From Aminobacter aminovorans (GTDB lineage Bacteria; Pseudomonadota; Alphaproteobacteria; Rhizobiales; Rhizobiaceae), in contig NZ_UFSM01000001.1 in the NCBI RefSeq assembly GCF_900445235.1, forward strand, positions 4,541,501-4,605,500: a stretch of 64,000 nt of DNA, given 5' to 3'. How positions within the stretch are numbered: position 1 is the stretch's first letter; each line of letters opens with the position of its first letter. Of the stretch, positions 1 to 64,000 are shown in pieces. The position numbers were made by a program, and so were the translations under genes. The notes beneath the pieces are model-generated. The model made no database searches and was not told the DNA's origin. It was given only the letters and a program-made list of their open reading frames with translations.

Positions 1-325
1 GATCCTTGGTGAAGCCCTTTGATCCCTCGAGCTGTGCCGCCACCCTGGAGGGGCCAAAGACCCGAATACCAGAAGCGCGCAAATCGTCGCCGATGCCTGC
101 GACCAGCGGCCCTTCGGGACCGACGACGACGAGGTCGATTGCCTTGTCCTTGCAGAAGGCCACGACCGCGGCATGGTCGGCGACATCAACCGCCACCAGT
201 TCGGCTTCCCGGGCAATGCCGGGATTGCCCGGCGCGGCATAAAGCCTGGTCAGCATCGGCGACGCCGCAAGTTTCCAGGCCAGCGCGTGTTCGCGGCCGC
301 CGGAACCGATAAGCAGGATGTTCAT
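1..325 (-). CDS. purD: phosphoribosylamine--glycine ligase, N-terminal part (runs off left edge)
   Basis: The reverse strand from an ATG at 325 encodes about 108 residues beginning [20 protein letters not shown], the N-domain signature of PurD (GARS). The family joins 5-phosphoribosylamine and glycine using ATP in the second step of purine synthesis, in the cytosol. A further segment, [17 protein letters not shown], is also typical of GARS. The rest of the gene, including the ATP-grasp domain, lies beyond the left edge. It is divergent from ubiA with a 135-base gap. Identity is secure from the N-terminal motif; nothing can be said about the missing C-terminus. Confidence 0.95.
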
Positions 326-460
326 GCGCTTGACCTCTTGCCGATGCTGGACGTGATGCACCCGCTAGTGGCCGAGGCGGTCGAGGTCAAGCTGCAGCAC
401 GGCCAATCACGGACAAATCGTCCGCTTGACGCCTGCCCACGCCGCTGGCACTCCAACGCC

Positions 461-1444
461 ATGGAAACCATCCAATCAAAAGCCGGCCAGGGCCGGGTCG
501 CCGACGCCCCGAGCGGGCACTGGGTCTACCGTGCCTTGCCGCGTGGCCTTTGGCCTTACGCCCAGCTCGCGCGCTGGGACCGGCCGATCGGCTGGTGGTT
601 GCTTTTGTGGCCATGCTGGTGGTCGACGGCGATGGCGGCGAGCGCCTATGCACGCCCCGGCGACAGCCTGATGTCGCTGCTGCCTTCGCCTTCGTTCCTG
701 GTGCTGTTCCTCATCGGAGCGGTGGCGATGCGCGGCGCCGGCTGCACGTATAACGACATTGTCGACGAAGGCATCGACGCCCAGGTCGAACGCACGCGTT
801 CGCGTCCCCTGCCCTCCGGCCAGGTCAGCCGCCGCCAGGCCTGGATCTTCCTTGTGCTTCAGGCACTTGTCGGACTGGTGGTGCTGTTGCAGTTCAACAG
901 CTTCGCCGTTCTGCTCGGCATCTCGTCGCTGGCGATCGTTGCGATCTACCCGTTCATGAAGCGCATCACCAACTGGCCGCAATTCGTGCTTGGCCTCGCC
1001 TTTTCCTGGGGTGCGCTGATGGGCTGGGCCGCCGAGTTCGGCGACATAGACGGCCCGGCCGTGCTGCTCTATTTCGGATCGATCATGTGGGTGATCGGCT
1101 ACGACACGATCTACGCCCACCAGGACAAGGAAGACGACGCACTTGTCGGCGTGAAGTCGACCGCACGCTTCTTCGGCGAAAACACCAAGTCCTGGCTCGT
1201 CGGGCTTTATGCCGGCGCACTGATGATGTTTGCGATGGCCTTTGCCATCGCTCAGGTGCCGATGCCGGCACTCGCCGGTCTTGTCGCCGCCGGCGCGCAC
1301 ATGATCAGGCAGATCACCGTGCTCGACATCGACAATCCCGACCAGTGTCTCAGGCTGTTCAGGTCGAACGGCCAAATAGGCTGGATCATCTTCATCGGGC
1401 TGATCTGCGGCGGCGCCTGGGTGGCGCTGAAGCCGCTGATCTAG
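461..1444 (+). CDS. ubiA: 4-hydroxybenzoate octaprenyltransferase
   Basis: This 327-residue membrane protein has the UbiA prenyltransferase layout. The first Asp-rich motif NDIVDEGID (NDxxDxxxD) is followed by ERTRSRPLPSG, and the second, DKEDD, follows YDTIYAHQ. These bind the Mg-polyprenyl diphosphate that is transferred to 4-hydroxybenzoate in ubiquinone synthesis at the inner membrane. Eight or nine hydrophobic segments can be traced. I chose the ATG at 461 because the reading frame upstream overlaps purD antisense and has no UbiA-like sequence; the Shine-Dalgarno region before 461 is weak. It converges on the next gene with 7 bases between stops. Confidence 0.95.
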   Translation: METIQSKAGQGRVADAPSGHWVYRALPRGLWPYAQLARWDRPIGWWLLLWPCWWSTAMAASAYARPGDSLMSLLPSPSFLVLFLIGAVAMRGAGCTYNDIVDEGIDAQVERTRSRPLPSGQVSRRQAWIFLVLQALVGLVVLLQFNSFAVLLGISSLAIVAIYPFMKRITNWPQFVLGLAFSWGALMGWAAEFGDIDGPAVLLYFGSIMWVIGYDTIYAHQDKEDDALVGVKSTARFFGENTKSWLVGLYAGALMMFAMAFAIAQVPMPALAGLVAAGAHMIRQITVLDIDNPDQCLRLFRSNGQIGWIIFIGLICGGAWVALKPLI

Positions 1445-1451
1445 ATTTGCA

Positions 1452-2018
1452 TCATGCCCGGGCGATGATCTCTTCGCCGTCGATGACGAGGCGGACACCG
1501 AGCGTGCCCGATTTGCGGCGGGCGAGGAAACGCGGCCTGCGCATCCTGGAGACGCGGCCCTTCCGGCGGTCCTGTGCCGGCAGGGTCTTGATCGCCGCAC
1601 CGAGCGACTCCTCGAGTGTGCGGGCCACGCCATCCGCCTCGATCAGCAGCATCGGCAGGCTGTAATAGTCGGCCCAGGCGCGCCAGTCGGCGGCAACGTC
1701 GTCGAGATCATCGGCAACCAGCAGCGGCACCGACAGCATCGGATCGTTGTGCAGCAGTTCCAACGTCACTGTGACGTTCAGGTCCTCGTCTTCCATCGCA
1801 CGGGCTGCGACGCCGCGGAAAGCGCGTGCCGGCAGCGCGATCGTCGCCGGCAGGCCGCTGAGCGCCAGCAGGCGGCGGATCACCGCGCCGCGATGATCGA
1901 TGGTGAAGGTGACGTCGCCAAGGTCGTCACGCGTCGCGTAGCTGACCATCTGTGGCAAGCGGAACGGGTCGAGGCGCATGTTGCGTCCCGCCCAGACTGG
2001 CTTCAGTCCGGTGTTCAT
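1452..2018 (-). CDS. DUF6101 family protein
   Basis: A 188-residue soluble protein matching my recollection of the DUF6101 family found in rhizobia and relatives, which has no known function. It starts MNTGLKPVWAGRNMRLDPF. The middle is acidic (ADDLDDVAADWRAW) and the C-terminal third contains a basic stretch (RRKGRVSRMRRPRFLARRK). No signal peptide or membrane segment is seen. It sits tail to tail with ubiA. The family assignment rests on overall resemblance and is moderately sure; the coding call is firm because the frame is full length and its codon use matches its neighbours. Confidence 0.8.
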   Translation of the reverse strand: MNTGLKPVWAGRNMRLDPFRLPQMVSYATRDDLGDVTFTIDHRGAVIRRLLALSGLPATIALPARAFRGVAARAMEDEDLNVTVTLELLHNDPMLSVPLLVADDLDDVAADWRAWADYYSLPMLLIEADGVARTLEESLGAAIKTLPAQDRRKGRVSRMRRPRFLARRKSGTLGVRLVIDGEEIIARA

Positions 2019-2099
2019 GATGTGCCTTCCTGTTATCTCCTGAGAGCCGGTTTCCGGTCTCTCCGGACCAGTTTTCCCGGTCTCGTTAGGAAGGACACT

Positions 2100-2124
2100 A
2101 GCGGGGTGACCTTACCGCCCCGCT
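2100..2124 (-). terminator. weak hairpin downstream of the FAD oxidase gene
   Basis: A 7-base stem (AGCGGGG at 2100-2106, CCCCGCT at 2118-2124) with an 11-base loop lies about 60 bases after the stop of the minus-strand oxidase gene. There is no clear U-run after the stem, so termination here is only a suggestion. Confidence 0.3.
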
Positions 2125-2186
2125 TAAGAAATTGGGTTAAATTTTGCTGATCTCGGCGATGGTTATCGGAATACAACCAGAGACCT

Positions 2187-3617
2187 TCAAATCGTCTTGC
2201 CGGGGTTCATGATGCCGGCAGGATCGAACGCCGCCTTGATGCGACGCATCAGCTCGATGGCGATCGGCGGGGCGGTGGCAATGAGCTCATCGCGCTTGAG
2301 CTGGCCGATGCCATGTTCGGCCGAGATCGAGCCGTTCATGGAACGCACGACATCGTGCACCGCCTTGTTCATGTCGCGGTAGAGCGCAAGAAACGCGTCA
2401 GCCGCCATGCCGACCGGCTGCGAAACGTTGTAGTGCAGATTGCCGTCGCCCATGTGGCCGAAGCAGACCACCCGCGCCTCGGGGCAGACGCTGGCCACGG
2501 CGACCGCGCCTTGTGCGATGAAGGCAGGGATACTGGCGATCGGCACCGAGATGTCGTGCTTGATCGACGCGCCTTCCACCTTCTGTGTTTCCGGCAGCAT
2601 CTCGCGCAGCCGCCAGAACTCGTTGGCATGAGCAACGCTTGCAGCAATCGCCGCATCGCCAACCTGCTCGGCCTCGAAGCCGGCCGAAAGAACATCTTCA
2701 ATCAGCGTGCGCGCGTCCTCGGCTGAGCGGCCCGAGGAGATTTCCATCAGCACCTGCCAGGGCCAGTCGCCTTCCAGCGGCGGCCGCGCATCGGGAATGT
2801 GGCGCATGGCAAATTCCATCGGCAGATGGCCGATCAGCTCGAACGCCGTCAGCGCGCTGCCGGCCATGTCCTGGGCGCGGTCGAACAAGGCGAGCGCGGC
2901 CTCTGGCGACGTCAGCCCGACCCAGGCGACTTCGCGGCCCTTGGGCTTGGGATAGAGCTTCAGCACCGCCGCCGTAATGACGCCGAGCGTGCCTTCGGCG
3001 CCGACGAACAGGTTCTTGAGGTCGTATCCGGTATTGTCCTTCTTCAGCTTGCGCAGATCGTCGAGCACCTCGCCGGTCGGCAGCACCACCTCGACGCCAA
3101 GACACAGCTCGCGCGCATTGCCATAGGCCACCACGCCGGTGCCGCCGGCATTGGACGACAAGTTACCGCCAATCTGGCAGGAACCCTGCGATGCAAGTGA
3201 CAAGGGATAGAGCCGGTCGACCTCGTCGGCTGCCTTGTGCAGCACGTCGAGCACGACGCCGGCCTCGGCAATAACAGTGTTGGAGACCGGATCGATCTCG
3301 CGGATGCGGTTGAGGCGCGACAGCGACAGCACGATCTGGCCGCCCGAACGGTCCGGCACTTGGCCACCGACGAGGCCGGTGTTGCCGCCCTGCGGCACGA
3401 TCGGGGTCCCCGTTTCGGTGGCGAGCTTCATGATCGAGCTCACCTCCTCGACGTTTGCGGGGCGCAGCACCAGCGAGCTGGCACCGGTGAACAGGCCGCG
3501 CGGCTCATGCACATAAGGTTCGATGTCGCCTTCCGCGCGCACCGCATAACGCGCGCCGACGATGGCAGCGAAGCGCTCGGCAAGCGCGGGATCGAGGCCG
3601 GGAAGATTCTGGATCAT
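2187..3617 (-). CDS. FAD-linked D-2-hydroxyacid dehydrogenase (GlcD/D-2-hydroxyglutarate dehydrogenase type)
   Basis: A 476-residue member of the vanillyl-alcohol-oxidase flavoprotein family (COG0277). The N-terminal FAD domain shows PIVPQGGNTGLVGGQVPD and GNLSSNAGGTGVVAYGNARE, which contact FAD. The C-terminal FAD-oxidase domain contains VCFGHMGDGNLHYNVSQP and ends ISAEHGIGQLKRDEL...FDPAGIMNPGKTI, typical of D-2-hydroxyglutarate, D-lactate or glycolate dehydrogenases. The exact D-hydroxyacid cannot be read from sequence. Two starts are possible: the ATG at 3617 used here, and a GTG at 3653 that would overlap the upstream sua5 gene by 20 bases. Neither has a good ribosome binding site. It probably shares a transcript with sua5. 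Confidence 0.9.
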   Translation of the reverse strand: MIQNLPGLDPALAERFAAIVGARYAVRAEGDIEPYVHEPRGLFTGASSLVLRPANVEEVSSIMKLATETGTPIVPQGGNTGLVGGQVPDRSGGQIVLSLSRLNRIREIDPVSNTVIAEAGVVLDVLHKAADEVDRLYPLSLASQGSCQIGGNLSSNAGGTGVVAYGNARELCLGVEVVLPTGEVLDDLRKLKKDNTGYDLKNLFVGAEGTLGVITAAVLKLYPKPKGREVAWVGLTSPEAALALFDRAQDMAGSALTAFELIGHLPMEFAMRHIPDARPPLEGDWPWQVLMEISSGRSAEDARTLIEDVLSAGFEAEQVGDAAIAASVAHANEFWRLREMLPETQKVEGASIKHDISVPIASIPAFIAQGAVAVASVCPEARVVCFGHMGDGNLHYNVSQPVGMAADAFLALYRDMNKAVHDVVRSMNGSISAEHGIGQLKRDELIATAPPIAIELMRRIKAAFDPAGIMNPGKTI

Positions 3618-3633
3618 GTGACGGAAGCTAATT

Positions 3634-4602
3634 TCAGACGTGAGGATTGTCACGGGGGGCAGCGGCGCGCGCCAGCCTGTCGTTGATCGCTTCGCCGAGT
3701 TCGTCGAACGGTATCGGCTCGACGGCGATCAGTTCGGCACCGCTTCGGTCGAGCGCCTGAAGATGAGCGAAGAGATTTGTCGCGGCCTCGCGCAGGTCGC
3801 CTGCCTCGGACAGATTGAGAAAGGCGCTGGCCTGCTGCCAGCCATCGGCTCGGTGCGGGCCGAAACCCAGCAGCGCCTCGCCTGCCCCGACAGCGTCGGC
3901 ATTGAGCCGCATCGCAGCACCCGGCGCATAGTGCGAGGCGAGCATGCCGGGCGCCTCGATGCCGGCGGTCATGCCACGCAGCAGTGGCGCGCCTGCCACC
4001 TGCTCGATTTCACCAGCCGGAACACCGCCGGGGCGCAGCAGCCGCACACGGCCATCCTCGACCTTGACGATCGTCGATTCCAGGCCGACGGGCGTCGCGC
4101 CGCCATCAACGACGAGCGGGATGCGCGCGCCGAGATCGCTGGCCACCGCCTCGCCGCTGGTCGAGCTGATCTTGCCCGAGCTGTTGGCGCTGGGCGCTGC
4201 CAGTGGCCGCCCGAGCCTCGATATCAACGTTCCGCCGAAACCCTTGGGCATGCGCAAGGCGATGGTGTCGAGCCCGGCTGTGACCAGCGGATGGATGCCC
4301 GAACCGGCACGCAACGGCACGACCAGCGTCAAAGGCCCTGGCCAGAACTCTTCGGCGAGCTTGCGCGACAGAGTGTCGAACAGGCCGATACGCTCGGCCA
4401 TGGCCATGTCGGCGACATGGGCGATCAAGGGGTTGAAGCGCGGGCGACCCTTGGCCTCGAAGATGCGGGCGACGGCCTCGCCATTGGTGGCGTCACCTGC
4501 CAGGCCATAGACGGTCTCGGTTGGAATGGCCACCACCTCGCCGGCCTCGAGCAATGCCAGTGCCGCATCCATCGCCTTGTCGGCTGCGATCAGTTCCGCC
4601 AC
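3634..4602 (-). CDS. threonylcarbamoyl-AMP synthase, Sua5 type
   Basis: A 322-residue Sua5/YrdC/YwlC protein. The YrdC domain covers about residues 1-195, with PTETVYGLAGDA and KGRPRFNPLIAHV at the active site and SANSSGKIS further on. A C-terminal Sua5 domain follows, linked by the conserved MLASHYAPGAAM segment. The enzyme makes threonylcarbamoyl-AMP from threonine, bicarbonate and ATP for the t6A modification of ANN-decoding tRNAs. The start is a GTG at 4602. It lies directly upstream of the FAD-linked dehydrogenase in the same direction. Confidence 0.93.
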   Translation of the reverse strand: MAELIAADKAMDAALALLEAGEVVAIPTETVYGLAGDATNGEAVARIFEAKGRPRFNPLIAHVADMAMAERIGLFDTLSRKLAEEFWPGPLTLVVPLRAGSGIHPLVTAGLDTIALRMPKGFGGTLISRLGRPLAAPSANSSGKISSTSGEAVASDLGARIPLVVDGGATPVGLESTIVKVEDGRVRLLRPGGVPAGEIEQVAGAPLLRGMTAGIEAPGMLASHYAPGAAMRLNADAVGAGEALLGFGPHRADGWQQASAFLNLSEAGDLREAATNLFAHLQALDRSGAELIAVEPIPFDELGEAINDRLARAAAPRDNPHV

Positions 4603-4773
4603 GTCTCAGCTTCCTGTTGCATGCCCGGTCCCTACTCCGCGCGGCCCCATGCGACAAGTGTGCTACCGCCAAGATTTCCGGCATTGCCTAAAATGCGCGG
4701 CATCTTCGAAATCGGGTTGCAACCGCCCTGCTGCTACATTTCGCCTTGAAGTTGATTCAACTCAGAGGGTCAA

Positions 4774-5181
4774 ATGCGCCTGTCTGCTGCATTTCTTGTT
4801 GCCGGCATCGCTATGTCCGGTTCGGCTCACGCATCTTCGATCGTCATTGTCGAAGCCACTGCGGCCAGCCCGTCATCGGTCAATGTCGAGGCCCCTAAAT
4901 CGGCCACCAGGTCGATCGTCGCGATCGGCGCGCCGTCGCTCGACGCCGGCAAGGTCGCGGCCATCGACACCAAGCCGACAAGCCGCGAGATGGGTCCCGA
5001 GTTGATGGTCATTCGCAGCGGCGAGGTAGGCTCGGCGTCGCCTGAAACGTCAGCTGCCGCGCCTGCTGCCGCGGAAGCCGTGCCCGCCCAGCAGGCAGCG
5101 ACCGGCGACCAGGCGCCCTTGCCCGTTGCGCCCGATGGCACCGCGACCGACCCGGCCAGCACACATGTCAAAACCGAATAG
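4774..5181 (+). CDS. hypothetical secreted Ala/Pro-rich protein
   Basis: A 135-residue protein with a clear Sec signal peptide (MRLSAAFLVAGIAMSGSAHA, cleavage likely after AHA). The mature part is of low complexity, rich in Ala, Ser, Thr, Pro and Glu and probably disordered. I recognise no domain and propose no function. The ATG at 4774 follows a CAGAGGG ribosome binding site at suitable spacing. It sits 66 bases before another small exported protein in the same direction, so the two may be co-transcribed. Coding is supported by the signal peptide and the binding site. Confidence 0.7.
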   Translation: MRLSAAFLVAGIAMSGSAHASSIVIVEATAASPSSVNVEAPKSATRSIVAIGAPSLDAGKVAAIDTKPTSREMGPELMVIRSGEVGSASPETSAAAPAAAEAVPAQQAATGDQAPLPVAPDGTATDPASTHVKTE

Positions 5182-5247
5182 CCTGGCTTGACCATCACGC
5201 CATCGTTGTGCACCGTCGCGGCGACACATCGGGCAAGGGGTTGATCC

Positions 5248-5631
5248 ATGAAGGCAGGACGCGACATCGCAGTTGGGCTCCTGGCCATGCTGCTTTCCGG
5301 CACAGCTGTGGCCCAAGCCGATCAGTTGCTCGGCACATATGTCGCGCGGCTCTCGGAGAAGGACCATCAGGCCAGCGACGGCTATGCCCTCGACAGCGCC
5401 GCCCAGGTCGTACGTCAGGATCGCGCCAATGTGCACAGGCACATCCAGACAGACGAGGAAGACGACATCGACGACTGGTTCACCAGCAACGCAAAGCGCG
5501 CGCGCTTCGAGCAGTTGCTGAACAAGCCGGGCGCGATGAGCAACTCGACCCGCAACGCCATCCTCCACGGCGAGCCGCTGATCGAGGTCCAGGTCTACCG
5601 CCAGAGCGCCAAGGTTCGCCTGCTCGACTGA
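5248..5631 (+). CDS. hypothetical exported protein
   Basis: A 127-residue protein with an N-terminal signal peptide (hydrophobic core VGLLAMLLSGTAVA, cleavage after AQA). The mature protein is hydrophilic with an acidic patch TDEEDDIDDW and no domain that I recognise. An AAGGGG element precedes the ATG at 5248. It probably acts in the periplasm; function unknown. It is convergent with glyS, and a shared hairpin lies between the two stops. Confidence 0.7.
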   Translation: MKAGRDIAVGLLAMLLSGTAVAQADQLLGTYVARLSEKDHQASDGYALDSAAQVVRQDRANVHRHIQTDEEDDIDDWFTSNAKRARFEQLLNKPGAMSNSTRNAILHGEPLIEVQVYRQSAKVRLLD

Positions 5632-5638
5632 ATGGAAA

Positions 5639-5657
5639 GGGCGGCGCTATGCCGCCC
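5639..5657. terminator. hairpin between convergent genes
   Basis: GGGCGGC (5639-5645) pairs perfectly with GCCGCCC (5651-5657) across a 5-base loop, between the stop of the small exported protein and that of glyS. On the minus strand the stem is followed by TTTCC, so it could end glyS transcription weakly. Confidence 0.5.
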
Positions 5658-5661
5658 CATC

Positions 5662-7953
5662 CTATCCCGCGATCTTGGAGAAATCTGCGACCTGATCTGT
5701 CGCCGCGCGGATGCGCGCGAGCAGCGCCAGGCGGTTGGCGCGTACGGCGACGTCCTCATCATTGACGAGAACTTTCTCGAAGAATGAATCAACTGGTTCG
5801 CGCAGCACGCTAAGCGCGCGCATGGCGCCGGAAAAGTCTTCGTTCCGAATCGCTTGGCCGGCTTCGTTGACAGCCTGATTCACCGGCGCGAACAGCGCCT
5901 TCTCGGCTTCCTCGCGGAAAAGACCGGGGTCGACGGCATCGGCCACCGCTGTCCCCTTCTTCTCCTCGGCCGCCAGTATGTTGGCTGCGCGCTTGGTGCC
6001 GGCCAACAGATTCTTGCCATCCTCGGTGTCGAGGAATTTGCCCAGTGCTTCAACGCGACGGGTGATGGTCAGAAGATCGTCGGCCTCGGGCGTGATGACC
6101 GCATCGATCAGGTCATGGCGGGCGCCGAGTTCGCGCAGATAGACCTTGAGGCGGTCATGGAAGAAGGCGATCAGGTCAGCCTTGAGCGGAGCGGCGCGGT
6201 CGATCGTTTCCTTGCGCAGCTCGGCCTCATAGGCGGCCAGCGCATTGTCGACGTCCTGCTCGCCGTCGACATCACCGCTGTCGATCGCTGCCTGCGACGC
6301 TTCGAAGGCGGCAAGCCGACGCTGGACGGAGGCTTCCTCCAACTGCCGCAAGGCTGCATCGAACAGCGTCTGCAGCGGCAGGCGGCCGCGCGCCGACAAG
6401 ATGATCCTGACGATGCCGAGTGCGGCACGGCGAAGCGCATAGGGGTCCTTCGACCCCGTCGGCTTCTCGTCGATGGTCCAGAAGCCGACAAGCGTGTCGA
6501 GCTTGTCGGCAAGCGCCACCGACACCGAAACCGGGTCGGCGGGTACGCGGTCGGACGGCCCCTGCGGCTTGTAGTGCTCCTCGAGCGCGGCCGCCACCGA
6601 CGGGCTCTCGCCCTGCAGCAGCGCATATTTGCGGCCCATGGCGCCTTGCAGTTCGGGGAACTCGCCGACGACCTCGGTCTGCAGATCGGCCTTGGCGAGC
6701 ACTGCGGCGCGGTCGGCCAGTTTCGGCTCGGCGCCGACAAGCGGCGCGATCTCGCGGGCGAGCCCGCGGATACGCTGGACGCGCTGTCCTTGCGTTCCGA
6801 GCTTGGCATGGAAGGTCACGCCGAGATGATCGAGGCGGGCCATACGCTGGTCGAGCGGCTTCTTGAGGTCGAGCCCGAAACCCTCGGCCGACTGCTTCAA
6901 CGTGTCGAGGTCAGGCAAGTCGCCCTGATCGGTGTTCCAGAAGTAGAGCGCATCCGAAAGGCGCGCGCGCACCACCTTGCCATTGCCATGGGCGATCTCC
7001 TTGCCGCCATCCTTGGCCTCGATGTTCGAGGTCAGGATGAAGTGGTTGGAGAGCGCATCCTCGCTGCCCTGCGGCCGCGTGACGAAGCACTTCTGGTTGG
7101 CGCGGATGGTCAGCCGGATGACTTCGGCCGGGATGCCGAGGAAGGTGTCCTCGAACGTGCCCATCAGCACCACCGGCCATTCGACCAGGCCGGAAACCTC
7201 TTCGAGCAGCCCTTCGTCCTCGACGAGCTCGAGGCCATTGGCGAAGGCGAGGTTGCGCGCGTCGGCGGAGATCATCTCCTTGCGCCGCTCGGCGTCGATG
7301 ACGACCTTGGCCGCTTCGAGCTTCGCGGCATAATCGTCGAAGCGGCGCACTGTGATAGCCTCGGGCGCATGGAAGCGGTGGCCAAAGGTAACGTTGCCGG
7401 AGCGGATGCCGTCGACCTCGAAGTCGACAACCACGGGCTCTTCGGTTTCAGGTCCAAAGGTGCAGACGATCGACTGCAGCGGGCGCACCCAGCGCAGGCT
7501 GCCGGGCTTGGCCGAAGCCGGGCCCCAGCGCATCGACTTGGGCCAGGGGAAGCTCTTGACGATCGCCGGCACCAACTCGGCGATGATCTCCTCCGCCGAA
7601 CGGCCGGGCTTCGAAATATGGGCGACGTAGAAATCGCCCTTCTTGGGATCGCTGTGGACATGCGCCTCGGCAATCGATGCCAGGCCGGCGCTGCGCAGGA
7701 AGCCCTGGATCGCTGCCTCGGGCGCCTTAGTGCTCGGGCCCTTGCGGTCCTCGTGTATATCCTTGGAGCGGGCGGTCAGCCCCCTGATGTCGAGCGTCAG
7801 CCGGCGCGGCGTCCAGTATTCGCGTGCCGCCTCATAGGTCAGACCCGCCTCGACAAGACCGTCGGTCAGCATCTTCCTGAGGTCGCCCGCCGCCTTGCGC
7901 TGCATGCGCGCGGGGATTTCTTCGGAACGCAACTCTAAAAGCAGATCGGGCAT
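5662..7953 (-). CDS. glyS: glycine--tRNA ligase beta subunit
   Basis: A 763-residue protein with the GlyRS beta-subunit opening [21 protein letters not shown] and the HD-related segment near [19 protein letters not shown]-terminal helical region of the DALR/anticodon-binding type ends in [19 protein letters not shown]. It pairs with GlyQ in the alpha2-beta2 bacterial glycyl-tRNA synthetase and provides the tRNA-binding part. It lies downstream of glyQ in the same direction, but 420 bases apart, so the two are not tightly coupled as they are in many bacteria. Length is normal for the family. Confidence 0.97.
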
Positions 7954-8373
7954 CGGACGGGCTCACGCGGAAATGGTCAGCGCGGCATAGCAACTCAGCC
8001 GCCCGCTGTCACCTTCCCGAACGCCATCGGTAAAATTCCGTCGAGCCGTCGGACCGTCGCCGGGACAATCGTCCTAGGGACGAAGATTTCCATGAACCGG
8101 ATGCTGCGCTGGAGCGACCCACGCTCAGACAGACACCTATTGGCCGAACGACGATGAAAACCGCCTCCGCCCTGTTCCAGATCCTCAGCCTCAGCGCCCT
8201 GCTCGCCATGCATGTGGCGGCTCCGGCCGAATTCAGAATGCCTGGCGTGCGCAAGGCGTTGCAGACGATCAATGGCGAAACGCTGCAGCCCCGCCTTCCG
8301 GAGGGGCTGGAACTGGCTGCTGCCTGATGGCCGCTTCACGGCGACCTCCCCCGACAAAGGGAAGGTGAGCCCT
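7954..8373. other. 420-base gap between glyQ and glyS
   Basis: This interval separates two genes that are normally adjacent. It holds a possible 57-codon plus-strand reading frame (see 8154-8327). Near 8328-8372 a stretch of the form GGCCGCTTCACGGC then CTCCCCCGACAAAGGGAAGG loosely resembles the inverted repeat near 26.3 kb and may be a decayed copy. I see no promoter that I would defend. Confidence 0.5.
8154..8327 (+). CDS. possible small exported protein (57 aa)
   Basis: This small frame starts MKTASALFQILSLSALLAMHV and ends GLELAAA. It has a plausible signal peptide or membrane helix (residues 4-22) followed by a short mixed tail. It is on the strand opposite to glyQ and glyS, and no convincing Shine-Dalgarno sequence precedes the ATG. 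It could be chance. I list it because the N-terminus is unusually signal-like for a random GC-rich frame. Confidence 0.25.
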   Translation: MKTASALFQILSLSALLAMHVAAPAEFRMPGVRKALQTINGETLQPRLPEGLELAAA

Positions 8374-9306
8374 TCAAGCGGCCAAACCGCCGGCTTCCGT
8401 TAGCAGAAATGCTTCGCCGCAAGCCTTGGACAGGTTGCGGACGCGCAGGATATAGCTCTGGCGTTCGGTGACCGAGATCACCCCGCGCGCATCGAGCAGG
8501 TTGAAGACGTGGCTCGCCTTGATGCACTGATCATAGGCCGGAAACACCATCTTGTGCTGGGTCAGATTGCCGCCTTCCGCAGGCGCACCGGCAGCGAGCA
8601 GCGCTTTGCACTCGGCTTCGGCATCCTCGAAATGCTTGAGCAGCATCGCGGTATTGGCATGCTCGAAATTGTGCCTGGAATATTCCTGCTCGGCCTGCAG
8701 GAAGACATCGCCATAGCTGACCTTGTCGTCGCCTTCGAGGCCGTTGAAGTTGAGGTCGTAGACATTGTCGACGCCCTGCACATACATCGCCAGGCGTTCG
8801 AGGCCGTAGGTCAGCTCGCCGGCGACGGGCGCGCATTCGATGCCGCAGACCTGCTGGAAATAGGTGAACTGCGACACTTCCATGCCGTCGCACCAGCACT
8901 CCCAGCCGAGGCCCCAGGCGCCCAGCGTCGGGCTCTCCCAATCGTCCTCGACGAAGCGGATATCATGGACAAGCGGATCGATGCCGATCGCCTTGAGCGA
9001 GCCGAGATAGAGTTCCTGAAGATTGGACGGGTTGGGCTTCAGGATGACCTGGTACTGGTAATAATGCTGCAGCCGGTTCGGGTTCTCGCCGTAGCGGCCG
9101 TCCTTGGGGCGGCGTGAAGGCTGTACATAGGCGGCGTTCCAGCGCTTGGGTCCGAGCGCCCGCAACGTCGTTGCCGGGTGGAACGTGCCCGCGCCCACTT
9201 CCATGTCGTAGGGCTGCAGGATGATGCAACCGTGTTCGGCCCAGTAGTTGTGCAGCGTTAGGATCAGGCCCTGGAACGAGCGGCTGGGGTGCATGTGGGC
9301 GGGCAT
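8374..9306 (-). CDS. glyQ: glycine--tRNA ligase alpha subunit
   Basis: A 310-residue class II synthetase catalytic subunit. [36 protein letters not shown] and [19 protein letters not shown] are the hallmark GlyQ segments that bind ATP and glycine. It forms the alpha2-beta2 enzyme with GlyS. I chose the ATG at 9306; a second ATG at 9294, four codons in, is equally possible. It lies upstream of glyS on the same strand. Length matches the family. Confidence 0.97.
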
Positions 9307-9352
9307 GGTGTTGGTCACGGGCAAAGCTCGTTCATTGGAGCCCCACAGCAAA

Positions 9353-9373
9353 ACGGGGCCAGAGAGGCCCCGT
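9353..9373 (-). terminator. rho-independent terminator after the TPR-LysM gene
   Basis: ACGGGGCC (9353-9360) and GGCCCCGT (9366-9373) form a perfect 8-base stem with a 5-base loop. Read on the minus strand the stem runs into TTTTG. It lies about 50 bases after the stop of the TPR-LysM gene and just upstream of glyQ, so it insulates the two. Confidence 0.7.
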
Positions 9374-9421
9374 CCTATTCTGCCCGAAGATATGGGTCAA
9401 GCAGCGGCTATGTCGTGCGGC

Positions 9422-11425
9422 TCACTTGCCCGGCAGCTGAAGTTCCTGACCCGGTGCCAACCGCGCGGGATCGCCGCGCAGCTGCGGGTTGAGATCGAGG
9501 ATCTCGCGATAGCGGTCGCCATTGCCGAGCACGTCGTTGGCGATCGACCACAGCGATTGTCCGCGCTGCACCTTGTAGGCGGCCGGGATCACCTGGGCTT
9601 CCGGCTCAACCGCCGGCGTTTCCAGCTCGCTCTTCTTCTGGCTGTCCGGCGCGGGAGCCGTCGGCTGGACCGAGATCGGCTTGGCCGGCGCTTCCAGCGC
9701 GGTCGGCTTCTCCGGCAGTTCCGGCAGGCCCTTGGCAAGCTTCTGTTCGACATCGGCCAGAATCTTCGGCTCCGGCTTCATGTCGCGGGCATGGCTCCAC
9801 TGGAATGTCGCTTCGAGCTTGCGCCCGACACGCCAGTAGGCATCGCCGAGATGGTCGTTCAGCACCGGATCGTCAGGCTTCAGCGACACTGCGCGCTCGA
9901 GCTCGCGCACCGCATCCTCGAACTTGCCGAGTCGATAATAGGCCCAGCCCAGCGAATCGATGATGTAGCCGTCGCTCGGGCGCAGATCGGCCGCCTGCTT
10001 GATCATCCCGAGACCTTCCTCGAGATTCATGTCCATATCGACCCAGGAATAGCCGAGATAGTTCAGGACCTGCGGCTGGTTGGGAAACAGCTTCAGCGCC
10101 TGACGGAAGTTCGGCTCGGCCTTTGGCCATTCTTTCAGCCGCTCATAGGCAATGCCGCGCTGGTAGAAGACGTTCCAGTTGGTGTTGGTTGGCGTCTTCA
10201 GCACGCTGACCGCCTTGTCATAGACATCGGCGGCGGCGCGGTAATTGTCAGTCGCAGCATAGACGCCGCCCAGCGCTAGATAGCCGCGCATGTCGTCGGG
10301 ATTGGCATCGACCAGCGCCTTCAGATGCTTGATCGCCTCGTCGTGGCGCTTCAGATCGGCAAGATTGAGGCCGAGCTGAAGTTCCGACAGCCGCTTGAGC
10401 GGCGAGGCCGCAGGCACGCGGCGGTAAAGCGCGATCGCCTCTTCGCCGTTCTGCTGCTGTTCGGCAATCGCCGCGAGCTGCACCAGAAGCTCGTCGCTCT
10501 CCGGCTTCAGCGCAAGCGCGTACTGCAGATAGAGCCTGACGAAAGGTTCGCCGCCGCCGCGATTCAGCGCGGTCGACAGGTTGAGCAGGATTTCGGCCGC
10601 ACCATCCTGCGGGTTGGCCACCAGAGGGCTGATCTTGTCGCCCTTGGTGATCTTGTCGCGCAGGGATGCGATCGGCAATTTGCCGGGAGCGAACTCGTCG
10701 GCGCGGTCGAGAATGGCCAGCGCCTCGGCCTTCTTGCCCGTACGCGCCAGGAAACCAGCATAGGATTCGGCGGCGCGCATCCAGGTTTCAGGGGCAGCAC
10801 TGCCGGCGCCGAGATTGTCGATGGTGGCGCGATAGATCTCGTCCGCCTTGTCCTTCTGGCCGGACGCCTCGGCAATCAGGGCGCGGTGGTAGGTCTTGAA
10901 CAACTCGTACCATTCGGGACCTTCGAGCTTGTCGAGGAACTGCAGGCCGTCGCCGGCCTTGCCCTCGCCCTGCTTGGCCCAGGCTGTCATGACGCCGGTG
11001 ATCAGGCGGTCGAGGTCGGACTCAAGCGCAAGCTTGAGCCATTTCTCCGCGCCTTCGTAATCCTTCTTGCGGAAGGTATCGACGGCCAGCGCCAGGCGCG
11101 AGAAGCGCTCCACATCGGGAACCGTCTTCAGCATCTCGGCATAAGGCAGCGATTCATCGAAGCGACCTTGCGCAATCAGCGCCAGCATCAGGCTCTGCTG
11201 CAAGGCTGCGTCTTCGGGATCGAAGGCCAAGGCACGCTTGTAATAGCCGATGGCGCTGTCCAGGTCGTCGTCGGCCTCGGCGGTGCGGGCCGCGAGATAG
11301 GCGCCGGAAAACGAACTGATCTCGACCGGTTCGGTGAGCTGTTTGGCATATCCGGGCTGGGTCAAGGCGGTGAAGCTCGCCAGAGCCGCAAGGCCCAACA
11401 GCCAGATCGCGCGTCGCTGCCGCAT
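9422..11425 (-). CDS. exported tetratricopeptide repeat protein with C-terminal LysM domain
   Basis: A 667-residue protein with a signal peptide (RAIWLLGLAALASFTALTQPGYA) and a long array of TPR-like helices. Clear copies are AIGYYKRALAFDPEDA, YYRLGKFEDAVRELERAVSLKP and AEPNFRQALKLFPNQPQVLNYLGY. A Pro/Ala-rich linker then leads to a C-terminal LysM domain, YKVQRGQSLWSIANDVL...LAPGQELQLPGK. LysM suggests peptidoglycan binding in the periplasm, with the TPRs as a protein scaffold. I placed the start at the ATG at 11425, because the frame upstream is basic and lies before the signal peptide. The specific partner is unknown. Confidence 0.85.
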   Translation of the reverse strand: MRQRRAIWLLGLAALASFTALTQPGYAKQLTEPVEISSFSGAYLAARTAEADDDLDSAIGYYKRALAFDPEDAALQQSLMLALIAQGRFDESLPYAEMLKTVPDVERFSRLALAVDTFRKKDYEGAEKWLKLALESDLDRLITGVMTAWAKQGEGKAGDGLQFLDKLEGPEWYELFKTYHRALIAEASGQKDKADEIYRATIDNLGAGSAAPETWMRAAESYAGFLARTGKKAEALAILDRADEFAPGKLPIASLRDKITKGDKISPLVANPQDGAAEILLNLSTALNRGGGEPFVRLYLQYALALKPESDELLVQLAAIAEQQQNGEEAIALYRRVPAASPLKRLSELQLGLNLADLKRHDEAIKHLKALVDANPDDMRGYLALGGVYAATDNYRAAADVYDKAVSVLKTPTNTNWNVFYQRGIAYERLKEWPKAEPNFRQALKLFPNQPQVLNYLGYSWVDMDMNLEEGLGMIKQAADLRPSDGYIIDSLGWAYYRLGKFEDAVRELERAVSLKPDDPVLNDHLGDAYWRVGRKLEATFQWSHARDMKPEPKILADVEQKLAKGLPELPEKPTALEAPAKPISVQPTAPAPDSQKKSELETPAVEPEAQVIPAAYKVQRGQSLWSIANDVLGNGDRYREILDLNPQLRGDPARLAPGQELQLPGK

Positions 11426-11600
11426 GAAAATCCTTCCTACCAAGGTCCTACGGTCGTCCAGCCGGTGGCCGGGTCGCATCCGCTTGTCGGTGCCAAGCAT
11501 GGCCTTTTTGGGGTCGCGCTTCAATCCGCACCGGCTTCACAATCCGACAACCGGCTCAACGAATTCACAATGTCGAACCAACGGCAGGTGAAATCCTGCC

Positions 11601-12617
11601 TCAAACGACGCGGCTGATGCAGAAATCGATGACGTCGATAAGGGCCGACTTCTGCGGCGTCTGCTCGAGCGGTGCCAGTGCATCGCGGGCGATTTCCCCG
11701 AAATGGCTGGCGCGGCCGATCGTGTCGGCGATTGCGCCGTGCCTGACCATCAGGCCGACAGCCTTTTCCAGTGCGGCATCGTCGGTTGCGCCGTCCTCGA
11801 TCGCGCTCTTCCAGAATGCGCGTTCGGCAGCGGTGCCGCGGCGATAGCTCAGAATCACCGGCAGCGTGACCTTGCCCTCGCGGAAGTCGTCGCCGACATT
11901 CTTGCCGAGGTCCTTGCTGGAACCACCATAGTCGAGCGCATCGTCGATGAGCTGGAAGGCAAGGCCGAGATTCATGCCATAGGAACGGAGTGCTGCCTTG
12001 TCGTTCTTCGACGCGCCGGCAATGACCGGGCCGACTTCGGCAGCAGCCGAGAACAGGGCGGCGGTCTTTGCCTTGATGACGGCGAAGTGCTCGTCCTCGG
12101 TTGTTTCGAGGTTCTTGGCGGCAGCAAGCTGCATCACCTCGCCCTCGGCGATGATCGAGGCCGCCGACGACAGGATGTCGAGCGCTTCGAGCGAACCGAC
12201 TTCGACCATCATGCGGAAGGCCTGGCCGAGCAGGAAATCGCCGACGAGAACGCTCGCCTGGTTGCCCCAGATGGTGCGCGCCGTCTTCTTGCCGCGCCGC
12301 AGGTCGCTTTCGTCGACGACGTCGTCATGCAACAGCGTCGCGGTGTGCATGAACTCGACGGAGGTCGCGAGCCTGACATGGTTTTCGCCGGAGTAGCCGA
12401 ACATCTGGGCGGCAGCCAGCGTCAGCATCGGACGCAGGCGTTTGCCACCGGAGGAGATGAGGTGGTTGGCCACCTCGGGGATCATCTCGACGTCAGAGCC
12501 GGCCTTCGACAGGATCAGCTCGTTGACCCGACCCATGTCGGCGGAAGTCAGGTCGATCAGGTCCTTGATCGACGCAGCGTCCCGCTTTCCCTTCTCGATG
12601 TTGAGAACGACACCCAA
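11601..12617 (-). CDS. long-chain polyprenyl diphosphate synthase (octaprenyl/decaprenyl type)
   Basis: A 338-residue trans-prenyltransferase. The first Asp-rich motif is LLHDDVVDESDLRRG, the second is LIDDALDYGG, and GGKRLRPML binds substrate. The family condenses isopentenyl diphosphate onto an allylic primer to make the side chain of ubiquinone, which UbiA (window position 461) then attaches. Product length cannot be told here; octaprenyl or decaprenyl is likely. I chose a TTG start at 12617 because a GGGAG element lies 8 bases upstream, giving MGVVLNIEKG. Other TTG/GTG codons further upstream lack such a site. Confidence 0.92.
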   Translation of the reverse strand: MGVVLNIEKGKRDAASIKDLIDLTSADMGRVNELILSKAGSDVEMIPEVANHLISSGGKRLRPMLTLAAAQMFGYSGENHVRLATSVEFMHTATLLHDDVVDESDLRRGKKTARTIWGNQASVLVGDFLLGQAFRMMVEVGSLEALDILSSAASIIAEGEVMQLAAAKNLETTEDEHFAVIKAKTAALFSAAAEVGPVIAGASKNDKAALRSYGMNLGLAFQLIDDALDYGGSSKDLGKNVGDDFREGKVTLPVILSYRRGTAAERAFWKSAIEDGATDDAALEKAVGLMVRHGAIADTIGRASHFGEIARDALAPLEQTPQKSALIDVIDFCISRVV

Positions 12618-12767
12618 GGCCAACACTCCCAAATTACACAGGCGCGTGGTCGCGCGCGTAGCTCTTAGGCGATTCTAGGGCGGCATGCACCGTGCCCGCA
12701 AGTGGCGAATTGGCGCGGTGCAACACCTAGCGTTTACTTCGCCGCTCCAAACTGCGAATTTCCAGAC

Positions 12768-12992
12768 ATGATCGAACTCATCCGCACCAACGACGCCGTC
12801 ATCATCTCCTTCGTCGAGGCACTGCTGCGCGACGCCGGCATCGGCAGCTTCACCGCCGACGAGAACATGAGCGTGCTCGACGGTTCGATCGGCATCCTGC
12901 CGCGCCGCATCATGATCGACGCCGACGACGCCGACGAAGCGCGGCAATTACTGACCGACGCCGGCATCGAGCACGAAATCCGCCGGAAGTGA
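12768..12992 (+). CDS. DUF2007 domain-containing protein
   Basis: A 74-residue protein that looks like one DUF2007 (putative signal-transducing) domain: MIELIRTNDAVIISFVEALLRDAGI...GILPRRIMIDADDADEARQLL. Such domains resemble GlnB-type ferredoxin folds, and their function is undefined. Its stop overlaps the GTG start of the next gene (GTGA), so the two are translationally coupled, as is commonly seen for this pair in related bacteria. Confidence 0.85.
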   Translation: MIELIRTNDAVIISFVEALLRDAGIGSFTADENMSVLDGSIGILPRRIMIDADDADEARQLLTDAGIEHEIRRK

Positions 12993-13789
12993 CAGCCGCG
13001 CCGCCGCCCGCAAAACAGCTCGACTTGCCACCCCATACGGTGGATGCATTCCATCGCGGCGACTTCTGGCTGGTGCAGCCCAGCGGCAGCGGCCACCGCG
13101 CCGGTATGGATGCGCTGATGCTGGCCGCCGCAGTGCCCGGCGCGTTCGCCGGGAGACTTGCCGATTTCGGCGCCGGTGCCGGTGCCGCCGGCCTTGCGGT
13201 TGCTTCGCGCTGCAGGCAGGCCAAGGTGCTACTTGTCGAGCTCAGCATAGAGATGGCGCGCTTCGCCGAGGCCACTCTCGCCCATCCCGGCAATGCCTCG
13301 CTACGCGACCGCGCCTCCGTGCTCGTCGCCGATGTCGGCCTTTCGGGCAAGGCACGCGCCGAGGCCGGCTTGGCCGACGCCTCAATCGACTTCGTCATCA
13401 TGAACCCGCCCTTCAATCCGGCGCATCACCGGCCGACACCGGACGCGCTGAAGCGACAGGCGCATGTCATGGAGGACGGGCTGTTCGAAAGCTGGCTCAG
13501 GACCGCCTCGGCCATGGTCAAGCCGCGTGGCGGTCTGGCCATCATCGCCCGGCCGGAGCAGCTTGCGGCAATCCTCGCAGCCCTCGACGGCCGCTTCGGC
13601 AAGGCTGAGATCGTGCCGGTGCATCCACGCGCCGACACTGCTGCTATCCGCGTCATAGTGCGCGCCGTTCGTGCCTCGCGGGCGCCGCTTACGCTCTGCC
13701 CGCCGCTGGTCCTGCGCGATCCAGGCGACAGCTTCTCGCAACGCGCCGACGACATAAGCAACGGCCGCACGTCGCTTTTCGGTGATTGA
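12989..13789 (+). CDS. tRNA1(Val) adenine-N6 methyltransferase-like protein (TrmN6/YfiC family)
   Basis: A 266-residue class I SAM-dependent methyltransferase. The SAM-binding loop LADFGAGAGAAGLA is near residues 57-70. The NPPF catalytic motif (IMNPPFNPAHH) is near residues 136-146 and is diagnostic for N6-adenine or glutamine methyltransferases. YfiC-type members methylate A37 of tRNA1(Val). The GTG start at 12989 overlaps the DUF2007 stop by 4 bases. The RNA target is inferred from the family. Confidence 0.88.
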   Translation: MTAAPPPAKQLDLPPHTVDAFHRGDFWLVQPSGSGHRAGMDALMLAAAVPGAFAGRLADFGAGAGAAGLAVASRCRQAKVLLVELSIEMARFAEATLAHPGNASLRDRASVLVADVGLSGKARAEAGLADASIDFVIMNPPFNPAHHRPTPDALKRQAHVMEDGLFESWLRTASAMVKPRGGLAIIARPEQLAAILAALDGRFGKAEIVPVHPRADTAAIRVIVRAVRASRAPLTLCPPLVLRDPGDSFSQRADDISNGRTSLFGD

Positions 13790-13858
13790 ACAACGCCTGA
13801 GCATTGCGGTTGTCTTGGGAAGACATACATCCGCCTGACCAGAGACCGGAGAAATTAT

Positions 13859-14725
13859 GTGAAGAAGCTCTTCCGCCGCCTGCTGCCGAGATCGATGCGA
13901 GGCGGCGAGATCGTCATCCCCGTCATCAGGCTGCAAGGTACGATCATGTCGGGCGGCAGCCAGTTGCGGCCGACACTTTCGCTGGCATCGACTGCGGGGC
14001 TGATCGAAAAGGCCTTCTCGATTTCGAGCGCGCCCGCCGTCGCCATCTCGATCAATTCGCCCGGCGGCTCGCCGGTGCAGTCGCGCCTGATCTTCAAGCG
14101 CATCCGCGACCTTGCCGCCGAGAAGAACAAGAAAGTGCTGGTCTTCGTCGAGGACGTCGCGGCATCAGGCGGCTATATGATCGCCATTGCCGGCGACGAA
14201 ATCTTCGCAGACCCATCCTCCATCGTCGGTTCGATCGGCGTGGTATCGGCCTCCTTCGGCTTCACCGACCTGATCAAGAAGATCGGCGTCGAGCGTCGCG
14301 TCTATACCGCAGGCGCCAACAAGGCGACGCTCGATCCGTTCCAGCCGGAGAAGGCCGAAGACGTCGAGCGACTGAAGAAGCTTCAGCTCGAAGTGCACGA
14401 CACCTTCATCGACATGGTCAAGGAGCGCCGCCACGGCAAGCTGAAGGACGACCCCGACCTGTTCACCGGTCTGTTCTGGTCTGGCAAGAAGGGCCTCGAA
14501 CTCGGTCTCGTCGATGCGCTCGGCGACATGCGCACGGTGCTCAAGGACCGCTATGGCGCCAAGGCCGAGCTCAAGCTCATCACGGCACCGCGCGGCCTGT
14601 TCGGCCGCAGGCTCGGCCTCGGCTCGTCCGCCCTGGGCTTCACGCCCGAAGCTGCCGGCGCCGTCGCCACCGGCCTGGTGGATGCGGCGGAAGAACGCGC
14701 TTTGTGGAGCCGGTTCGGCCTTTGA
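13859..14725 (+). CDS. S49 family (SppA/SohB-like) serine peptidase
   Basis: A 288-residue ClpP-fold peptidase of the short SppA type. The nucleophile Ser is in AASGGYMIA (about S103), and the general-base Lys in YTAGANKATLDPF (about K155), forming the Ser/Lys dyad. ISINSPGGSPVQS forms the oxyanion region. There is no strong transmembrane segment, unlike many signal peptide peptidases, so it may be peripheral. The start is the GTG at 13859; the overlapping ATG at 13857 is followed at once by a stop. The product usually degrades cleaved signal peptides or membrane proteins. Confidence 0.9.
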   Translation: MKKLFRRLLPRSMRGGEIVIPVIRLQGTIMSGGSQLRPTLSLASTAGLIEKAFSISSAPAVAISINSPGGSPVQSRLIFKRIRDLAAEKNKKVLVFVEDVAASGGYMIAIAGDEIFADPSSIVGSIGVVSASFGFTDLIKKIGVERRVYTAGANKATLDPFQPEKAEDVERLKKLQLEVHDTFIDMVKERRHGKLKDDPDLFTGLFWSGKKGLELGLVDALGDMRTVLKDRYGAKAELKLITAPRGLFGRRLGLGSSALGFTPEAAGAVATGLVDAAEERALWSRFGL

Positions 14726-14801
14726 AAAAGCCGAAACGGCGGATTATCATCCGGGTGTTGCCCCGGCTGGCCGGAAACGGCACCGAAGGGAGGAGAATGA
14801 A

Positions 14802-14987
14802 ATGCCGCAGCTCATCTTTTTCGCGCTTGTCGGCGTGGTTGGCTATATCGGCTACCGCTCCTTCATCAAGGAGGCCGAACGGGTGACTGCCAAGGTACGG
14901 CGCAACGAAAAGCAGCGCCAGACGGGCGCCAACGGCACGCTGGTCAAGGATCCTGAAACCGGCGAGTACCGGCTCGAGAAAGACTGA
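14802..14987 (+). CDS. small membrane-anchored hypothetical protein (61 aa)
   Basis: A 61-residue protein with an N-terminal hydrophobic helix ([15 protein letters not shown]) followed by a basic, charged tail ([16 protein letters not shown]) ending [14 protein letters not shown]. An excellent GGGAGGAGA ribosome binding site precedes the ATG at 14802. It sits between the S49 peptidase and ispE on the same strand with short gaps, so it is probably in their operon. Homologues exist in rhizobia as far as I recall, but no function is known. Confidence 0.8.
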
Positions 14988-14997
14988 CACCCAGCCC

Positions 14998-15864
14998 GTG
15001 ACCTTCAACAGCGTCCCGCTCGCCGAACTCGCCCCGGCCAAGATCAATCTGGCGCTGCATGTCACCGGCCGGCGCCATGACGGCTATCATCTGCTCGAAA
15101 GCCTCGTCGTCTTCGCCGAACTCGGTGACCGCATTACGGTCGCAGCGGCGGCCGAGGAAAGCTTCGTCGTTGACGGCCCCTTCGCCACCGACGTGCCGGT
15201 CGACGGCGGCAATCTGGTACTCAAGGCCCGCGACGCGCTGCGTACTGCCTTTCCTCAACACACGACACAGCCGGTCGCCATAGCGCTGGAAAAAAACCTG
15301 CCGGTCGCCTCGGGCATCGGCGGCGGTTCGAGCGATGCGGCCGCCGCTTTGCGCGCACTGAGTCGCCTCTGGCGCCTGCCGGCCGATGCCTCCGAACTGG
15401 CCCGCCTCGCTTTGCCGCTCGGCGCCGACCTGCCGATGTGCCTGGCCGGGCATCCGCTGATCGCCCGCGGCATCGGCGAGCAACTCGACCCGGTCCGGCA
15501 TTTTCCCTGCCTGCCGATGGTGCTGGTCAATCCTGGCATCGCAGTGGCGACACCGAGCGTTTTCCAGGCGCTGAAGCGGCGCGAAAATCCGCCGCTTGCC
15601 CCCCTCGACAGCGCCGACACCGTGCTCGACTGGCTGACCATTAGCCGCAACGACCTTGAACCTCCGGCGATCTCGGTCGAGCCCTCTATTGCCGAGGTGC
15701 TGGCGGCACTTCGCAGCTCCGGCGCCTCTTTCGCCCGCATGTCGGGATCGGGTGCCACCTGCTTCGGCATTTTTGACGGCAACGCTGCCGCCGCGCGCGC
15801 GGCAGCGGCAATCTCGGCAGAGCATCCCGGCTGGTTCAGTGCCGCCACAACGACCCGGACCTAG
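14998..15864 (+). CDS. ispE: 4-diphosphocytidyl-2-C-methyl-D-erythritol kinase
   Basis: A 288-residue GHMP kinase. [21 protein letters not shown] at the N-terminus holds the substrate-binding Lys and His. [20 protein letters not shown] near residues 101-120 is the GHMP ATP loop. A C-terminal [12 protein letters not shown] is motif 3. It phosphorylates CDP-methylerythritol in the MEP isoprenoid pathway, which feeds the prenyl synthase and UbiA in this window. The start is GTG at 14998, 10 bases after the preceding stop. Confidence 0.96.
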
Positions 15865-15877
15865 GAGCCCAAGACAA

Positions 15878-16444
15878 ATGGCAAGTGAGCCCCGGACAAG
15901 TGATCCCCGCCCCTTCGTCCCCGTCCGCATCGCCGTGCTGACCGTCTCCGACACCCGCACCCTGGCCGAGGACAGATCTGGCCAGACGCTTGCCGACCGC
16001 ATCACTGAAGCGGGCCACGTGCTCAAGGCACGTCACATCGTCACCGACGACAAGGACAAGATCCGCGACCAGGTCACCGCCTGGACGCTCGATGCCGAGA
16101 TCGACGTGATCATCACCACTGGAGGGACCGGCTTCACCGGCCGTGACGTCACCCCCGACGCGCTGGAGCCGATCTTCGAAAAGCGCATGGACGGCTTCTC
16201 TGAAGTGTTCCACCGCATTTCCTATGACAAGATCGGGACGTCGACGATCCAGTCTCGCGCTACCGGCGGCGTGCTCAACGCCACCTTCGTGTTCGTGCTG
16301 CCGGGATCGCCAGGCGCTTGCCGCGACGCCTGGGACGGCATCCTCAAGGCGCAGCTCGACTACCGCCACATGCCGTGCAATTTCGTGGAGATCATGCCGC
16401 GGCTCGACGAGCACCTCAGGCGCGGCGGCGCCAGGTCCAGCTGA
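15878..16444 (+). CDS. moaB: molybdenum cofactor biosynthesis protein B
   Basis: A 188-residue MoaB/Mog family protein. It has RIAVLTVSDTRTLAEDRSG near the N-terminus and the molybdopterin-binding TTGGTGFTGRDVTPDALEP. FVFVLPGSPGACRDAWD and the tail RHMPCNFVEIMPRL complete the family pattern. It adenylylates molybdopterin before molybdate insertion. It follows ispE by 13 bases, with a CTAGGAG ribosome binding site overlapping the ispE stop. MoaB and MogA are hard to separate on sequence alone; the longer C-terminal tail favours MoaB. Confidence 0.92.
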   Translation: MASEPRTSDPRPFVPVRIAVLTVSDTRTLAEDRSGQTLADRITEAGHVLKARHIVTDDKDKIRDQVTAWTLDAEIDVIITTGGTGFTGRDVTPDALEPIFEKRMDGFSEVFHRISYDKIGTSTIQSRATGGVLNATFVFVLPGSPGACRDAWDGILKAQLDYRHMPCNFVEIMPRLDEHLRRGGARSS

Positions 16445-16460
16445 GGCTGCTGCGTCTTAG

Positions 16461-16510
16461 GCAATTCCGTACGGAAAAACCGCGGCGCACTTTTCCTGGA
16501 ATTGCCCTAG
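16461..16510. repeat. partial RIME-like intergenic element
   Basis: The sequence GCAATTCCGTACGG...GGCGCACTTTTCCTGGAATTGCC closely matches the right half of the element at 19110-19215. From memory it also matches the widespread rhizobial intergenic mosaic element. The two ends (GCAATTCC and GGAATTGC) are inverted, so the piece can fold. It overlaps the last codons of the glycosyltransferase gene. Confidence 0.75.
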
Positions 16511-17010
16511 CGCTGCGCGACGACGATTTCCGCGTCGAGCGTCTTCATGGCTAGCCCGCGCGCGATGCCTTCGGCGTCCGCGCCATTGCGGCCCAGAACA
16601 GCTGCCTGCTTCCTGGTGATCACCAGACCCTGCTCCAGAGCGCGTGGCCGCGATGTGACCCGTTCCCAGAATGGCCGGTTGCTCGCCCGCGACCGGGTGA
16701 AACGCGCCGCAATCGCCAGTCGGCTGATGTGGCGCACCGCGTCTTCGGTCCAGCCCTCGGCCAGACGAGCACCCGGCTCGAGCAGCAGCAGCCAATCGCT
16801 CCTGGCCTGCGCGATGCCCGCCTGGATACCGCCCTTGGCGAGATAGGCGCAGCCGGCATGCTCGGCGACATAGTGGGTCTGGTCGGTAGAACCGAGGTCG
16901 CAGACGATCACTTCGCGCACGACACCCTCGACAGCGCCGCCGACCAGCGAGGCCAGCGTGCGCGCCAACCCCTCCTCGTCGTCCCTGGTCTCGATCAGAA
17001 CGCTCAGCAT
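16507..17010 (-). CDS. glycosyltransferase family 2-like protein
   Basis: A 167-residue protein with the N-terminal GT-A pattern: MLSVLIETRDDEEGLARTLASL, then VVREVIVCDLGSTDQTHYVAEHAGC and GIQAGIAQARSDWLLLLEPGA. In place of the usual DDGS/DxD-type motif it has CDLGSTD and LEPGA, so catalytic metal binding may be lost. It is short for the family. The donor and acceptor are unknown. The ATG at 17010 was chosen; another at 17022 adds four residues. It is divergent from the radical SAM gene with 147 bases between. Confidence 0.75.
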   Translation of the reverse strand: MLSVLIETRDDEEGLARTLASLVGGAVEGVVREVIVCDLGSTDQTHYVAEHAGCAYLAKGGIQAGIAQARSDWLLLLEPGARLAEGWTEDAVRHISRLAIAARFTRSRASNRPFWERVTSRPRALEQGLVITRKQAAVLGRNGADAEGIARGLAMKTLDAEIVVAQR

Positions 17011-17157
17011 ATCTAGCCGCATATCGGAAAGCCGGCCGAAGCGCCAGCCTCGCCGCCCCAGCAACAAAGTTCTTGCTTTGTTCTGCTTTCCAAAATAGGA
17101 ATAGTTTCATGCCGAACGAATCGACGGACGGCCTTTTTCCCTTCGGGAGATAGCGAA

Positions 17158-18312
17158 ATGGAACCCATCGCACGGGCCGATATTGCCGCTTTCAAGGGTG
17201 GCGGGGCGGGAATGGCCAATGCCATGATCGAGGAAAGCGGCCTGCGCATCAACCATGAGCGCAGGCGCGGCCGCGGTGCCGGCGTCAACCCGTCAGGGCG
17301 TTACGAACCGGTCAGCCGCCATGTCTTCGACGACGGCTGGAGCACCATCGAGGAGCTGCCGCCGTTCAAGACCGAGGTTCAGGTCGAAAAGCCGCGCACC
17401 ATCATCACCCGCAACGAATCGCCCGACATCTCCTTCGACCGTTCGATCAATCCCTATCGCGGCTGCGAGCATGGCTGCGTCTATTGTTTCGCCCGTCCCA
17501 CCCACAGCTATATGGGCTTGTCGGCTGGGCTCGATTTCGAATCCAAGCTGTTCGCCAAGCCTGACGCGGCACGGCTGCTCGACCGAGAACTGTCCAAGGA
17601 CGGCTACCAACCGCGCACGATCGCCATCGGCACCAACACAGACCCCTACCAGCCGATCGAGAAGCATTGGCGCATCATGCGCGAGGTGCTCGAGGTGCTG
17701 GAAGCACGCAATCACCCTGTCGGCATCGTCACCAAGTCGGCCATGGTTACGCGCGACATAGACATCCTCAGCCGCATGGCCGCGAAGGGCCTTGCCAAGG
17801 TGGCGCTGTCGGTGACGACCCTCGACCGCATGCTGGCGCGGACCATGGAGCCGCGGGCAGCAACGCCTACCAAGCGCCTCGAGGCTATCAGGCAGCTCTC
17901 AGATGCCGGCATCCCGGTCTCGGTGATGGTGGCACCGATCATCCCCGGGCTCACCGACCAGGAGATCGAGCGCATCCTCGACTCGGCCAAGGCCGCCGGT
18001 GCCACCAGCGCCGGCTATGTCATCCTGCGTCTGCCGCTCGAAGTCAGCCCGATCTTCAAGGACTGGCTGCTCCGCCACTATCCCGACAGCTATCGCCACG
18101 TGCTGTCACTGATCCGCTCGATGCGCGACGGCAAGGACTATGATTCGGAGTGGGGCAAGCGCATGAAGGGCAAGGGTCCCTATGCCTGGCAGATCGGCCG
18201 ACGCTTCGAGATCGCGGCCCAGCGCCTCGGCCTCAACTCGGTGCGCACGCCGCTGAGGACCGACCTTTTCGAGGCCGGCCCCAAGGACCAGTTGCAGCTG
18301 ACGCTGCTTTGA
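17158..18312 (+). CDS. PA0069 family radical SAM protein (spore photoproduct lyase-like)
   Basis: A 384-residue radical SAM protein. The Fe-S motif CEHGCVYC (C103, C107, C110) follows SINPYRG, and [18 protein letters not shown] text ([16 protein letters not shown]) lies in the TIM barrel. The family (COG1533) is distantly related to spore photoproduct lyase and splits SAM into a 5'-deoxyadenosyl radical; its substrate is unknown. The ATG at 17158 lies 8 bases after GGGAGA. It is the first of two plus-strand genes with rnhB, a neighbour pairing I recall in other rhizobia. Confidence 0.9.
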
Positions 18313-18461
18313 ACATTTGGGCGGGCATCGTCGTCCGCCCGTGCAAGAGATTCCGTCCGGCCGTTCCCCGTGGCCAGTTGACGGTGCCTTCCCGGACCGC
18401 CGCCCTAATCGGCCGGGAAGGACTTGCGGAGGATCGGGGCCGATGCGAGCATCGCCGCACT

Positions 18462-19112
18462 ATGGCTCGCCCGCGCTCCGATTCTCCGCCCCTCTTCGAA
18501 TTCATCGACAAGCCCGACTTCGCCTTCGAAACGAAAGCGATATTGGGCGGCCTGTGGCCATGCGCCGGCCTTGACGAAGCCGGACGCGGACCGCTCGCCG
18601 GGCCGGTTGTCGCAGCCGCCGTCGTTCTCGACCCCGGCAATATCCCTTCGGGGCTGGATGATTCCAAGCGCCTCACGGCTGCCCAGCGCGACGCGCTGTT
18701 CGACGACGTGCTGCGCAAGGCGCTGGGCGTCGCCGTGGCCTCCGTCTCGGCCGACAGCATCGACCGCAGCGACATCCGCAAGGCGAGCCTCGAGGCGATG
18801 CGTCGCGCACTGGCGGGCCTGCCTATGGCCGCCAAATCGGCCCTTGCCGACGGCCGTGACGTGCCGCCCGGTCTGAGCTGCACCTGCCGTGCTTTGGTCA
18901 AGGGCGACCAGCGCTCGCAATCCATCGCCGCAGCTTCGATCGTTGCCAAGGTCACGCGCGACCGCATGATGTGGGTCTGCGGCTCAAACGACAACCGCTA
19001 CGGCTTCGAAGTCCATATGGGCTACGCCACCGCTCGCCACCGGGCGGCGATCATCGAGCACGGTGCATCGCTTCGCCTGCACCGCATTTCCTTCGCCCCG
19101 TTCAGGGACTAG
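18462..19112 (+). CDS. rnhB: ribonuclease HII
   Basis: A 216-residue RNase [24 protein letters not shown] holds the first two acidic catalytic residues (D38, E39). [24 protein letters not shown] carries the third region, and [15 protein letters not shown] is the C-terminal signature. It removes single ribonucleotides and RNA from RNA-DNA hybrids. A 35-residue N-terminal extension ([17 protein letters not shown]) precedes the domain, as in other alphaproteobacteria. I chose the ATG at 18462. Its TAG stop is also the left end of a RIME-like element. Confidence 0.95.
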
Positions 19113-19215
19113 AGTATTTCCGCCTTTCTTCGACACGCGCAATCGCTCTATCTTCTTGTTTTTGCGCAAAATACGGACGGAAAATCGCTACGCACTTTTC
19201 CTGGAATTGCTCTGG
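19110..19215. repeat. RIME-like intergenic mosaic element
   Basis: About 106 bases begin TAGAGTATTTCCG and include GCGCAATCGCTCTATC, then TACGGACGGAAAATCGC, and end GCACTTTTCCTGGAATTGCTC. This is the layout of the repeated rhizobial intergenic element (RIME), with two imperfect palindromic halves. The right half recurs at 16461-16510. The element overlaps the rnhB stop codon and ends 22 bases before the end of the DUF4180 gene. Confidence 0.8.
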
Positions 19216-19236
19216 CCGCGGCAGAAACGCCCGCGC

Positions 19237-19623
19237 CTAACCCTGCTGGCTCTGAAACCGCGACGTCCCGAGCCTGACGTCAAGTTCGGCGAAATCCGCA
19301 ACGAACCAGATCGACCTGCCCTTGTTCGTTTCACGCACGAAGTCACGCAGCGCGCCACTGCCTTCCAGCGCCTGCGTGATGTCCCCGATGATCGCGCAGC
19401 CGAGGCCATAATTCACGAACTTCTGAAACACCTCGCCAGCAACGCCGCTGCTGAGCTTGAGAAAATCCGGGCCAAGCCTTTCCAAGGGGATGGCGAGGAA
19501 ATCAGCTTCGCTCGACCATGCCTCGCTGATGAAGTCATTGGCTTCGGCAGGCGTGCGCAGTGCCGCACCGTCCTGGCTGAAACGGAGTATCCGGGATTTA
19601 CCGATTTCGACGATCTGGGTCAT
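19237..19623 (-). CDS. DUF4180 domain-containing protein
   Basis: A 128-residue soluble protein: MTQIVEIGKSRILRFSQDG, then DFISEAWSSEADFLAIPLERL and QKFVNYGLGCAIIGDI, ending NKGRSIWFVADFAELDVRL. This fits the DUF4180 pattern, a small alpha/beta domain of unknown role. It lies alone on the minus strand between a RIME-like element and the F0 operon terminator. Family assignment is by motif memory; the coding call is strong. Confidence 0.8.
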   Translation of the reverse strand: MTQIVEIGKSRILRFSQDGAALRTPAEANDFISEAWSSEADFLAIPLERLGPDFLKLSSGVAGEVFQKFVNYGLGCAIIGDITQALEGSGALRDFVRETNKGRSIWFVADFAELDVRLGTSRFQSQQG

Positions 19624-19720
19624 GTTACCCGGCTAGCAGCGGCTGCAGCAAGGTACAAGCCGCGCCGGAGCGGCTCCTGCCAACCGAAAGACAGTCGCCC
19701 CTGGCCCTGAAAACAAAAAA

Positions 19721-19741
19721 GCCGCTGGAAATTCCAGCGGC
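19721..19741 (-). terminator. rho-independent terminator of the F0 ATP synthase operon
   Basis: GCCGCTGGAA and TTCCAGCGGC form a perfect 10-base stem around a single central base (it folds with a small loop). On the minus strand it is followed by six T residues. It lies 29 bases after the atpF stop, the expected end of the operon. Confidence 0.9.
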
Positions 19742-19769
19742 TTTCTTAAATCTGCTTGGACTGTCCGGC

Positions 19770-20249
19770 TTAGTTGAGCTTGGCCTTCAGTTCCTGCACC
19801 GAGCCCTTGAACAGGTCGGCGTTGGTCTTGGCGTCGGCCTTGCCGGCGAAGATCTGGCGAGCTGCTTCGACCGCGAGATCGACAGCGTTGGCGCGAACTT
19901 CGTTGACGGCGTCGCGTTCAGCCTGACCGATCTTGAGTTCGGCAAGTGCGGTCCGACGAGCAACATACTCTTCGGTCTTCTTGTGAGCTTCTTCGGCGAG
20001 AAGGCCGGCTTCGCGCTTGGCCATATCGACGATGTCGGCGGCCTCTTTCTCAGCTTCCTTGCGCTTGCGCTGATACTCGGCGAGCAGCTGCTGGGCTTCT
20101 TCACGAAGCTTGCGTGCGTCTTCAAGTTCGGCGCGGATGCGTTCGGCGCGCTCGTCGAGCGACTTCGAGAGCATGCCCGGCACCTTCAGGTACAGGACGA
20201 CGCCGACGAAGATGACGAGAGCGACTGTGGCCCAGAATGTTGCGTCCAT
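19770..20249 (-). CDS. atpF: F0F1 ATP synthase subunit b
   Basis: A 159-residue subunit b. One N-terminal membrane helix (FWATVALVIFVGVVLYL) is followed by a long charged coiled coil (ERAERIRAELEDARKLREEAQQLLAEYQRKRKEAEKE and on). It forms the peripheral stalk together with subunit b'. It is the last gene of the operon, 10 bases after the b' stop, and is followed by a strong terminator. Confidence 0.95.
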   Translation of the reverse strand: MDATFWATVALVIFVGVVLYLKVPGMLSKSLDERAERIRAELEDARKLREEAQQLLAEYQRKRKEAEKEAADIVDMAKREAGLLAEEAHKKTEEYVARRTALAELKIGQAERDAVNEVRANAVDLAVEAARQIFAGKADAKTNADLFKGSVQELKAKLN

Positions 20250-20259
20250 GGCCCCTCTC

Positions 20260-20859
20260 CTACTTGCTCGCTGCCTTGACGGCGGCGGCGATGTCAGCCT
20301 TGTCGACCTTGCCGGTACCCAGAGCCTGGACGATCGCGGCAGCGGTGTCCTCGGCGATGGTGCCCACTTCCTTCATGGCGTTGGCCTTGATGGTAGCGAT
20401 GCGTGCTTCCGCCGCGGTGAGCTTCTGGTCGAGCCCGGTTTCGACTTCCTTGCGCTTGGCTTCGGCTTCCGCCTTGGCTTCGTCGCGTGCTTCCTGGCCG
20501 ATGGCGTTTGCCCTGGCTTTCGCCTCAGCAAGCTCCTGCTCGTATGCGGCAACCGCCGCATCCGCCTCGGACTTCATCCGGGCAGCCTGGTCGAGGTCCC
20601 CGGCGATGCGATCGCGGCGCACCTCGAGGATGCCGCCGACACGCGGCAGCACGACGTTCTTCAGGAAGAGATAGAACAGGCCGAAAGTGATCGCGAGCCA
20701 CAACAGCTGCGACGGATAGTTCGACGTATCGAAAGGCGGAAACAAGCCACCACCGCCATGCTCCGCACCCGTTTCCGTGTGCGCAGTCGCGGCGTCGGTG
20801 GTGTGAGCTTCCCCGGCCGCAGGTGCGACTTCCTCGGCGTAACCCGGCGTGACAAACAT
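20260..20859 (-). CDS. atpF2: F0F1 ATP synthase subunit b'
   Basis: A 199-residue b' subunit, the divergent b copy found in alphaproteobacteria and photosynthetic organisms. It has an Ala/Glu/His-rich N-terminal extension (residues 1-40). One membrane helix follows (QLLWLAITFGLFYLFLKNVVLP), then a long coiled coil rich in Ala, Glu and Lys. It pairs with b in the stator stalk. It lies between atpE and atpF. In rhizobial literature the gene is also called atpG or atpX. Confidence 0.93.
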   Translation of the reverse strand: MFVTPGYAEEVAPAAGEAHTTDAATAHTETGAEHGGGGLFPPFDTSNYPSQLLWLAITFGLFYLFLKNVVLPRVGGILEVRRDRIAGDLDQAARMKSEADAAVAAYEQELAEAKARANAIGQEARDEAKAEAEAKRKEVETGLDQKLTAAEARIATIKANAMKEVGTIAEDTAAAIVQALGTGKVDKADIAAAVKAASK

Positions 20860-20920
20860 CTCTATCCCCTGTCATCCCACCGGCCGCAACACGCGGCCGG
20901 TCAACTCGCTTGCGCGGCTC

Positions 20921-21145
20921 TTATGCGAAGAGCAGGAGCAGAGCGACGAGGAGCGAGAAGATGCCCAGAGCTTCGGTAACGGCGAAGCCGAAAATCAGGC
21001 GACCGAACTGGCCGTCAGCTGCCGACGGGTTGCGCAGGGCGCCCGAAAGGTAGCTACCGAAAATGGTGCCCAGGCCGATGCCTGCGCCGCCCATGCCGAG
21101 ACAAGCGATGCCTGCGCCGATTGCCTTTGCTGCTTCAACTTCCAT
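20921..21145 (-). CDS. atpE: F0F1 ATP synthase subunit c
   Basis: A 74-residue proteolipid: two membrane helices joined by the polar loop RNPSAADGQ. The proton-carrying carboxylate is a glutamate (E58 in [11 protein letters not shown]), as usual in alphaproteobacteria. The first helix has the Gly-rich [17 protein letters not shown] pattern. It forms the rotor ring. It sits between atpB and the b' gene. Confidence 0.97.
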
Positions 21146-21210
21146 TGTCCAACTCCTTGTGGATCGAAGATATAGTTGCGGTATCCAAGACGGCGGCAGC
21201 CGCCGTCGAA

Positions 21211-21960
21211 TTAGTGGCCCGGGTGCAGGGCGTCGTTGAGGTACATGCAGGTCAGCACCGCAAACACATAGGCTTGCAGGAACGCGACCAGAACTTCCAG
21301 ACCGGTGATCGCCACAGTCATGAACAGCGGCAGGATCGAGCCGACGACGCCGACAGCGCCGAATGCGCTGAGCGAGGTGACGAAACCAGCGAAAACCTTG
21401 AGCGTGATGTGGCCGGCCAGCATGTTGGCAAACAGACGAACCGACAGGCTGATCGGACGCGACAGGAACGAGATCACTTCGATCAGCACGACCAGCGGCA
21501 CCAGGACGCCAGGAACGCCGTGCGGCACGAAGAGCTTCAGGAACCCGAAGCCATGCTTCATGAAGCCGTAGACGATGACCGTACCGATGACCAGCAGCGC
21601 CAGCGCGAAGGTGACGATGAGATGGCTGGTGACGGTGAAGAAGTAAGGGAACAGGCCGATCAGGTTGGCGACGAGCACGAACATGAACAGCGAAAACACC
21701 AGCGGGAAGAAGCGCATGCCCTGGGTACCCGCCGCGTCTCGTAGCATCGAGGCGACAAATTCGTAGGACATCTCCGAAACCGACTGCAGGCGGCTCGGCA
21801 CAAGGCCGCGGCTCGACGTCGTCAGGAACAGGAAGGCGCTCGCGACGATTACGGTGGCGACCATGAAGGCGGACGAGTTGGTGAAGGAGAAGTCGAGGCC
21901 GCCGATCTCGATCGGAATCAATTTCGCGATCTGAAACTGATGAATTGGATCGTTGGCCAC
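21211..21960 (-). CDS. atpB: F0F1 ATP synthase subunit a
   Basis: A 249-residue membrane protein. The key arginine is in [14 protein letters not shown], next to the c ring, and [25 protein letters not shown] forms the C-terminal helix with conserved Glu and Gln. It provides the proton half-channels. It follows atpI by 39 bases and precedes atpE by 65 bases. Confidence 0.97.
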
Positions 21961-21999
21961 GCTGGCCCCCCTTCGCCTAAATTGCGCCTCGCAGCGCTG

Positions 22000-22410
22000 C
22001 TATTTCTTTTCCGGTTCGTCCGACTGCTTGTCGGGCGACCTGATACCGGCATCAGTAACCATTCCTGCCGAACGCAGGACATTGAGCACGCCGGCGCCGA
22101 AGCCGAGCAGCAGAAACACGATCAAGCCCCAGGGCGACGTGCCTGCCAGCCGATCGATGATCCACCCCAGACCGACACCAACCGCGATCCCGGCGATGAA
22201 CTCGCTGGACAGCTTGAGTGCCTGGCCGTAACCGGTCACACCATTCGACCCTGTACTCTTTTCCCCCTCGCGGGCAGTCTGGCGTCTTGTCGCAAGCGTT
22301 GCTTCAAGCTGTTGCCGACGGCGCTCGAGTTCGTCGTCGCGGTGATCGTTCTCGGCTCGATTTTCAGGCCGGGAGTTTCCATTTCCGCCTGGGCCCGAAG
22401 GCTTGGCCAT
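22000..22410 (-). CDS. atpI: ATP synthase protein I (AtpI family)
   Basis: A 136-residue protein. A hydrophilic, charged N-terminal half (residues 1-65) is followed by two membrane helices (ALKLSSEFIAGIAVGVGLGWIIDRL and WGLIVFLLLGFGAGVLNVL), the AtpI/Atp1 fold. It assists c-ring assembly or Mg uptake. I chose the ATG at 22410 after GGTGGGAG; the frame extends upstream without AtpI character. It is the first gene of the F0 operon. Confidence 0.9.
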   Translation of the reverse strand: MAKPSGPGGNGNSRPENRAENDHRDDELERRRQQLEATLATRRQTAREGEKSTGSNGVTGYGQALKLSSEFIAGIAVGVGLGWIIDRLAGTSPWGLIVFLLLGFGAGVLNVLRSAGMVTDAGIRSPDKQSDEPEKK

Positions 22411-22650
22411 TGCAAACTCCCACCCGGTCCGAGCGTATCCGTTCGTCCGCTTCAAAGTCGCCGGCAACATAGTTAGAGGGCCTCTGCCCGTCAAGCCACG
22501 GGGAGGCCCATCTAACTAAGTATTTTATGTAGGAAAATCAGCTAGTTGTCGAAGTGCGACATCCTGCCCGCGGCTCCGCTCCGTGATGACCCGCCGAATC
22601 CGCGTGCAATCTGGCGGCTGGCCGACTCCATGGGCCCGTGCCAGATGCGT

Positions 22651-23838
22651 TCAGCTCCAGCCGCCGCCGTAGGTGCGGTAGAAGATGTGCAGACCGATCT
22701 TGGTCATCTTCTTCATGCCGCGCGCCCAGCCGGGATTGACGTAGTTGGCGTAGTAGTGGGTCGAGGAACCGACTTCCGGGATGAAGATCTTGCCAGCGGT
22801 GACCGCCATGGCGACGTCCTGGGCGGTCTTGTAGTGCGACGGGCTGGTGACGCGGTCCTTGATGCCGTCGCAGGCAAACGAGAACTGGCAGCGGTTGAAC
22901 CAGCCGTCATTCTGGTAGACGACGCCGCAGATGGTGCCTGGATAGGCCGGGTTGCGGACACGGTTGAGGATGACCTGGGCGACGGCCGCCTGGCCGCGCA
23001 CCGATTCGCCGCGCGCCTCGAAGTAGATGCCGTTGGCGAGGCAGGCCTGCTCGGCCTTGGAGAACACGCTCGCCGGCAGCGGATTGGCCAGCCACCAGTG
23101 ATCACCCTTGCCCATCGGCGGAATGAAGCGGCCGCCGGCCTCGTCGTCGTCGCGCAGCAGGGCTTCGAAGGGCGAAGCCTTGGCATAGTCGGGCGCGGCC
23201 GGTGCGTAAGCTGTGGCAAGGATGTCGGCCTTGTCGTTGTTGACCAGCGAGGCCAGCATTGCCGGAACACCGCGCGCGGTACGCTTTTCGGTTTCCTTGA
23301 CGTGGAACGCGCCGGCGATCTGGATTTCCTTGCCCTTTATGTCGGGCTTGGCGAAGGTCAGCTTGAGGCCGCTGTCGAGGGCCGGACGCAGAAGCGAACT
23401 GGTGCGCTCGAACACCGAGCCGGCGGTGAAGTTCTTCGGCGGGCTGACCCTTGAAATGTTGACGATGCGGGCCTTCTTGTCGACGCGGACGATGCGGTCC
23501 TCATCCGGCAGGTCGGACGAGCCGAACTTCTTGCCGCGGAACGAGACGGTGCCGACGCCGGCAATCTTGACGCCCGAGCCGGAGATCGGGCCGGTGATGA
23601 TGCCGTCGACGAAGGGCATTTCGGCGGCATGGACCGAGCCGGCTGCAGCTTTCTCGACGTAGGAACTCCAGCGCGTGTTCTGGCCTTCGAGGCCGGAGAC
23701 GAGGCTGGTCATGTCCTGATAGGCAGCGACTGTGGGAAAGCCGAGCCAGATGCCGAGGCCGATCACGGCCGGCGCCAGGAACGAACGTCTTCCCTCGCGG
23801 GCAGCAGCAAACCGCCGCTTCACAACACCTCGATGCAC
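22651..23838 (-). CDS. SleB-type cell wall hydrolase
   Basis: A 395-residue protein with an N-terminal membrane or signal segment (APAVIGLGIWLGFPTVAAY), a long region without known domains, and a C-terminal Hydrolase_2 (SleB) domain (about 260-385). The catalytic glutamate is in ANGIYFEARGESVRGQAAVAQV. SNPAYPGTICGVVYQ-like text (NPAYPGTICGVVYQNDGWFNRCQFSFACDG) follows, with a final HYYANYVNPGWA. Such enzymes act as lytic transglycosylases or amidases on peptidoglycan. It is transcribed toward the F0 operon but with its own 240-base gap. Confidence 0.9.
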   Translation of the reverse strand: MHRGVVKRRFAAAREGRRSFLAPAVIGLGIWLGFPTVAAYQDMTSLVSGLEGQNTRWSSYVEKAAAGSVHAAEMPFVDGIITGPISGSGVKIAGVGTVSFRGKKFGSSDLPDEDRIVRVDKKARIVNISRVSPPKNFTAGSVFERTSSLLRPALDSGLKLTFAKPDIKGKEIQIAGAFHVKETEKRTARGVPAMLASLVNNDKADILATAYAPAAPDYAKASPFEALLRDDDEAGGRFIPPMGKGDHWWLANPLPASVFSKAEQACLANGIYFEARGESVRGQAAVAQVILNRVRNPAYPGTICGVVYQNDGWFNRCQFSFACDGIKDRVTSPSHYKTAQDVAMAVTAGKIFIPEVGSSTHYYANYVNPGWARGMKKMTKIGLHIFYRTYGGGWS

Positions 23839-23931
23839 GGAAACTCTCCAGGACGCAACACACCCTACTGGAGAGGAAAATGAAGCATTAACCTTGATGG
23901 AGCGTTAACAGGCGCAACGTTGGCGCAATGC

Positions 23932-23960
23932 AAAAAGGGCCCGCTTGCGCGAGCCCTTCG
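23932..23960 (-). terminator. rho-independent terminator of the der operon
   Basis: AAGGGC (23935-23940) pairs with GCCCTT (23953-23958) around a partly paired CG-rich loop. On the minus strand the stem is followed by TTTTTG. It begins a few bases after the der stop codon. Confidence 0.75.
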
Positions 23961-23965
23961 GTGTT

Positions 23966-25402
23966 TCATTTCTTCTTCTTGGCCCGCCCGGCGAACGGGT
24001 TGTCCGAGGCGCGCAGCGCCATGCGGATCGGCACGCCGGGCATGTTGAAGGCATCGCGCAGATTGTTGACGAGATAGCGCACATAGGACTGCGGCATCGC
24101 ATCGGGGCGCGAGCAGGACAAGACGAAGCCAGGCGGCCTGGTCTTGGCCTGGGTGATGTACTTGATCTTGAGCCGGCGGCCGGCAACGGCGGGCGGCGGA
24201 TGATGGGCAAGGATGCCCTCGAGCCAGCGGTTGAGTTTGCCGGTCGAGACGCGGCTGTTCCAGACCCGGTGCGTTTTCATCACCGCGTCCATCAGCTTTT
24301 CCAGCCCGCGGCCGGTCTCCGCCGACATCGGCACCGCCTGCAGGCCACGCGCCTGCGGCAACAGCCGCTCGGTCTTCTCGCGCAGCTCGGCCAGCGCTTC
24401 CTGCGGGTTGTCGATGAGGTCCCACTTGTTGAAGGCAATGACCGGCGCCCTGCCCTCGCGGATGATCAGGTCGGCGATCTGCAGGTCCTGCTTCTCGAAC
24501 GGGATCGTCGCATCGAGCACGATGATGACGATCTCGGCGAAGCGGATGGCGCGCAGGCCGTCCTGCACCGAGAGCTTCTCGAGTTTCTCCTGGACCCTGG
24601 CCTTGCGGCGCATGCCGGCAGTATCGAACATCTTGATGCTGCGGCCCTGCCAGTCCCAGTCGACCGAAATCGAATCGCGGGTGATGCCGGCCTCAGGCCC
24701 GGTGAGCAGGCGCTCCTCGCCGATCAGCGCATTGATCAGCGTCGACTTGCCGGCATTCGGCCGGCCGACGACGGCGATGCGCAGCGGCTTGGTCTCGTCA
24801 TAAGCGGGCGCCTCTTCGGCGTCGGGATCGGCGATATCCTCGCCGATCAGCACATCGCTTTCGGCGACGTCATCGGCCTCGTCCTCGTCATCGGCGAAGA
24901 CGACTTCCTTGCCGAGCGCTTCGACGACGGCATCGCGCAGGTCGGGCATGCCAAGACCATGCTCGGCCGAGATCTGCACCGGTTCGCCAATGCCGAGTTC
25001 CCACGCCTCGAGCGCGCCGCCCTGGGCACCACGCGCCTCTGACTTGTTGGCGACGAGCACCACCGGCTTGCCGGACCGGCGCACGATCTCGACGAAGGTG
25101 CGGTCATCGGGCGTGAGACCCGCCTTGGCGTCGACCATGAAGAAGATGAGATCAGCTTCCTTGATGGCGATCTCGGTCTGCGCCCGCATGCGACCCTGGA
25201 GCGTCGCAGCACCGGCGTCCTCGAAGCCAGCGGTGTCGATGACGTCGAAGACGAGATCGTAGAGCTTGGCTGCGTGCACGCGGCGGTCGCGCGTCACGCC
25301 GGGCGTGTCGTCGACAAGGGCGATCTTCTTTCCAACCAGGCGGTTGAAAAGGGTGGATTTGCCGACGTTGGGCCGGCCGATTATCGCGATCTTGAAAGCC
25401 AT
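23966..25402 (-). CDS. der: ribosome biogenesis GTPase Der (EngA)
   Basis: A 478-residue protein with two tandem GTPase domains, each with a P-loop ([12 protein letters not shown] near residue 9, [12 protein letters not shown] near 211), DTPG/DTAG switch motifs and NKSE/NKWD specificity motifs. A C-terminal KH-like domain ends in a basic RAKKKK tail. Der acts in maturation of the 50S subunit. An acidic linker ([14 protein letters not shown]) joins the two G domains. It follows the YfgM-like gene by 10 bases, and the two are co-transcribed. Confidence 0.97.
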
Positions 25403-25412
25403 CGGGCCCGCA

Positions 25413-26078
25413 TCACGACGCGTTGCCGGAACCGCGGATCAGTTCGGCCAGGAGGTTGGAGCGCTGACGCGCATTGCGCGGCGCGCCTTCGTCGGAGGAA
25501 ATCTGCTCAAACAGCTTGAGCGCATCGGCAAGCTTGCCTTCCTTCCAGGCGGCAAGGCCGAGCGCCTCGCGGGCCGAATGGCGCAGCGGGTTGGTGTCGT
25601 TGGTCAAGGCTTCGACACGGCCCGAGACATCGGCATAGCTGCCGTTGTCGACGAGCAGGAGTGCGGCGCGCAGACGGGCGACATCACGAATGACGTTGGG
25701 AATAGAGCTGTCGGCGGCCACTTCGTCGAAGCCGGCGATTGCCGCCTTGAAGTCGCCCTTGTCGGCCTGGACGGTGGCAGCACGCATGCGGGCGAGCAGC
25801 GGATAAGCACCGTAGCCGTCCTTTTCGAGCGCGTCGAAAGCGGCAAGCGCTTCATCGGCCTTGCCGGTATTGGCGAGCGTCAGCGCCTGCGAGAAGCGGT
25901 CGCCGGAATTGTTGGCCTTGTTTTCGACCCAGTATTCCCAGGCCACGAACAGGCCGGTGCCGATGACGATCAGCACGGCGATGACGATGGCTGCGGGGCC
26001 ATAGCTGTCCCACAGGGCCTTCGCCTTCTCCTGGCGAATTTCCTCGTTTACTTCACGAAAGAAACTGTCGTCCGACAT
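25413..26078 (-). CDS. YfgM-like tetratricopeptide membrane protein
   Basis: A 221-residue protein with a cytosolic N-terminus ([23 protein letters not shown]) and one membrane helix ([22 protein letters not shown]). A periplasmic region with TPR-like repeats ([35 protein letters not shown]) follows. In many proteobacteria this ancillary SecYEG chaperone family neighbours der, as here. The ATG at 26078 is used; a TTG nine bases upstream is possible. Confidence 0.88.
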
Positions 26079-26593
26079 GCTATCCAATCACCTCTGCCCC
26101 TCGGGGCCGTTTGAGCCTGCGTTTTAACGGAATTTCGCCGCCATGGAAGGGGGCGGGGCGGAAATTCGGTTCCTACGGGTTCTGAGTGCAGTGAGAGCCG
26201 GTCGTGCCTTACGAAGTCAACCTTTGACGTCATGCGCCTTCGCCCCCCCTCTGGCCTGACGGCCATCTCCCCCACAAGGAGGGAGATCACGCCGTCATCA
26301 ACGCCTCAGGCAATCACCAACGTAGAAGCGGCAGGATGAGCGCCGCCAGCGACGCGACCAATCTCCCTCCTTGTGGGGGAGATGGCCGGCAGGCCAGAGG
26401 GGTTGGGACGGAGCGCGGCAGTGGAGATTTGCGGCACCTCCCCGTGGTATTTAGCGCCCAGAAGCCATCACCCCGGCTCCCTAGCCCAAATGGGCGCATA
26501 GGCGGCGGGACGCATCCGTGCCACATTTCGCCCCTACCGGCTGATCTCGCCCCCGATACCGAACAAGCCCCCGAAATTGCATCGAAGTTCGAC
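26079..26593. other. 515-base intergenic region with an inverted repeat pair
   Basis: No gene is convincing here. The region contains two long complementary repeat arms (26243-26287 and 26361-26404) separated by about 73 bases, and the divergent starts of the YfgM-like gene (minus) and polysaccharide deacetylase (plus). The remainder is GC-rich without a clear promoter. Confidence 0.6.
26243..26404. repeat. long inverted repeat, two 44-45 base arms
   Basis: The left arm (26243-26287) reads CCCCTCTGGCCTGACGGCC then ATCTCCCCCACAAGGAGGG. The right arm (26361-26404) is its reverse complement with about one mismatch in the core. Each arm contains its own small palindrome (GGCCTGCCGGCC-like). Similar GGCC...CTCCCCCACAAGG units are, to my memory, dispersed in Mesorhizobium genomes. 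The pair could fold into a large hairpin. Confidence 0.85.
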
Positions 26594-27592
26594 ATGACCA
26601 AAGCGTTCCCAGTCAGTGCTCTTGTATCCGCGTCATTAGTCGCGTCCTCCGCGATGGCCGGGCCTGCGCCCAAAGTCGAGGACGTCAAGAAGCCGCAGAT
26701 CGTGCTGATCTCGTTCGACGGCGCCCATTATCTGGCGCAATGGCAGCGTAGCCGCGAGCTCGCGGCGCGCACGGGCGCGCGCTTCACCTATTTCCTCTCC
26801 TGCGTGTTCCTGTTGTCGCGCGAGACGCGCAACAATTACCAGGCACCCGGCAGGTCGGCCGGCAAGTCGAATGTCGGCTTCGCAATGACCAGACAGGAGG
26901 TTGTCGAACGCCTCGGGCAGATCAACCTTGCCGCCGCCGAGGGTCACGACATCGCCAGCCACGCCTGCGGCCATTTCGACGGCGGCAAGTGGAGCAAGGC
27001 CGAGTGGACCAAGGAGTTCGACGCGTTTTCGACAATCATGCGCGATGCCTACAGGATCAACGGCATCTCGCCCGAGCCGGAGGGCTGGGCGAGGATCGCG
27101 GCACAGGTGAAGGGTTTTCGCGCACCCTATCTGTCCGACAGCAAGGGGCTGACGGCGGCGCTACGCGACAAGGGTTTTGCCTACAATGCCAGCGGCGTAT
27201 CGCGCGGGCCGGAAGAACCCAGGCTCGACGGCTCGATGTTGGATTTTGCCCTGCCGCAGATTCCCGAAGGACCCTCGGAGCGGCGCATCATCGCGATGGA
27301 CTACAATCTGTTCGTCCGCCACTCCGGCGGCGTCGACAAGCCCGAGGAAGCGGCAAAATACGAAAGCCGCGCCTACGGCGCATTCCGCAAGGCCTTCGAC
27401 ACGCAATATGAAGGCGGCCGCATTCCTTTGCAGATCGGCTTCCACTTCACGCTGATGAATGACGGCGCGTATTGGCGTGCGCTGGAGCGCTTCGCCGGCG
27501 AGGTCTGCGTGAAGGCGGATGTCGAATGCATCAGCTATGCCGACTATGTCGGCATGCGCAAGGACGCGGCGCCGGTGCAGACCGGCGGGTGA
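26594..27592 (+). CDS. exported polysaccharide deacetylase family protein
   Basis: A 332-residue protein with a signal peptide (AFPVSALVSASLVASSAMA). A NodB-like carbohydrate esterase 4 fold follows: IVLISFDGAHYL (in place of TFDDG), then GHDIASHACGHFDGG carrying the H-x3-H type metal site, and VKGFRAPYLSDSKGL (RxPY motif). A C-terminal HFTLMNDGAYWRALERF closes the barrel. The missing second Asp of TFDDG may alter activity. The substrate is unknown. The ATG at 26594 starts a perfect signal peptide; the longer open frame upstream crosses the inverted repeat. Confidence 0.85.
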   Translation: MTKAFPVSALVSASLVASSAMAGPAPKVEDVKKPQIVLISFDGAHYLAQWQRSRELAARTGARFTYFLSCVFLLSRETRNNYQAPGRSAGKSNVGFAMTRQEVVERLGQINLAAAEGHDIASHACGHFDGGKWSKAEWTKEFDAFSTIMRDAYRINGISPEPEGWARIAAQVKGFRAPYLSDSKGLTAALRDKGFAYNASGVSRGPEEPRLDGSMLDFALPQIPEGPSERRIIAMDYNLFVRHSGGVDKPEEAAKYESRAYGAFRKAFDTQYEGGRIPLQIGFHFTLMNDGAYWRALERFAGEVCVKADVECISYADYVGMRKDAAPVQTGG

Positions 27593-27830
27593 GCTGGACG
27601 CGCGGGTTGGCCCCGCTCGCGCGCTTACGACCTACCCGTCGCGACCTGGCCGTGCGTGATGATGACCCTGCACCGTGCAAGTGCCATCAGCGTTACGGCA
27701 TGGCAACTGTGTTCATGCGAAGCCGCTTGAGGGTGCAGAACTCGCACCCTCAATTACTGCCGATAACTGACTCCGGCGATCCAATGCCGATATCTGGCCC
27801 CGGCGATTGCGCTGGCCAGGGCGCCGGTAC

Positions 27831-29105
27831 TCACGCCGGCTCGCTCTCCGGTTCGGAACCGGTCTTCTTCTGGTCGAGGTAGCGCTGGTCGATGTCGGGC
27901 AGCGCTTCGCCCGACAGCGTCGCTTCGAAGGCGCGCAGGCGCTTGTGGACCGACTGCAGCTCGACGATCGTCGACCAGGAATTGAGCAGGAACTGCAGCG
28001 ATCCCGTCACGCGGCCGAAGGCATTCGAGATCTGGTTCATCGGGCCCAAAGTGATCTTGTGCGCGACGATCGACGGCCCAAGGATGATGAAGGAGAAGAT
28101 GTTATCGGCCTGCAGGTAGGTGTAGCGGACGACATTGAAATAGATGTAGTGCGCATAAAGCCGGAAGTAGTTCTTGCGCACATTGGTGAAAAGCTCGGTG
28201 GTAGTCGCCGGCTGGGCACGGTCGGCGTGGTCCTCGCCATAGACAAGCTCCTTGCGGTAGGCAGCCTCTACGCGCTGATTGCGGAACTGCAGGCCGGGCA
28301 GCTTCACACCGGCCAGCATGACCGACAGCGTGCCGAGCAAGCACCAGCCGATCGCGGCGAGGATGAGCGGTTGCGGGACGGCGCCGATGATCGGCAGTTC
28401 GGTGATGTGCTTCTGCAACTCGATCAGAACAGGCAGGAAGGCGATCAGCGTCATGATCGACGCGACGAAGCTGGACCCCAGATCTTCCATGATCTGGGCG
28501 AAACGCATGGTGTCTTCCTGGATACGCTGCGAGGCGCCTTCGATATGGCGCAGCTTGCTCCAGTTCTGCATGAAGTAGTTGTTCATGGCAGTGCGCCAGC
28601 GGAAGATCCAGTGCTGCACCACATAGGCGTTGACGACCGAAACATTCATGCCGATCAGCGCCAACCAGGCGAAGCTGGCTGCGCCGGCGTAGAACTCGGC
28701 ATTGGTCGAATTGGTGGTGCCACCCATCAGGCCTTGGACGTAATCGAAGAAGGGGCCATACCAGTTGTTCACGGCGACGCTGACCTGAACGTTGAAGTAG
28801 ATCAGAAACAGGATGACCGAGGTGACGAGGATCGACCATTGCTGCCAGGGATGGGGCGAATACCAGCGCCAGAAGGCATAGAAGAGCAGGACGCCGGCGA
28901 CGTAGTAGATGTAGAACCAGATGAACGGCGCCGACAGGAACACCGTGATGCCGATGATCGGCGGCGTACCCGCTGCGGCCGGAGGCAGGCCTACCAGCGC
29001 GCCCAGTTGCGCCCCTCCGAAGAACCAGAACAGCACAAGCACCAGGCTCCAGGCCGCAGCCGAGGTAAAGAACAGCTTCGGCTGCGGGAAGAACGATATG
29101 AACAC
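27831..29105 (-). CDS. bacA: BacA/SbmA family peptide transporter
   Basis: A 424-residue inner-membrane protein typical of SbmA/BacA: MFISFFPQPKLFFTSAAAWS at the N-terminus, then NNWYGPFFDYVQ, and VVQHWIFRWRTAMNNYFMQNW. The ABC-transporter membrane-like ASQRIQEDTMRFAQIMEDLG and LFTNVRKNYFRLYAHYIYFNV follow. The family takes up proline-rich and nodule-specific cysteine-rich peptides by proton-driven transport, and is needed for chronic host infection in Sinorhizobium and Brucella. There is no nucleotide-binding domain. The length (Sinorhizobium protein about 420) supports true BacA. Confidence 0.92.
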   Translation of the reverse strand: MFISFFPQPKLFFTSAAAWSLVLVLFWFFGGAQLGALVGLPPAAAGTPPIIGITVFLSAPFIWFYIYYVAGVLLFYAFWRWYSPHPWQQWSILVTSVILFLIYFNVQVSVAVNNWYGPFFDYVQGLMGGTTNSTNAEFYAGAASFAWLALIGMNVSVVNAYVVQHWIFRWRTAMNNYFMQNWSKLRHIEGASQRIQEDTMRFAQIMEDLGSSFVASIMTLIAFLPVLIELQKHITELPIIGAVPQPLILAAIGWCLLGTLSVMLAGVKLPGLQFRNQRVEAAYRKELVYGEDHADRAQPATTTELFTNVRKNYFRLYAHYIYFNVVRYTYLQADNIFSFIILGPSIVAHKITLGPMNQISNAFGRVTGSLQFLLNSWSTIVELQSVHKRLRAFEATLSGEALPDIDQRYLDQKKTGSEPESEPA

Positions 29106-29277
29106 GGTTCCGGGTTCCTTTCGGAGACGGGGGCATTGCCTGTTGGCCGCATGAAGTCACACTTCGTGGCACAAGGGAATCCCTTGCGACGACTGCCTAC
29201 TGCAATGGAGGCCGGATCGTGGCGATTTTCCGCGCCGGAATATTACAGTTTGGTCATTTAGCCAGTTCGGGGACCGC

Positions 29278-29682
29278 ATGAACCAGTCAGCCCTTGCCGC
29301 AACGGGACTCTATGCCGCGCTGAACGCGCTGATCCTGTTGTGGCTGACCATGGCAACGGCGCTGGTGCGGCGCAAGCACATGGTGGTGATCGGCGACGGC
29401 GGGGTGGCAGATCTCGGCCGGACGATGCGCGGGCATGCCAACGCCATCGAGAACATCCCCGTGATGCTGGTGCTGCTGGGTCTCGCAGCGGCGCTCGGTG
29501 CGCCAACAGTTGCGATCCACGTACTTGGCGCGACCTTCACCTTCGGCCGCGCTGTGCATGCCTGGCACTTCACCCATGAGCGGGCGGCGCAATGGCAGCG
29601 GGCGGCAGGGTTTGGGCTCAGCTTGCTGACGCTTGGCGCGGCGGCTCTCGGCGTGCTCGGCCACGCCCTTGTTCTGCTCTAG
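29278..29682 (+). CDS. MAPEG family membrane protein
   Basis: A 134-residue protein with four membrane helices and the MAPEG signature RTMRGHANAIENIPVMLVLLGLAAALGA. The family includes glutathione transferases and related enzymes in eukaryotes; bacterial members are poorly characterised. The ATG at 29278 follows TTCGGGGACCGC. It is divergent from bacA (172 bases) and its stop overlaps that of the next minus-strand gene by 4 bases. Confidence 0.88.
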   Translation: MNQSALAATGLYAALNALILLWLTMATALVRRKHMVVIGDGGVADLGRTMRGHANAIENIPVMLVLLGLAAALGAPTVAIHVLGATFTFGRAVHAWHFTHERAAQWQRAAGFGLSLLTLGAAALGVLGHALVLL

Positions 29683-29882
29683 GCACGGCACTCGCCCGGC
29701 ACCGGCAAAGCGGGACGGAAACCACGGCCGAGCGGCAGGTCGCCGAGCTCGCGTTCGTCCATACGGGCGATATCAGGATGGGAGAGCGGATCGCGTAGCC
29801 AGGCGAGAAAACGCTCGCTGTCGACGCCATGGGTATCGTGCTGGCCTTGCAACAGGGTAATGAGGCTTGAGAAAATCTTCAT
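29679..29882 (-). CDS. small DUF1127-like protein
   Basis: A 67-residue protein, MKIFSSLITLLQGQHDTHGV, with the C-terminal HPDIARMDERELGDLPLGRG. That tail resembles the LxDIGL-type end of DUF1127 proteins, and I hold the assignment loosely. AGGAG lies 7 bases before the ATG at 29882. It is divergent from the LysR gene (90 bases apart), so the regulator may control it. Confidence 0.6.
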   Translation of the reverse strand: MKIFSSLITLLQGQHDTHGVDSERFLAWLRDPLSHPDIARMDERELGDLPLGRGFRPALPVPGECRA

Positions 29883-29972
29883 CGGACTTCTCCTGAGCAT
29901 TGATCCTTTCACACTATTTTCGCTACAAACGCTGACGCTACAATCAAGAATGTTGCGGACGGAGTTTAGAAA

Positions 29973-30893
29973 ATCTCAAGTCAGGCACTCAATCGCGTCC
30001 ATCTCAACGGGCTCCGCGCGGTGGAGAGCGTCGCGCGCCGCGGCTCGCTGGTCAAGGCGGCAGAGGAGTTGGGCGTGTCGGCCAGCGCTGTCAGCCAGCA
30101 GATCGGCCGCACCGAGGCACAGATTGGCCGCGCCATCTTCCAGCGCACCGGCGCGGGGCTGGCGCTGACGTCTTTCGGCGCGGAGTTCTGTGCGCGGCTG
30201 ACCAGCGGCTTCCAAGAGCTCGGACGCGCGGTGGCGCTGGCCGACGAGGCGGTAAGCAACGTGCTGGTGGTGTCGGTGGCACCGGCTTTTGCCTCGCGCT
30301 TCCTGGTGCCGCGGCTCAACCGCTTCAACCAGCGCCATCCCGAAATCAAGCTCAGGATCGACGCCTCGACCGGGCTTGTCGATCTCGACCATTCCGACGT
30401 CGACCTCGCCATCCGCATGGGCGACGGCACATGGCCCGATGTACGGGCGGAGCTTTTACTGGCGCAGGAGGTGTTTCCGGTCTGCGCGCCGGCGCTGGCC
30501 GCAAAGCTCAAGGAGCCGGCCGATCTCACGCATCTGCCCGTCATCGCCGACGAGAGCACGATGATCAGCTGGGAGCGCTGGTTCGAGGCGGCGGGGCTGG
30601 CAAAGCCGTTTCCTGTGCAACGGGCGGGGCCGTCCTTCACCGACCCGATCCTCGGTATCGACGCGGCGGTGGGCGGACAGGGCGTGGCGCTGGCCTGGCA
30701 GCTCCTGTCGGCCGACGCGCTGGCCGACGGGAGGCTGGTGGCGCCGTTCGGCATCACGGTCGCCAGCGGGCTCGGCTACTATCTGGTCAGCTCCAGACTG
30801 GGGCGGCCAGGCCGCAAGGTGCGCGACTTCACGACGTGGCTGCGCGAGGAAGTGGCGGCGACGATGGCAAGGTTCGGCACACGGGCGAAGTAG
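29973..30893 (+). CDS. LysR family transcriptional regulator with apparent ATC start
   Basis: The LysR HTH is complete only when read from about 29973: HLNGLRAVESVARRGSLVKA, AEELGVSASAVSQQIGR. The substrate-binding domain follows (VSVAPAFASRFLVPRLNRFN, DVDLAIRMGDGTWPD). No ATG, GTG or TTG occurs in frame between an upstream stop (29967-29969) and a GTG at 30021, which would cut off the first HTH helix. ATC at 29973 lies 8 bases after GGAG, an ideal position. Either this is a rare ATC start, an ATG-to-ATC change, or a sequencing error. It is 306 residues long from ATC, normal for LysR. Confidence 0.8.
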   Translation: MSSQALNRVHLNGLRAVESVARRGSLVKAAEELGVSASAVSQQIGRTEAQIGRAIFQRTGAGLALTSFGAEFCARLTSGFQELGRAVALADEAVSNVLVVSVAPAFASRFLVPRLNRFNQRHPEIKLRIDASTGLVDLDHSDVDLAIRMGDGTWPDVRAELLLAQEVFPVCAPALAAKLKEPADLTHLPVIADESTMISWERWFEAAGLAKPFPVQRAGPSFTDPILGIDAAVGGQGVALAWQLLSADALADGRLVAPFGITVASGLGYYLVSSRLGRPGRKVRDFTTWLREEVAATMARFGTRAK

Positions 30894-30948
30894 CCGCGCG
30901 GAGGTTCAGCCGCGGGCTGCGGCCCGCCGTTTCCTTTCGCGAAAGAAA

Positions 30949-31299
30949 TCACTCCGGGAATGCGGCGTCGTAGGCCTCGGGCTTGAAGCCGACGAGGCGG
31001 CGGCTGCCGAGGTCGAGCATCGGGCGCTTGATCATCGAGGGTTGAGCGAGCATCAGTGAAATCGCCTTGTCGGCGTCGAGGCCTTCCTTCTCAGTGTCGG
31101 GCAGCTTCTTGAAGGTGGTGCCGGCGCGGTTGAGCACCGTTTCCCAGCCGAACTCCTTGACCCAGCTTTCCAGGCTTTTGCGGTCGATGCCCGCGGCCTT
31201 GTAATCATGGAAGTCGTAGGCGACGCCGTGACCTTCGAGCCAGGTCCGGGCCTTCTTGATCGTGTCGCAGTTCTTGATGCCGTACATTTTGATCGACAA
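30949..31299 (-). CDS. ArsC family reductase (YffB/Spx-like)
   Basis: A 116-residue thioredoxin-fold protein: MYGIKNCDTIKKARTWLEGH with a single active-site Cys (NCDT), then VAYDFHDYKAAGI, ending LDLGSRRLVGFKPEAYDAAF. Such YffB-type proteins act as glutathione-dependent reductases or adaptors rather than true arsenate reductases; the residue pattern does not decide. I chose the TTG at 31299 because GGAGG lies 7 bases upstream; the ATG at 31287 is alternative. It is downstream of the RidA gene with a 68-base gap and may be the tail of that cluster. Confidence 0.85.
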   Translation of the reverse strand: MSIKMYGIKNCDTIKKARTWLEGHGVAYDFHDYKAAGIDRKSLESWVKEFGWETVLNRAGTTFKKLPDTEKEGLDADKAISLMLAQPSMIKRPMLDLGSRRLVGFKPEAYDAAFPE

Positions 31300-31367
31300 G
31301 ACCGGGCCTCCACAAGCGCGGCCGGCCGGGCGGACCCGACTCGGCCAGTTTCAGGTCCGGCTAGGTT

Positions 31368-31772
31368 CTACACCTCGACAGCTTTGGCAAGCGCGTGGCG
31401 CCAGGCGACCGCCTCGACTTCGACCATGATCTCGGGCAGGACGAGGGCGGTGACGACCATGGCGGAGGCGGCCGGCGGATTGTCGGCGAAGATGCGGTTC
31501 TTGACCACGGCATAGGCCTGGTAGGCTTCGGCACTGGTCAGGTAGCAGCGCAGCGAGACGACATGGGCGAGCGTCAGCCCGGCCTCGGCCAGCACCGCCT
31601 CGATGTTGCGGAACACCTGCTCGGTCTGCCCGGCGGGATCGCCGACCGCGACGATCTGCTTGTCCTTCAGCGCCACCTGCCCGGACACGAGCACGAAGTC
31701 GCCGCAGCCGACGGCCTGGCTCATGCCGGGGAAGGCCATGCCTGGAGGATTGAGACGTTCGACGTTGCTCAT
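31368..31772 (-). CDS. RidA family protein
   Basis: A 134-residue YjgF/YER057c/UK114 family protein: AVGCGDFVLVSGQVALKDKQ, GQTEQVFRNIEAVLAEAGLT and VVSLRCYLTS. The conserved arginine that binds carboxylates in active RidA, located around the C-terminal MVVTALVLPEIMVEVEAVAW stretch, is not seen there. It may therefore be one of the RidA subgroups with other activity. RidA proteins hydrolyse reactive enamines or imines made by PLP enzymes. Its ATG overlaps the SMP-30 stop (ATGA), coupling it to the aminotransferase cluster. Confidence 0.9.
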   Translation of the reverse strand: MSNVERLNPPGMAFPGMSQAVGCGDFVLVSGQVALKDKQIVAVGDPAGQTEQVFRNIEAVLAEAGLTLAHVVSLRCYLTSAEAYQAYAVVKNRIFADNPPAASAMVVTALVLPEIMVEVEAVAWRHALAKAVEV

Positions 31773-32620
31773 GGCCGTCCTGCTCCCGATGCTGGCGCGC
31801 GGACGACATCGATGCGCCCTCCCCTCAGCTTCACCGTCATCTCAGGGTCGTGGTGCGGGGCAATACAGATGTAGAGGTCGCGACCGTCGGCCCCACCGAG
31901 CATGCAGGCATAGGGGTTGGCATCAGGGATGACGACCCGCTCAACGATCTCGCCAGCCGGGCTGATGCGCAGCACCGTCTTTTCGTAAGGCGATGCAGCC
32001 CAGATGTGCCCCTCGGCGTCGAGGCAGATGCCGTCGGGCACATGGCCGTCGATCGCAGCGAACAGCCGGCGGTTGGACAGGCTGCCGTCGGCTGACATGT
32101 CGAAGGCGGTGAGACGGGCGGCCATCGACTCGGCGATGACGAGCGTGCGACCGTCAGGTGAAATCACCGCACCGTTGGGGCACATCAGGCCGTCCGCGGC
32201 AACACTGATGGAGCCATCCGACGCGACAGCGGCCAGCACCGTCGGCGCCGGCGGCTGGCCGGCGTAGAAGTCGAAGCCGATGTTGCCGACATAGGCGCGG
32301 CCTTCACCGTCGACGACCATGTCGTTGGAATGGAACGGGTGGACGGCGGCGAGATCGGCATGAAGCACGAGTTTGCCGTCGCCAAGCCGTCGGAACAGCT
32401 TGCGGTCGTTCATCGAGACGACGAGCAGGTCGCCGTCCGGCAGCCAGCCCATGCCGGATGGGCCGCCGGGAACGGCGAAGCTGTCGCACCTGATTCCGGC
32501 GGCATCCAAGACGTGGACGAGGCCGTCATGCTGGTCGGCGAACCACAACTGGCCGTCATGCCAGCGGGGGCATTCGGGATAGACAAGTCCCCCCGCGATC
32601 GTGCGAACAGAAAGCGTCAT
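31769..32620 (-). CDS. SMP-30/gluconolactonase family protein
   Basis: A 283-residue six-bladed propeller: LVYPECPRWHDGQLWFADQHDG with the first metal-ligand Glu, then FHSNDMVVDGEGRAYVGNIG (metal-ligand Asn) and GHVPDGICLDAEGHIWAASP (DG motif). The family hydrolyses sugar or other lactones with a divalent metal. The ATG at 32620 overlaps the aminotransferase stop by 4 bases, and its own stop overlaps the RidA start by 4. Co-translation ties it to an amino-acid pathway rather than to sugar use. Confidence 0.9.
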   Translation of the reverse strand: MTLSVRTIAGGLVYPECPRWHDGQLWFADQHDGLVHVLDAAGIRCDSFAVPGGPSGMGWLPDGDLLVVSMNDRKLFRRLGDGKLVLHADLAAVHPFHSNDMVVDGEGRAYVGNIGFDFYAGQPPAPTVLAAVASDGSISVAADGLMCPNGAVISPDGRTLVIAESMAARLTAFDMSADGSLSNRRLFAAIDGHVPDGICLDAEGHIWAASPYEKTVLRISPAGEIVERVVIPDANPYACMLGGADGRDLYICIAPHHDPEMTVKLRGGRIDVVRAPASGAGRP

Positions 32621-33837
32621 GCCGGAACCCGGGCACAAGCTCTGAGGATCTCGCCGAGCTTCTTGATGCCGCGCTCGATGATGTCTTCGCTGACATGGCT
32701 GTAGGCAAGGCGCAGGAACTGGCGGCCGTCGCTTTCGCCCATGAAACGTTCGCCGGGGCGGAAGAAGATGCCTTCCCTCGCCGAAAGCTCGGCGGCGCGC
32801 TGCCAGTCGACGCGCTCGTCGATTTCGAGCCAGAGATAGAACGAGCCCTGCGGCATGCGGAAGGTGACGTAGTTGCCGCAATAGTCGCGCACGGCGCGCG
32901 CCGCCGTCTCGGCCTTGCTCTTGTAGACCTTGTTGACCTCGGCGATATGCTCGTCGAGCAGTCCCTCCGAGATGTACGACGTCATGACGCGGGCATGCCA
33001 CTGGCCGACGCCGAGATCCTGGCGCACGGCGGCGATGGGTTCGATGGCTGCGGCCGGACCGGCGATCCAGCCGAGCCGCAGTGCAGGCGCCACGACCTTG
33101 GAGAAGCTGCCGCACTGGATGACGCGCTCGTCGGTGTCGAGACTAAGCAGGGTCGGCAACTCCTCGCCGGCGAAACGCAGGTCGCCATAAACATTGTCCT
33201 CGATGACGAGGAAGTCGTGCTCGCTGGCGAGCTTAAGCAGTTGCTTGCGGCGCGGCACCGACATCTCGGTGCAGGTCGGCGTCTGGAAGGTCGGGATGGT
33301 GTAGACGACCTTGACCTTCTTGCCCTCGGCTTTGACTTTTTTCAGCAAGGCTTCGAGCTTGTCGATGTCCATGCCGTGGTCGTCGACCGGCACTGTGCGC
33401 AGGTCGCCGCCGGCCATCTGCATGAAGCGCAACGCATAAGGGAAGGACGCCGCCTCGGCGACGACGACGTCGCCCGGATTGACGTAGCCATTGGCGGCAA
33501 GGGCGATGCCCTGCACCGAACCCGAGGTCAGGATGACGCCAAGAGTGCCGAGCTGCTTGCCCTGGGTGCGTTCAATGCGGTCAGCGATCTCCTTGCGCAA
33601 GCCCTTGAAGCCGAAGACCAGCTCCTCATAACCGGTGGCCGGGTCGAAATAGTCGAGCACCTTGGCGCCGTGCTCGTCGAGCGCCTTGCGGGCGAGACGA
33701 ACGAGGTCCTCGGTGGGAAACGTCTCGGGCGCTGCCAGTCCCTGGTCGAAATTGAAGATCGCCGGCACTTCGGGATCCGGGAAAAACAGCGCCGGCCCGG
33801 AACCGGAGAGCTTGGCGCGCAGATGATCGACAGACAT
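32617..33837 (-). CDS. PLP-dependent aminotransferase, class I/II (2-aminoadipate aminotransferase-like)
   Basis: A 406-residue fold-type I enzyme. TSGSVQGIALAANGYVNPGD starts the PLP pocket. Asp in VIEDNVYGDLRF pairs with the pyridine nitrogen (about D214), and Lys in CGSFSKVVAPALRLGW (about K247) forms the Schiff base. It is related to LysN and MocR C-domain aminotransferases but lacks the GntR domain. GGAGG lies 7 bases before the ATG at 33837. Its stop overlaps the SMP-30 start. The amino donor and product are unknown. Confidence 0.92.
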   Translation of the reverse strand: MSVDHLRAKLSGSGPALFFPDPEVPAIFNFDQGLAAPETFPTEDLVRLARKALDEHGAKVLDYFDPATGYEELVFGFKGLRKEIADRIERTQGKQLGTLGVILTSGSVQGIALAANGYVNPGDVVVAEAASFPYALRFMQMAGGDLRTVPVDDHGMDIDKLEALLKKVKAEGKKVKVVYTIPTFQTPTCTEMSVPRRKQLLKLASEHDFLVIEDNVYGDLRFAGEELPTLLSLDTDERVIQCGSFSKVVAPALRLGWIAGPAAAIEPIAAVRQDLGVGQWHARVMTSYISEGLLDEHIAEVNKVYKSKAETAARAVRDYCGNYVTFRMPQGSFYLWLEIDERVDWQRAAELSAREGIFFRPGERFMGESDGRQFLRLAYSHVSEDIIERGIKKLGEILRACARVPA

Positions 33838-33860
33838 TGTTTCCTCCTTGATGATCGTTG

Positions 33861-35132
33861 TCAGCTTGTCTTGGTGTCCGGGACGAAGGTCCCCGAGGTG
33901 ATCGGGCTCTCGCGGTTGCGGCGCTTGAGCGAGCGGGCGAGCGTGCCGCGGAAGGCTGCCCAGCGTTCGCGCCAGCTGGCGGCAAGGCCGGCCTGGACCA
34001 CCCGAAGCCCGCCATAACAGGGGAATGGCTGACCGGTCAGGGCGAGACCGGCGAGCCGCCACAGCACCGAGCGCTTCTTGGTGCCGTGGTCGTCATGCAT
34101 GGCTTCGAGTTCGGCAACGGAGAACGCCTCCTCATGGATGTAGCCGGCGACGAGCGCATCCTCGATCAACTGCCTGCCGCGTACGGTTCGGGCAATGTGC
34201 ATGTTCCAGCCGTCGCCGGCCTCGCGATGGCTCGGCTTGCCATCCTCCATGACCCAGCAATCGCCGGCGACGACGTCGGCGTGCTCGCCTGTGCCGTCAG
34301 CGCAGATCTTGCAGCGGAACATCAGCTCGTAGGTGAGATTAGAGAACCATGTCTCGTCATAACTCTGGCTGTGCGCCCTGCCCTGCCGCGTGTGCAGATA
34401 GGTCCGACCGGGCCAGCCATGGCCGCGATAGCGGAACTCGTCGACGTCGCGGTGGTCCTCGCCGAAGCGCCTGACGATGTTGTAGGTGGCGGCAATGCTG
34501 GGATTGCCGCCGCAGACCATCGCCAGCATATAGGGGATCTGCAGGTCGACGCGCGGATCGACAAGCGCCAGGTTGCGCAAGGTGGCGACGTCGCAGGGCT
34601 TGCCGACGAACGCGAAGCGGCGGCCGCTGTCGAGCAGCGCTGCGATGTCCTTCAGCGGCGCCGACGGCCCGTAGCGGGAGCCCGAAGAGGCAACGATCTG
34701 CTCGCGCGTGGTGTTGAACCTCGGTTCGTTGTGCAGCGGGTTGTCGCTTGCGACGCCGATCTGCAACACGCCGTCGACCTCGCCGCTTTCGACCAGATAG
34801 ACCGCGAGCGCGGTGAGCACGCCGCCGGTGGCGCTCCTGAAGCGAATCTCCTTGTCGGTCGCATGGCCCTTGGCGAGATGCAGCATCGCGCCGAAAATGC
34901 GGTGCGGCTTGGCCTCGGCTGGTGCCGCGCCGTGCTGCGCGCGCCCGGCACATATCTCCAGCACCGCCTGCTGCTCGCCCTTGTCGAGCGGGCGCTGGCC
35001 GCGCGGCCGCATGAAGCCTTCAGGCGACATATCCATGCGCAGGGCGTCGCCTCCGAGCAGGCTCGCGCAAGCGCCGCAGCCGGTGCAAAGCCCACGCTCA
35101 ACAATCTCCTCGATGCTTGCCGCAGCACGCAT
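33861..35132 (-). CDS. FrhB/FdhB-like iron-sulfur flavoprotein (F420 hydrogenase beta subunit family)
   Basis: A 423-residue protein of the coenzyme F420 hydrogenase/dehydrogenase beta family. The N-terminal segment is GLCTGCGACASLLG (C16, C19, C22). RFRSATGGVLTALAVYLVES, RFAFVGKPCDVATLRN and FRCKICADGTGEHADVVAGDCW (C274, C277) match the FrhB N and C domains. Most bacteria of this type do not use F420; relatives include ferredoxin-dependent chlorophyll reductase and glutamate synthase beta-like proteins, so an FAD/ferredoxin role is more likely. I chose the ATG at 35132 because GGGAGG lies 7 bases upstream. It is 23 bases from the aminotransferase gene. Confidence 0.88.
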   Translation of the reverse strand: MRAAASIEEIVERGLCTGCGACASLLGGDALRMDMSPEGFMRPRGQRPLDKGEQQAVLEICAGRAQHGAAPAEAKPHRIFGAMLHLAKGHATDKEIRFRSATGGVLTALAVYLVESGEVDGVLQIGVASDNPLHNEPRFNTTREQIVASSGSRYGPSAPLKDIAALLDSGRRFAFVGKPCDVATLRNLALVDPRVDLQIPYMLAMVCGGNPSIAATYNIVRRFGEDHRDVDEFRYRGHGWPGRTYLHTRQGRAHSQSYDETWFSNLTYELMFRCKICADGTGEHADVVAGDCWVMEDGKPSHREAGDGWNMHIARTVRGRQLIEDALVAGYIHEEAFSVAELEAMHDDHGTKKRSVLWRLAGLALTGQPFPCYGGLRVVQAGLAASWRERWAAFRGTLARSLKRRNRESPITSGTFVPDTKTS

Positions 35133-35222
35133 GCGCCATCCTCCCGGCGACAGCCTCGCGGCCATCGCCCCAGCGACAGGTTTTCGATCTCAGCTGTTGG
35201 CTCAAGTTATAGGTCGGCGGTG

Positions 35223-35236
35223 TTTGCCCGGGCAAA
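35223..35236. promoter_or_regulatory. 14-base palindrome, candidate regulator site
   Basis: TTTGCCCGGGCAAA is a perfect palindrome in the 126 bases between the LysR gene and the FrhB-like gene. Its size and location suit an operator for the adjacent LysR regulator or a LexA/AraC-type site. Function is inferred only from position. Confidence 0.45.
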
Positions 35237-35258
35237 TTGCCAATCCGAATGACCGACA

Positions 35259-36191
35259 TCAGCCTGAGTGATCCCGGCAGGCGTCCGGAAAACAATCGTC
35301 GAGCACGCCGCGAACCCAATCATGCGCCGGGCTGCCTTCAGAGGCCGGGTGCCAGTAGAGCCAGGTCTGAAGCGGCGGCATGCGGAAAGGCCGGGGCAGC
35401 GCAACGAAACCATCTTCGGGCAGGAAGTGCCGGACGAAGGAGGTCGGAATGGTGAGGCAGAGGTCGCTGCGCGACAGGATGGCGGCAGCGGCCAGGCAAT
35501 GTTCGAGATGCACCGCCACCTGCCGCTTCAACTTCATCCGGGCCAGCGCGCCGTCGACCAGATTGGCAAAGCGCGGGCGATTGGAGATGTGCAGGTGGCT
35601 GAGCGCCATGTAGCGCTCGATGGTGAAGGGCTCGGTCGCCGCCGGATGGCCCCGGCGCATGACACAGACGAATTCGTCACTGAACAGCAGGCGCTGGCCG
35701 AAACCATCCTCGGCCAGCGGATGCGACTCGACGGCGAAGTCGATCTCGCCCGAGGCCAGGCCGGGAAACAGGTCGCGCTCGGCGAGGAAACGGTTTCGGA
35801 CCGTCAACCTCGATCCCAGCCGGTTCAGCTCGCCGACGAACGGCCCGAGCACCACCGCCTCGGCATAGTCGCTCATGCTGAAGGAGACGATGCGCTCGGA
35901 GGCGAGCGGATCGAAGCGCTCGTGCCGGGCGAGGGTGCGGTCGAGCGCGGTGAGTGCTTCGCGGACGGGGCCGATCAGCGTTTCGGCGAGCGGCGTCGGC
36001 GCGATACCCTGCCGGGCGCGGACAAAAAGCTGGTCGCCGAAGATGTCGCGCAGGCGCGCCAGGCTGTTGGAGACGGCGGGCTGGGTGACGTTGAGCGTTT
36101 CGGCGGCACGGGTGATGCTGGCCTCGCCGTAGACGGCCTCGAAGACATGCAACAGGTTGAGGTCGAGCTTTGCCAGATTGCGCAGGACCAC
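35259..36191 (-). CDS. LysR family transcriptional regulator (NodD-like class)
   Basis: A 310-residue LysR protein. The HTH is KLDLNLLHVFEAVYGEASIT, RAAETLNVTQPAVSNSLARL; the ligand domain includes RIVSFSMSDYAEAVVLGPFV. The N-terminus is NodD-like, but no nod gene is in sight. A GTG at 36191 preceded by GGAGGAGG is the best start; an ATG at 36227 adds a basic, unlikely leader. It lies just upstream of the FrhB-like/aminotransferase cluster on the same strand and probably regulates it. Confidence 0.9.
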   Translation of the reverse strand: MVLRNLAKLDLNLLHVFEAVYGEASITRAAETLNVTQPAVSNSLARLRDIFGDQLFVRARQGIAPTPLAETLIGPVREALTALDRTLARHERFDPLASERIVSFSMSDYAEAVVLGPFVGELNRLGSRLTVRNRFLAERDLFPGLASGEIDFAVESHPLAEDGFGQRLLFSDEFVCVMRRGHPAATEPFTIERYMALSHLHISNRPRFANLVDGALARMKLKRQVAVHLEHCLAAAAILSRSDLCLTIPTSFVRHFLPEDGFVALPRPFRMPPLQTWLYWHPASEGSPAHDWVRGVLDDCFPDACRDHSG

Positions 36192-36366
36192 ACCCCACCT
36201 CCTCCATCCCCGGCTGCGCCGCTCCATTGGCGAGAATGGACATTACCTACGCTGATCTAAGCCGCAGCCTCGTCCGAAGGGACTAGGAGGATGGTTCTTG
36301 CCGGAGATATTGCCGCGAATTACATAGGTATCTAATGATAATCAAAAGAACAAAAGGGGGATCGAT

Positions 36367-36810
36367 ATGAGCAGCGCCGAGCTGAAGAGCGCGTTTTTTG
36401 ACGAATTGCTGAAGGTCAACCGCAAGCTCAGGACGATGTTCGACGCGCGGGTGAAGGAGCGCGGCCTGACGCTGGCGCGCGCCCGACTGATGATGCAGAT
36501 CGCCAAATGCGAGGGCAAGACGCAGGCCGAGCTGGCAGAGCAGATGCAGATCGAGCAGCCCTCGCTGGTCGGGCTCATCGACGGGCTGGAGAAGAAGGGG
36601 CTGGTGGTGCGCTGCACCACCGACGGCGACCGGCGCACCAAGCGCATCTTTCTGACGCCGACGGCGCGGCGCGAGGCCGACAGCATGTTCGCCGACGTCG
36701 CCGAGCTGCGCTGCCTGGTGCTTACCGGTGTTGACGACGCCGACATCGAAAGCGCGACCCGCGTGCTGCGCGTGCTGAGCGAGAACATTGGCGCGGCGGC
36801 CGAGGACTGA
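36367..36810 (+). CDS. MarR family transcriptional regulator
   Basis: A 147-residue MarR protein. The winged helix is GLTLARARLMMQIAKCEGKT, QAELAEQMQIEQPSLVGLID and DGDRRTKRIFLTPTARREAD. An AT-rich stretch upstream (36319-36350, TACATAGGTATCTAATGATA) may hold its own operator. It stands alone between oppositely oriented genes. The ligand is unknown. Confidence 0.9.
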   Translation: MSSAELKSAFFDELLKVNRKLRTMFDARVKERGLTLARARLMMQIAKCEGKTQAELAEQMQIEQPSLVGLIDGLEKKGLVVRCTTDGDRRTKRIFLTPTARREADSMFADVAELRCLVLTGVDDADIESATRVLRVLSENIGAAAED

Positions 36811-36822
36811 CGCCCAAACAGA

Positions 36823-36847
36823 AAGGGCGCCCGAAACGAGCGCCCTT
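36823..36847. terminator. hairpin after the MarR gene
   Basis: AAGGGCGC (36823-36830) pairs with GCGCCCTT (36840-36847) over a 9-base loop, 13 bases after the MarR stop. The following bases are CCCATGC without a U-run, so it is a modest terminator at best. It also lies beyond the flavin reductase stop on the other strand, where it is followed by TTTC. Confidence 0.5.
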
Positions 36848-36912
36848 CCCATGCAAGGTCGTTGGGGGCTTACGCCTTGCGGTGGAGCGGGTGGGCCGAC
36901 AAGGCTCTAGCC

Positions 36913-37575
36913 TCAGCCGATGACCTTTTCCGACTTCGGGGCGGCATTGGCGGCTTTTTCTTCTTGAGGAAAAAGCTCGGCCGGGCGCTTGAGCACGAAC
37001 TGGTCGGCGGCAACGATGTAGTTGTCGGCGTGGAGACGGGCGATCGGCTGGTAGACCTCGGGCCGGACATAGCGGCCGCGCTCATCGAGGCAGTCGTCGC
37101 GAACATACATCTGCACGACCTCGCCAATGACGATGGTGCGGCGGCCATAATCGAGGATCTGCGACACACGGCACTCCATGGCGCAGGGCGATTCCTCGAT
37201 GCGGGGTGCCGCGACCTTTTTCGACGGCGTGCTGGTCAGGCCGGCGAGCTCGATCTCGTCGACGTCGGCGGGGAAGTTGATGCCGGTGACGATCATCTCG
37301 CTGGCAATCGCCATGTCGACCATGTGGACGACGAACTCGCCGGAGCGGCGGATGTTGGCGACGGTGTCCTTGGCGGTGCCATCAGGACGGGTCTGCATGC
37401 CGAGGATGAGCAGCGGCGGCTCATGTGAGAAGACGTTGAAGAAGCTCATCGGCGCGGCGTTGTTGCAGCCATGCTCGTCGATGGTGGTGACCAGCGCGAT
37501 GGGGCGCGGTCCGACGAAGTTGGTGAGCAGCCGGTAGCGGTCCATTTCGGGCAGCTCGGCGAAATCGAAATCCAT
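36913..37575 (-). CDS. flavin reductase family protein
   Basis: A 220-residue FMN-binding split-barrel protein: PRPIALVTTIDEHGCNNAAP, MSFFNVFSHEPPLLILGMQT, SGEFVVHMVDMAIASEMIVT and ILDYGRRTIVIGEVVQMYV. The family includes NADH:FMN reductases serving two-component monooxygenases, and flavoredoxins. GGGAG precedes the ATG at 37575. It is divergent from the GntR gene and probably under its control. No partner oxygenase is present here. Confidence 0.9.
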   Translation of the reverse strand: MDFDFAELPEMDRYRLLTNFVGPRPIALVTTIDEHGCNNAAPMSFFNVFSHEPPLLILGMQTRPDGTAKDTVANIRRSGEFVVHMVDMAIASEMIVTGINFPADVDEIELAGLTSTPSKKVAAPRIEESPCAMECRVSQILDYGRRTIVIGEVVQMYVRDDCLDERGRYVRPEVYQPIARLHADNYIVAADQFVLKRPAELFPQEEKAANAAPKSEKVIG

Positions 37576-37735
37576 TTTTTCTCCCTCAGACCGCAATCCG
37601 CAGCATGTGGTGGGTGCCGATATCATACTCCCGAAGCACCGGCGCCTCACCTTTCCGGACGGCAGACCCGCGCCACCATGTAGCAGGTCGGTTCCCGGCT
37701 CCATCCATCGCACGCTGTCATCGTATCCAATTATT

Positions 37736-37766
37736 GTCAACAATCGTTGTCGACAGATTTGTTGAC
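37736..37766. promoter_or_regulatory. inverted repeat, candidate GntR operator
   Basis: GTCAACAA (37736-37743) and TTGTTGAC (37759-37766) are exact inverted repeats with a 15-base spacer, which itself contains TTGTCGACAG. They lie in the shared 255-base region between the flavin reductase and GntR genes. FCD-type GntR regulators often bind such TTGT/ACAA-like sites. Confidence 0.55.
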
Positions 37767-37830
37767 TTGCCGCGCTTTTAGGTTTGAATAGGTTGGAGCC
37801 GCATATCGGGACGAACGGGAGGAGGATTGG

Positions 37831-38520
37831 ATGGACGCTGAAGCAGGCATGCGGCATGCCACCGATCAGGAAATCTACGAGAAGATCTGGAGCGCCATCG
37901 CCGAGCGGCAGATCGGCCCCGGCACGCGGCTGAAAGAAGAGCAGCTTGCCGACATCTTCGGCGCCAGCCGGGCACGCATCCGCCATGTGCTGCAGAACCT
38001 CGCCCGCGACGGCCTGATCACACTGGTTCCCAATCGCGGTGCGTTCGTATCCAAACCGTCGATCGAGGAAGCGCGCGATGTGTTCTTCGCCCGCCGCACC
38101 ATCGAGGAAAGGCTGGTCGAGCGGCTGTGCGCGACCATCGACGCCGCCGGAATCGCTCGGCTGGGCGAACATGTCGACCAGGAGCGCAAGGCCCACCAGG
38201 GCGGCGACCTCGCCGGTGCGATCAGGCTCTCGGGCGCGTTCCACATGCTGATCGCCGAGCTGGCGCAATCGCAGATCCTCGCCACCCTGCTGCGCGATCT
38301 GGTTTCGCGGACGTCGCTGATCATGGCGATGTACCAGCAGAAGGAAATCCAGAACTGCGGCCCCGACGAGCATGCGGCGATCGTGCAGAGCATCACCGCG
38401 CGCGACGCCAAGGCGGCACTTGCCGTCATGCACCACCACCTCGCCCATATCGAAAACCAGCTCGATCTCGAAAGCGAACGCGTGCTCGCGCGCGACCTGG
38501 AAGACATTCTGGGGCTGTAG
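37831..38520 (+). CDS. GntR family (FCD) transcriptional regulator
   Basis: A 229-residue FadR-type regulator. The winged HTH is RLKEEQLADIFGASRARIRH, VLQNLARDGLITLVPNRGAF. An all-helical FCD domain follows with metal ligands such as SGAFHMLIAEL and the HHHLAHIE C-terminus. It lies upstream of the amidohydrolase (85 bases) and divergent from the flavin reductase, suggesting it controls both. The ATG at 37831 follows GGAGGA. Confidence 0.92.
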   Translation: MDAEAGMRHATDQEIYEKIWSAIAERQIGPGTRLKEEQLADIFGASRARIRHVLQNLARDGLITLVPNRGAFVSKPSIEEARDVFFARRTIEERLVERLCATIDAAGIARLGEHVDQERKAHQGGDLAGAIRLSGAFHMLIAELAQSQILATLLRDLVSRTSLIMAMYQQKEIQNCGPDEHAAIVQSITARDAKAALAVMHHHLAHIENQLDLESERVLARDLEDILGL

Positions 38521-38605
38521 CCCCGGTTTGACATGGCTTGCGGAAGGCCGGCTCGGACTTCCGCAACCATGCGATTTCGCCCGCCGACTTTTGGAAAGCA
38601 GTGAC

Positions 38606-40051
38606 ATGACGCAGCCAGACATCCTCGTCCGCAACGTGACGGCGATCACCGTCGACCCGGAACGCCGGGTGATCGACCGCGCCTGGATCGCTGTCACCGG
38701 CGACCGCATCAGCGCCATCGGTGGCGACGGCGACGCCGAGCCTGTCGGCGCCAGGGACATCATCGACGGCACAGGAATGGTGGCGATGCCCGGCTTGATC
38801 GACAGCCATTCGCATGCCGGCCACGGGCTGGTGCGCAATGCCGGCGCCGGGCTCGACAGCTGGTTCGACGCCTGCGAGGAGATCTACGCGCGCGGCTCGA
38901 CGCCGGACTTCTGGCGCGCCGAGGCGCGCATGACCCAGCTCGAACGCCTGCGTGGCGGCATCACCACCGGTATGACGCTGCTCGGCGGCGGCGCCGATAT
39001 CTACCGCACCGACGATCCCATCTATGGCGACGCGCATTGCGGTGCGACCACCGAATCCGGGCTGCGCACCTTCATGGCCGTCGGCCCCGGCCGGACGCCC
39101 TTCCCGAAAAACTACCGCCAGTTCTCGGAGACCGGTCAGGCGCGCGACGTATCCGTCGGCTTCGAGCGCCAGCTCGAGGTCAGCGAAATCCTGATCGATC
39201 GCTGGAACGACCTGCTCGGCCGCGGCACCGGCGTGTGCCTTGTCATGCCGGTCTATTATGCCGCCCAGGTGGCGGATGCCGATGCCCGACGGCAGGTCGT
39301 CGAGATGGGCGAAGCGGTCATGGATCTGCGCCGTCGCAAGGGCGTGCTGTTCACCCAGGACGGCCACCGCGACGGGTCGATCGCGCTGGCGCGCGATCTT
39401 GGTGTCCTCGGTGAGTTCGCGCTTCTGGGTCATAGCGTCGACCTCACCGAGGAAGATTTCGCAGCACTGAAGGAGACAGGCGCGTCGATCATCCACAATC
39501 CGAGCGCCATCATGTCGATCTATGGCCGCTGCCCGGTGCCGGAGCTGCTCGAGGCTGGCATCACGGTCTGCCTGGGTTCGGACGCGGCCGCCCCCGACCG
39601 CGGCTACGACATGTTCCGCCACATGGCGCAGTGCATGCACTACCACCGCCGCCATTTCCGCGACCCGGCCTATCTGCCGCCCGGCAAGACCATCGAGATG
39701 GCAACGATCGACGCTGCCAGCGCGCTTGGCCTGGAGAAGGAACTGGGGTCGCTGGAGCATGGCAAGAAGGCCGACATCGTGCTGGTCGACATGCGCAAGC
39801 CGCATCTCTACCCGCCCGTCATGCCGGTGACGCGCATCGCCCATTTCGCCAACGCCGCCGACGTCGACACCGTCATCGTCAACGGCAAGGTGTTGATGCG
39901 CAGCCGCAGGACCGACCATCTCGACGCCGAGGACATCCTCGCCGATGCCGCCGAGCAGGCGGCACTCGCCTTCGAGCGTGTCGGGCTGACACATCTGCTG
40001 GAAGAACCTGAGGAGTTCTGGCGCAACGCGCGTCAGCCGCTGCAGCTCTGA
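38606..40051 (+). CDS. amidohydrolase family protein (AtzA/SsnA-like)
   Basis: A 481-residue metal-dependent hydrolase. The HxH site is MPGLIDSHSHAGHG (H68, H70), with LGHSVDLTEEDFAAL, IIHNPSAIMSIYGRCPVPEL and VCLGSDAAAPDRGYDM further on. This is the chlorohydrolase/deaminase subgroup (TrzN, SsnA, 8-oxoguanine deaminase), acting on N-heterocycles. The substrate cannot be fixed. I start at the ATG at 38606; the frame runs open into the GntR gene in another frame. It is probably regulated by the GntR protein next door. Confidence 0.9.
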   Translation: MTQPDILVRNVTAITVDPERRVIDRAWIAVTGDRISAIGGDGDAEPVGARDIIDGTGMVAMPGLIDSHSHAGHGLVRNAGAGLDSWFDACEEIYARGSTPDFWRAEARMTQLERLRGGITTGMTLLGGGADIYRTDDPIYGDAHCGATTESGLRTFMAVGPGRTPFPKNYRQFSETGQARDVSVGFERQLEVSEILIDRWNDLLGRGTGVCLVMPVYYAAQVADADARRQVVEMGEAVMDLRRRKGVLFTQDGHRDGSIALARDLGVLGEFALLGHSVDLTEEDFAALKETGASIIHNPSAIMSIYGRCPVPELLEAGITVCLGSDAAAPDRGYDMFRHMAQCMHYHRRHFRDPAYLPPGKTIEMATIDAASALGLEKELGSLEHGKKADIVLVDMRKPHLYPPVMPVTRIAHFANAADVDTVIVNGKVLMRSRRTDHLDAEDILADAAEQAALAFERVGLTHLLEEPEEFWRNARQPLQL

Positions 40052-40054
40052 GCC

Positions 40055-40669
40055 TCAGCCCAGCAACGGCCAGTTGCCGACGCTCCGGCGGCGGCCACTG
40101 GCCGAACGATGCAGGAGATGAAACTCCGTGATCGGGACGACGATCGGCCGGTCGAGAGGCGTTTCCGGGACGAGCCTGTCGGCGTAGAGCACGGTGCAGT
40201 GGGGCACTAAACCGGCGCGCCGGCGTAGCCGGAGCCCCGCACGGTTCAACGCATCGATGATCCGGCGTTCGAGCTCCACCACCTTATCGGCACCCTTGCC
40301 GCACAGCAGAACCAGCGGTTTCGATTCCCGGTTGTGGAAGCTGGCGATGCGGTCGAAGGCCAGCTCGAATGCCGGCACTCTGACTGTCGCGGCGGCGGCC
40401 GAGGCGTCATGCACCGTGGTTCGGTCGATCTCCCCGCCGTTGTGAAGCCCCACCAGCGAGACGTGCAGCTGTCCTGCATCGCGTGGCTTCCCGGACAGGC
40501 CATGGCTGCGGCGGGTATGGTCCGCCACCGTCGCCATCTGCGCCGACTGAGCCGGATGCAGACGAAACATCAGCCTGTCTGCGTCGGACCTTGCCTGCCT
40601 TGGCCAACGCGACGGTGGTCGCAAACCAAGCGAAGTTGCTCCGAAGTCGAACTGGAGTTGCCGCGACAT
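40055..40669 (-). CDS. 2'-5' RNA ligase family protein
   Basis: A 204-residue 2H phosphoesterase-fold protein with the two HxS/T motifs LHVSLVGLH and PHCTVLYADR. The family hydrolyses 2',3'-cyclic phosphates or joins 2'-5' tRNA halves; the in vivo role is uncertain. An Arg-rich N-terminal extension (RPPSRWPRQARSDADRLMF) precedes the domain. It is tail to tail with the amidohydrolase, with only 3 bases between stops. Confidence 0.85.
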   Translation of the reverse strand: MSRQLQFDFGATSLGLRPPSRWPRQARSDADRLMFRLHPAQSAQMATVADHTRRSHGLSGKPRDAGQLHVSLVGLHNGGEIDRTTVHDASAAAATVRVPAFELAFDRIASFHNRESKPLVLLCGKGADKVVELERRIIDALNRAGLRLRRRAGLVPHCTVLYADRLVPETPLDRPIVVPITEFHLLHRSASGRRRSVGNWPLLG

Positions 40670-40759
40670 GACTTCCTCCTTTTTAAGAACAAAGAAGGAA
40701 TATGCTAAGTTTATTTTCCGAACCCGGCAATCCTGCTTCCAGAGCCCGTCGAAGGCGAT

Positions 40760-41790
40760 CTAGCTCTGCTCTCTCAACCAGTCTGCCAGCGACGGCCTGA
40801 CATGCCCGGCGCGGCCATGCATGACCTCGGCTGCACACATCGAGTTCACCACGGCCTCCTCGGTTGCTTCGGCCGCAGCGCGGAACAGGCGATCGATGCG
40901 GTTTTCGTTGAGGGCGGAGATGGAAACGAAGTCGGCACGCTCGTCATGATCGAAGGTCTGGGCGGTCGAGAAGCCGAGCGCGATGTCGCCGCTGCCATGC
41001 CCCCAATAGGCGCCGAGCCTGGCGAGACCGGCGCCGCAGCGGCGGACGACGCGCTTGAGCTGTCGGTGTTCCATCGCGATGTCAGTGGCGAGGATGACGA
41101 TGACCGAGCCCTTCTCGGCCTCTCGCCTGCTGCGCGGATCGGGGCGACGACCATCGGGAAGGACGAGATCGCCGGCGCGGCCGAAATTGGTCAGCACCAG
41201 CACGCCGACATGATGCGCGCTGCCGGCCAACTCGATGCGGCGCGAGGCAGTGCCGATGCCACCCTTGAAACCGAAGCAGCTCATGCCAGTGCCGGCGCCG
41301 ATATTGCCTTCGGCAACCGGCCCGGACGCGGCTGTTGCAAGCGCTGCGCGGGCATCGTCCTCGGTGACGGCGAGCGCCTGGATGTCGCTGAGATGGCCGT
41401 CATTGCACTCCATGACCACGGGATTGACCGTCGACGTCTCGCGGCCGATGTCCGGATTCTCCAGAACCGCCGCGCGGATCAGCGCGTTGGCGCAGGTGCC
41501 GACGCCGAAGGTGTTGGTGAGCAGGATCGGCGTCTCGATCGAACCGAGCTCGTCGACCTGCATCAGGCCGGTGCTCTTGCCGAAGCCGTTGATGACATCG
41601 CAGGCGGCCAACACCTTATTGCGGTACATGTTACCGCCATGGGGCAGGACCGCGCTCACGCCGGTGTTGAGGTCGCCCGAGCGAATGGTGCGATGGCCGA
41701 TGGCCACGCCTGAACGTCGGTGATGGCGTTGAGCGGTCCGGTCGGCGACGTGCCGAAGGAGATGCCGAGCTCGCGGGCGATGGTCGACAT
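40760..41790 (-). pseudogene. P1 family (DmpA-like) aminopeptidase, frameshifted near its 5' end
   Basis: From an ATG at 41790 the sequence reads MSTIARELGISFGTSPTGPL, NAITDV and then leaves frame. Downstream the expected GVAIGHRTIRSGDLNTGVSA resumes one base out of step. A single missing base at 41710-41713 explains both. The rest is intact and DmpA-like: VVMECNDGHLSDIQALAV, GTGMSCFGFKGGIGTASRRI and WGHGSGDIALGFSTAQ. These N-terminal nucleophile enzymes self-cleave and remove small N-terminal L- or D-amino acids or beta-amino acids. The gene follows the Nudix gene by 5 bases. A true mutation and a sequencing error are both possible. Confidence 0.8.
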
Positions 41791-41795
41791 CGGCG

Positions 41796-42383
41796 CTAGG
41801 CTCCGCGCAAGAGGTGAAGGGCTGCGTATTGCAGCAGCATGATGGTCTTGGCGTCGCAGATGCGGCCGTCGGCAACCATGGCGAGCGCCTCATCGATACC
41901 GACTTCGAGCACCTCGATGTCCTCACCCTCGCCTTCGTGGCCGCCGCCTTCGGAGATGCGGTCGCCGGGCTCGTAGCGGCCGACGAAGAAGTAGATCCGC
42001 TCTGTGACGGCGCCGGGGCTCATGAAGGCCTCGAAGACGCGGCGGACGTCGCGGACGCGGAAGCCCGTTTCTTCCTCGGTCTCGGCCCGAATGCGCTCCT
42101 CCGGGCTGGCATTGTCGAGCAGGCCTGCCGGCGTCTCGATCAGCATGTCATCGTAGCCACTGACGAAAGCCGGGTAGCGGAACTGCTTGACGAGAACGAC
42201 AGTGCGGCGGACGGAATCATAGAGCAGGATGGTGGCGCCGTTGCCACGATCGTAGGTCTCGCGGCTCTGGAGCTGCCATTCGCCATCATTGCGGCGATAC
42301 TCGAAGACCGTCTTCTTCAACAGATACCAGTCATCGGACAGGACTTTGACATCCTTGACGCGAACGCGATCGGCTATGCTCAT
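41796..42383 (-). CDS. Nudix hydrolase, NudK-like
   Basis: A 195-residue Nudix protein. The box GLLDNASPEERIRAETEEETGF has the NudK/GDP-mannose pyrophosphatase spacing, with Ser where the first Glu is usual and Ala in place of Lys; the metal-binding EExG core is intact. FEAFMSPGAVTERIYFFVGRY is the typical NudK downstream segment. The nucleoside diphosphate substrate is unknown. The ATG at 42383 follows tandem 45-base repeats. It leads into the DmpA-like gene. Confidence 0.88.
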   Translation of the reverse strand: MSIADRVRVKDVKVLSDDWYLLKKTVFEYRRNDGEWQLQSRETYDRGNGATILLYDSVRRTVVLVKQFRYPAFVSGYDDMLIETPAGLLDNASPEERIRAETEEETGFRVRDVRRVFEAFMSPGAVTERIYFFVGRYEPGDRISEGGGHEGEGEDIEVLEVGIDEALAMVADGRICDAKTIMLLQYAALHLLRGA

Positions 42384-42442
42384 CAATGCACCTATGCTGC
42401 GGCCCGACGAACGCGCCGGGAATCTCGCAAGGCAGCATAGGC

Positions 42443-42554
42443 GGGGCCGCGCCGACGCGCGACTTGGAAATTCTGGCGGGAAGATAAGGGGCCGCGCTGA
42501 CGCGCGACCTGGAAATTCTGGCGGGAAGAAAAGGGGCCGCGCTGACGCGCGACC
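42443..42554. repeat. 45-base tandem repeat, about 2.5 copies
   Basis: Copy 1 spans 42443-42487, copy 2 spans 42488-42532 and a 22-base partial copy spans 42533-42554. Each unit begins GGGGCCGCGCTGACGCGCGA and contains GGAAATTCTGGCGGGAAG; copies 1 and 2 differ at four bases. The unit is in phase with codons on both strands. It fills the gap between the amino acid binding protein gene and the Nudix gene. Confidence 0.95.
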
Positions 42555-42571
42555 CCGGGGGAGGAACGCGA

Positions 42572-43588
42572 TCAGCGGACCGGCGGGGCGTACATCAGGC
42601 CGCCGGCATTCCACAAGGCGTTGATGCCGCGGTCGATCTTGAGCTCGCTCGACTGGCCGAGATTGCGCTCGAAGATCTCGCCGAAATTGCCGACCTTGGA
42701 GATAATGTTGTAGCTCCAACGCGGATCGAGACCGAGCTGCTGGCCGCTGTCACCCTCAGCGCCGAGGAAGCGCTTTATGGCAGGATTATCCGAGGACAGG
42801 CCGGCTTCGGCATTGTCCTTGGCAATGCCGAGTTCCTCGGCCTCGAGCAGCGCGAACAGCGTCCAGCGGACGATGTTGAACCACTTGTCGTCGCCCTGGC
42901 GGACGGCAGGTCCGAGCGGCTCCTTGGAGATGATCTCCGGCAGGACGACATAAGCCGCAGGATCGGTGAGCTTCAAACGCTGGGCATAGAGTGCGGAGGC
43001 ATCGGTGGTGTAGACGTCGCAACGGCCGCCGTCGAAGGCCTTGACGATGCCGTCGGCGGAATCGATGACCACCGGCTCGTATTTCATCTTGTGGGCCGAG
43101 AAATAGTCGGCGACGTTCTGCTCGGTCGTGGTGCCCTGCTCGGTGCAGACCGTGGCGCCATCGAGCTTGAGCGCACTGTCGACGCCAAGGGCCTTGCGGA
43201 TCATGAAGCCTTGGCCGTCATAATAGGCGGTGCCGACGAAACGGATGCCGAGGCTGGAATCGCGCGACAGCGTCCAGGTCGTCTGGCGCGACAGCACGTC
43301 GACGCTACCCGACTGCAGCGCGGTGAAGCGCTCCTTGGTCGACAGCGGCACGTAGCTGACCTTTTCCGGATCGCCGAGCACGGCTGCCGCCACGGCGCGG
43401 CAGAAGTCGATGTCGAAACCGGACCATTTGCCGGCATCGTCGGGCGCCGAGAAGCCGGCGACGCCCTGGCTGACGCCGCAGGTAAGTTTGTCGCGCTGCT
43501 TGACAATGTCAAAGGTGTCGGCTGCTGCGGGCATGGCCATCGCGGCCGAGCCCAGCAATAGTGCCGTTGCAAAAATTGTCCTCATCAT
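42572..43588 (-). CDS. amino acid ABC transporter substrate-binding protein (family 3, AapJ-like)
   Basis: A 338-residue periplasmic binding protein with a signal peptide (ATALLLGSAAMAMPAAA). Segments KLTCGVSQGVAGFSAPDDAG, WSGFDIDFCRAVAAAVLGDP, TKERFTALQSGSVDVLSRQT and PEIISKEPLGPAVRQGDDKW match AapJ-type general amino acid receptors. No permease or ATPase gene is nearby, so it must use a transporter elsewhere. A second ATG one codon in is possible. It follows the fusion gene on the same strand (119 bases). Confidence 0.93.
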   Translation of the reverse strand: MMRTIFATALLLGSAAMAMPAAADTFDIVKQRDKLTCGVSQGVAGFSAPDDAGKWSGFDIDFCRAVAAAVLGDPEKVSYVPLSTKERFTALQSGSVDVLSRQTTWTLSRDSSLGIRFVGTAYYDGQGFMIRKALGVDSALKLDGATVCTEQGTTTEQNVADYFSAHKMKYEPVVIDSADGIVKAFDGGRCDVYTTDASALYAQRLKLTDPAAYVVLPEIISKEPLGPAVRQGDDKWFNIVRWTLFALLEAEELGIAKDNAEAGLSSDNPAIKRFLGAEGDSGQQLGLDPRWSYNIISKVGNFGEIFERNLGQSSELKIDRGINALWNAGGLMYAPPVR

Positions 43589-43707
43589 TTCCTCCCTCTG
43601 GTGTTCGAGGCAAAGCCTCTGCTTGCCGCCGGCGCGATGGCGCCGGAAGTCGGTGAATTCCCCTGTCGTTAATTCCCTCCGCGCGAGAGCCTCGCGCGGG
43701 CCTTGAG

Positions 43708-46700
43708 CTACGCGCCTTCGACTAACGCCGCGGCGAACGCCTCCTCGAGCACGCCGACAAGATGGTCGGCATTGGCACGGCTGAAGATCATCGGCGGACG
43801 CATCTTGAGCACATTGTCGTGTGGGCCCTCGGTGCCGATCAAGACGCCACGGGCGCGGGCGCCGTCATTGACCTTGCGGGCGAAGGCGGTCGCCGGTGCC
43901 TTGGTCTTGCGGTCGGTGACCAGCTCGATGCCGAGGAACAGCCCCTGGCCCCTGACGTCGCCGATGACCTCGTAGCGCTGCTGCATCTCCCTGAAGCGCG
44001 CGACGAGATAGGCCCCGACATCGGCGGCATTGTCGCGCAGGCGATCGCGCTCGATGACGTCGAGCACGGCGAGGCCTGCGGCACAGGACACCGGGTTGCC
44101 GCCGAAGGTGTTGAAATATTCCATGCCGTTGTTGAAGCGGTCGGCGATCTCGTGCGTGGTGACCAATGCCGACATCGGGTGGCCGTTGCCGATCGGCTTG
44201 CCCATGGTGACGATGTCGGGGGTAACGCCTTGCGTCTCGAACGCCCACCAGTGGCTGCCGACGCGGCCGAAGCCGACCTGTACCTCGTCGGCGATGCAGA
44301 AGCCGCCGGCGGCACGCACCATGGCGTAGACTTCTTTCAGGTAGCCCTCGGGGAGAAAGACCTGGCCGGCGACGCTTGGGATGGATTCGGCAATGAAGAA
44401 GGCTGGCGCGCGACCCTTTGTGCGCATCGTCTCGATCTGCTCGGCGATGCTTTCGGCGAAACGCCTGGCATGTTCCTCGACCGGCCAACCATCCGGCGCG
44501 TGGTAGCTGTCGGGGATGGTTGCCTCGAAGACATGGGCGGGTCGGCCCTTGCCTCCCTTGCGTTTGTATTTGTAGGGGCTGAGGTCGATCAGCTCCTGGG
44601 TGGTGCCGTGATAGGCCCAGTCGAGCACCAGCGCATCGTCGCTGCCGGTCAAGGTGCGCGACATGCGCAGCGCAAGCGAATTGGCCTCGCTGCCGGAGCA
44701 GGCGAAGGAAGCGACCGACAGGCCCTCGGGCAAGGTCGCCGTCAATCGCTCGGCATAGGTGACGATGGCGTCGTGCAGGTAGCGCGTGTTGGTGTTCAGT
44801 CTTGCTGCCTGGGTGGCGATCGCCTCGACGACATCGGGATGGGCGTGGCCGAGGTGGCAGACATTGTTGAAGCAATCGAGATAGGCGCGGCCACGGTCGT
44901 CGACCAGCCAGGCACCCTCGCCGCGCACGAACTTGATCGGCTCGGAATAGGAGATCGACAGGTTGGGCAAGAGCGAGGCTTTCCGCGCGGCGACGATCTC
45001 GGGGCGGGTGCGGCCGGTCTGGTGGAAGGTCTCCGGCGGGATGCCGGCAAGGGTAGCTGCATCCGGGAACAACTCGGCCCAGACGTCGAGATAACGCGCC
45101 TCGCCGACGCCGAGGATGTCGCGGGCCGCGAGATCGGGGTCGGCCGAAATCTGGAAATGCAGATGCGGCGCCCAGCCGCCATTCTCAGTCGGCGTACCCA
45201 TTTCACCGACCAGCGCGCCGGCTTCGAGCGTCTCGCCCGGCTTCAGTCGGGCCATCGCCTCATGCGCCATGTGGCCCCACAGCGTGACGAAGGGCGGGCA
45301 GCCTTCAGGCGTGTGCTCGAGCGCGATCAGGCAGCCATAGCCGAGCGGATCGTCCTCGATCTCGACGCTTTTCACCGTGGCGGCAAGCGGCGTGTAGACC
45401 TTCGTGCCTGCCGGCAAAAACAGGTCGAGGCCGAGATGATGGACCCGGCGGGCGCCTTCGACGAAACGCGACCAGAAGATGTCGGATGTGTAGACCGTGC
45501 GTGCCTCGCCCCAGGGGCCGATGCCGAGCTCGACACCGTGCTCGGCGCACCAGGCATCCCACCAGGCGGTGGCCTTGTCGGGCTCCTGGCCGGCCGAAGT
45601 GATCGTCATCGGATGAGCCGGATCGCCATAGGGCACCAGCGCCTTGACCAGGGTTGCCGGGTGACGATCGAGCACCGGTGCAAAACTCTTTCTGTTGGCT
45701 TCGATCCAGGCGGTGACGGCGCGGGCACCTGATACCGCGTCGAAGCCGCAGGCGTGGCGCAGGATGGCGGTGGCGAACCGGCGGTTCATCGCGCCGAGGC
45801 GGCGCAGCAGCCGCCAGGCCGGCGCCTCCGAGATGGCGAGATAAGGATTGTCGCCGGTCTTTTCCTTGCGCTGCGCCGACAGCGTGACCGAGATGACGAG
45901 GCGCATGGCGATGAGGTCGAACAGGAGATCGAGCTCCTCTTCGCGCAACGGATATTCGGCATGGAAGCCGGCGGCCAGGGTCGCCGCGGCGCCGATCGGG
46001 TCCTCGACATCGAGGATCGAATAGGCGCAGGCGACCGCCACCTCGGCGATCACAGGCGAATAGAGCGCGTCGCCGAAATCGATGATGCCGGCAACCCGGT
46101 CGTGGGCGTCCTGATCGACGAGCACGTTCCAGTCATTGGCGTCATTGTGAATGACCTGGGCGCGCAGGCCGGCGAGACGGGGCGCCACGGCGACGTCGAA
46201 ATGATCGAGCAGGCGGCGCAAAAGCGCGCGGTCCGTGACATCTGGCACATGGTGCAGGCGTTGGCGCGCGGCGCCGGCCTGGCGGATGTCCCAGTCGAAG
46301 CTCCTGATCGCGCCGGGATGGATGAAGCCCTGCAGCGCGCCGTCGAGCCGGCCAAGCGCACGGCCGAGATTTTCGAGCAGCTTCGGGGTGCGCGCCGCTT
46401 CGGCGAGCGGCAAGCCGGGCAGCCAGGACACCAGCCGAAGCGCATGGCGCTCGCCTGAGGCACCGGTGGCTTCCGCAAGGGCGCCACCGTCAGCGGACAG
46501 CTTGAGCCGGGGGGCGGCGACGCCCGTGCGCGCGAGATGATCGAGCAAGGCGACCTGGAATTCGCTTTCGGCGGCAGGCTCGCTGGCATTGACGACCTTG
46601 AGGATCCAATGCGCGCCATCGTCGGCCGAGAGCTTGAAGTTCTGGTCGCGCTCGCTGTCGAGGGCTGCGACGCGACCACTGACGCCAAACCGGCTCGAAG

Positions 46701-46758
46701 CCAGGTCGGCGGCCTCGCCAAAGGAGAATGCGGGCGCGGGATGGGTCACGTCGGTCAT
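43708..46758 (-). CDS. trifunctional fusion: APH-type kinase, M23 peptidase domain, class III aminotransferase/phospho-lyase
   Basis: A 1016-residue cytosolic protein. Residues 1-345 are an aminoglycoside phosphotransferase-fold kinase (HNDANDWN 204-211, DFGD 227-230). Residues 415-545 are an M23/LytM-like domain with ligands H441, D445, H532 and H534. Residues 595-1010 are a class III PLP enzyme (DEVQVGFG with D824; MGKPIGNGH with K854). The two end domains match hydroxylysine kinase and 5-phosphohydroxylysine (or phosphoethanolamine) phospho-lyase, so it should phosphorylate an amino alcohol and then eliminate phosphate. The role of the M23 domain is unknown, since there is no signal peptide. 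It is divergent from an Lrp-type gene and heads the binding protein/Nudix/DmpA set. Confidence 0.92.
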
Positions 46759-46832
46759 GTTCTATCCGGAATTGCTGTAACTGGAGCTTGGCACGGGCCG
46801 AAAAATCGGGCATCCGGCAAAGCGTCGGTTGC

Positions 46833-46864
46833 ACCGGCACTATGACTGCATGGACCGGCACTTT
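46833..46864. promoter_or_regulatory. direct repeats 21 bases apart, candidate Lrp site
   Basis: ACCGGCACTAT (46833-46843) and ACCGGCACTTT (46854-46864) lie 21 bases apart, two helical turns, just before the Lrp-type gene and about 75 bases from the divergent fusion gene. In-phase repeats suit an Lrp octamer. This is inference from position. Confidence 0.5.
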
Positions 46865-46888
46865 AACGGCACAGATCGGAACGGGGCG

Positions 46889-47326
46889 ATGAAGGAACTG
46901 GACACCAAGGACAGGGACATTCTGGGCATCCTGTCGAAGGAAGCGCGCATCCCGCTGAAGACGCTTGCCGGCCGCATCGGGCTCTCCCGAAGTGCCACCA
47001 GCGAGCGGGTCGCTGCGCTGGAAAAGAGCGGCGTCATTCGCGGCTATCGCGCCGATATCGGCCAAATGGATAGCAACCTGGTCTCGGCCTTCCTGATGGT
47101 GACGCTGGTGAGTACGCCGTCGATGGGAGTGCTCGACCAGTTGGCGCGCTACTCGGAGGTACGGCGGGTGTCCTCCGTCACCGGCCAGCTCGACCTCATG
47201 GTCGAGGTCGAGGTGCCGTCGATCGACCGCCTCAACACGCTGCGCGACATCATCGCCACCCATCCCAGCGTGCAGGACCTGACGACGCTGATCGTGCTGC
47301 GCCGCGATATCGAGCGGCTGGAGTGA
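46889..47326 (+). CDS. Lrp/AsnC family transcriptional regulator
   Basis: A 145-residue Lrp-type regulator. The HTH is LDTKDRDILGILSKEARIPL, KTLAGRIGLSRSATSERVAA; the RAM domain is VSAFLMVTLVSTPSMGVLDQ with VTGQLDLMVEVEVPS. Amino acids are the usual effectors. The ATG at 46889 gives the standard N-terminus; ATG 46850 or TTG 46829 would add a His-rich leader. It is divergent from the kinase/phospho-lyase fusion, which it most likely controls. Confidence 0.9.
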   Translation: MKELDTKDRDILGILSKEARIPLKTLAGRIGLSRSATSERVAALEKSGVIRGYRADIGQMDSNLVSAFLMVTLVSTPSMGVLDQLARYSEVRRVSSVTGQLDLMVEVEVPSIDRLNTLRDIIATHPSVQDLTTLIVLRRDIERLE

Positions 47327-47419
47327 GGGAGCCGGCGCGCTTCCGAATACGTGTCGCTGGCAGCGCGGAGACTTTCGCGCTATGCGCCTGCCCAGTCCTG
47401 CCCGAGGCGAAGAACTTAC

Positions 47420-47920
47420 GTGACCATCCGGACAATCGTGAAATTTCCCGACCCGCGCCTCAAGCTTGTCGCCGAGCCGGTGGCGGCCTTTGACGACGAA
47501 CTGCGCACGCTGGCAGCCGACCTGCTCGACACGATGCGCGCGGCACCCGGCATCGGCATCACGGCCCCGCATGTCGGCATCGCCAGGCGGGTGGTGGTCC
47601 TCCAGCTCGAAGGCCCTGAAAGCGCCCGGACCTACGTCAACCCCGGCATACTATGGACCTCGGAGGAGACGCTCCTGCACACCGAAGGCAGCGTCTCGAT
47701 GCCCGGCGTGACCGACGAGATCAGGCGCCACGCACGGGTGCGCATCGGCTATCAGGATCTCCAAGGCATCGAACGCACCGAAGAGGCGGAGGGCCTGCTC
47801 GCCGTCTGCCACCAGCACGAGATCGACCAGTTGGACGGCATGTTCTGGATTCAGCGGCTGTCGAAACTGAAACGAGACCGGCTGGTCAAGCGCTACGAGA
47901 AGCTGCAGCGGGCGATCTAG
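47420..47920 (+). CDS. peptide deformylase-like protein with altered metal site
   Basis: A 166-residue deformylase fold: VKFPDPRLKLVAEPV at the N-terminus, then GIGITAPH (44-51), EGSVSMPG (89-96) and HQHEIDQLDG (131-140). Active deformylases have GxGLAAxQ, EGCLS and HExDH. Here the metal-ligand Cys is Ser91, the second His is Gln137, and motif 1 also departs (GITAPH). H133 and E134 remain. The enzyme may be inactive or have a new activity. The GTG at 47420 follows GAGGCGAAGAAC. It lies 93 bases after the Lrp gene. Confidence 0.88.
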   Translation: MTIRTIVKFPDPRLKLVAEPVAAFDDELRTLAADLLDTMRAAPGIGITAPHVGIARRVVVLQLEGPESARTYVNPGILWTSEETLLHTEGSVSMPGVTDEIRRHARVRIGYQDLQGIERTEEAEGLLAVCHQHEIDQLDGMFWIQRLSKLKRDRLVKRYEKLQRAI

Positions 47921-47942
47921 ATCCCCCGCTGTTCCAGCCCGG

Positions 47943-49391
47943 CTACGCGGTCACCGGCCATTTCGGCAGCTTGATCCTGGTGTAGGGCAGGCTGGCGAGA
48001 TTGGAGGTGACGGTGCCTTCAGAGGCAGCGTAGATCACGGCGCTGGCAACCTTCTCGTAGGACGCGCGGAAATGCTGCGTCGACTTGACCACCACCATCC
48101 GCTTGTCGGCGAGATCGCAGCCGATATTTGTGAACAGGTCGGTGTCGATCGCCTGCGACCGCTCGGAGGCCAAGAGCACCTCGACGCCGCCGCAGTCGAT
48201 CAGGGCGCAATCGCCCATCGGCGACGGCACGCCGCCAAGGCCGGTCATGACGAGGCCGCGTTTGAGAGCTTTGACGCGGCAGGTGACATCGACGGGATCG
48301 CCGGAGCGCGGGCCGACCTTGCCGCCGACGCGCAGCTGTAGCACCGCCCCCTCACCCGCCTCGAACACCAGGCGAACGGCGATCGGATCCCACAACGGGC
48401 CGATCACGGCATCCGAGACGCCGCGCGCGATCATGCGGGCGAGGAAGAAGGTCGAGTCGCTGGCGGCACCGCCGCCGGCATTGTCGGCGGTGTCGGCAAT
48501 GACGACCGTGCCGGCTGGTGCAACAAGGGCCTGATCGAGCGCCTCGTCGATCGAGGGCATCGGCGGCACGATCTCGGAGCGCATGACGTAAAGATCGTTT
48601 GCCAGCCGCTGGGCCAGCGACTGCGCCAGGTCCTGGTTGTCGTCTGTGTAGACAACGACGCGCGTTCCCATCTCGGGCACGTCGGCCCAGGGGAAACCTT
48701 GCGCGATCGACACCGACAGCACCTTATCCTTCTGCTCCATGGCGCGGATGCCGTTGATGATCGACAGCCCGGGTTCGGTGGTGGTCCGGATGAAGGTGAC
48801 CATGCCGGTGTCGACGAGCGCTGCCTTGGGCTTGATCTGGCCGGTGGCGATGCGATGGCAGAGGTCGACAAGCTGGACGCCGCATTCATAGACGTCGGTG
48901 TGGGGGTATTCCTTGTAGGTCAGCAGGATGTCGACATTGTCGATCATCTCTGAAGTCATGTGGCAGTGCGGGTCGAGCTCGCAGCCGACGACCGTGTCTG
49001 GGCCGACGATCGCGCGGATGCGGGCGAGGATGTCGCCTTCGCAATCGTCATAGCCATCGGCGACCATGGCGCCGTGCAGCGACATCAAGACCATGTCGAC
49101 CGGCAGGACGGCACGGAGGTCGTCGAGCAGCTGGTCGCGCAGCGTCTCATAAGCGTGCCGGGTCGTCGTGCCGCCTGGCTCGGCCGAGGCGCTCAGCCCT
49201 TCGAACAAAGTCCAGCCCTCGCGGCGGCCACGTTCGCGTGCTGCCCAGAGCTGGCCGCCATAAAGCGTCATGTGGTCCGGATGCTTCCCGGCAGGATAGT
49301 AGTCGCCGCCATTCACGAAGGCGCCGAGGCCGGTGGGGATGGGCGAGAAGGTGTTGGTCTCGGTCGCAAGGACGGCACTGAACACACGCAT
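47943..49391 (-). CDS. M81 family metallopeptidase (MlrC-like)
   Basis: A 482-residue M81 protein: MRVFSAVLATETNTFSPIPT, LPVDMVLMSLHGAMVADGYD, VGCELDPHCHMTSEMIDN with candidate zinc ligands H142 and H144, and VIADTADNAGGGAASDSTFF. The family includes MlrC, which breaks down the linear tetrapeptide of microcystin, a D-amino-acid-rich peptide. It is the last gene of the D-peptide operon, 22 bases after the COG0523 gene. The native substrate is inferred from context only. Confidence 0.92.
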   Translation of the reverse strand: MRVFSAVLATETNTFSPIPTGLGAFVNGGDYYPAGKHPDHMTLYGGQLWAARERGRREGWTLFEGLSASAEPGGTTTRHAYETLRDQLLDDLRAVLPVDMVLMSLHGAMVADGYDDCEGDILARIRAIVGPDTVVGCELDPHCHMTSEMIDNVDILLTYKEYPHTDVYECGVQLVDLCHRIATGQIKPKAALVDTGMVTFIRTTTEPGLSIINGIRAMEQKDKVLSVSIAQGFPWADVPEMGTRVVVYTDDNQDLAQSLAQRLANDLYVMRSEIVPPMPSIDEALDQALVAPAGTVVIADTADNAGGGAASDSTFFLARMIARGVSDAVIGPLWDPIAVRLVFEAGEGAVLQLRVGGKVGPRSGDPVDVTCRVKALKRGLVMTGLGGVPSPMGDCALIDCGGVEVLLASERSQAIDTDLFTNIGCDLADKRMVVVKSTQHFRASYEKVASAVIYAASEGTVTSNLASLPYTRIKLPKWPVTA

Positions 49392-49413
49392 GATGGATAA
49401 CTCCGCTTGCGAA

Positions 49414-50322
49414 TTAAGAGGCAATAATTTCGGCGAGGCCGGCATGCGCCGTCTCGGTGTCGAGTACTCTGGCCTCGGCGATCAGGACGAGGCGGCAATC
49501 GGGCTCGAATTTCGGGAACGGGCGCAAGGTGGCGCGGCGACCGACGAGTTGCAGCAGGAAGCTCTGCCCCGGCCGCTCGACGAAACTGACGATGCCCTTG
49601 GCGCGGATGAGCCTGGGCGCAAGCCGGTCGATGGCAGCCTGGAAGCGGTCGAGCGCGACCGGTCCTGATGACTGCCATTCGATCGAGGTGAAGCGCGATG
49701 CACCGACCTTGGCCTGGCCCGGCGCTGGCTGCGTCCGGTCTGTGACGAGCAGCGCCTCGATCGGCAAGGCATCGCCATCGGTTTCGAAGACCAGCGTCTT
49801 GTTGAGCCAGACGAGTTCCGCCCGGAGTGCTTCATCGGAGCTTTCCCTCAACCCGGTCTTGGACAGGGCGATGAAATCGGCCGCCTCGACCTGGGCGCGC
49901 CAGAGCTCGTCGCGCAGGCGGGTCGGATTGGCGGCGACCTCATCGGCGTCGACCACGGCAACGACAGCATCGAGGCGGATGTCGTGCCACAGGATCGGGT
50001 CCATCAGCGTTTCGGTGATGCCCCTGGGGTCGGCGACCCCACTGGCCTCGATGACGATGTGGTCCGGCTTGACGGGCTGGGACAGCACCATCTTGAGCGT
50101 GCGCAGAAGGTCGCCCTGCAGCGAGCAGCAGATACAGCCGTTCTTGAGCCCGACGACGGTGTCGGCGGCATCCGCGATCAATTCGGCGTCGATGTTGATG
50201 GCGCCGAAGTCGTTGACGATGGCGCTGATCCGACGGCCTGCGGCACGCTGCAGCAACTGGTTGATGAATGTCGTCTTGCCGGCACCGAGAAAGCCGGTGA
50301 CGACGAGGACAGGAACGCTCAC
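49414..50322 (-). CDS. COG0523 (CobW/YeiR-type) metal GTPase
   Basis: A 302-residue G3E GTPase: P-loop GFLGAGKTT, metal motif GCICCSL (C63, C65, C66), switch VIEASGVADP and a short CobW C-domain (ASRFTSIEWQSSGPVALDRF...). These proteins deliver Zn, Co or other metals to client enzymes. The GTG start overlaps the stop of the D-amino-acid deacylase gene (GTGA), and the M81 peptidase follows it, so its clients may be one or both of these metallohydrolases. Confidence 0.9.
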   Translation of the reverse strand: MSVPVLVVTGFLGAGKTTFINQLLQRAAGRRISAIVNDFGAINIDAELIADAADTVVGLKNGCICCSLQGDLLRTLKMVLSQPVKPDHIVIEASGVADPRGITETLMDPILWHDIRLDAVVAVVDADEVAANPTRLRDELWRAQVEAADFIALSKTGLRESSDEALRAELVWLNKTLVFETDGDALPIEALLVTDRTQPAPGQAKVGASRFTSIEWQSSGPVALDRFQAAIDRLAPRLIRAKGIVSFVERPGQSFLLQLVGRRATLRPFPKFEPDCRLVLIAEARVLDTETAHAGLAEIIAS

Positions 50323-51812
50323 CGGTCACCCCGCCTGATCGGGCGCCCAGGTGCTGCCGCCTGATTGAGGATGCCGTCCGAGATCACCGCCTGGCCATTG
50401 ACCAGCACGTGGCGAATGCCCTGGGCGGGCAGGTTCATCTCGGCGAAGGTGGCGCGGTCGGCGACGGCGGCGAGATCGAAGACGACGATGTCGGCATCGC
50501 AGCCCGGCTGCAGCCGCCCCTTGCGCTTGAACAGCGGCGCGCAGCTCTCGACGATCCGCGCCGGGATGAGCGTGCATTTGGCAATCGCTTGGGCAAGCGG
50601 GATGGCGTCGCGCTCGCGCACCCACTGGCGGAGAAAGCGGGTGAAGGTGCCCGAGGATCTGGGGTGCGCCGTCTTGTCGGCTCCGAGCGGCCACTCATTG
50701 CCCTCGTAGGGCGAGCCGTCGGGCTGGCTCCATGGCATGGCGTCGGAGGCGATGGCGCCGCCGGGATAGGTGACGGAGACGTCGAGCAGCGCGCGGTGGC
50801 GCGGATTGTCCTCGGTGTCGAGGAAGTGCCAGAGCACCAGCGCCGAGGGATCGGACTGCCTGACCTGCTTGAGGTCGTCGATGCCGTCGAGGCGGCGATG
50901 GGTGGCGACAAGCTCGATGGCGTCGTAGCCGGTGCCGGTGCGGGCGGAAAAGGCCGGATCGACGAAGAAGCCGGCGCTGACGACTGTCGAGCCGGTGCCA
51001 TAGGGATAGGCTTCGGTGGTGATCCTGAGCCCTTGCGCCTGCGCCCGGGCAATGATCGCCGCGGCTCGCTCGACGTCCTGAAGACTGGTCGAGTTGAGGT
51101 GGCAGATGTGCATATGCGCGCCGGTGGCGCCGGCCAGTCCGATCAAGGTGACATAGGCCTCGATCGAGCTCTTGGGGTCGATGTTCGACATCTGCGCGAT
51201 GTGGGTATAGGTCGGCGTGTCGGTTTCGGCGGCGAGATCGCAGATCAGGCTCATTTCCTTGGCGCCGGCGCCGGGCGCGTAGCCGGCGGGAATGCCGATG
51301 CCGAGGCCGCCCTCGTCGATGCCCTGACGGGTAAGTGCCACGATCTCGTCTGCCTGCGCTTCGGTCGCAGCGTCCGTCGACCAGCGCGGATCGTCGAAGC
51401 CGCGTCCCATCACTGTGATCGGCGCTTCGCCGGGCTTGAGTTCCAGTCCGATCATCACCGCCTTGCGGGCGAAGACCCAGGCTGACGCCGTGCCGTAATT
51501 GAGCAGGCGCGCGGTCCTTGACTGCGCCTCGTACCAGCCGGCGACCGGCAAGGCACCGACTTCGAGTTCGAGCGCCGTGGTGACGCCATCGAAGGCCTGC
51601 ATGCGGTCGGCGGGCACGGACTGGCCGTGCGCATGGAGATCGATGAAGCCGGGGGCAACGATCAGGCCGCTTGCGTCGATCACCTCAAGCGCCGAGCCGA
51701 GATCGGCACCGATGGCAGCGATGCGGCCGGCCGAAATGGCAATGTCCGAAATTTCGTCGCGGCCGGTCTCGGGGTCGATGACGCGCCCGCCCTTGATCAC
51801 GATGTCATGCAT
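50319..51812 (-). CDS. N-acyl-D-amino-acid deacylase-type amidohydrolase
   Basis: A 497-residue amidohydrolase of the D-aminoacylase/D-glutamate deacylase group (COG3653). VAPGFIDLHAHGQS holds the H60/H62 metal pair; AHMHICHLNSTSL and SDAMPWSQPDGSPYEGN carry further ligands. SGTFTRFLRQWVRERDAIPL is a family marker. It releases the acyl group from N-acyl-D-amino acids. The ATG at 51812 overlaps the upstream ATPase gene by 8 bases. Confidence 0.92.
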   Translation of the reverse strand: MHDIVIKGGRVIDPETGRDEISDIAISAGRIAAIGADLGSALEVIDASGLIVAPGFIDLHAHGQSVPADRMQAFDGVTTALELEVGALPVAGWYEAQSRTARLLNYGTASAWVFARKAVMIGLELKPGEAPITVMGRGFDDPRWSTDAATEAQADEIVALTRQGIDEGGLGIGIPAGYAPGAGAKEMSLICDLAAETDTPTYTHIAQMSNIDPKSSIEAYVTLIGLAGATGAHMHICHLNSTSLQDVERAAAIIARAQAQGLRITTEAYPYGTGSTVVSAGFFVDPAFSARTGTGYDAIELVATHRRLDGIDDLKQVRQSDPSALVLWHFLDTEDNPRHRALLDVSVTYPGGAIASDAMPWSQPDGSPYEGNEWPLGADKTAHPRSSGTFTRFLRQWVRERDAIPLAQAIAKCTLIPARIVESCAPLFKRKGRLQPGCDADIVVFDLAAVADRATFAEMNLPAQGIRHVLVNGQAVISDGILNQAAAPGRPIRRGDR

Positions 51813-52626
51813 GGACAGCCCTTTCGGCGGCGCGGCGCTTCTTGCCCGGAACGGCATCGATCAGCCGGCGGGTGTAATCGGACCTCGGCGTGCGGAAGAT
51901 TTCTGACGTCGGGCCGACCTCTTCGAGCACGCCGTGGTTCAATACGCCGACACGCTGGCACAGATGATCGACGACCGACAGGTCATGCGAGATGAACAGC
52001 ATCGCCAGCCCCTGTTCGGTGCAGATCTTGCGCAACAGCTGCAGCACCTGCGCCTGGCTGGAGACATCGAGTGCCGACACCGGCTCGTCGGCGATCAGGA
52101 GCTTCGGGCCCGATGCCAGGGCACGGGCGATGGCAATGCGCTGGCGCTGGCCGCCGGAGAACTGGTGCGGAAAGCGCTCGATCCAATCAGGGTTGAGGCC
52201 GACCTGCTGCATCAGATCGGCAGCGCGCTTGGTCAGTGCCGCGCCCTTGAGGTCGGTGTAGGATTTGAGCGGCTCGGCCAGGATGTCGCGCACGCGCCAG
52301 CGCGGATCGAGTGAGGCATAGGGGCTCTGGAATACCATCTGCACGTCGCGCCGCTTGTCGCGCAGAGCCTTGCCGCGCAAAGCGAGCCAGTCGACGCCAT
52401 CGAAGCTCACCGAGCCGGCGCTCGGCTCGGTCAGCCGCGCGATGATGCGGCCGATCGTCGACTTGCCCGAACCGCTTTCGCCGACGAGCCCGAAGGCCTC
52501 GCCGCGCCGGATGGAAAAGCTGACGTCGTTGACGGCGGTGAGCTGCCGCGGCTTCTCGAAAAGGCGCCCGGACAGGGTGAAATGGCGGACAAGACCGCTG
52601 ACTTCGAGCAGGACGTCATCAACCAT
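51805..52626 (-). CDS. dipeptide/oligopeptide ABC transporter ATP-binding protein (DppF-like)
   Basis: A 273-residue ABC ATPase: Walker [10 protein letters not shown], signature QFSGGQRQRIAIARAL, Walker B LLIADEPVSALD, H-loop ISHDL. It is DppF-like and works with the second ATPase immediately upstream. The ATG at 52626 overlaps the preceding stop by 8 bases. Confidence 0.94.
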   Translation of the reverse strand: MVDDVLLEVSGLVRHFTLSGRLFEKPRQLTAVNDVSFSIRRGEAFGLVGESGSGKSTIGRIIARLTEPSAGSVSFDGVDWLALRGKALRDKRRDVQMVFQSPYASLDPRWRVRDILAEPLKSYTDLKGAALTKRAADLMQQVGLNPDWIERFPHQFSGGQRQRIAIARALASGPKLLIADEPVSALDVSSQAQVLQLLRKICTEQGLAMLFISHDLSVVDHLCQRVGVLNHGVLEEVGPTSEIFRTPRSDYTRRLIDAVPGKKRRAAERAVHA

Positions 52627-53455
52627 GAGCGGCCTCCGCCAGCATGTGACCGGCGCCGAAACTCGGCCGCGCATTGAGCAATTGCATGGTGTAGGCATGC
52701 TTTGGACGGCTCAGCACGTCGTCGACATGACCCGCCTCGACAACGACACCGTCCTTCATAACCACGACGTCCTCGCAGACATCGCCGACGACGTCGAGGT
52801 CATGGCTGACCAGGATCATCGCCATGCCCTGCTCGCGGCTCAGCTCCTGCATCAGCCCGAGGATCTGCGCCTGTACGGTCACGTCGAGCGCGGTTGTCGG
52901 CTCGTCGGCGATCAGCAGAGCAGGCTTCAGTGCGATCGCCGCGGCGATGACCACGCGCTGGCGCATGCCGCCCGACAATTGATGCGGATAGGCGTCGATT
53001 CGGCGGGCAGCGTCCTGGATGCCGACGCGTTCGAGCAGCTCAAGGCTGGCAGCGCGGATCGCCTTGCGCGACATGTCGGGGCGGTGAAAACGGAACACCT
53101 CGCCGATCTGGTCGCCGACCGGCATGACCGGGTTCAACGTCGCCATCGCATCCTGGAACACCATGGCGATGCGGTTGCCGCGCAACCGGCGCCAGTCGCG
53201 CCTGCACAAAGCGAACAGGTCGCGACCTTCGAAGGTGACCGCACCGCCGAGAATGGCATGCGACGCATCGGTCAGCCCCATGAGCGCATAGCCGATCGAG
53301 GATTTCCCCGACCCGCTTTCGCCGACGACGCCGAGCACCGAGCCGGGCGCGACCTCGAAACTGACGCCGCCCACGGCGCGGACCGGACCGCGGCGGCTGG
53401 GGTAGTCGACTGTCAGCTCGTGGACGGAAAGCAAGGGCGAGGCCGTCATGGTCAC
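52619..53455 (-). CDS. dipeptide/oligopeptide ABC transporter ATP-binding protein (DppD-like)
   Basis: A 278-residue ABC ATPase: Walker [10 protein letters not shown], signature [16 protein letters not shown], Walker [14 protein letters not shown]-loop VSHDL. The N-terminus and position fit DppD. The GTG at 53455 overlaps the permease stop by 4 bases; the ATG at 53449 is an alternative. Confidence 0.94.
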
Positions 53456-54348
53456 ATCCGCTCCAGTCGGGGATCGAAATAGTCGCGCAGGAAATCACCG
53501 AACAGGTTGATGCCGACCGAAGAGATCAACACGGCGATGCCGGGCGCAATGACGATCCATGGCTGCTCGTAGAGGAAGTCGCGACCTTCCGAGATCATGA
53601 CACCCCAGGATGCCGTTGGCGGCTGGACGCCGAGACCGAGAAAGGACAAGGCTGCCTCGGAGATGATGACCAGCGCGATGTCGAGCGTGGCGACGACAAG
53701 CACCGCCGGCAGCACGTTGGGCAGGACGTGAGTGAAGATGATGCGCATCTGCGACACGCCCATGGTGATCGCCGCGTCGACATAGTCGAGCGTGCGGATC
53801 CGCATGGTTTCGCTGCGCACGATGCGGGCGAAATTGATCCACAGCGCAAACGCCAGCGCCATGACCAGCGTGGCGAAACCGGCGCCCAGAACGGCCATGA
53901 AGATCAGCGCCAGAAGCAGGAACGGAAAGGCGAGCTGGAAATCGACGATGCGCATGATGATGGTGTCGACGATGCCGCCGAAATAGCCGGCAAGGGCCCC
54001 GAGCGTCGCGCCGACGACAAGTGCTATCGACACCACGATCAGCGCTACCTGGATCGACACCTGTGCGCCCATGACGGTGCGGCTGAGTATGTCGCGGCCC
54101 ATATTGTCGCCGCCTAGCAGGTTGGTGGTCGAGCCGCCCTCCTGCCAGACAACAGGGGCGTAGCGCCATTCGATGACCTGCTTGGCGTGATCGTGCGGGG
54201 CGATGGATTTCGCAAAGAGCGCACAGAGCACGACGATGGCGATCAGGAACAGGCCGGTCAGGCCCTTGGCGCTGCGGCCGAGGCTGCCGAGGAAGCGCCG
54301 CTCCGGGACGGGCCTCGTTGCAGCGGGAACGATCACGGCCTCAGTCAT
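53452..54348 (-). CDS. dipeptide ABC transporter permease (DppC-like)
   Basis: A 298-residue permease with six membrane helices: a soluble N-terminus (VPERRFLGSLGRSAKGLTG), then TNLLGGDNMGRDILSRTVMG (the DppC GTDxxGRD motif) and an EAA loop near YVDAAITMGVSQMRIIFTHV. It forms the translocation pore with DppB. It overlaps the DppB gene by 8 bases. Confidence 0.93.
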   Translation of the reverse strand: MTEAVIVPAATRPVPERRFLGSLGRSAKGLTGLFLIAIVVLCALFAKSIAPHDHAKQVIEWRYAPVVWQEGGSTTNLLGGDNMGRDILSRTVMGAQVSIQVALIVVSIALVVGATLGALAGYFGGIVDTIIMRIVDFQLAFPFLLLALIFMAVLGAGFATLVMALAFALWINFARIVRSETMRIRTLDYVDAAITMGVSQMRIIFTHVLPNVLPAVLVVATLDIALVIISEAALSFLGLGVQPPTASWGVMISEGRDFLYEQPWIVIAPGIAVLISSVGINLFGDFLRDYFDPRLERM

Positions 54349-55330
54349 TGCGCACCCTCGGGTCGATGAAGCGGTACAGGATGTCGACGATCAGGTTGAG
54401 CGAGATGAACAGCGCCGCAGACACCAACACCACCGCCTGGATGATCGGATAGTCGCGGACATGGATGGAATCGACAGCGAGCCGGCCGATGCCGGGCCAG
54501 GCGAACACCGTCTCGATGACCACAGTGCCCGACAGGAGCGCGCCCATCTGCAGGCCGGCCAGGGTGACGATGGGCAACAGTGCGTTGCGCAAGGCATGGC
54601 GCAGGATGATGGTGAGGCGCGGTGCACCCTTGGCGGTGGCGAAGGTGATGTAATCCTGCTGCAGCACTTCCAGCATGGCCGAACGGATCAGCCGCGCATT
54701 GACCGCCACCAGAACGAAGGCGAGCGAGATCGACGGCAGGATGAAGTAGCGGAAGGCGTTCCAGAAGATGCCGATGTCGCGTTCGGCGACGGCGCGGCCG
54801 ATGCTGGCCAGGGCCGAGCCGCGATAACCAGAGGCGGGCAGCCAGCGCAACTCGATCGAGAACCACAGGATCATCAGCACGGCGAGCAGGAAGCCCGGCA
54901 TAGACACACCGAGCACGGCGATGAACGTGCCGGCATAATCCAGCCAGCTGTTGCGCTTGAGTGCGGTGACGATGCCGAGCGGGATGGCAATGACGAAGGC
55001 CAGGAGCAGCGTCCAGAAGGCGAGTTCGCCAGTCGCCGGGAGGCGGTCGGCGATCAGGCTGGTGACCGGGACTCCCTGGCGGATGGAGGTGCCGAGGTCT
55101 CCCTGCACGGCATTGCCGAGATAAGCGACGAACTGCTCGGGCACGGAGCGCGTCAGCCCCATCTTCTCGCGCAGCGTGTCCATGTCCTGGACGCTCATGC
55201 CGGGATTGCCGGCGGCAATCACGTCGACCGGATCACCCGGCACGAGCTTGACCAGCGAGGCCACCACAAGGATGACCCCGAGCAGGATGACGGCCGCATA
55301 AAGCAGCCTCGATACGACCAGCCTCAGCAT
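54341..55330 (-). CDS. dipeptide ABC transporter permease (DppB-like)
   Basis: A 329-residue permease: RLLYAAVILLGVILVVASLV at the start, then KLVPGDPVDVIAAGNPGM, and an EAA loop YITFATAKGAPRLTIILRHA. Six helices are traceable. It follows the binding protein gene by 13 bases. Confidence 0.93.
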   Translation of the reverse strand: MLRLVVSRLLYAAVILLGVILVVASLVKLVPGDPVDVIAAGNPGMSVQDMDTLREKMGLTRSVPEQFVAYLGNAVQGDLGTSIRQGVPVTSLIADRLPATGELAFWTLLLAFVIAIPLGIVTALKRNSWLDYAGTFIAVLGVSMPGFLLAVLMILWFSIELRWLPASGYRGSALASIGRAVAERDIGIFWNAFRYFILPSISLAFVLVAVNARLIRSAMLEVLQQDYITFATAKGAPRLTIILRHALRNALLPIVTLAGLQMGALLSGTVVIETVFAWPGIGRLAVDSIHVRDYPIIQAVVLVSAALFISLNLIVDILYRFIDPRVRND

Positions 55331-55343
55331 CCGTCGGCGCGGG

Positions 55344-56948
55344 TCACGAGGCCATGCCGAGATGGTCGATGCGCAGCTCGCCGGCGGGGTTCATGCGGGC
55401 GTCGACGACGTCCTTGGCAACGACGGCAAAGTTGAGCGGTTCGAACAGCGGCTTCCAGTAAGCCTCGGTGACGACCTTGGCCTGAATCTTGTCGAGGATG
55501 GCTTGGCGCGCCGCCGGATCGGAGGTCACGCGCTGCTCGGCGATCATGCCGTCGAGTTCGGCATTCTCGTGGAAGGCACGGTTGAGCGCGCCTTTGGTGT
55601 GCAGCACCGGGTAGACGATGTCGGCGTCGGTGTAGGAATAGGTCGAGATGACCAGGTCCTGCCCGCCTTGTGCGGTGATGGCCGCCCACTGTGCGATCGG
55701 CAGGGTTTCGATTGTGATTTCGACGCCGATCTCGCGCAGCTGCGCCTGGACTACCTCCGCCGTGCGGCGGATGACCGGCGTGTCATTGGCAACGAGCTTG
55801 ACCTTGAGGCCCTTGTCGAAACCAGCCTCGGCCAGCAGCGCCTTGGCCTTCTCCGGATCGTAGCCATAGGAAAGCTCGGCGGTCTTGGGCGAATAGCCTG
55901 ATATGGAGCTTGCGATCGGCGACGTCGCCGGCACGGCGAAACCGTCGAGCGCAAAGGCGATCAGCCGCTTCTGGTCGATGGCATGCGCAAAGGCCCGGCG
56001 CACCTTCGGATTGTCGAAGGGCGGACGCTTCTGGTTGAACACCAGCGCCCGCATCATCTGGGCGGGGCGCTCGAGCATGATCGCGTCGGGATTGCCACGC
56101 AGGCGCCGCACGCTGTCGAGCGGCACCGAGGAGCCGCCATAGATGGCGTTGATCTCGCCGGTTTCGAAGGCGGCGATGCGGGTGGAGTCCTCGGGATAGT
56201 GCGAGAGCTCGACCGCATCGATGCGCGCGGGCGCGGCAACGGAGGCGTAGTCGTCGTTGCGCTCAAGCCGCATACCGCGATCGGTCGACCAGGACACGAA
56301 CTTGAACGGGCCGGCGCCAACCGGCTTGCGGCCGAACTGGTCGCCTGCCGCTTCGACGGCGGCGCGCGAAATCGGCGCGGAATAGCCGAGCGTCAGGCCG
56401 ACCCAGACGGCAACGAAGGGCTCCTTGAAGTGATAGGCGACGGTCAGCGGGTCGACCGCCTCGGCGCGCTCCAATGGTCCGAGGAAGAACGCGCTGGGCG
56501 AAGCGGCCTCGGGCGCCAGATGGCGCGCGACTGTCCAGGCGACAGCCTCGGCATCGCAGGGCGTGCCGTCATGGAACTTGACGCCGGGCTTGAGTTTGAA
56601 GGTCAGGGTCTTGTTGTCGTTGCTGAAGGCCCAGCTCTCGGCCAGGCCCGGCAGGACCTCGCCGTCATAGCCGGCGCGTGCCAGCGGCTCGTAGATCAGG
56701 TCCATCGTGGTCGAGGAGACCGACAAGGTGGTCTTATGCGGATCGAGCGTGTCAGGCTCCTCCGCACGGCCGACGCGCAACGTGCCGCCGGTCTGCTCAG
56801 CCAGCGCCTTGCCGGGCATGCCAAGCATGGCAACAGCCGTGATGGCTGCTGCACCACCGAGGAAGCCGCGGCGCGTAAGGGTCGCCTGGCGCAGATGGGA
56901 ACGCGCCAGCGCGTCGAACTGTTCGGGAGTGAGAGTGCGTAGGGACAT
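55344..56948 (-). CDS. ABC transporter substrate-binding protein, family 5 (peptide type)
   Basis: A 534-residue SBP_bac_5 protein with a twin-arginine-type signal (TRRGFLGGAAAITAVAMLG, residues 25-43). Mature marks are EPDTLDPHKTTLSVSSTTMD, LPGLAESWAFSNDNKTLTFK, LKPGVKFHDGTPCDAEAVAW and NPKVRRAFAHAIDQKRLIAF. It captures peptides for the DppBCDF set. The ATG at 56948 is used. Tat export suggests folding in the cytosol, perhaps with a cofactor, or it may still be Sec-exported. Confidence 0.93.
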   Translation of the reverse strand: MSLRTLTPEQFDALARSHLRQATLTRRGFLGGAAAITAVAMLGMPGKALAEQTGGTLRVGRAEEPDTLDPHKTTLSVSSTTMDLIYEPLARAGYDGEVLPGLAESWAFSNDNKTLTFKLKPGVKFHDGTPCDAEAVAWTVARHLAPEAASPSAFFLGPLERAEAVDPLTVAYHFKEPFVAVWVGLTLGYSAPISRAAVEAAGDQFGRKPVGAGPFKFVSWSTDRGMRLERNDDYASVAAPARIDAVELSHYPEDSTRIAAFETGEINAIYGGSSVPLDSVRRLRGNPDAIMLERPAQMMRALVFNQKRPPFDNPKVRRAFAHAIDQKRLIAFALDGFAVPATSPIASSISGYSPKTAELSYGYDPEKAKALLAEAGFDKGLKVKLVANDTPVIRRTAEVVQAQLREIGVEITIETLPIAQWAAITAQGGQDLVISTYSYTDADIVYPVLHTKGALNRAFHENAELDGMIAEQRVTSDPAARQAILDKIQAKVVTEAYWKPLFEPLNFAVVAKDVVDARMNPAGELRIDHLGMAS

Positions 56949-56974
56949 GGTGGACCTCGCCGTAGAGTGGATGA

Positions 56975-58531
56975 TCAGGCTCGCTTGAAGGCCAGTTTCT
57001 TGATGCGGTCGGAGTTCATTTCGAAGCCGTCGGCAGTCACCGCCAGCGTCGCGTTCCACGGCAGGCCGGGGCGCATATCGGTGCCGGGCTGAAGCAGAAA
57101 CCACAGGTCGACATCGGCCGCGACGATGGGGGCGGCCATGGCGCCGAGGCCGGAGCGCAGGCGGAACTCGCCCTTCGAGGCGTCGCCCGTGATCTCGACC
57201 TCGAGATCCTGCGCCCTGTTGACGTAGCGCCCGGCCAGCGGGCGCGCGGCGGCAACGCCGGCCAGAAGCGGCGCGTAGAGGCGCGGCGTGCCGCAGAAGA
57301 CACCATCGACCTTGCCGTCGGCGCGCGGGCTGAGCACCAGATCGGTGATGGCGCGCTCGGGCTTGGCGCCACCCTGGTGACCGAAGTCGAAACCGCCGAC
57401 GCCGCCGGCGTTGAGGAAGGTCGCAACGCCATCCTTGGCAACGATCTCGAAGACGTCGGGGCCGCCCTCCTGCCGGTAGCGACCGGGGGCGAGTGCGATC
57501 GGCGCCGGTGGCTTGTCGCCGAAATAGATATCGGCGATGCGCCGGCCGAGCGCGAAGGAGGCGACCTGGTCGTTGTTGGCGATGATGACGACGCCGAAGC
57601 CATCATCGACGAAGCGGGTCGATTCCGACTTGCCGCCGGCAACCGTGCCGCCATGGCCGACGGCGCGGCGTCCGCGATAGACGTCGGTAACGAGGCCGAG
57701 GCCATAGAAGCCTGTGGCGCCGTTGTCGAACACGCAGGGTGTTGCCATGCGCTCGTACATGTCGGGCGTGCCGACCTTGGGATCGAACAGGTTCTGCTGC
57801 CAGACGATCATGTCGTCGAGCGTCGAGATCATACCGCCCTCGCCGCCCAAATCGAGGCCCCAGTTGAGATTGGCCCAGCCTTCCTCGCGCCTGGTGTAGT
57901 GCGCAGCGAGCCGCTGCATCGCCGCGCCGTCGCGGATCAAAAGCGAGGTGTCGTCCATGCCGAGCGGGCCGGTGATGCGCTTGCGCAGCACTTCGTTGAA
58001 GGTCGCGCCCTCGATCTGCTCGATGATCTCCGACAGCATGAAGAAGCCGGCATTGCAGTAGGTCATGGCGCTGCCAGGCTTGAAGTTCAGCGCGTCCTGA
58101 CGAGAGATGACGTCGCGGCCGGTCTGGCGATCGGACGGCGTGAAGATCGACAAGCCGGCGAAGATCATCGCTTCGAGATGGTCGCGGAAGCCCGACGTGT
58201 TCGACGCCAGATGCGCGAGCGTCACCGGCTGTTCGAGACGCGGTACGTAAGGCAGGTGCTTCTGTACCTCGTCAGACAGGCTGAGCTTGCCTTCGGCCTC
58301 CAGCATCAGGATCAGCAGGACGGTGAACTGCTTGGTCTGCGAGCCGATGCGAATGATGGTCTTGCGGCCCATCGGCACCGCATTGTTGATATTGGCGAGG
58401 CCGTAGGCATTGGCGAAGATCTCGCGTCCGTTCTCGGTGACAGCGACGACGGCGCCGGGGCTGTCTGGGCCGGTGAAATCCTGAAACAGCGCATCGATGC
58501 GCGCGGCAAAATCGGCCGGTGCCTTGGTCAT
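56975..58531 (-). CDS. D-aminopeptidase (serine beta-lactamase-like family S12)
   Basis: A 518-residue enzyme matching D-aminopeptidase of Ochrobactrum in length and layout. Residues 1-330 are the penicillin-recognising domain: SQTK (S64, K67), YCN (158-160) and HGG (293-295). Two beta-barrel-like C-terminal domains (about 340-518) follow. The reference enzyme releases N-terminal D-residues from peptides; its known S62, K65, Y153 and H287 correspond closely here. There is no signal peptide, so it acts inside the cell on imported peptides. It is first in the operon; the ATG at 58531 is used. Confidence 0.9.
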   Translation of the reverse strand: MTKAPADFAARIDALFQDFTGPDSPGAVVAVTENGREIFANAYGLANINNAVPMGRKTIIRIGSQTKQFTVLLILMLEAEGKLSLSDEVQKHLPYVPRLEQPVTLAHLASNTSGFRDHLEAMIFAGLSIFTPSDRQTGRDVISRQDALNFKPGSAMTYCNAGFFMLSEIIEQIEGATFNEVLRKRITGPLGMDDTSLLIRDGAAMQRLAAHYTRREEGWANLNWGLDLGGEGGMISTLDDMIVWQQNLFDPKVGTPDMYERMATPCVFDNGATGFYGLGLVTDVYRGRRAVGHGGTVAGGKSESTRFVDDGFGVVIIANNDQVASFALGRRIADIYFGDKPPAPIALAPGRYRQEGGPDVFEIVAKDGVATFLNAGGVGGFDFGHQGGAKPERAITDLVLSPRADGKVDGVFCGTPRLYAPLLAGVAAARPLAGRYVNRAQDLEVEITGDASKGEFRLRSGLGAMAAPIVAADVDLWFLLQPGTDMRPGLPWNATLAVTADGFEMNSDRIKKLAFKRA

Positions 58532-58879
58532 GCCGGTCACTCCCTTACAGTTTTCGGATTGCCGGCGGCGCTGGGCGCTGCGCCGGATGTGCGTGGAAAG
58601 ACGTTGCCGCAGCGCATCTCGACTGGCGTCGATGCCGTGTCGTCCTGATGGCTGTCGCAACGCATGGTGCTGCCCTCCCGCAGTGGCCGTGGCAGCACGC
58701 CCGAGGCGCCCTGCAACGCAGGTGTTATCCTGCGAAAATCAAAACTTTTGCCGTTCCCGCTTTTTTGTGATGCAATCGGTAAGATTTCTTTTTGCATACG
58801 TCAAGTCGTTTGCGTAAACACTAAATCCCTGCCATTTTCAGAAAATGGAGCCGCTCATGCCGCCAAGACCGGAGACCAT
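58532..58879. promoter_or_regulatory. 348-base divergent control region of the D-peptide operon
   Basis: This gap lies between the D-aminopeptidase and XRE-cupin genes. The half near the regulator is AT-rich (58736-58830, with runs such as TTTTTTGTGATGCAATC and TTTCTTTTTGCATACG). It includes a near-palindrome GTTTGCGTAAAC (58808-58819), a plausible operator. The other half is GC-rich and featureless. No gene is supported here. Confidence 0.6.
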
Positions 58880-59482
58880 GTGACCCACCAACCGCGACTG
58901 AGCGAATGTTTGCGCGCCATGCGCCAGCGCCATGGGCTGAAGTTGCAGGAGGTCAGCGAGCGCACCGGGCTCGCACTCTCGACGCTGTCAAAGGTCGAGA
59001 ACGACCTGATGTCGCTGACCTATGACAAGATCCTGCAGATCTGCACGGGACTGGATATCCCGGTCACAGAGCTGCTCAACTTCGAGCCGGCAAAGGGCGT
59101 GGAGCGGACGCGGCGCTCGGTCGTGTCGGGCACCAACACGCTGCAGCTGGCGACTCGGAACTACGACTACCGCTATCTGTGCACCGATCTGGTCAACAAG
59201 CGCATGGTGCCGATAGTTGCCAGGATCCATGCCCGTACGCTGGAGCAATTCGGCCCGCTCGTCCGTCATGTCGGCGAGGAATTCGCCTATGTGCTCGACG
59301 GCGAGATCGAGATCCACACCGACCATTATGCGCCGACCCGGCTTGCCGCCGGTGACGGCGTCTACATCGATTCGACCATGGGCCATGGCTACGTCTCGGT
59401 CGGCGCCGGCGAAGCGACGATCCTATGCATCTGCTCGGCACCCGAATCCGGGCTGGAACAGGTACTGATCGACCAGGCCTAA
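58880..59482 (+). CDS. XRE family regulator with cupin domain
   Basis: A 200-residue regulator. An N-terminal HTH (LSECLRAMRQRHGLKLQEVSERTGLALSTLSKVEN) is joined to a C-terminal cupin (about 115-190: RHVGEEFAYVLDGEIEIHTD, with GDGVYIDSTMGHGY). This class (PuuR and relatives) often senses amino acids or polyamines. The GTG at 58880 is preceded by CGGAGACCAT; the nearby ATG at 58878 is out of frame and stops at once. It is divergent from the D-peptide operon. Confidence 0.9.
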   Translation: MTHQPRLSECLRAMRQRHGLKLQEVSERTGLALSTLSKVENDLMSLTYDKILQICTGLDIPVTELLNFEPAKGVERTRRSVVSGTNTLQLATRNYDYRYLCTDLVNKRMVPIVARIHARTLEQFGPLVRHVGEEFAYVLDGEIEIHTDHYAPTRLAAGDGVYIDSTMGHGYVSVGAGEATILCICSAPESGLEQVLIDQA

Positions 59483-59900
59483 CCGCCGGCGGATGCCGAC
59501 CCTCCTCCGGCAACGACCGGCCAGCGCCAGGTCGCGCGGCGCGACATGATGGCGTAGAAGGCAAGGCCGCCGGTGGCCGAGACATGCTCCACGCTACCGT
59601 GATGTCGCGTAAGGCTTCTCCGCCTTGGCCCAGAACGGCAATCGGAATGGTCAGCACGCTGAAGACGGCCAGCGCGCCAATGGCGAGGCAGGTGCCACGG
59701 TCGAAGATGATCATCGCGAGGCGCCGATCTGCAAGACTTGCCCCTGTTGAACAGCCAGCCTGGCGTGAGCCCGAAGCCTTCCATGATCGCCCCGTTGCCG
59801 CCGAAGTCGATGAGCTTGGCCAGTCCGCACGTCCAGAACGCGAAGGTGAGAAGCACGCTTTGCCAGGATATCGAAGGCAGTTCTGTCGAGGATCGCTCCG
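59479..59900 (-). pseudogene. DoxX family protein, decayed
   Basis: Fragments of a DoxX membrane protein lie in different frames. SWQSVLLTFAFWTCGLAKLI, DFGGNGAIMEGFGLTPGWLF in one frame are followed by ASLADRRLAMIIFDRGTCLA, IGALAVFSVLTIPIAVLG in another. EHVSATGGLAFYAIMSRR, ATWRWP then returns in the first. Short deletions also seem to remove residues at each junction. No start codon fits. It overlaps the regulator stop by 4 bases and lies next to the MFS gene. With several lesions, sequencing error alone is unlikely. Confidence 0.75.
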
Positions 59901-59914
59901 ATAGATTTGGGCAG

Positions 59915-61378
59915 TCAGCCCCTCTTTCCGGTCAGGCGCACGACGCGAACTGCTACCAGCACGCAGAGCGAGGGAGCGATTGCGAAGATCACCCCCAACC
60001 AGACGGCGGCGTTGGCGGCACCGTCTTTCCCGCCTGGATCGGCGATGCCCGCGAAGTTGGCAACCATACCGGCGCAGGCGGTGCCGAGGGCCATGAAGAA
60101 CAGTTGCACTGTCGTCATGCCGCCGGCGGCGAGATCCTGCTCGGTCGGCGGGGCATTTTGGAAGATGCGGGTTACGAGCCCCGGCCAGGTGACGCCGATG
60201 CCGAAGCCGGCGAGCAGCAGGCCAACGCCGATCGGCAGGAGCAGCGACCAGTCGCCGGCGCCGTTGATAGGCATGAACAGCGCAAACAGCACGAGGCCGG
60301 CGAGCACCAGAACAGGACCAAGGACGATGAGGCGATCGCCATGTCCCTGCCAGCGCGAGCTCAGGAACGACGCCAGGCTCCAGCCGATGGACATGATCGC
60401 CGCAATATAGCCTGCCCAGAGCGGCGACTGGGCGTGCAGGTTCTGCAGCAGGTAGGGCACGAAGATCTCGGGCTGTATTGCCAGCATCAGCAGCGCAATG
60501 GTGAGATAGAGCGCGCCCAGCGGCGTTGAGACGTTGAAGGCCCTTCTGGGCAGAAGGCGCGCTTCGGCACGCGCCTCGACGCCGGCGATCAGCACGATGA
60601 TGGCGAGGCCGGCGCCGAGCCCGGTCAGGTTCCACGCCATCCCGGATGACAGGCTGCCGGCGGAAACCGCAAGCACGGCAGTCGTGAGCAAGGCAAGCTG
60701 CAGATAGGGAACGGCGACGCGCTCGTTGGTGTCCCAGCTTTTCCTCGGCAAGGTGACATAGGCGAGGACGGCGAAGGCGACAGAGAAAGGAAGCAGCGAC
60801 GAGAACGCCAGGCGCCAGGCACCATACTCGGCAAAGACGCCGCCTATGGCGGGACCGACAAGCGTGGCGATGCCGAACATCGCCGACACGAGCCCGATGG
60901 CGCGGGCCCAGAGATGTTCGGGCAGGACGATGCGCGTCAGGGCATAGGCGAGAGCGAACAGGAAGCCGCCTCCGAGACCCTGGGTGGCACGGCCGACGAG
61001 CATGACCGACATGCTGGGTGCGATCGCGCAGGTCAGCGCACCCAGCGCGAAGATCGACGTGGCGAGTACATAGGCACCGCGTGGCCCGCTGCCGTTGAGC
61101 AGCTTTGCCGTCAGCGCCGAGCCGAGGATCGAGGCGACCACGAACAGGGTCGTTGCCCAGGCATAGAAGTCGAGTCCGCCGATGTCGGCAACGACTGACG
61201 GCATGGCCGTCGTTGCAATGTAAATGTTGATGGCGTGCAGCGTGACGCCGCCAGCAAGCGCGAAAGTGTAGATGCCATGCTTGCCGCTGAAGAGGTCGCC
61301 CGAGCCGGCGGTTTTCGCTGCGACGGCAGCCGCCGCGTTGCCAGCCACAGCAGCCGGCTGTTCAGAATCGAAGTTCAT
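59915..61378 (-). CDS. MFS transporter (DHA-type drug/metabolite exporter-like)
   Basis: A 487-residue major facilitator with 12-14 helices. Motif-C-like text is GVFAEYGAWRLAFSSLLPFS, with MLVGRATQGLGGGFLFALAY at helix 4 and FYAWATTLFVVASILGSALT at helix 2. The N-terminus is Ala-rich and cytosolic. It resembles EmrB/QacA (DHA2) or DHA1 exporters; the substrate is unknown. It shares the minus strand with the flavin oxidoreductase upstream (109-base gap). Confidence 0.88.
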   Translation of the reverse strand: MNFDSEQPAAVAGNAAAAVAAKTAGSGDLFSGKHGIYTFALAGGVTLHAINIYIATTAMPSVVADIGGLDFYAWATTLFVVASILGSALTAKLLNGSGPRGAYVLATSIFALGALTCAIAPSMSVMLVGRATQGLGGGFLFALAYALTRIVLPEHLWARAIGLVSAMFGIATLVGPAIGGVFAEYGAWRLAFSSLLPFSVAFAVLAYVTLPRKSWDTNERVAVPYLQLALLTTAVLAVSAGSLSSGMAWNLTGLGAGLAIIVLIAGVEARAEARLLPRRAFNVSTPLGALYLTIALLMLAIQPEIFVPYLLQNLHAQSPLWAGYIAAIMSIGWSLASFLSSRWQGHGDRLIVLGPVLVLAGLVLFALFMPINGAGDWSLLLPIGVGLLLAGFGIGVTWPGLVTRIFQNAPPTEQDLAAGGMTTVQLFFMALGTACAGMVANFAGIADPGGKDGAANAAVWLGVIFAIAPSLCVLVAVRVVRLTGKRG

Positions 61379-61487
61379 GTCGGCCTTTCCATTTTACGAG
61401 CCGACACGATCCATAAAACCTCAAGCGCAATTGAGGTCAACAGAAGAAAAATCAATTCGATGCGGCATGCTGGCAGGGAGGAGTCCG

Positions 61488-62621
61488 TCAGGCGAGCCCG
61501 AGATAGGTGGCAAGCTCGCGCGCGGCGGCCCCGCCGGCCCTGTTGGCGCCGATGGTCGATGCCGAGGGGCCGTAGCCGACGAGGTGGATGCGCGGGTCCC
61601 TCGAAACTTGTGTCGCCAGACGACCCGACATTGTGATGCCACCTCCCTCCTCGCGGATAAGCAGCGGCGCCAGATGGTCGAGGGAGCTGCGGAAACCGGT
61701 GTTCCACAAGATGACGTCGGCGCGCTGTTCGCTGCCATCGGGCCAGCGCACACCATCCTCGGTGATCTCGCTGAACATCGGCAAGCGGTTCAGCACACCA
61801 CGGTCGCGTGCGGCTTTCAGCGTCGGCGTCCACGGGATGCCGGTGACCGAGACGACCGAGCCGGGTACGAGGCCCCGCCGCACTCTGTCCTCGACGATCG
61901 CCACGGCTGCACGGCCGTCGTCCGGCGTGAATGGACGGTCGCGGAACTGCGGCTCCCGGCGCGTTACCCAGATGGTGGAAGCGACTTGGGATATCTCGTC
62001 GAGCAGTTGCAGCGCCGAGATGCCGCCGCCGACGATGACGACACGCTGACCGGCGAACTCCTGGGCGTTGCGGTAGTCGCGGGTGTGCAGCTGCCGCCCC
62101 TTGAAGCGCTCGGCGCCTGAAAAAGCGGGGATGACGGGCGTTTCCCAGGTACCGGTGGCGTTGACGATGCCGCGGACGGAAAAGGTCTCGCGGTCTGTCT
62201 CGACGCGCAGCCTCTCGCCACGATCGCAGACAACCTTGACCGTCACCGGGCGATAGACCGGCAGGTCGAACTCGCGCTCGTAGGCGGCAAAGTATTTCGG
62301 AACCGCGACCGACGCCCTGACCTCGGTGGCGCCCTCCTCGACGACGTCGGCGAACTGCATGCCGGGCAAGTCGTGGATGCGATTGACCGTCGACAGCGTT
62401 AACGACGGCCAACGATATTGCCAGGCGCCGCCGGCTTCCGGCGACTTGTCGAGGATAATGAAGTCGCGACCCGGCTGAAGTCCGAGCTTTCGCAGATTGT
62501 AGGCAGTGGAAAGCCCCGCCTGGCCGGCGCCGATGACAATGATGTCGATCTTGTAGGCCGCACGGAGATCGCCCCTGGCGGGTGGTTCGGATGTCAGGCT
62601 TGCGGCATCTTGGTCGGACAT
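61488..62621 (-). CDS. NAD(P)/FAD-dependent oxidoreductase (CzcO/monooxygenase-like)
   Basis: A 377-residue two-dinucleotide-binding flavoprotein: FAD motif IIVIGAGQAGLSTAYNLRKL and NADPH motif VVIVGGGISALQLLDEIS. A QYRWPSLTLSTVNRIHDLPG segment takes the place of the flavin monooxygenase fingerprint, so it belongs to the CzcO/TrkA-like group. Substrate unknown. I used the ATG at 62621; the frame upstream is Cys- and Ala-rich without family likeness. It may be co-transcribed with the MFS gene. Confidence 0.88.
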   Translation of the reverse strand: MSDQDAASLTSEPPARGDLRAAYKIDIIVIGAGQAGLSTAYNLRKLGLQPGRDFIILDKSPEAGGAWQYRWPSLTLSTVNRIHDLPGMQFADVVEEGATEVRASVAVPKYFAAYEREFDLPVYRPVTVKVVCDRGERLRVETDRETFSVRGIVNATGTWETPVIPAFSGAERFKGRQLHTRDYRNAQEFAGQRVVIVGGGISALQLLDEISQVASTIWVTRREPQFRDRPFTPDDGRAAVAIVEDRVRRGLVPGSVVSVTGIPWTPTLKAARDRGVLNRLPMFSEITEDGVRWPDGSEQRADVILWNTGFRSSLDHLAPLLIREEGGGITMSGRLATQVSRDPRIHLVGYGPSASTIGANRAGGAAARELATYLGLA

Positions 62622-62891
62622 GGCCCGGCAGAGATAAGCAGCCGAGGCCAACCGTGCAACGGGCCAGGCATCTCGCACATTGGCGGAAGCACAATGCTTC
62701 CAGCATATGGCGAGCATTGCCACAGCATGACAACCATCGCTGGCGCGTCATTATTTCGCATGTGATTTCAATGCGTTGGCAGAAACCAATTGTGAACCAT
62801 TTGGGGCCTAGCCAGCGGCCCACACAGCATTCGCCGGCAGCTCCTTGCGCAAACGCAGAGCCGACAACTGCCTGCCACCTGAGGGAAAAAC

Positions 62892-64000
62892 ATGTCCGAA
62901 CATTCCGTCGCCGCGGACGCCGCAATTGCCCGCCGCCTCTCCTTCGTCCGCTTCGATGCCGATGCCCGCGAGGCGCTGAACGCGGTCCGGCCGGCGATCG
63001 AGGCGGCCCTGCCCAAGGTGATGGAGAGCTTTTACAACCACATTGCCGGTTTCGAGGAGGCACGCCAATTCTTCGGGGTAGGCACAGGCGGACGCGAGAA
63101 GATGCAGGTCGCCAACGGGCGCCAGATGAAGCACTGGAGCGCCATCGCTGCCGCCGATTTTGGCGACGCCTACACCCAGTCGGCGAAACGGATCGGCCGC
63201 ATCCATGCCGACATCGGCCTCGAGCCGCGCTGGTATGTCGGCGGCTACACGCTGATCATCGAACAACTTGTGGCCGTCATCATCGAGCAGTCCTGGCCGA
63301 AGGCGCTCGGGCTGCAGGCGCCGGGGCTGGCCAAGGCGCGGCAGGCACTGAGCGCGTTGCTCAAGGCCTCTTTGTTCGACATGGAGCTGGTGATCTCGAC
63401 CTATCTCGAAACCGCCGAACAAAGACGGCTCGCGGCCGAGGCCGCGCGCGACGCCGCCGAGAAGGAGCAGCGCACCGCGCTGGCTTCGCTGGCGCAGGCC
63501 ATCGACCAGTTGGCCAAGGGCCGTCTCAACCACAGGATCGACGGGCTCGACGCGTCGAACTACGAACAGATCAGGGACGACTTCAACCGCGCCATGGAGC
63601 TGCTGGAGGAAGCCGTCGGGCGCATCCACGGCAACGCCGGTGCCATCCGCGACGGCTCGGCCCAGTTGGTGCAGGCGGCCGACGACCTGGCCCGCCGCAC
63701 CGAGCACCAGGCGGCGAGCCTGGAAGAGACGGCCGCAGCGCTGGTCGAGATTTCCGAGACGACGGCGCAGACGACGACAGGTGCCATGCGCGCCGACGGG
63801 GTGGCCCAGGATGCCAGGGCAAGCGCACAGTCGAGCAGCCAGGCGATGCGCGACATGATCGTCGCCATGGGCGACATCGACAGTTCGGCAAGGCAGATCG
63901 GCCAGATCGTCTCGGTCATCGACGAGATCGCCTTCCAGACCAATCTTCTGGCGCTCAACGCAGGCGTCGAGGCGGCACGCGCCGGCGACGCCGGCAAGGG
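62892..64000 (+). CDS. globin-coupled methyl-accepting chemotaxis protein (runs off right edge)
   Basis: About 369 residues are visible. The N-terminal protoglobin domain (1-175) has the heme-ligand His in RIGRIHADIGLEPRWYVGGY (H105), like HemAT aerotaxis sensors. There is no membrane helix. Then come a coiled coil (AEQRRLAAEAARDAAEKEQR), a HAMP-like region near 200-250 and the start of the signalling domain, reaching the tip DEIAFQTNLLALNAGVEAAR. GAGGG precedes the ATG at 62892. The protein should be a soluble oxygen sensor; the C-terminal part is outside the window. Confidence 0.93.
   Translation, partial: MSEHSVAADAAIARRLSFVRFDADAREALNAVRPAIEAALPKVMESFYNHIAGFEEARQFFGVGTGGREKMQVANGRQMKHWSAIAAADFGDAYTQSAKRIGRIHADIGLEPRWYVGGYTLIIEQLVAVIIEQSWPKALGLQAPGLAKARQALSALLKASLFDMELVISTYLETAEQRRLAAEAARDAAEKEQRTALASLAQAIDQLAKGRLNHRIDGLDASNYEQIRDDFNRAMELLEEAVGRIHGNAGAIRDGSAQLVQAADDLARRTEHQAASLEETAAALVEISETTAQTTTGAMRADGVAQDARASAQSSSQAMRDMIVAMGDIDSSARQIGQIVSVIDEIAFQTNLLALNAGVEAARAGDAGK

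Follow-up and report, generated by a model that had tools for sequence, protein, structure and literature searches.

A recurrent peptide-importer operon of Aminobacter aminovorans combining a D-aminopeptidase-like hydrolase, an amidohydrolase–CobW pair and an M81 peptidase

The stretch of Aminobacter aminovorans DNA analysed here (the window, 64,000 nucleotides of contig NZ_UFSM01000001.1) contains a row of nine minus-strand genes and an XRE-cupin gene facing away from it, all present in the window (Table 1). The row encodes an S12 serine hydrolase, a complete Opp/Dpp-type ABC importer, an amidohydrolase, a CobW/COG0523 GTPase and an M81 metallopeptidase. Our favoured reading, held with moderate confidence, is that the operon lets the cell take up and hydrolyse, under XRE-cupin control, peptides with D-residues or N-acyl-D-amino acids, assisted by a dedicated metal chaperone. 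The initial annotation had proposed import and breakdown of D-amino-acid peptides, with peptidoglycan fragments or cyanobacterial or host D-peptides as possible substrates; import and cytoplasmic hydrolysis of D-residue compounds gained support from the likeness of the S12 hydrolase to D-aminopeptidase 1EI5, from a DadA-like enzyme in related loci and from an analogy to Pseudomonas XRE regulators. Its additional statement that each enzyme family acts on D-residues proved too strong, in view of the S12 family score and of the amidohydrolase metal site, which has no subtype V Cys.

Table 1 Features of the operon and its divergent regulator in the window
Feature	Position	Strand	Basis
XRE-cupin regulator	58880..59482	+	HTH_3, Cupin_2 above cut-off; homologue matches begin at this start
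Divergent intergenic region	58532..58879	.	candidate operator ~58794-58813
S12 serine hydrolase, D-aminopeptidase-like, 518 aa	56975..58531	-	PF00144, catalytic residues, fold matching 1EI5 over the whole length
ABC solute-binding protein family 5, Tat-type signal	55344..56948	-	PF00496; TIGR01409 21.1 bits vs cut-off 16.7
OppB/DppB-type permease	54341..55330	-	PF00528, PF19300
OppC/DppC-type permease	53452..54348	-	PF00528
OppD/DppD-type ATPase	52619..53449 (alternative start 53455)	-	PF00005; DppD-like NCBIfam match below cut-off
OppF/DppF-type ATPase	51805..52626	-	PF00005; DppF-like NCBIfam match below cut-off
Amidohydrolase (NF006560/PRK09061) with D-aminoacylase fold, lacking the subtype V Cys	50319..51812	-	723 bits vs cut-off 340; fold; residues
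CobW/COG0523 GTPase	49414..50322	-	PF02492, PF07683 above cut-off; P-loop, GCxCC
M81 (MlrC-type) metallopeptidase	47943..49391	-	PF07364, PF07171; zinc ligands aligned to MlrC 7YLQ

The nine genes are closely spaced or overlapping, as had been claimed: the gaps, computed from the coordinates with the preferred start codons, lie between -8 and +26 bp and amount, from the S12 gene to the M81 gene, to +26, +13, -8, +2, -8, -8, -4 and +22 bp. The divergent XRE-cupin regulator was likewise confirmed by its HTH_3 and Cupin_2 domains. Two start codons had to be moved, that of the S12 gene from 58660 to ~58531 and that of the XRE-cupin gene from 58664, which is probably too early, to ~58880; therefore, ~348 bp separate the divergent genes. 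The start of the solute-binding protein was set at ~56948.

In the 518-aa reading from 58531, the S12 hydrolase has S64xxK67, Y158 and H293 exactly where the initial annotation had placed them, and S64, K67, Y158, N160, H293 and G295 (SxxK, YxN, HxG) are invariant in 97 aligned sequences. The predicted model has the three-domain layout of a D-aminopeptidase (DAP), with two beta-barrel domains after the catalytic one, and matches 1EI5 over the full length (Foldseek, 534 columns, TM 0.82; VIA, 485 residues over 1-518). The protein is far under the cut-off of the D-aminopeptidase equivalog NF009622 (164.8 bits vs 443), and no signal peptide was seen by eye. In the D-aminopeptidase, a loop Asp (Asp479/481) is described to hold the substrate amine (PMC9053604); D484 of the S12 protein may be comparably placed, as judged by eye, in a column that is not conserved among relatives. 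Esterases and other relatives of the S12 fold rank just behind 1EI5 in the fold search, and chirality therefore does not follow from the fold. This, together with an importer whose proteins give general Opp/Dpp family matches and stay below every specific NCBIfam cut-off listed, would also suit an operon that simply scavenges L-peptides and is not specialised for stereochemistry. We regard such a role as improbable, because the full D-aminopeptidase architecture, the D-aminoacylase fold of the amidohydrolase and the D-amino-acid-dehydrogenase-like enzymes linked to related loci argue against it.

The amidohydrolase has the HxH motif and the catalytic Asp in a predicted barrel of the D-aminoacylase type, with H60, H62, E84, H204, H238 and D357 as candidate active-site residues. 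Subtype V amidohydrolases, to which D-aminoacylase belongs, are described to have a Cys/His/His metal site (PMC12017989). The column of this Cys is occupied by Val85 in the window protein and holds Cys in none of 26 aligned rows, E84 being kept in all 26; among five annotated D-aminoacylases, three have the Cys. A paralogue from the same genome was tried as D-aminoacylase reference and rejected, since it is hydantoinase-like by eye and without NCG. In all 22 rows (from 21 loci) in which the amidohydrolase is at least 59% identical to that of the window, its gene is directly followed by CobW; in the ten rows with 46% identity or less, it never is. A metal ligand specific to the CobW-linked amidohydrolases was considered and dismissed, since the first-shell candidates are common to the linked and unlinked groups; D69, D141 and C191 alone separate the two. 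In the GTPase itself, the P-loop and GCxCC are conserved throughout the 23 rows compared, of which two represent the same plasmid, and the guanine motif NKxD is replaced by SKTG in the window protein, with its Asp present in three of the 23 rows. Both proteins look soluble. The clients of COG0523 proteins are reported to be mostly not obvious (PMC2770081); here, the GTPase is likely a metal chaperone for the adjacent amidohydrolase.

Among solved structures, MlrC comes closest to the M81 protein, whose putative zinc ligands E11, D140, H142 and H164 align with E39, D167, H169 and H191 of MlrC (7YLQ). The MlrC paper is inconsistent about the fourth ligand, giving H191 but elsewhere H196; residue 196 of the 7YLQ chain is Glu. 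Four of ten MlrC substrate residues are kept (N41, D341, S392 and S485) and six are changed (E70, the foremost microcystin-binding residue, which is L43 here, W59, F67, F96, Q468 and R492), so that the M81 protein, with its zinc site preserved, also speaks against the view that each family acts on D-residues. MlrB has been modelled on 1EI5 as an S12-type enzyme with a predicted signal peptide (PMC11070527, PMC9982164, PMC4810221), and the operon thus holds both folds. Because MlrB and MlrC folds co-occur, we considered whether the operon might, like the mlr cluster, break down microcystin or other cyclic peptides of cyanobacteria; this explanation was rejected on the changed substrate residues and on the absence of an MlrA-type gene among the nine, and the S12 protein differs from MlrB in the signal peptide. 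We consider this role very unlikely.

The neighbourhood check recovered the full nine-gene order in five of 59 S12 loci, four from Aminobacter and one from Phyllobacterium myrsinacearum, with proteins 65-85% identical. An XRE-cupin gene adjoins three of these (L004-L006) and was not found beside the other two (L007, L011). The genes themselves are rare: at E <= 1e-60 the S12 protein was found in one of 150 genomes of the order, namely this one, and in four of 297 genomes of the family including this one, one of the matches being only 38% identical, and at E <= 1e-100 the amidohydrolase family was found in four of 142 genomes of the class and 12 of 297 of the family, this genome counted in both. 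The gene grouping is more than chance. S12 proteins with 75-79% identity occur in five Mesorhizobium loci without the remaining operon genes; a TRAP transporter stands in place of the peptide importer in Octadecabacter and on two Sulfitobacter plasmids and adjoins the amidohydrolase–CobW pair in two further loci (L090, L092), and a sugar-type ABC permease is found in another (L093), with an M81 gene beside it. Of 18 plasmid records, the locus comparison covered eight; the other ten are at 38-42% identity. These exchanges of the importer, and M81 genes beside sugar-type sets, again weaken the claim that every family is devoted to D-residues.

A DadA-like FAD oxidoreductase is encoded nearby in 12 of 21 related loci. 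Many relatives carry it inside the cassette; the operon of the window includes no FAD oxidoreductase, and this genome encodes the enzyme elsewhere. When six of the FAD oxidoreductases of relatives were compared with NCBIfam, the nearest family was ThiO (glycine oxidase) for two, and one was without a match at 1e-15. A core cassette of XRE-cupin regulator, FAD oxidoreductase, M81 protein, amidohydrolase and CobW could, in principle, be directed not at peptides but at a single small amide, N-substituted or cyclic and similar to an opine, a lactam or an N-acyl-amino acid, with S12 and importer as local add-ons. The transporter exchanges fit such a cassette, as do the presence of S12 in only seven of 21 CobW-linked amidohydrolase loci and in none of the 14 examined loci reached via the amidohydrolase, the third M81 gene of this genome, which adjoins a sugar-type ABC set (by eye), and a carbohydrate deacetylase among the closest solved folds of the amidohydrolase. 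The recurrence of S12, M81 and peptide importer together in Aminobacter, Phyllobacterium, Microvirga, a MAG and a diverged second operon speaks against it, and we hold it to be a rather unlikely alternative to D-residue catabolism.

In Pseudomonas, XRE-family regulators in a similar layout are reported to govern genes for dipeptides and for D-amino acids (PMC7901475, PMC12724383). The XRE-cupin protein is likely a local repressor of the operon. The divergent region contains an imperfect inverted repeat (~58794-58813) that includes TCAAGTCGTTTG and is a weak candidate for the operator. The 12-mer (one position C or T) recurs in the corresponding interval of two loci, L004 of Aminobacter and L015 of Microvirga; in the 15 other loci of the 18 scanned it was missing, even with one mismatch allowed, and a shared operator was not upheld. 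A scan for sigma-70-type promoters gave no match (1.2 in shuffles) and one for terminators three (5.3 in shuffles).

From these observations we infer the following pathway for D-residue compounds. The substrate would induce the operon, otherwise repressed by the divergent XRE-cupin protein, and the importer would take up small peptides or N-acylated amino acids containing D-residues. The cytoplasmic S12 hydrolase may then cut peptide bonds after D-residues and the M81 zinc enzyme the amide beside a D- or acidic residue, while the CobW GTPase would load metal into the amidohydrolase, which would take off the N-acyl group; freed D-amino acids might be oxidised by the DadA-like FAD enzyme. We know of no activity for any close relative found. 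More tentatively, and with somewhat less confidence than in the pathway itself, the operon may represent a modular system, so far undescribed, by which Alphaproteobacteria catabolise D-amino acids in N-acyl- or peptide-bound form. Its core would be an amidohydrolase subfamily, likewise new, which has a metal site of a Glu type and needs its own COG0523 chaperone with a changed guanine motif; transporters and peptidases (S12, M81) would be plugged in per substrate. In a literature search, with subscription papers mostly outside its reach, the titles and abstract openings described no such gene set, which is not proof of absence.

Bacterial cell walls and secreted peptides contain D-amino acids in bound form, and to our knowledge the recycling of these bound forms by bacteria is not well mapped. 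If true, the proposal would provide a recognisable gene signature for it, on chromosomes and marine plasmids, and a clear predicted client–chaperone pair for a COG0523 GTPase.

Known systems share parts of this arrangement. A D-specific peptidase is encoded with a dipeptide ABC importer in Bacillus subtilis dppABCDE and E. coli ddpXABCDF, but the peptidases there belong to M55 and M15, not to S12, and we know of no amidohydrolase, CobW or M81 protein in either. The D-aminopeptidase of Ochrobactrum anthropi (1EI5) has the same three-domain fold and all six active-site residues listed above, whereas the S12 protein is only 21-22% identical to it and below the NCBIfam equivalog cut-off. D-aminoacylase and N-acyl-D-glutamate deacylase (1M7J, 3GIP) share fold, HxH, two further His and the catalytic Asp with the amidohydrolase, in which, however, the metal-ligand Cys is replaced, an invariant Glu stands beside it and the loop after that strand is shorter. 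COG0523 subfamilies, as described by Haas et al. 2009 (PMC2770081), have the P-loop, GCxCC and the neighbourhood logic for inferring a client in common with the window CobW, in which NKxD is eroded; the main text of that paper does not contain the word amidohydrolase and has dihydroorotase as a Zur-regulated paralogue. In the mlr cluster of Sphingomonas and Sphingopyxis (PMC11070527, PMC9982164, PMC4810221), a serine hydrolase resembling D-aminopeptidase (MlrB) and a zinc peptidase of family M81 (MlrC) are described to act in one peptide pathway; the operon differs from it by the lack of MlrA among its nine genes and by its ABC importer, XRE-cupin gene, extra amidohydrolase and CobW. Finally, in the Pseudomonas units psdR-dppA3/mdpA and dbuR-dbuABC an XRE-family repressor (PsdR being an XRE-cupin protein) adjoins genes for small-peptide uptake and cleavage or D-amino-acid oxidation, but the enzymes are different, and S12, M81 and the amidohydrolase–CobW pair are not named in the accessible text of these reports (PMC7901475, PMC12724383).

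The nine minus-strand genes follow the order S12 (D-aminopeptidase-like serine hydrolase), solute-binding protein (SBP), OppB, OppC, OppD, OppF, amidohydrolase, CobW and M81 (MlrC-type metallopeptidase), with intergenic spacings of -8 to +26 bp as calculated from the gene coordinates, and an XRE-cupin regulator gene is divergent from them. Searches with Pfam and NCBIfam bore out the family-level assignments of all nine genes made in the initial annotation. The likely starts of the two outer genes, S12 and XRE-cupin, leave 348 bp between them and, therefore, the starts assigned before are too early. The closest relatives belong to Aminobacter (S12 97% identical in A. ciceronei), from which the window is probably Aminobacter-like. 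By eye, no signal peptide was seen in the S12, amidohydrolase and M81 proteins whereas NCBIfam gave a Tat-type signal for the SBP and, therefore, the hydrolysis steps are probably located in the cytoplasm.

Features of the operon and its surroundings (window positions; C1, contig of the same genome)
Position	Strand	Feature	Remarks
40760-41926	-	S58 family peptidase	362 bits; ~6 kb from operon; family of the DmpA-type aminopeptidases
42572-43588		Family 3 solute-binding protein	near S58 gene
43708-46758	-	1016-aa fusion	phosphotransferase, M23 peptidase-like and class III aminotransferase domains (NF004799, 1659 bits)
46829-47326	+	Lrp/AsnC gene	divergent, adjoins fusion gene
47351-47920	+	Peptide deformylase gene	NF009484, 274 bits vs 190; convergent with M81 end of operon
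47943-58531	-	Nine-gene operon	likely S12 start ~58531
49414-50322	-	CobW	operon gene
~58880		XRE-cupin	likely start
C1 ~627-628 kb		Third related S12 gene (L134)
C1 ~2347.1-2356.9 kb		Second operon (L112)

Genome contigs were scanned by a pattern-based method with an S12 alignment, which yielded 59 S12 loci; their gene content was determined by tblastn (1e-10) with the ten window proteins and queries for a DadA-like FAD oxidoreductase. The complete nine-gene order was present in five of the 59, four from Aminobacter and one from Phyllobacterium myrsinacearum; an adjoining XRE-cupin gene is present in L004-L006, three of the five, and tblastn at 1e-10 gave none in the other two (L007, L011). 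In Microvirga soli (L015) the window order is kept in line except for M81, which is located with genes for an FAD oxidoreductase and a gamma-glutamyltransferase just past the divergent XRE-cupin gene. A MAG locus (L017) contains XRE-cupin, FAD oxidoreductase, M81, S12, SBP and OppBCDF, the amidohydrolase-CobW pair being absent, and a short contig (L016) carries the first part of this gene set. Among all 59 loci, many of them short contigs, M81 was found in 16, XRE-cupin in 12, the amidohydrolase in seven and the FAD oxidoreductase in six. The operon is real, conserved and coherent. In five Mesorhizobium loci (L008-L010, L012, L013), S12 (75-79% identical) lies near another Opp cluster and the operon is missing, which argues against an obligatory coupling. 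Few genomes contain S12, which at E <= 1e-60 was detected in one of 150 genomes of the order, the window's own, and in 4 of 297 family genomes. The amidohydrolase family was found, own genome counted, in 4 of 142 class genomes at 1e-100, in 6 of 385 at 1e-150 and in 12 of 297 family genomes at 1e-100.

The strict pairing of amidohydrolase and CobW stands out as the strongest and most unexpected result; it was analysed in regions of at most 20 kb surrounding relatives' amidohydrolase matches and in 8 of 18 plasmid records. CobW came next on the same strand, 0-54 bp between match ends, in all 22 rows whose amidohydrolase shares 59% or more identity with the window protein (21 distinct loci, since L102 and L120 are one Tistrella plasmid; four are from Aminobacter, three (L099, L119, L120) from one other genus and two from Sulfitobacter), and was in that position in none of the ten rows (nine loci) with at most 46% identity, the range between 46% and 59% being unrepresented. 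The 21 paired loci contained M81 in 15 (only 27% identical in L014), the FAD oxidoreductase in 12, XRE-cupin in nine and S12 in seven, counts that are biased because seven loci were found through S12 and the FAD-enzyme queries were chosen from these very loci; the nine unpaired loci gave one FAD oxidoreductase and no M81, XRE-cupin or S12. In the 14 paired loci found through the amidohydrolase, M81 was present in eight, the FAD oxidoreductase in 11, XRE-cupin in five and S12 in none. As a yardstick, one FAD enzyme gave 12 matches in the 5.89 Mb of the own genome. Amidohydrolase and S12 occur together in two further family genomes (G339, G546). A DJ-1/PfpI family gene directly adjoins the amidohydrolase in Acuticoccus and Streptomyces plasmids (L106, L107).

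The P-loop and GCxCC motif of CobW were kept in 23 of 23 rows (the window and 22 further rows), and the Asp of NKxD was present in only three and missing from 20, the window reading SKTG; the nucleotide choice of this subfamily may have changed. An intact NKXD is described as typical of the G3E family (PMC2770081). The word amidohydrolase is absent from the main text of PMC2770081, ten of whose fifteen subfamilies are described in additional files.

Plasmids of Octadecabacter and two Sulfitobacter carry the cassette XRE / FAD oxidoreductase, TRAP transporter (three genes), M81, amidohydrolase, CobW, and Roseomonas carries XRE / M81, SBP, amidohydrolase, CobW. Therefore, a wider core exists, to which S12 and the peptide importer are accessory and whose transporter type varies; a TRAP transporter was also found in L090 and L092, and a sugar-type ABC permease in L093, further loci of the analysis. 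On a plasmid of Deinococcus sp. QL22 (L126), a gene annotated as D-aminoacylase and a gene for an RpiR regulator directly follow a serine hydrolase gene; from this arrangement, pairs of S12-like proteins and deacylases may exist in other phyla.

The M81 C-terminal family is matched three times in the own genome. One match belongs to a second operon (L112), which stands, by eye, behind an RpiR-like regulator and contains SBP, OppBCDF, S12, M81 and a DadA-like FAD oxidoreductase with 45% identity to the L093 enzyme. Its S12 is 28% identical to that of the window operon over the catalytic domain and its M81 35%. The gene order is repeated in one genome of another genus of the family (L135), where the S12 frame was reported with one internal TGA. 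Since two diverged S12 and M81 lineages both accompany a peptide importer, this argues for a shared pathway. The third M81 lies, by eye, beside a sugar-type ABC set. The third related S12 (L134), 62% identical to that of L112, is found behind an SBP gene near Opp ATPase genes; M81 and the FAD oxidoreductase are absent from this stretch.

Compared with the MlrC structure 7YLQ (residues according to PMC9982164), the window M81 keeps the zinc ligands E39, D167, H169 and H191 plus H133 and D332, and six of the ten residues that PMC9982164 lists for substrate binding, including E70, are not kept. Of 24 rows, 22 include the zinc-ligand positions, and the ligands are identical in all 22. The initial annotation had ascribed action on D-residues to each enzyme family, which is too strong. 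A D-residue pathway is the best reading of the operon, but D-chirality is indicated with some force solely by the fold of S12 and by the linked FAD enzyme, which the window operon lacks.

XRE-cupin proteins are described to repress adjacent genes in Pseudomonas. PsdR has a peptide-binding protein and a metallodipeptidase under its control (PMC7901475). DbuR, encoded divergently from the operon that it regulates, acts as a repressor of genes for D-branched-chain amino acid oxidation (PMC12724383). The window layout is similar to these units, which supports a model in which the XRE-cupin protein would repress the operon locally and a pathway metabolite would lift the repression. A peptide importer with a D-peptidase is an already known kind of system, of which the operon would be a variant.
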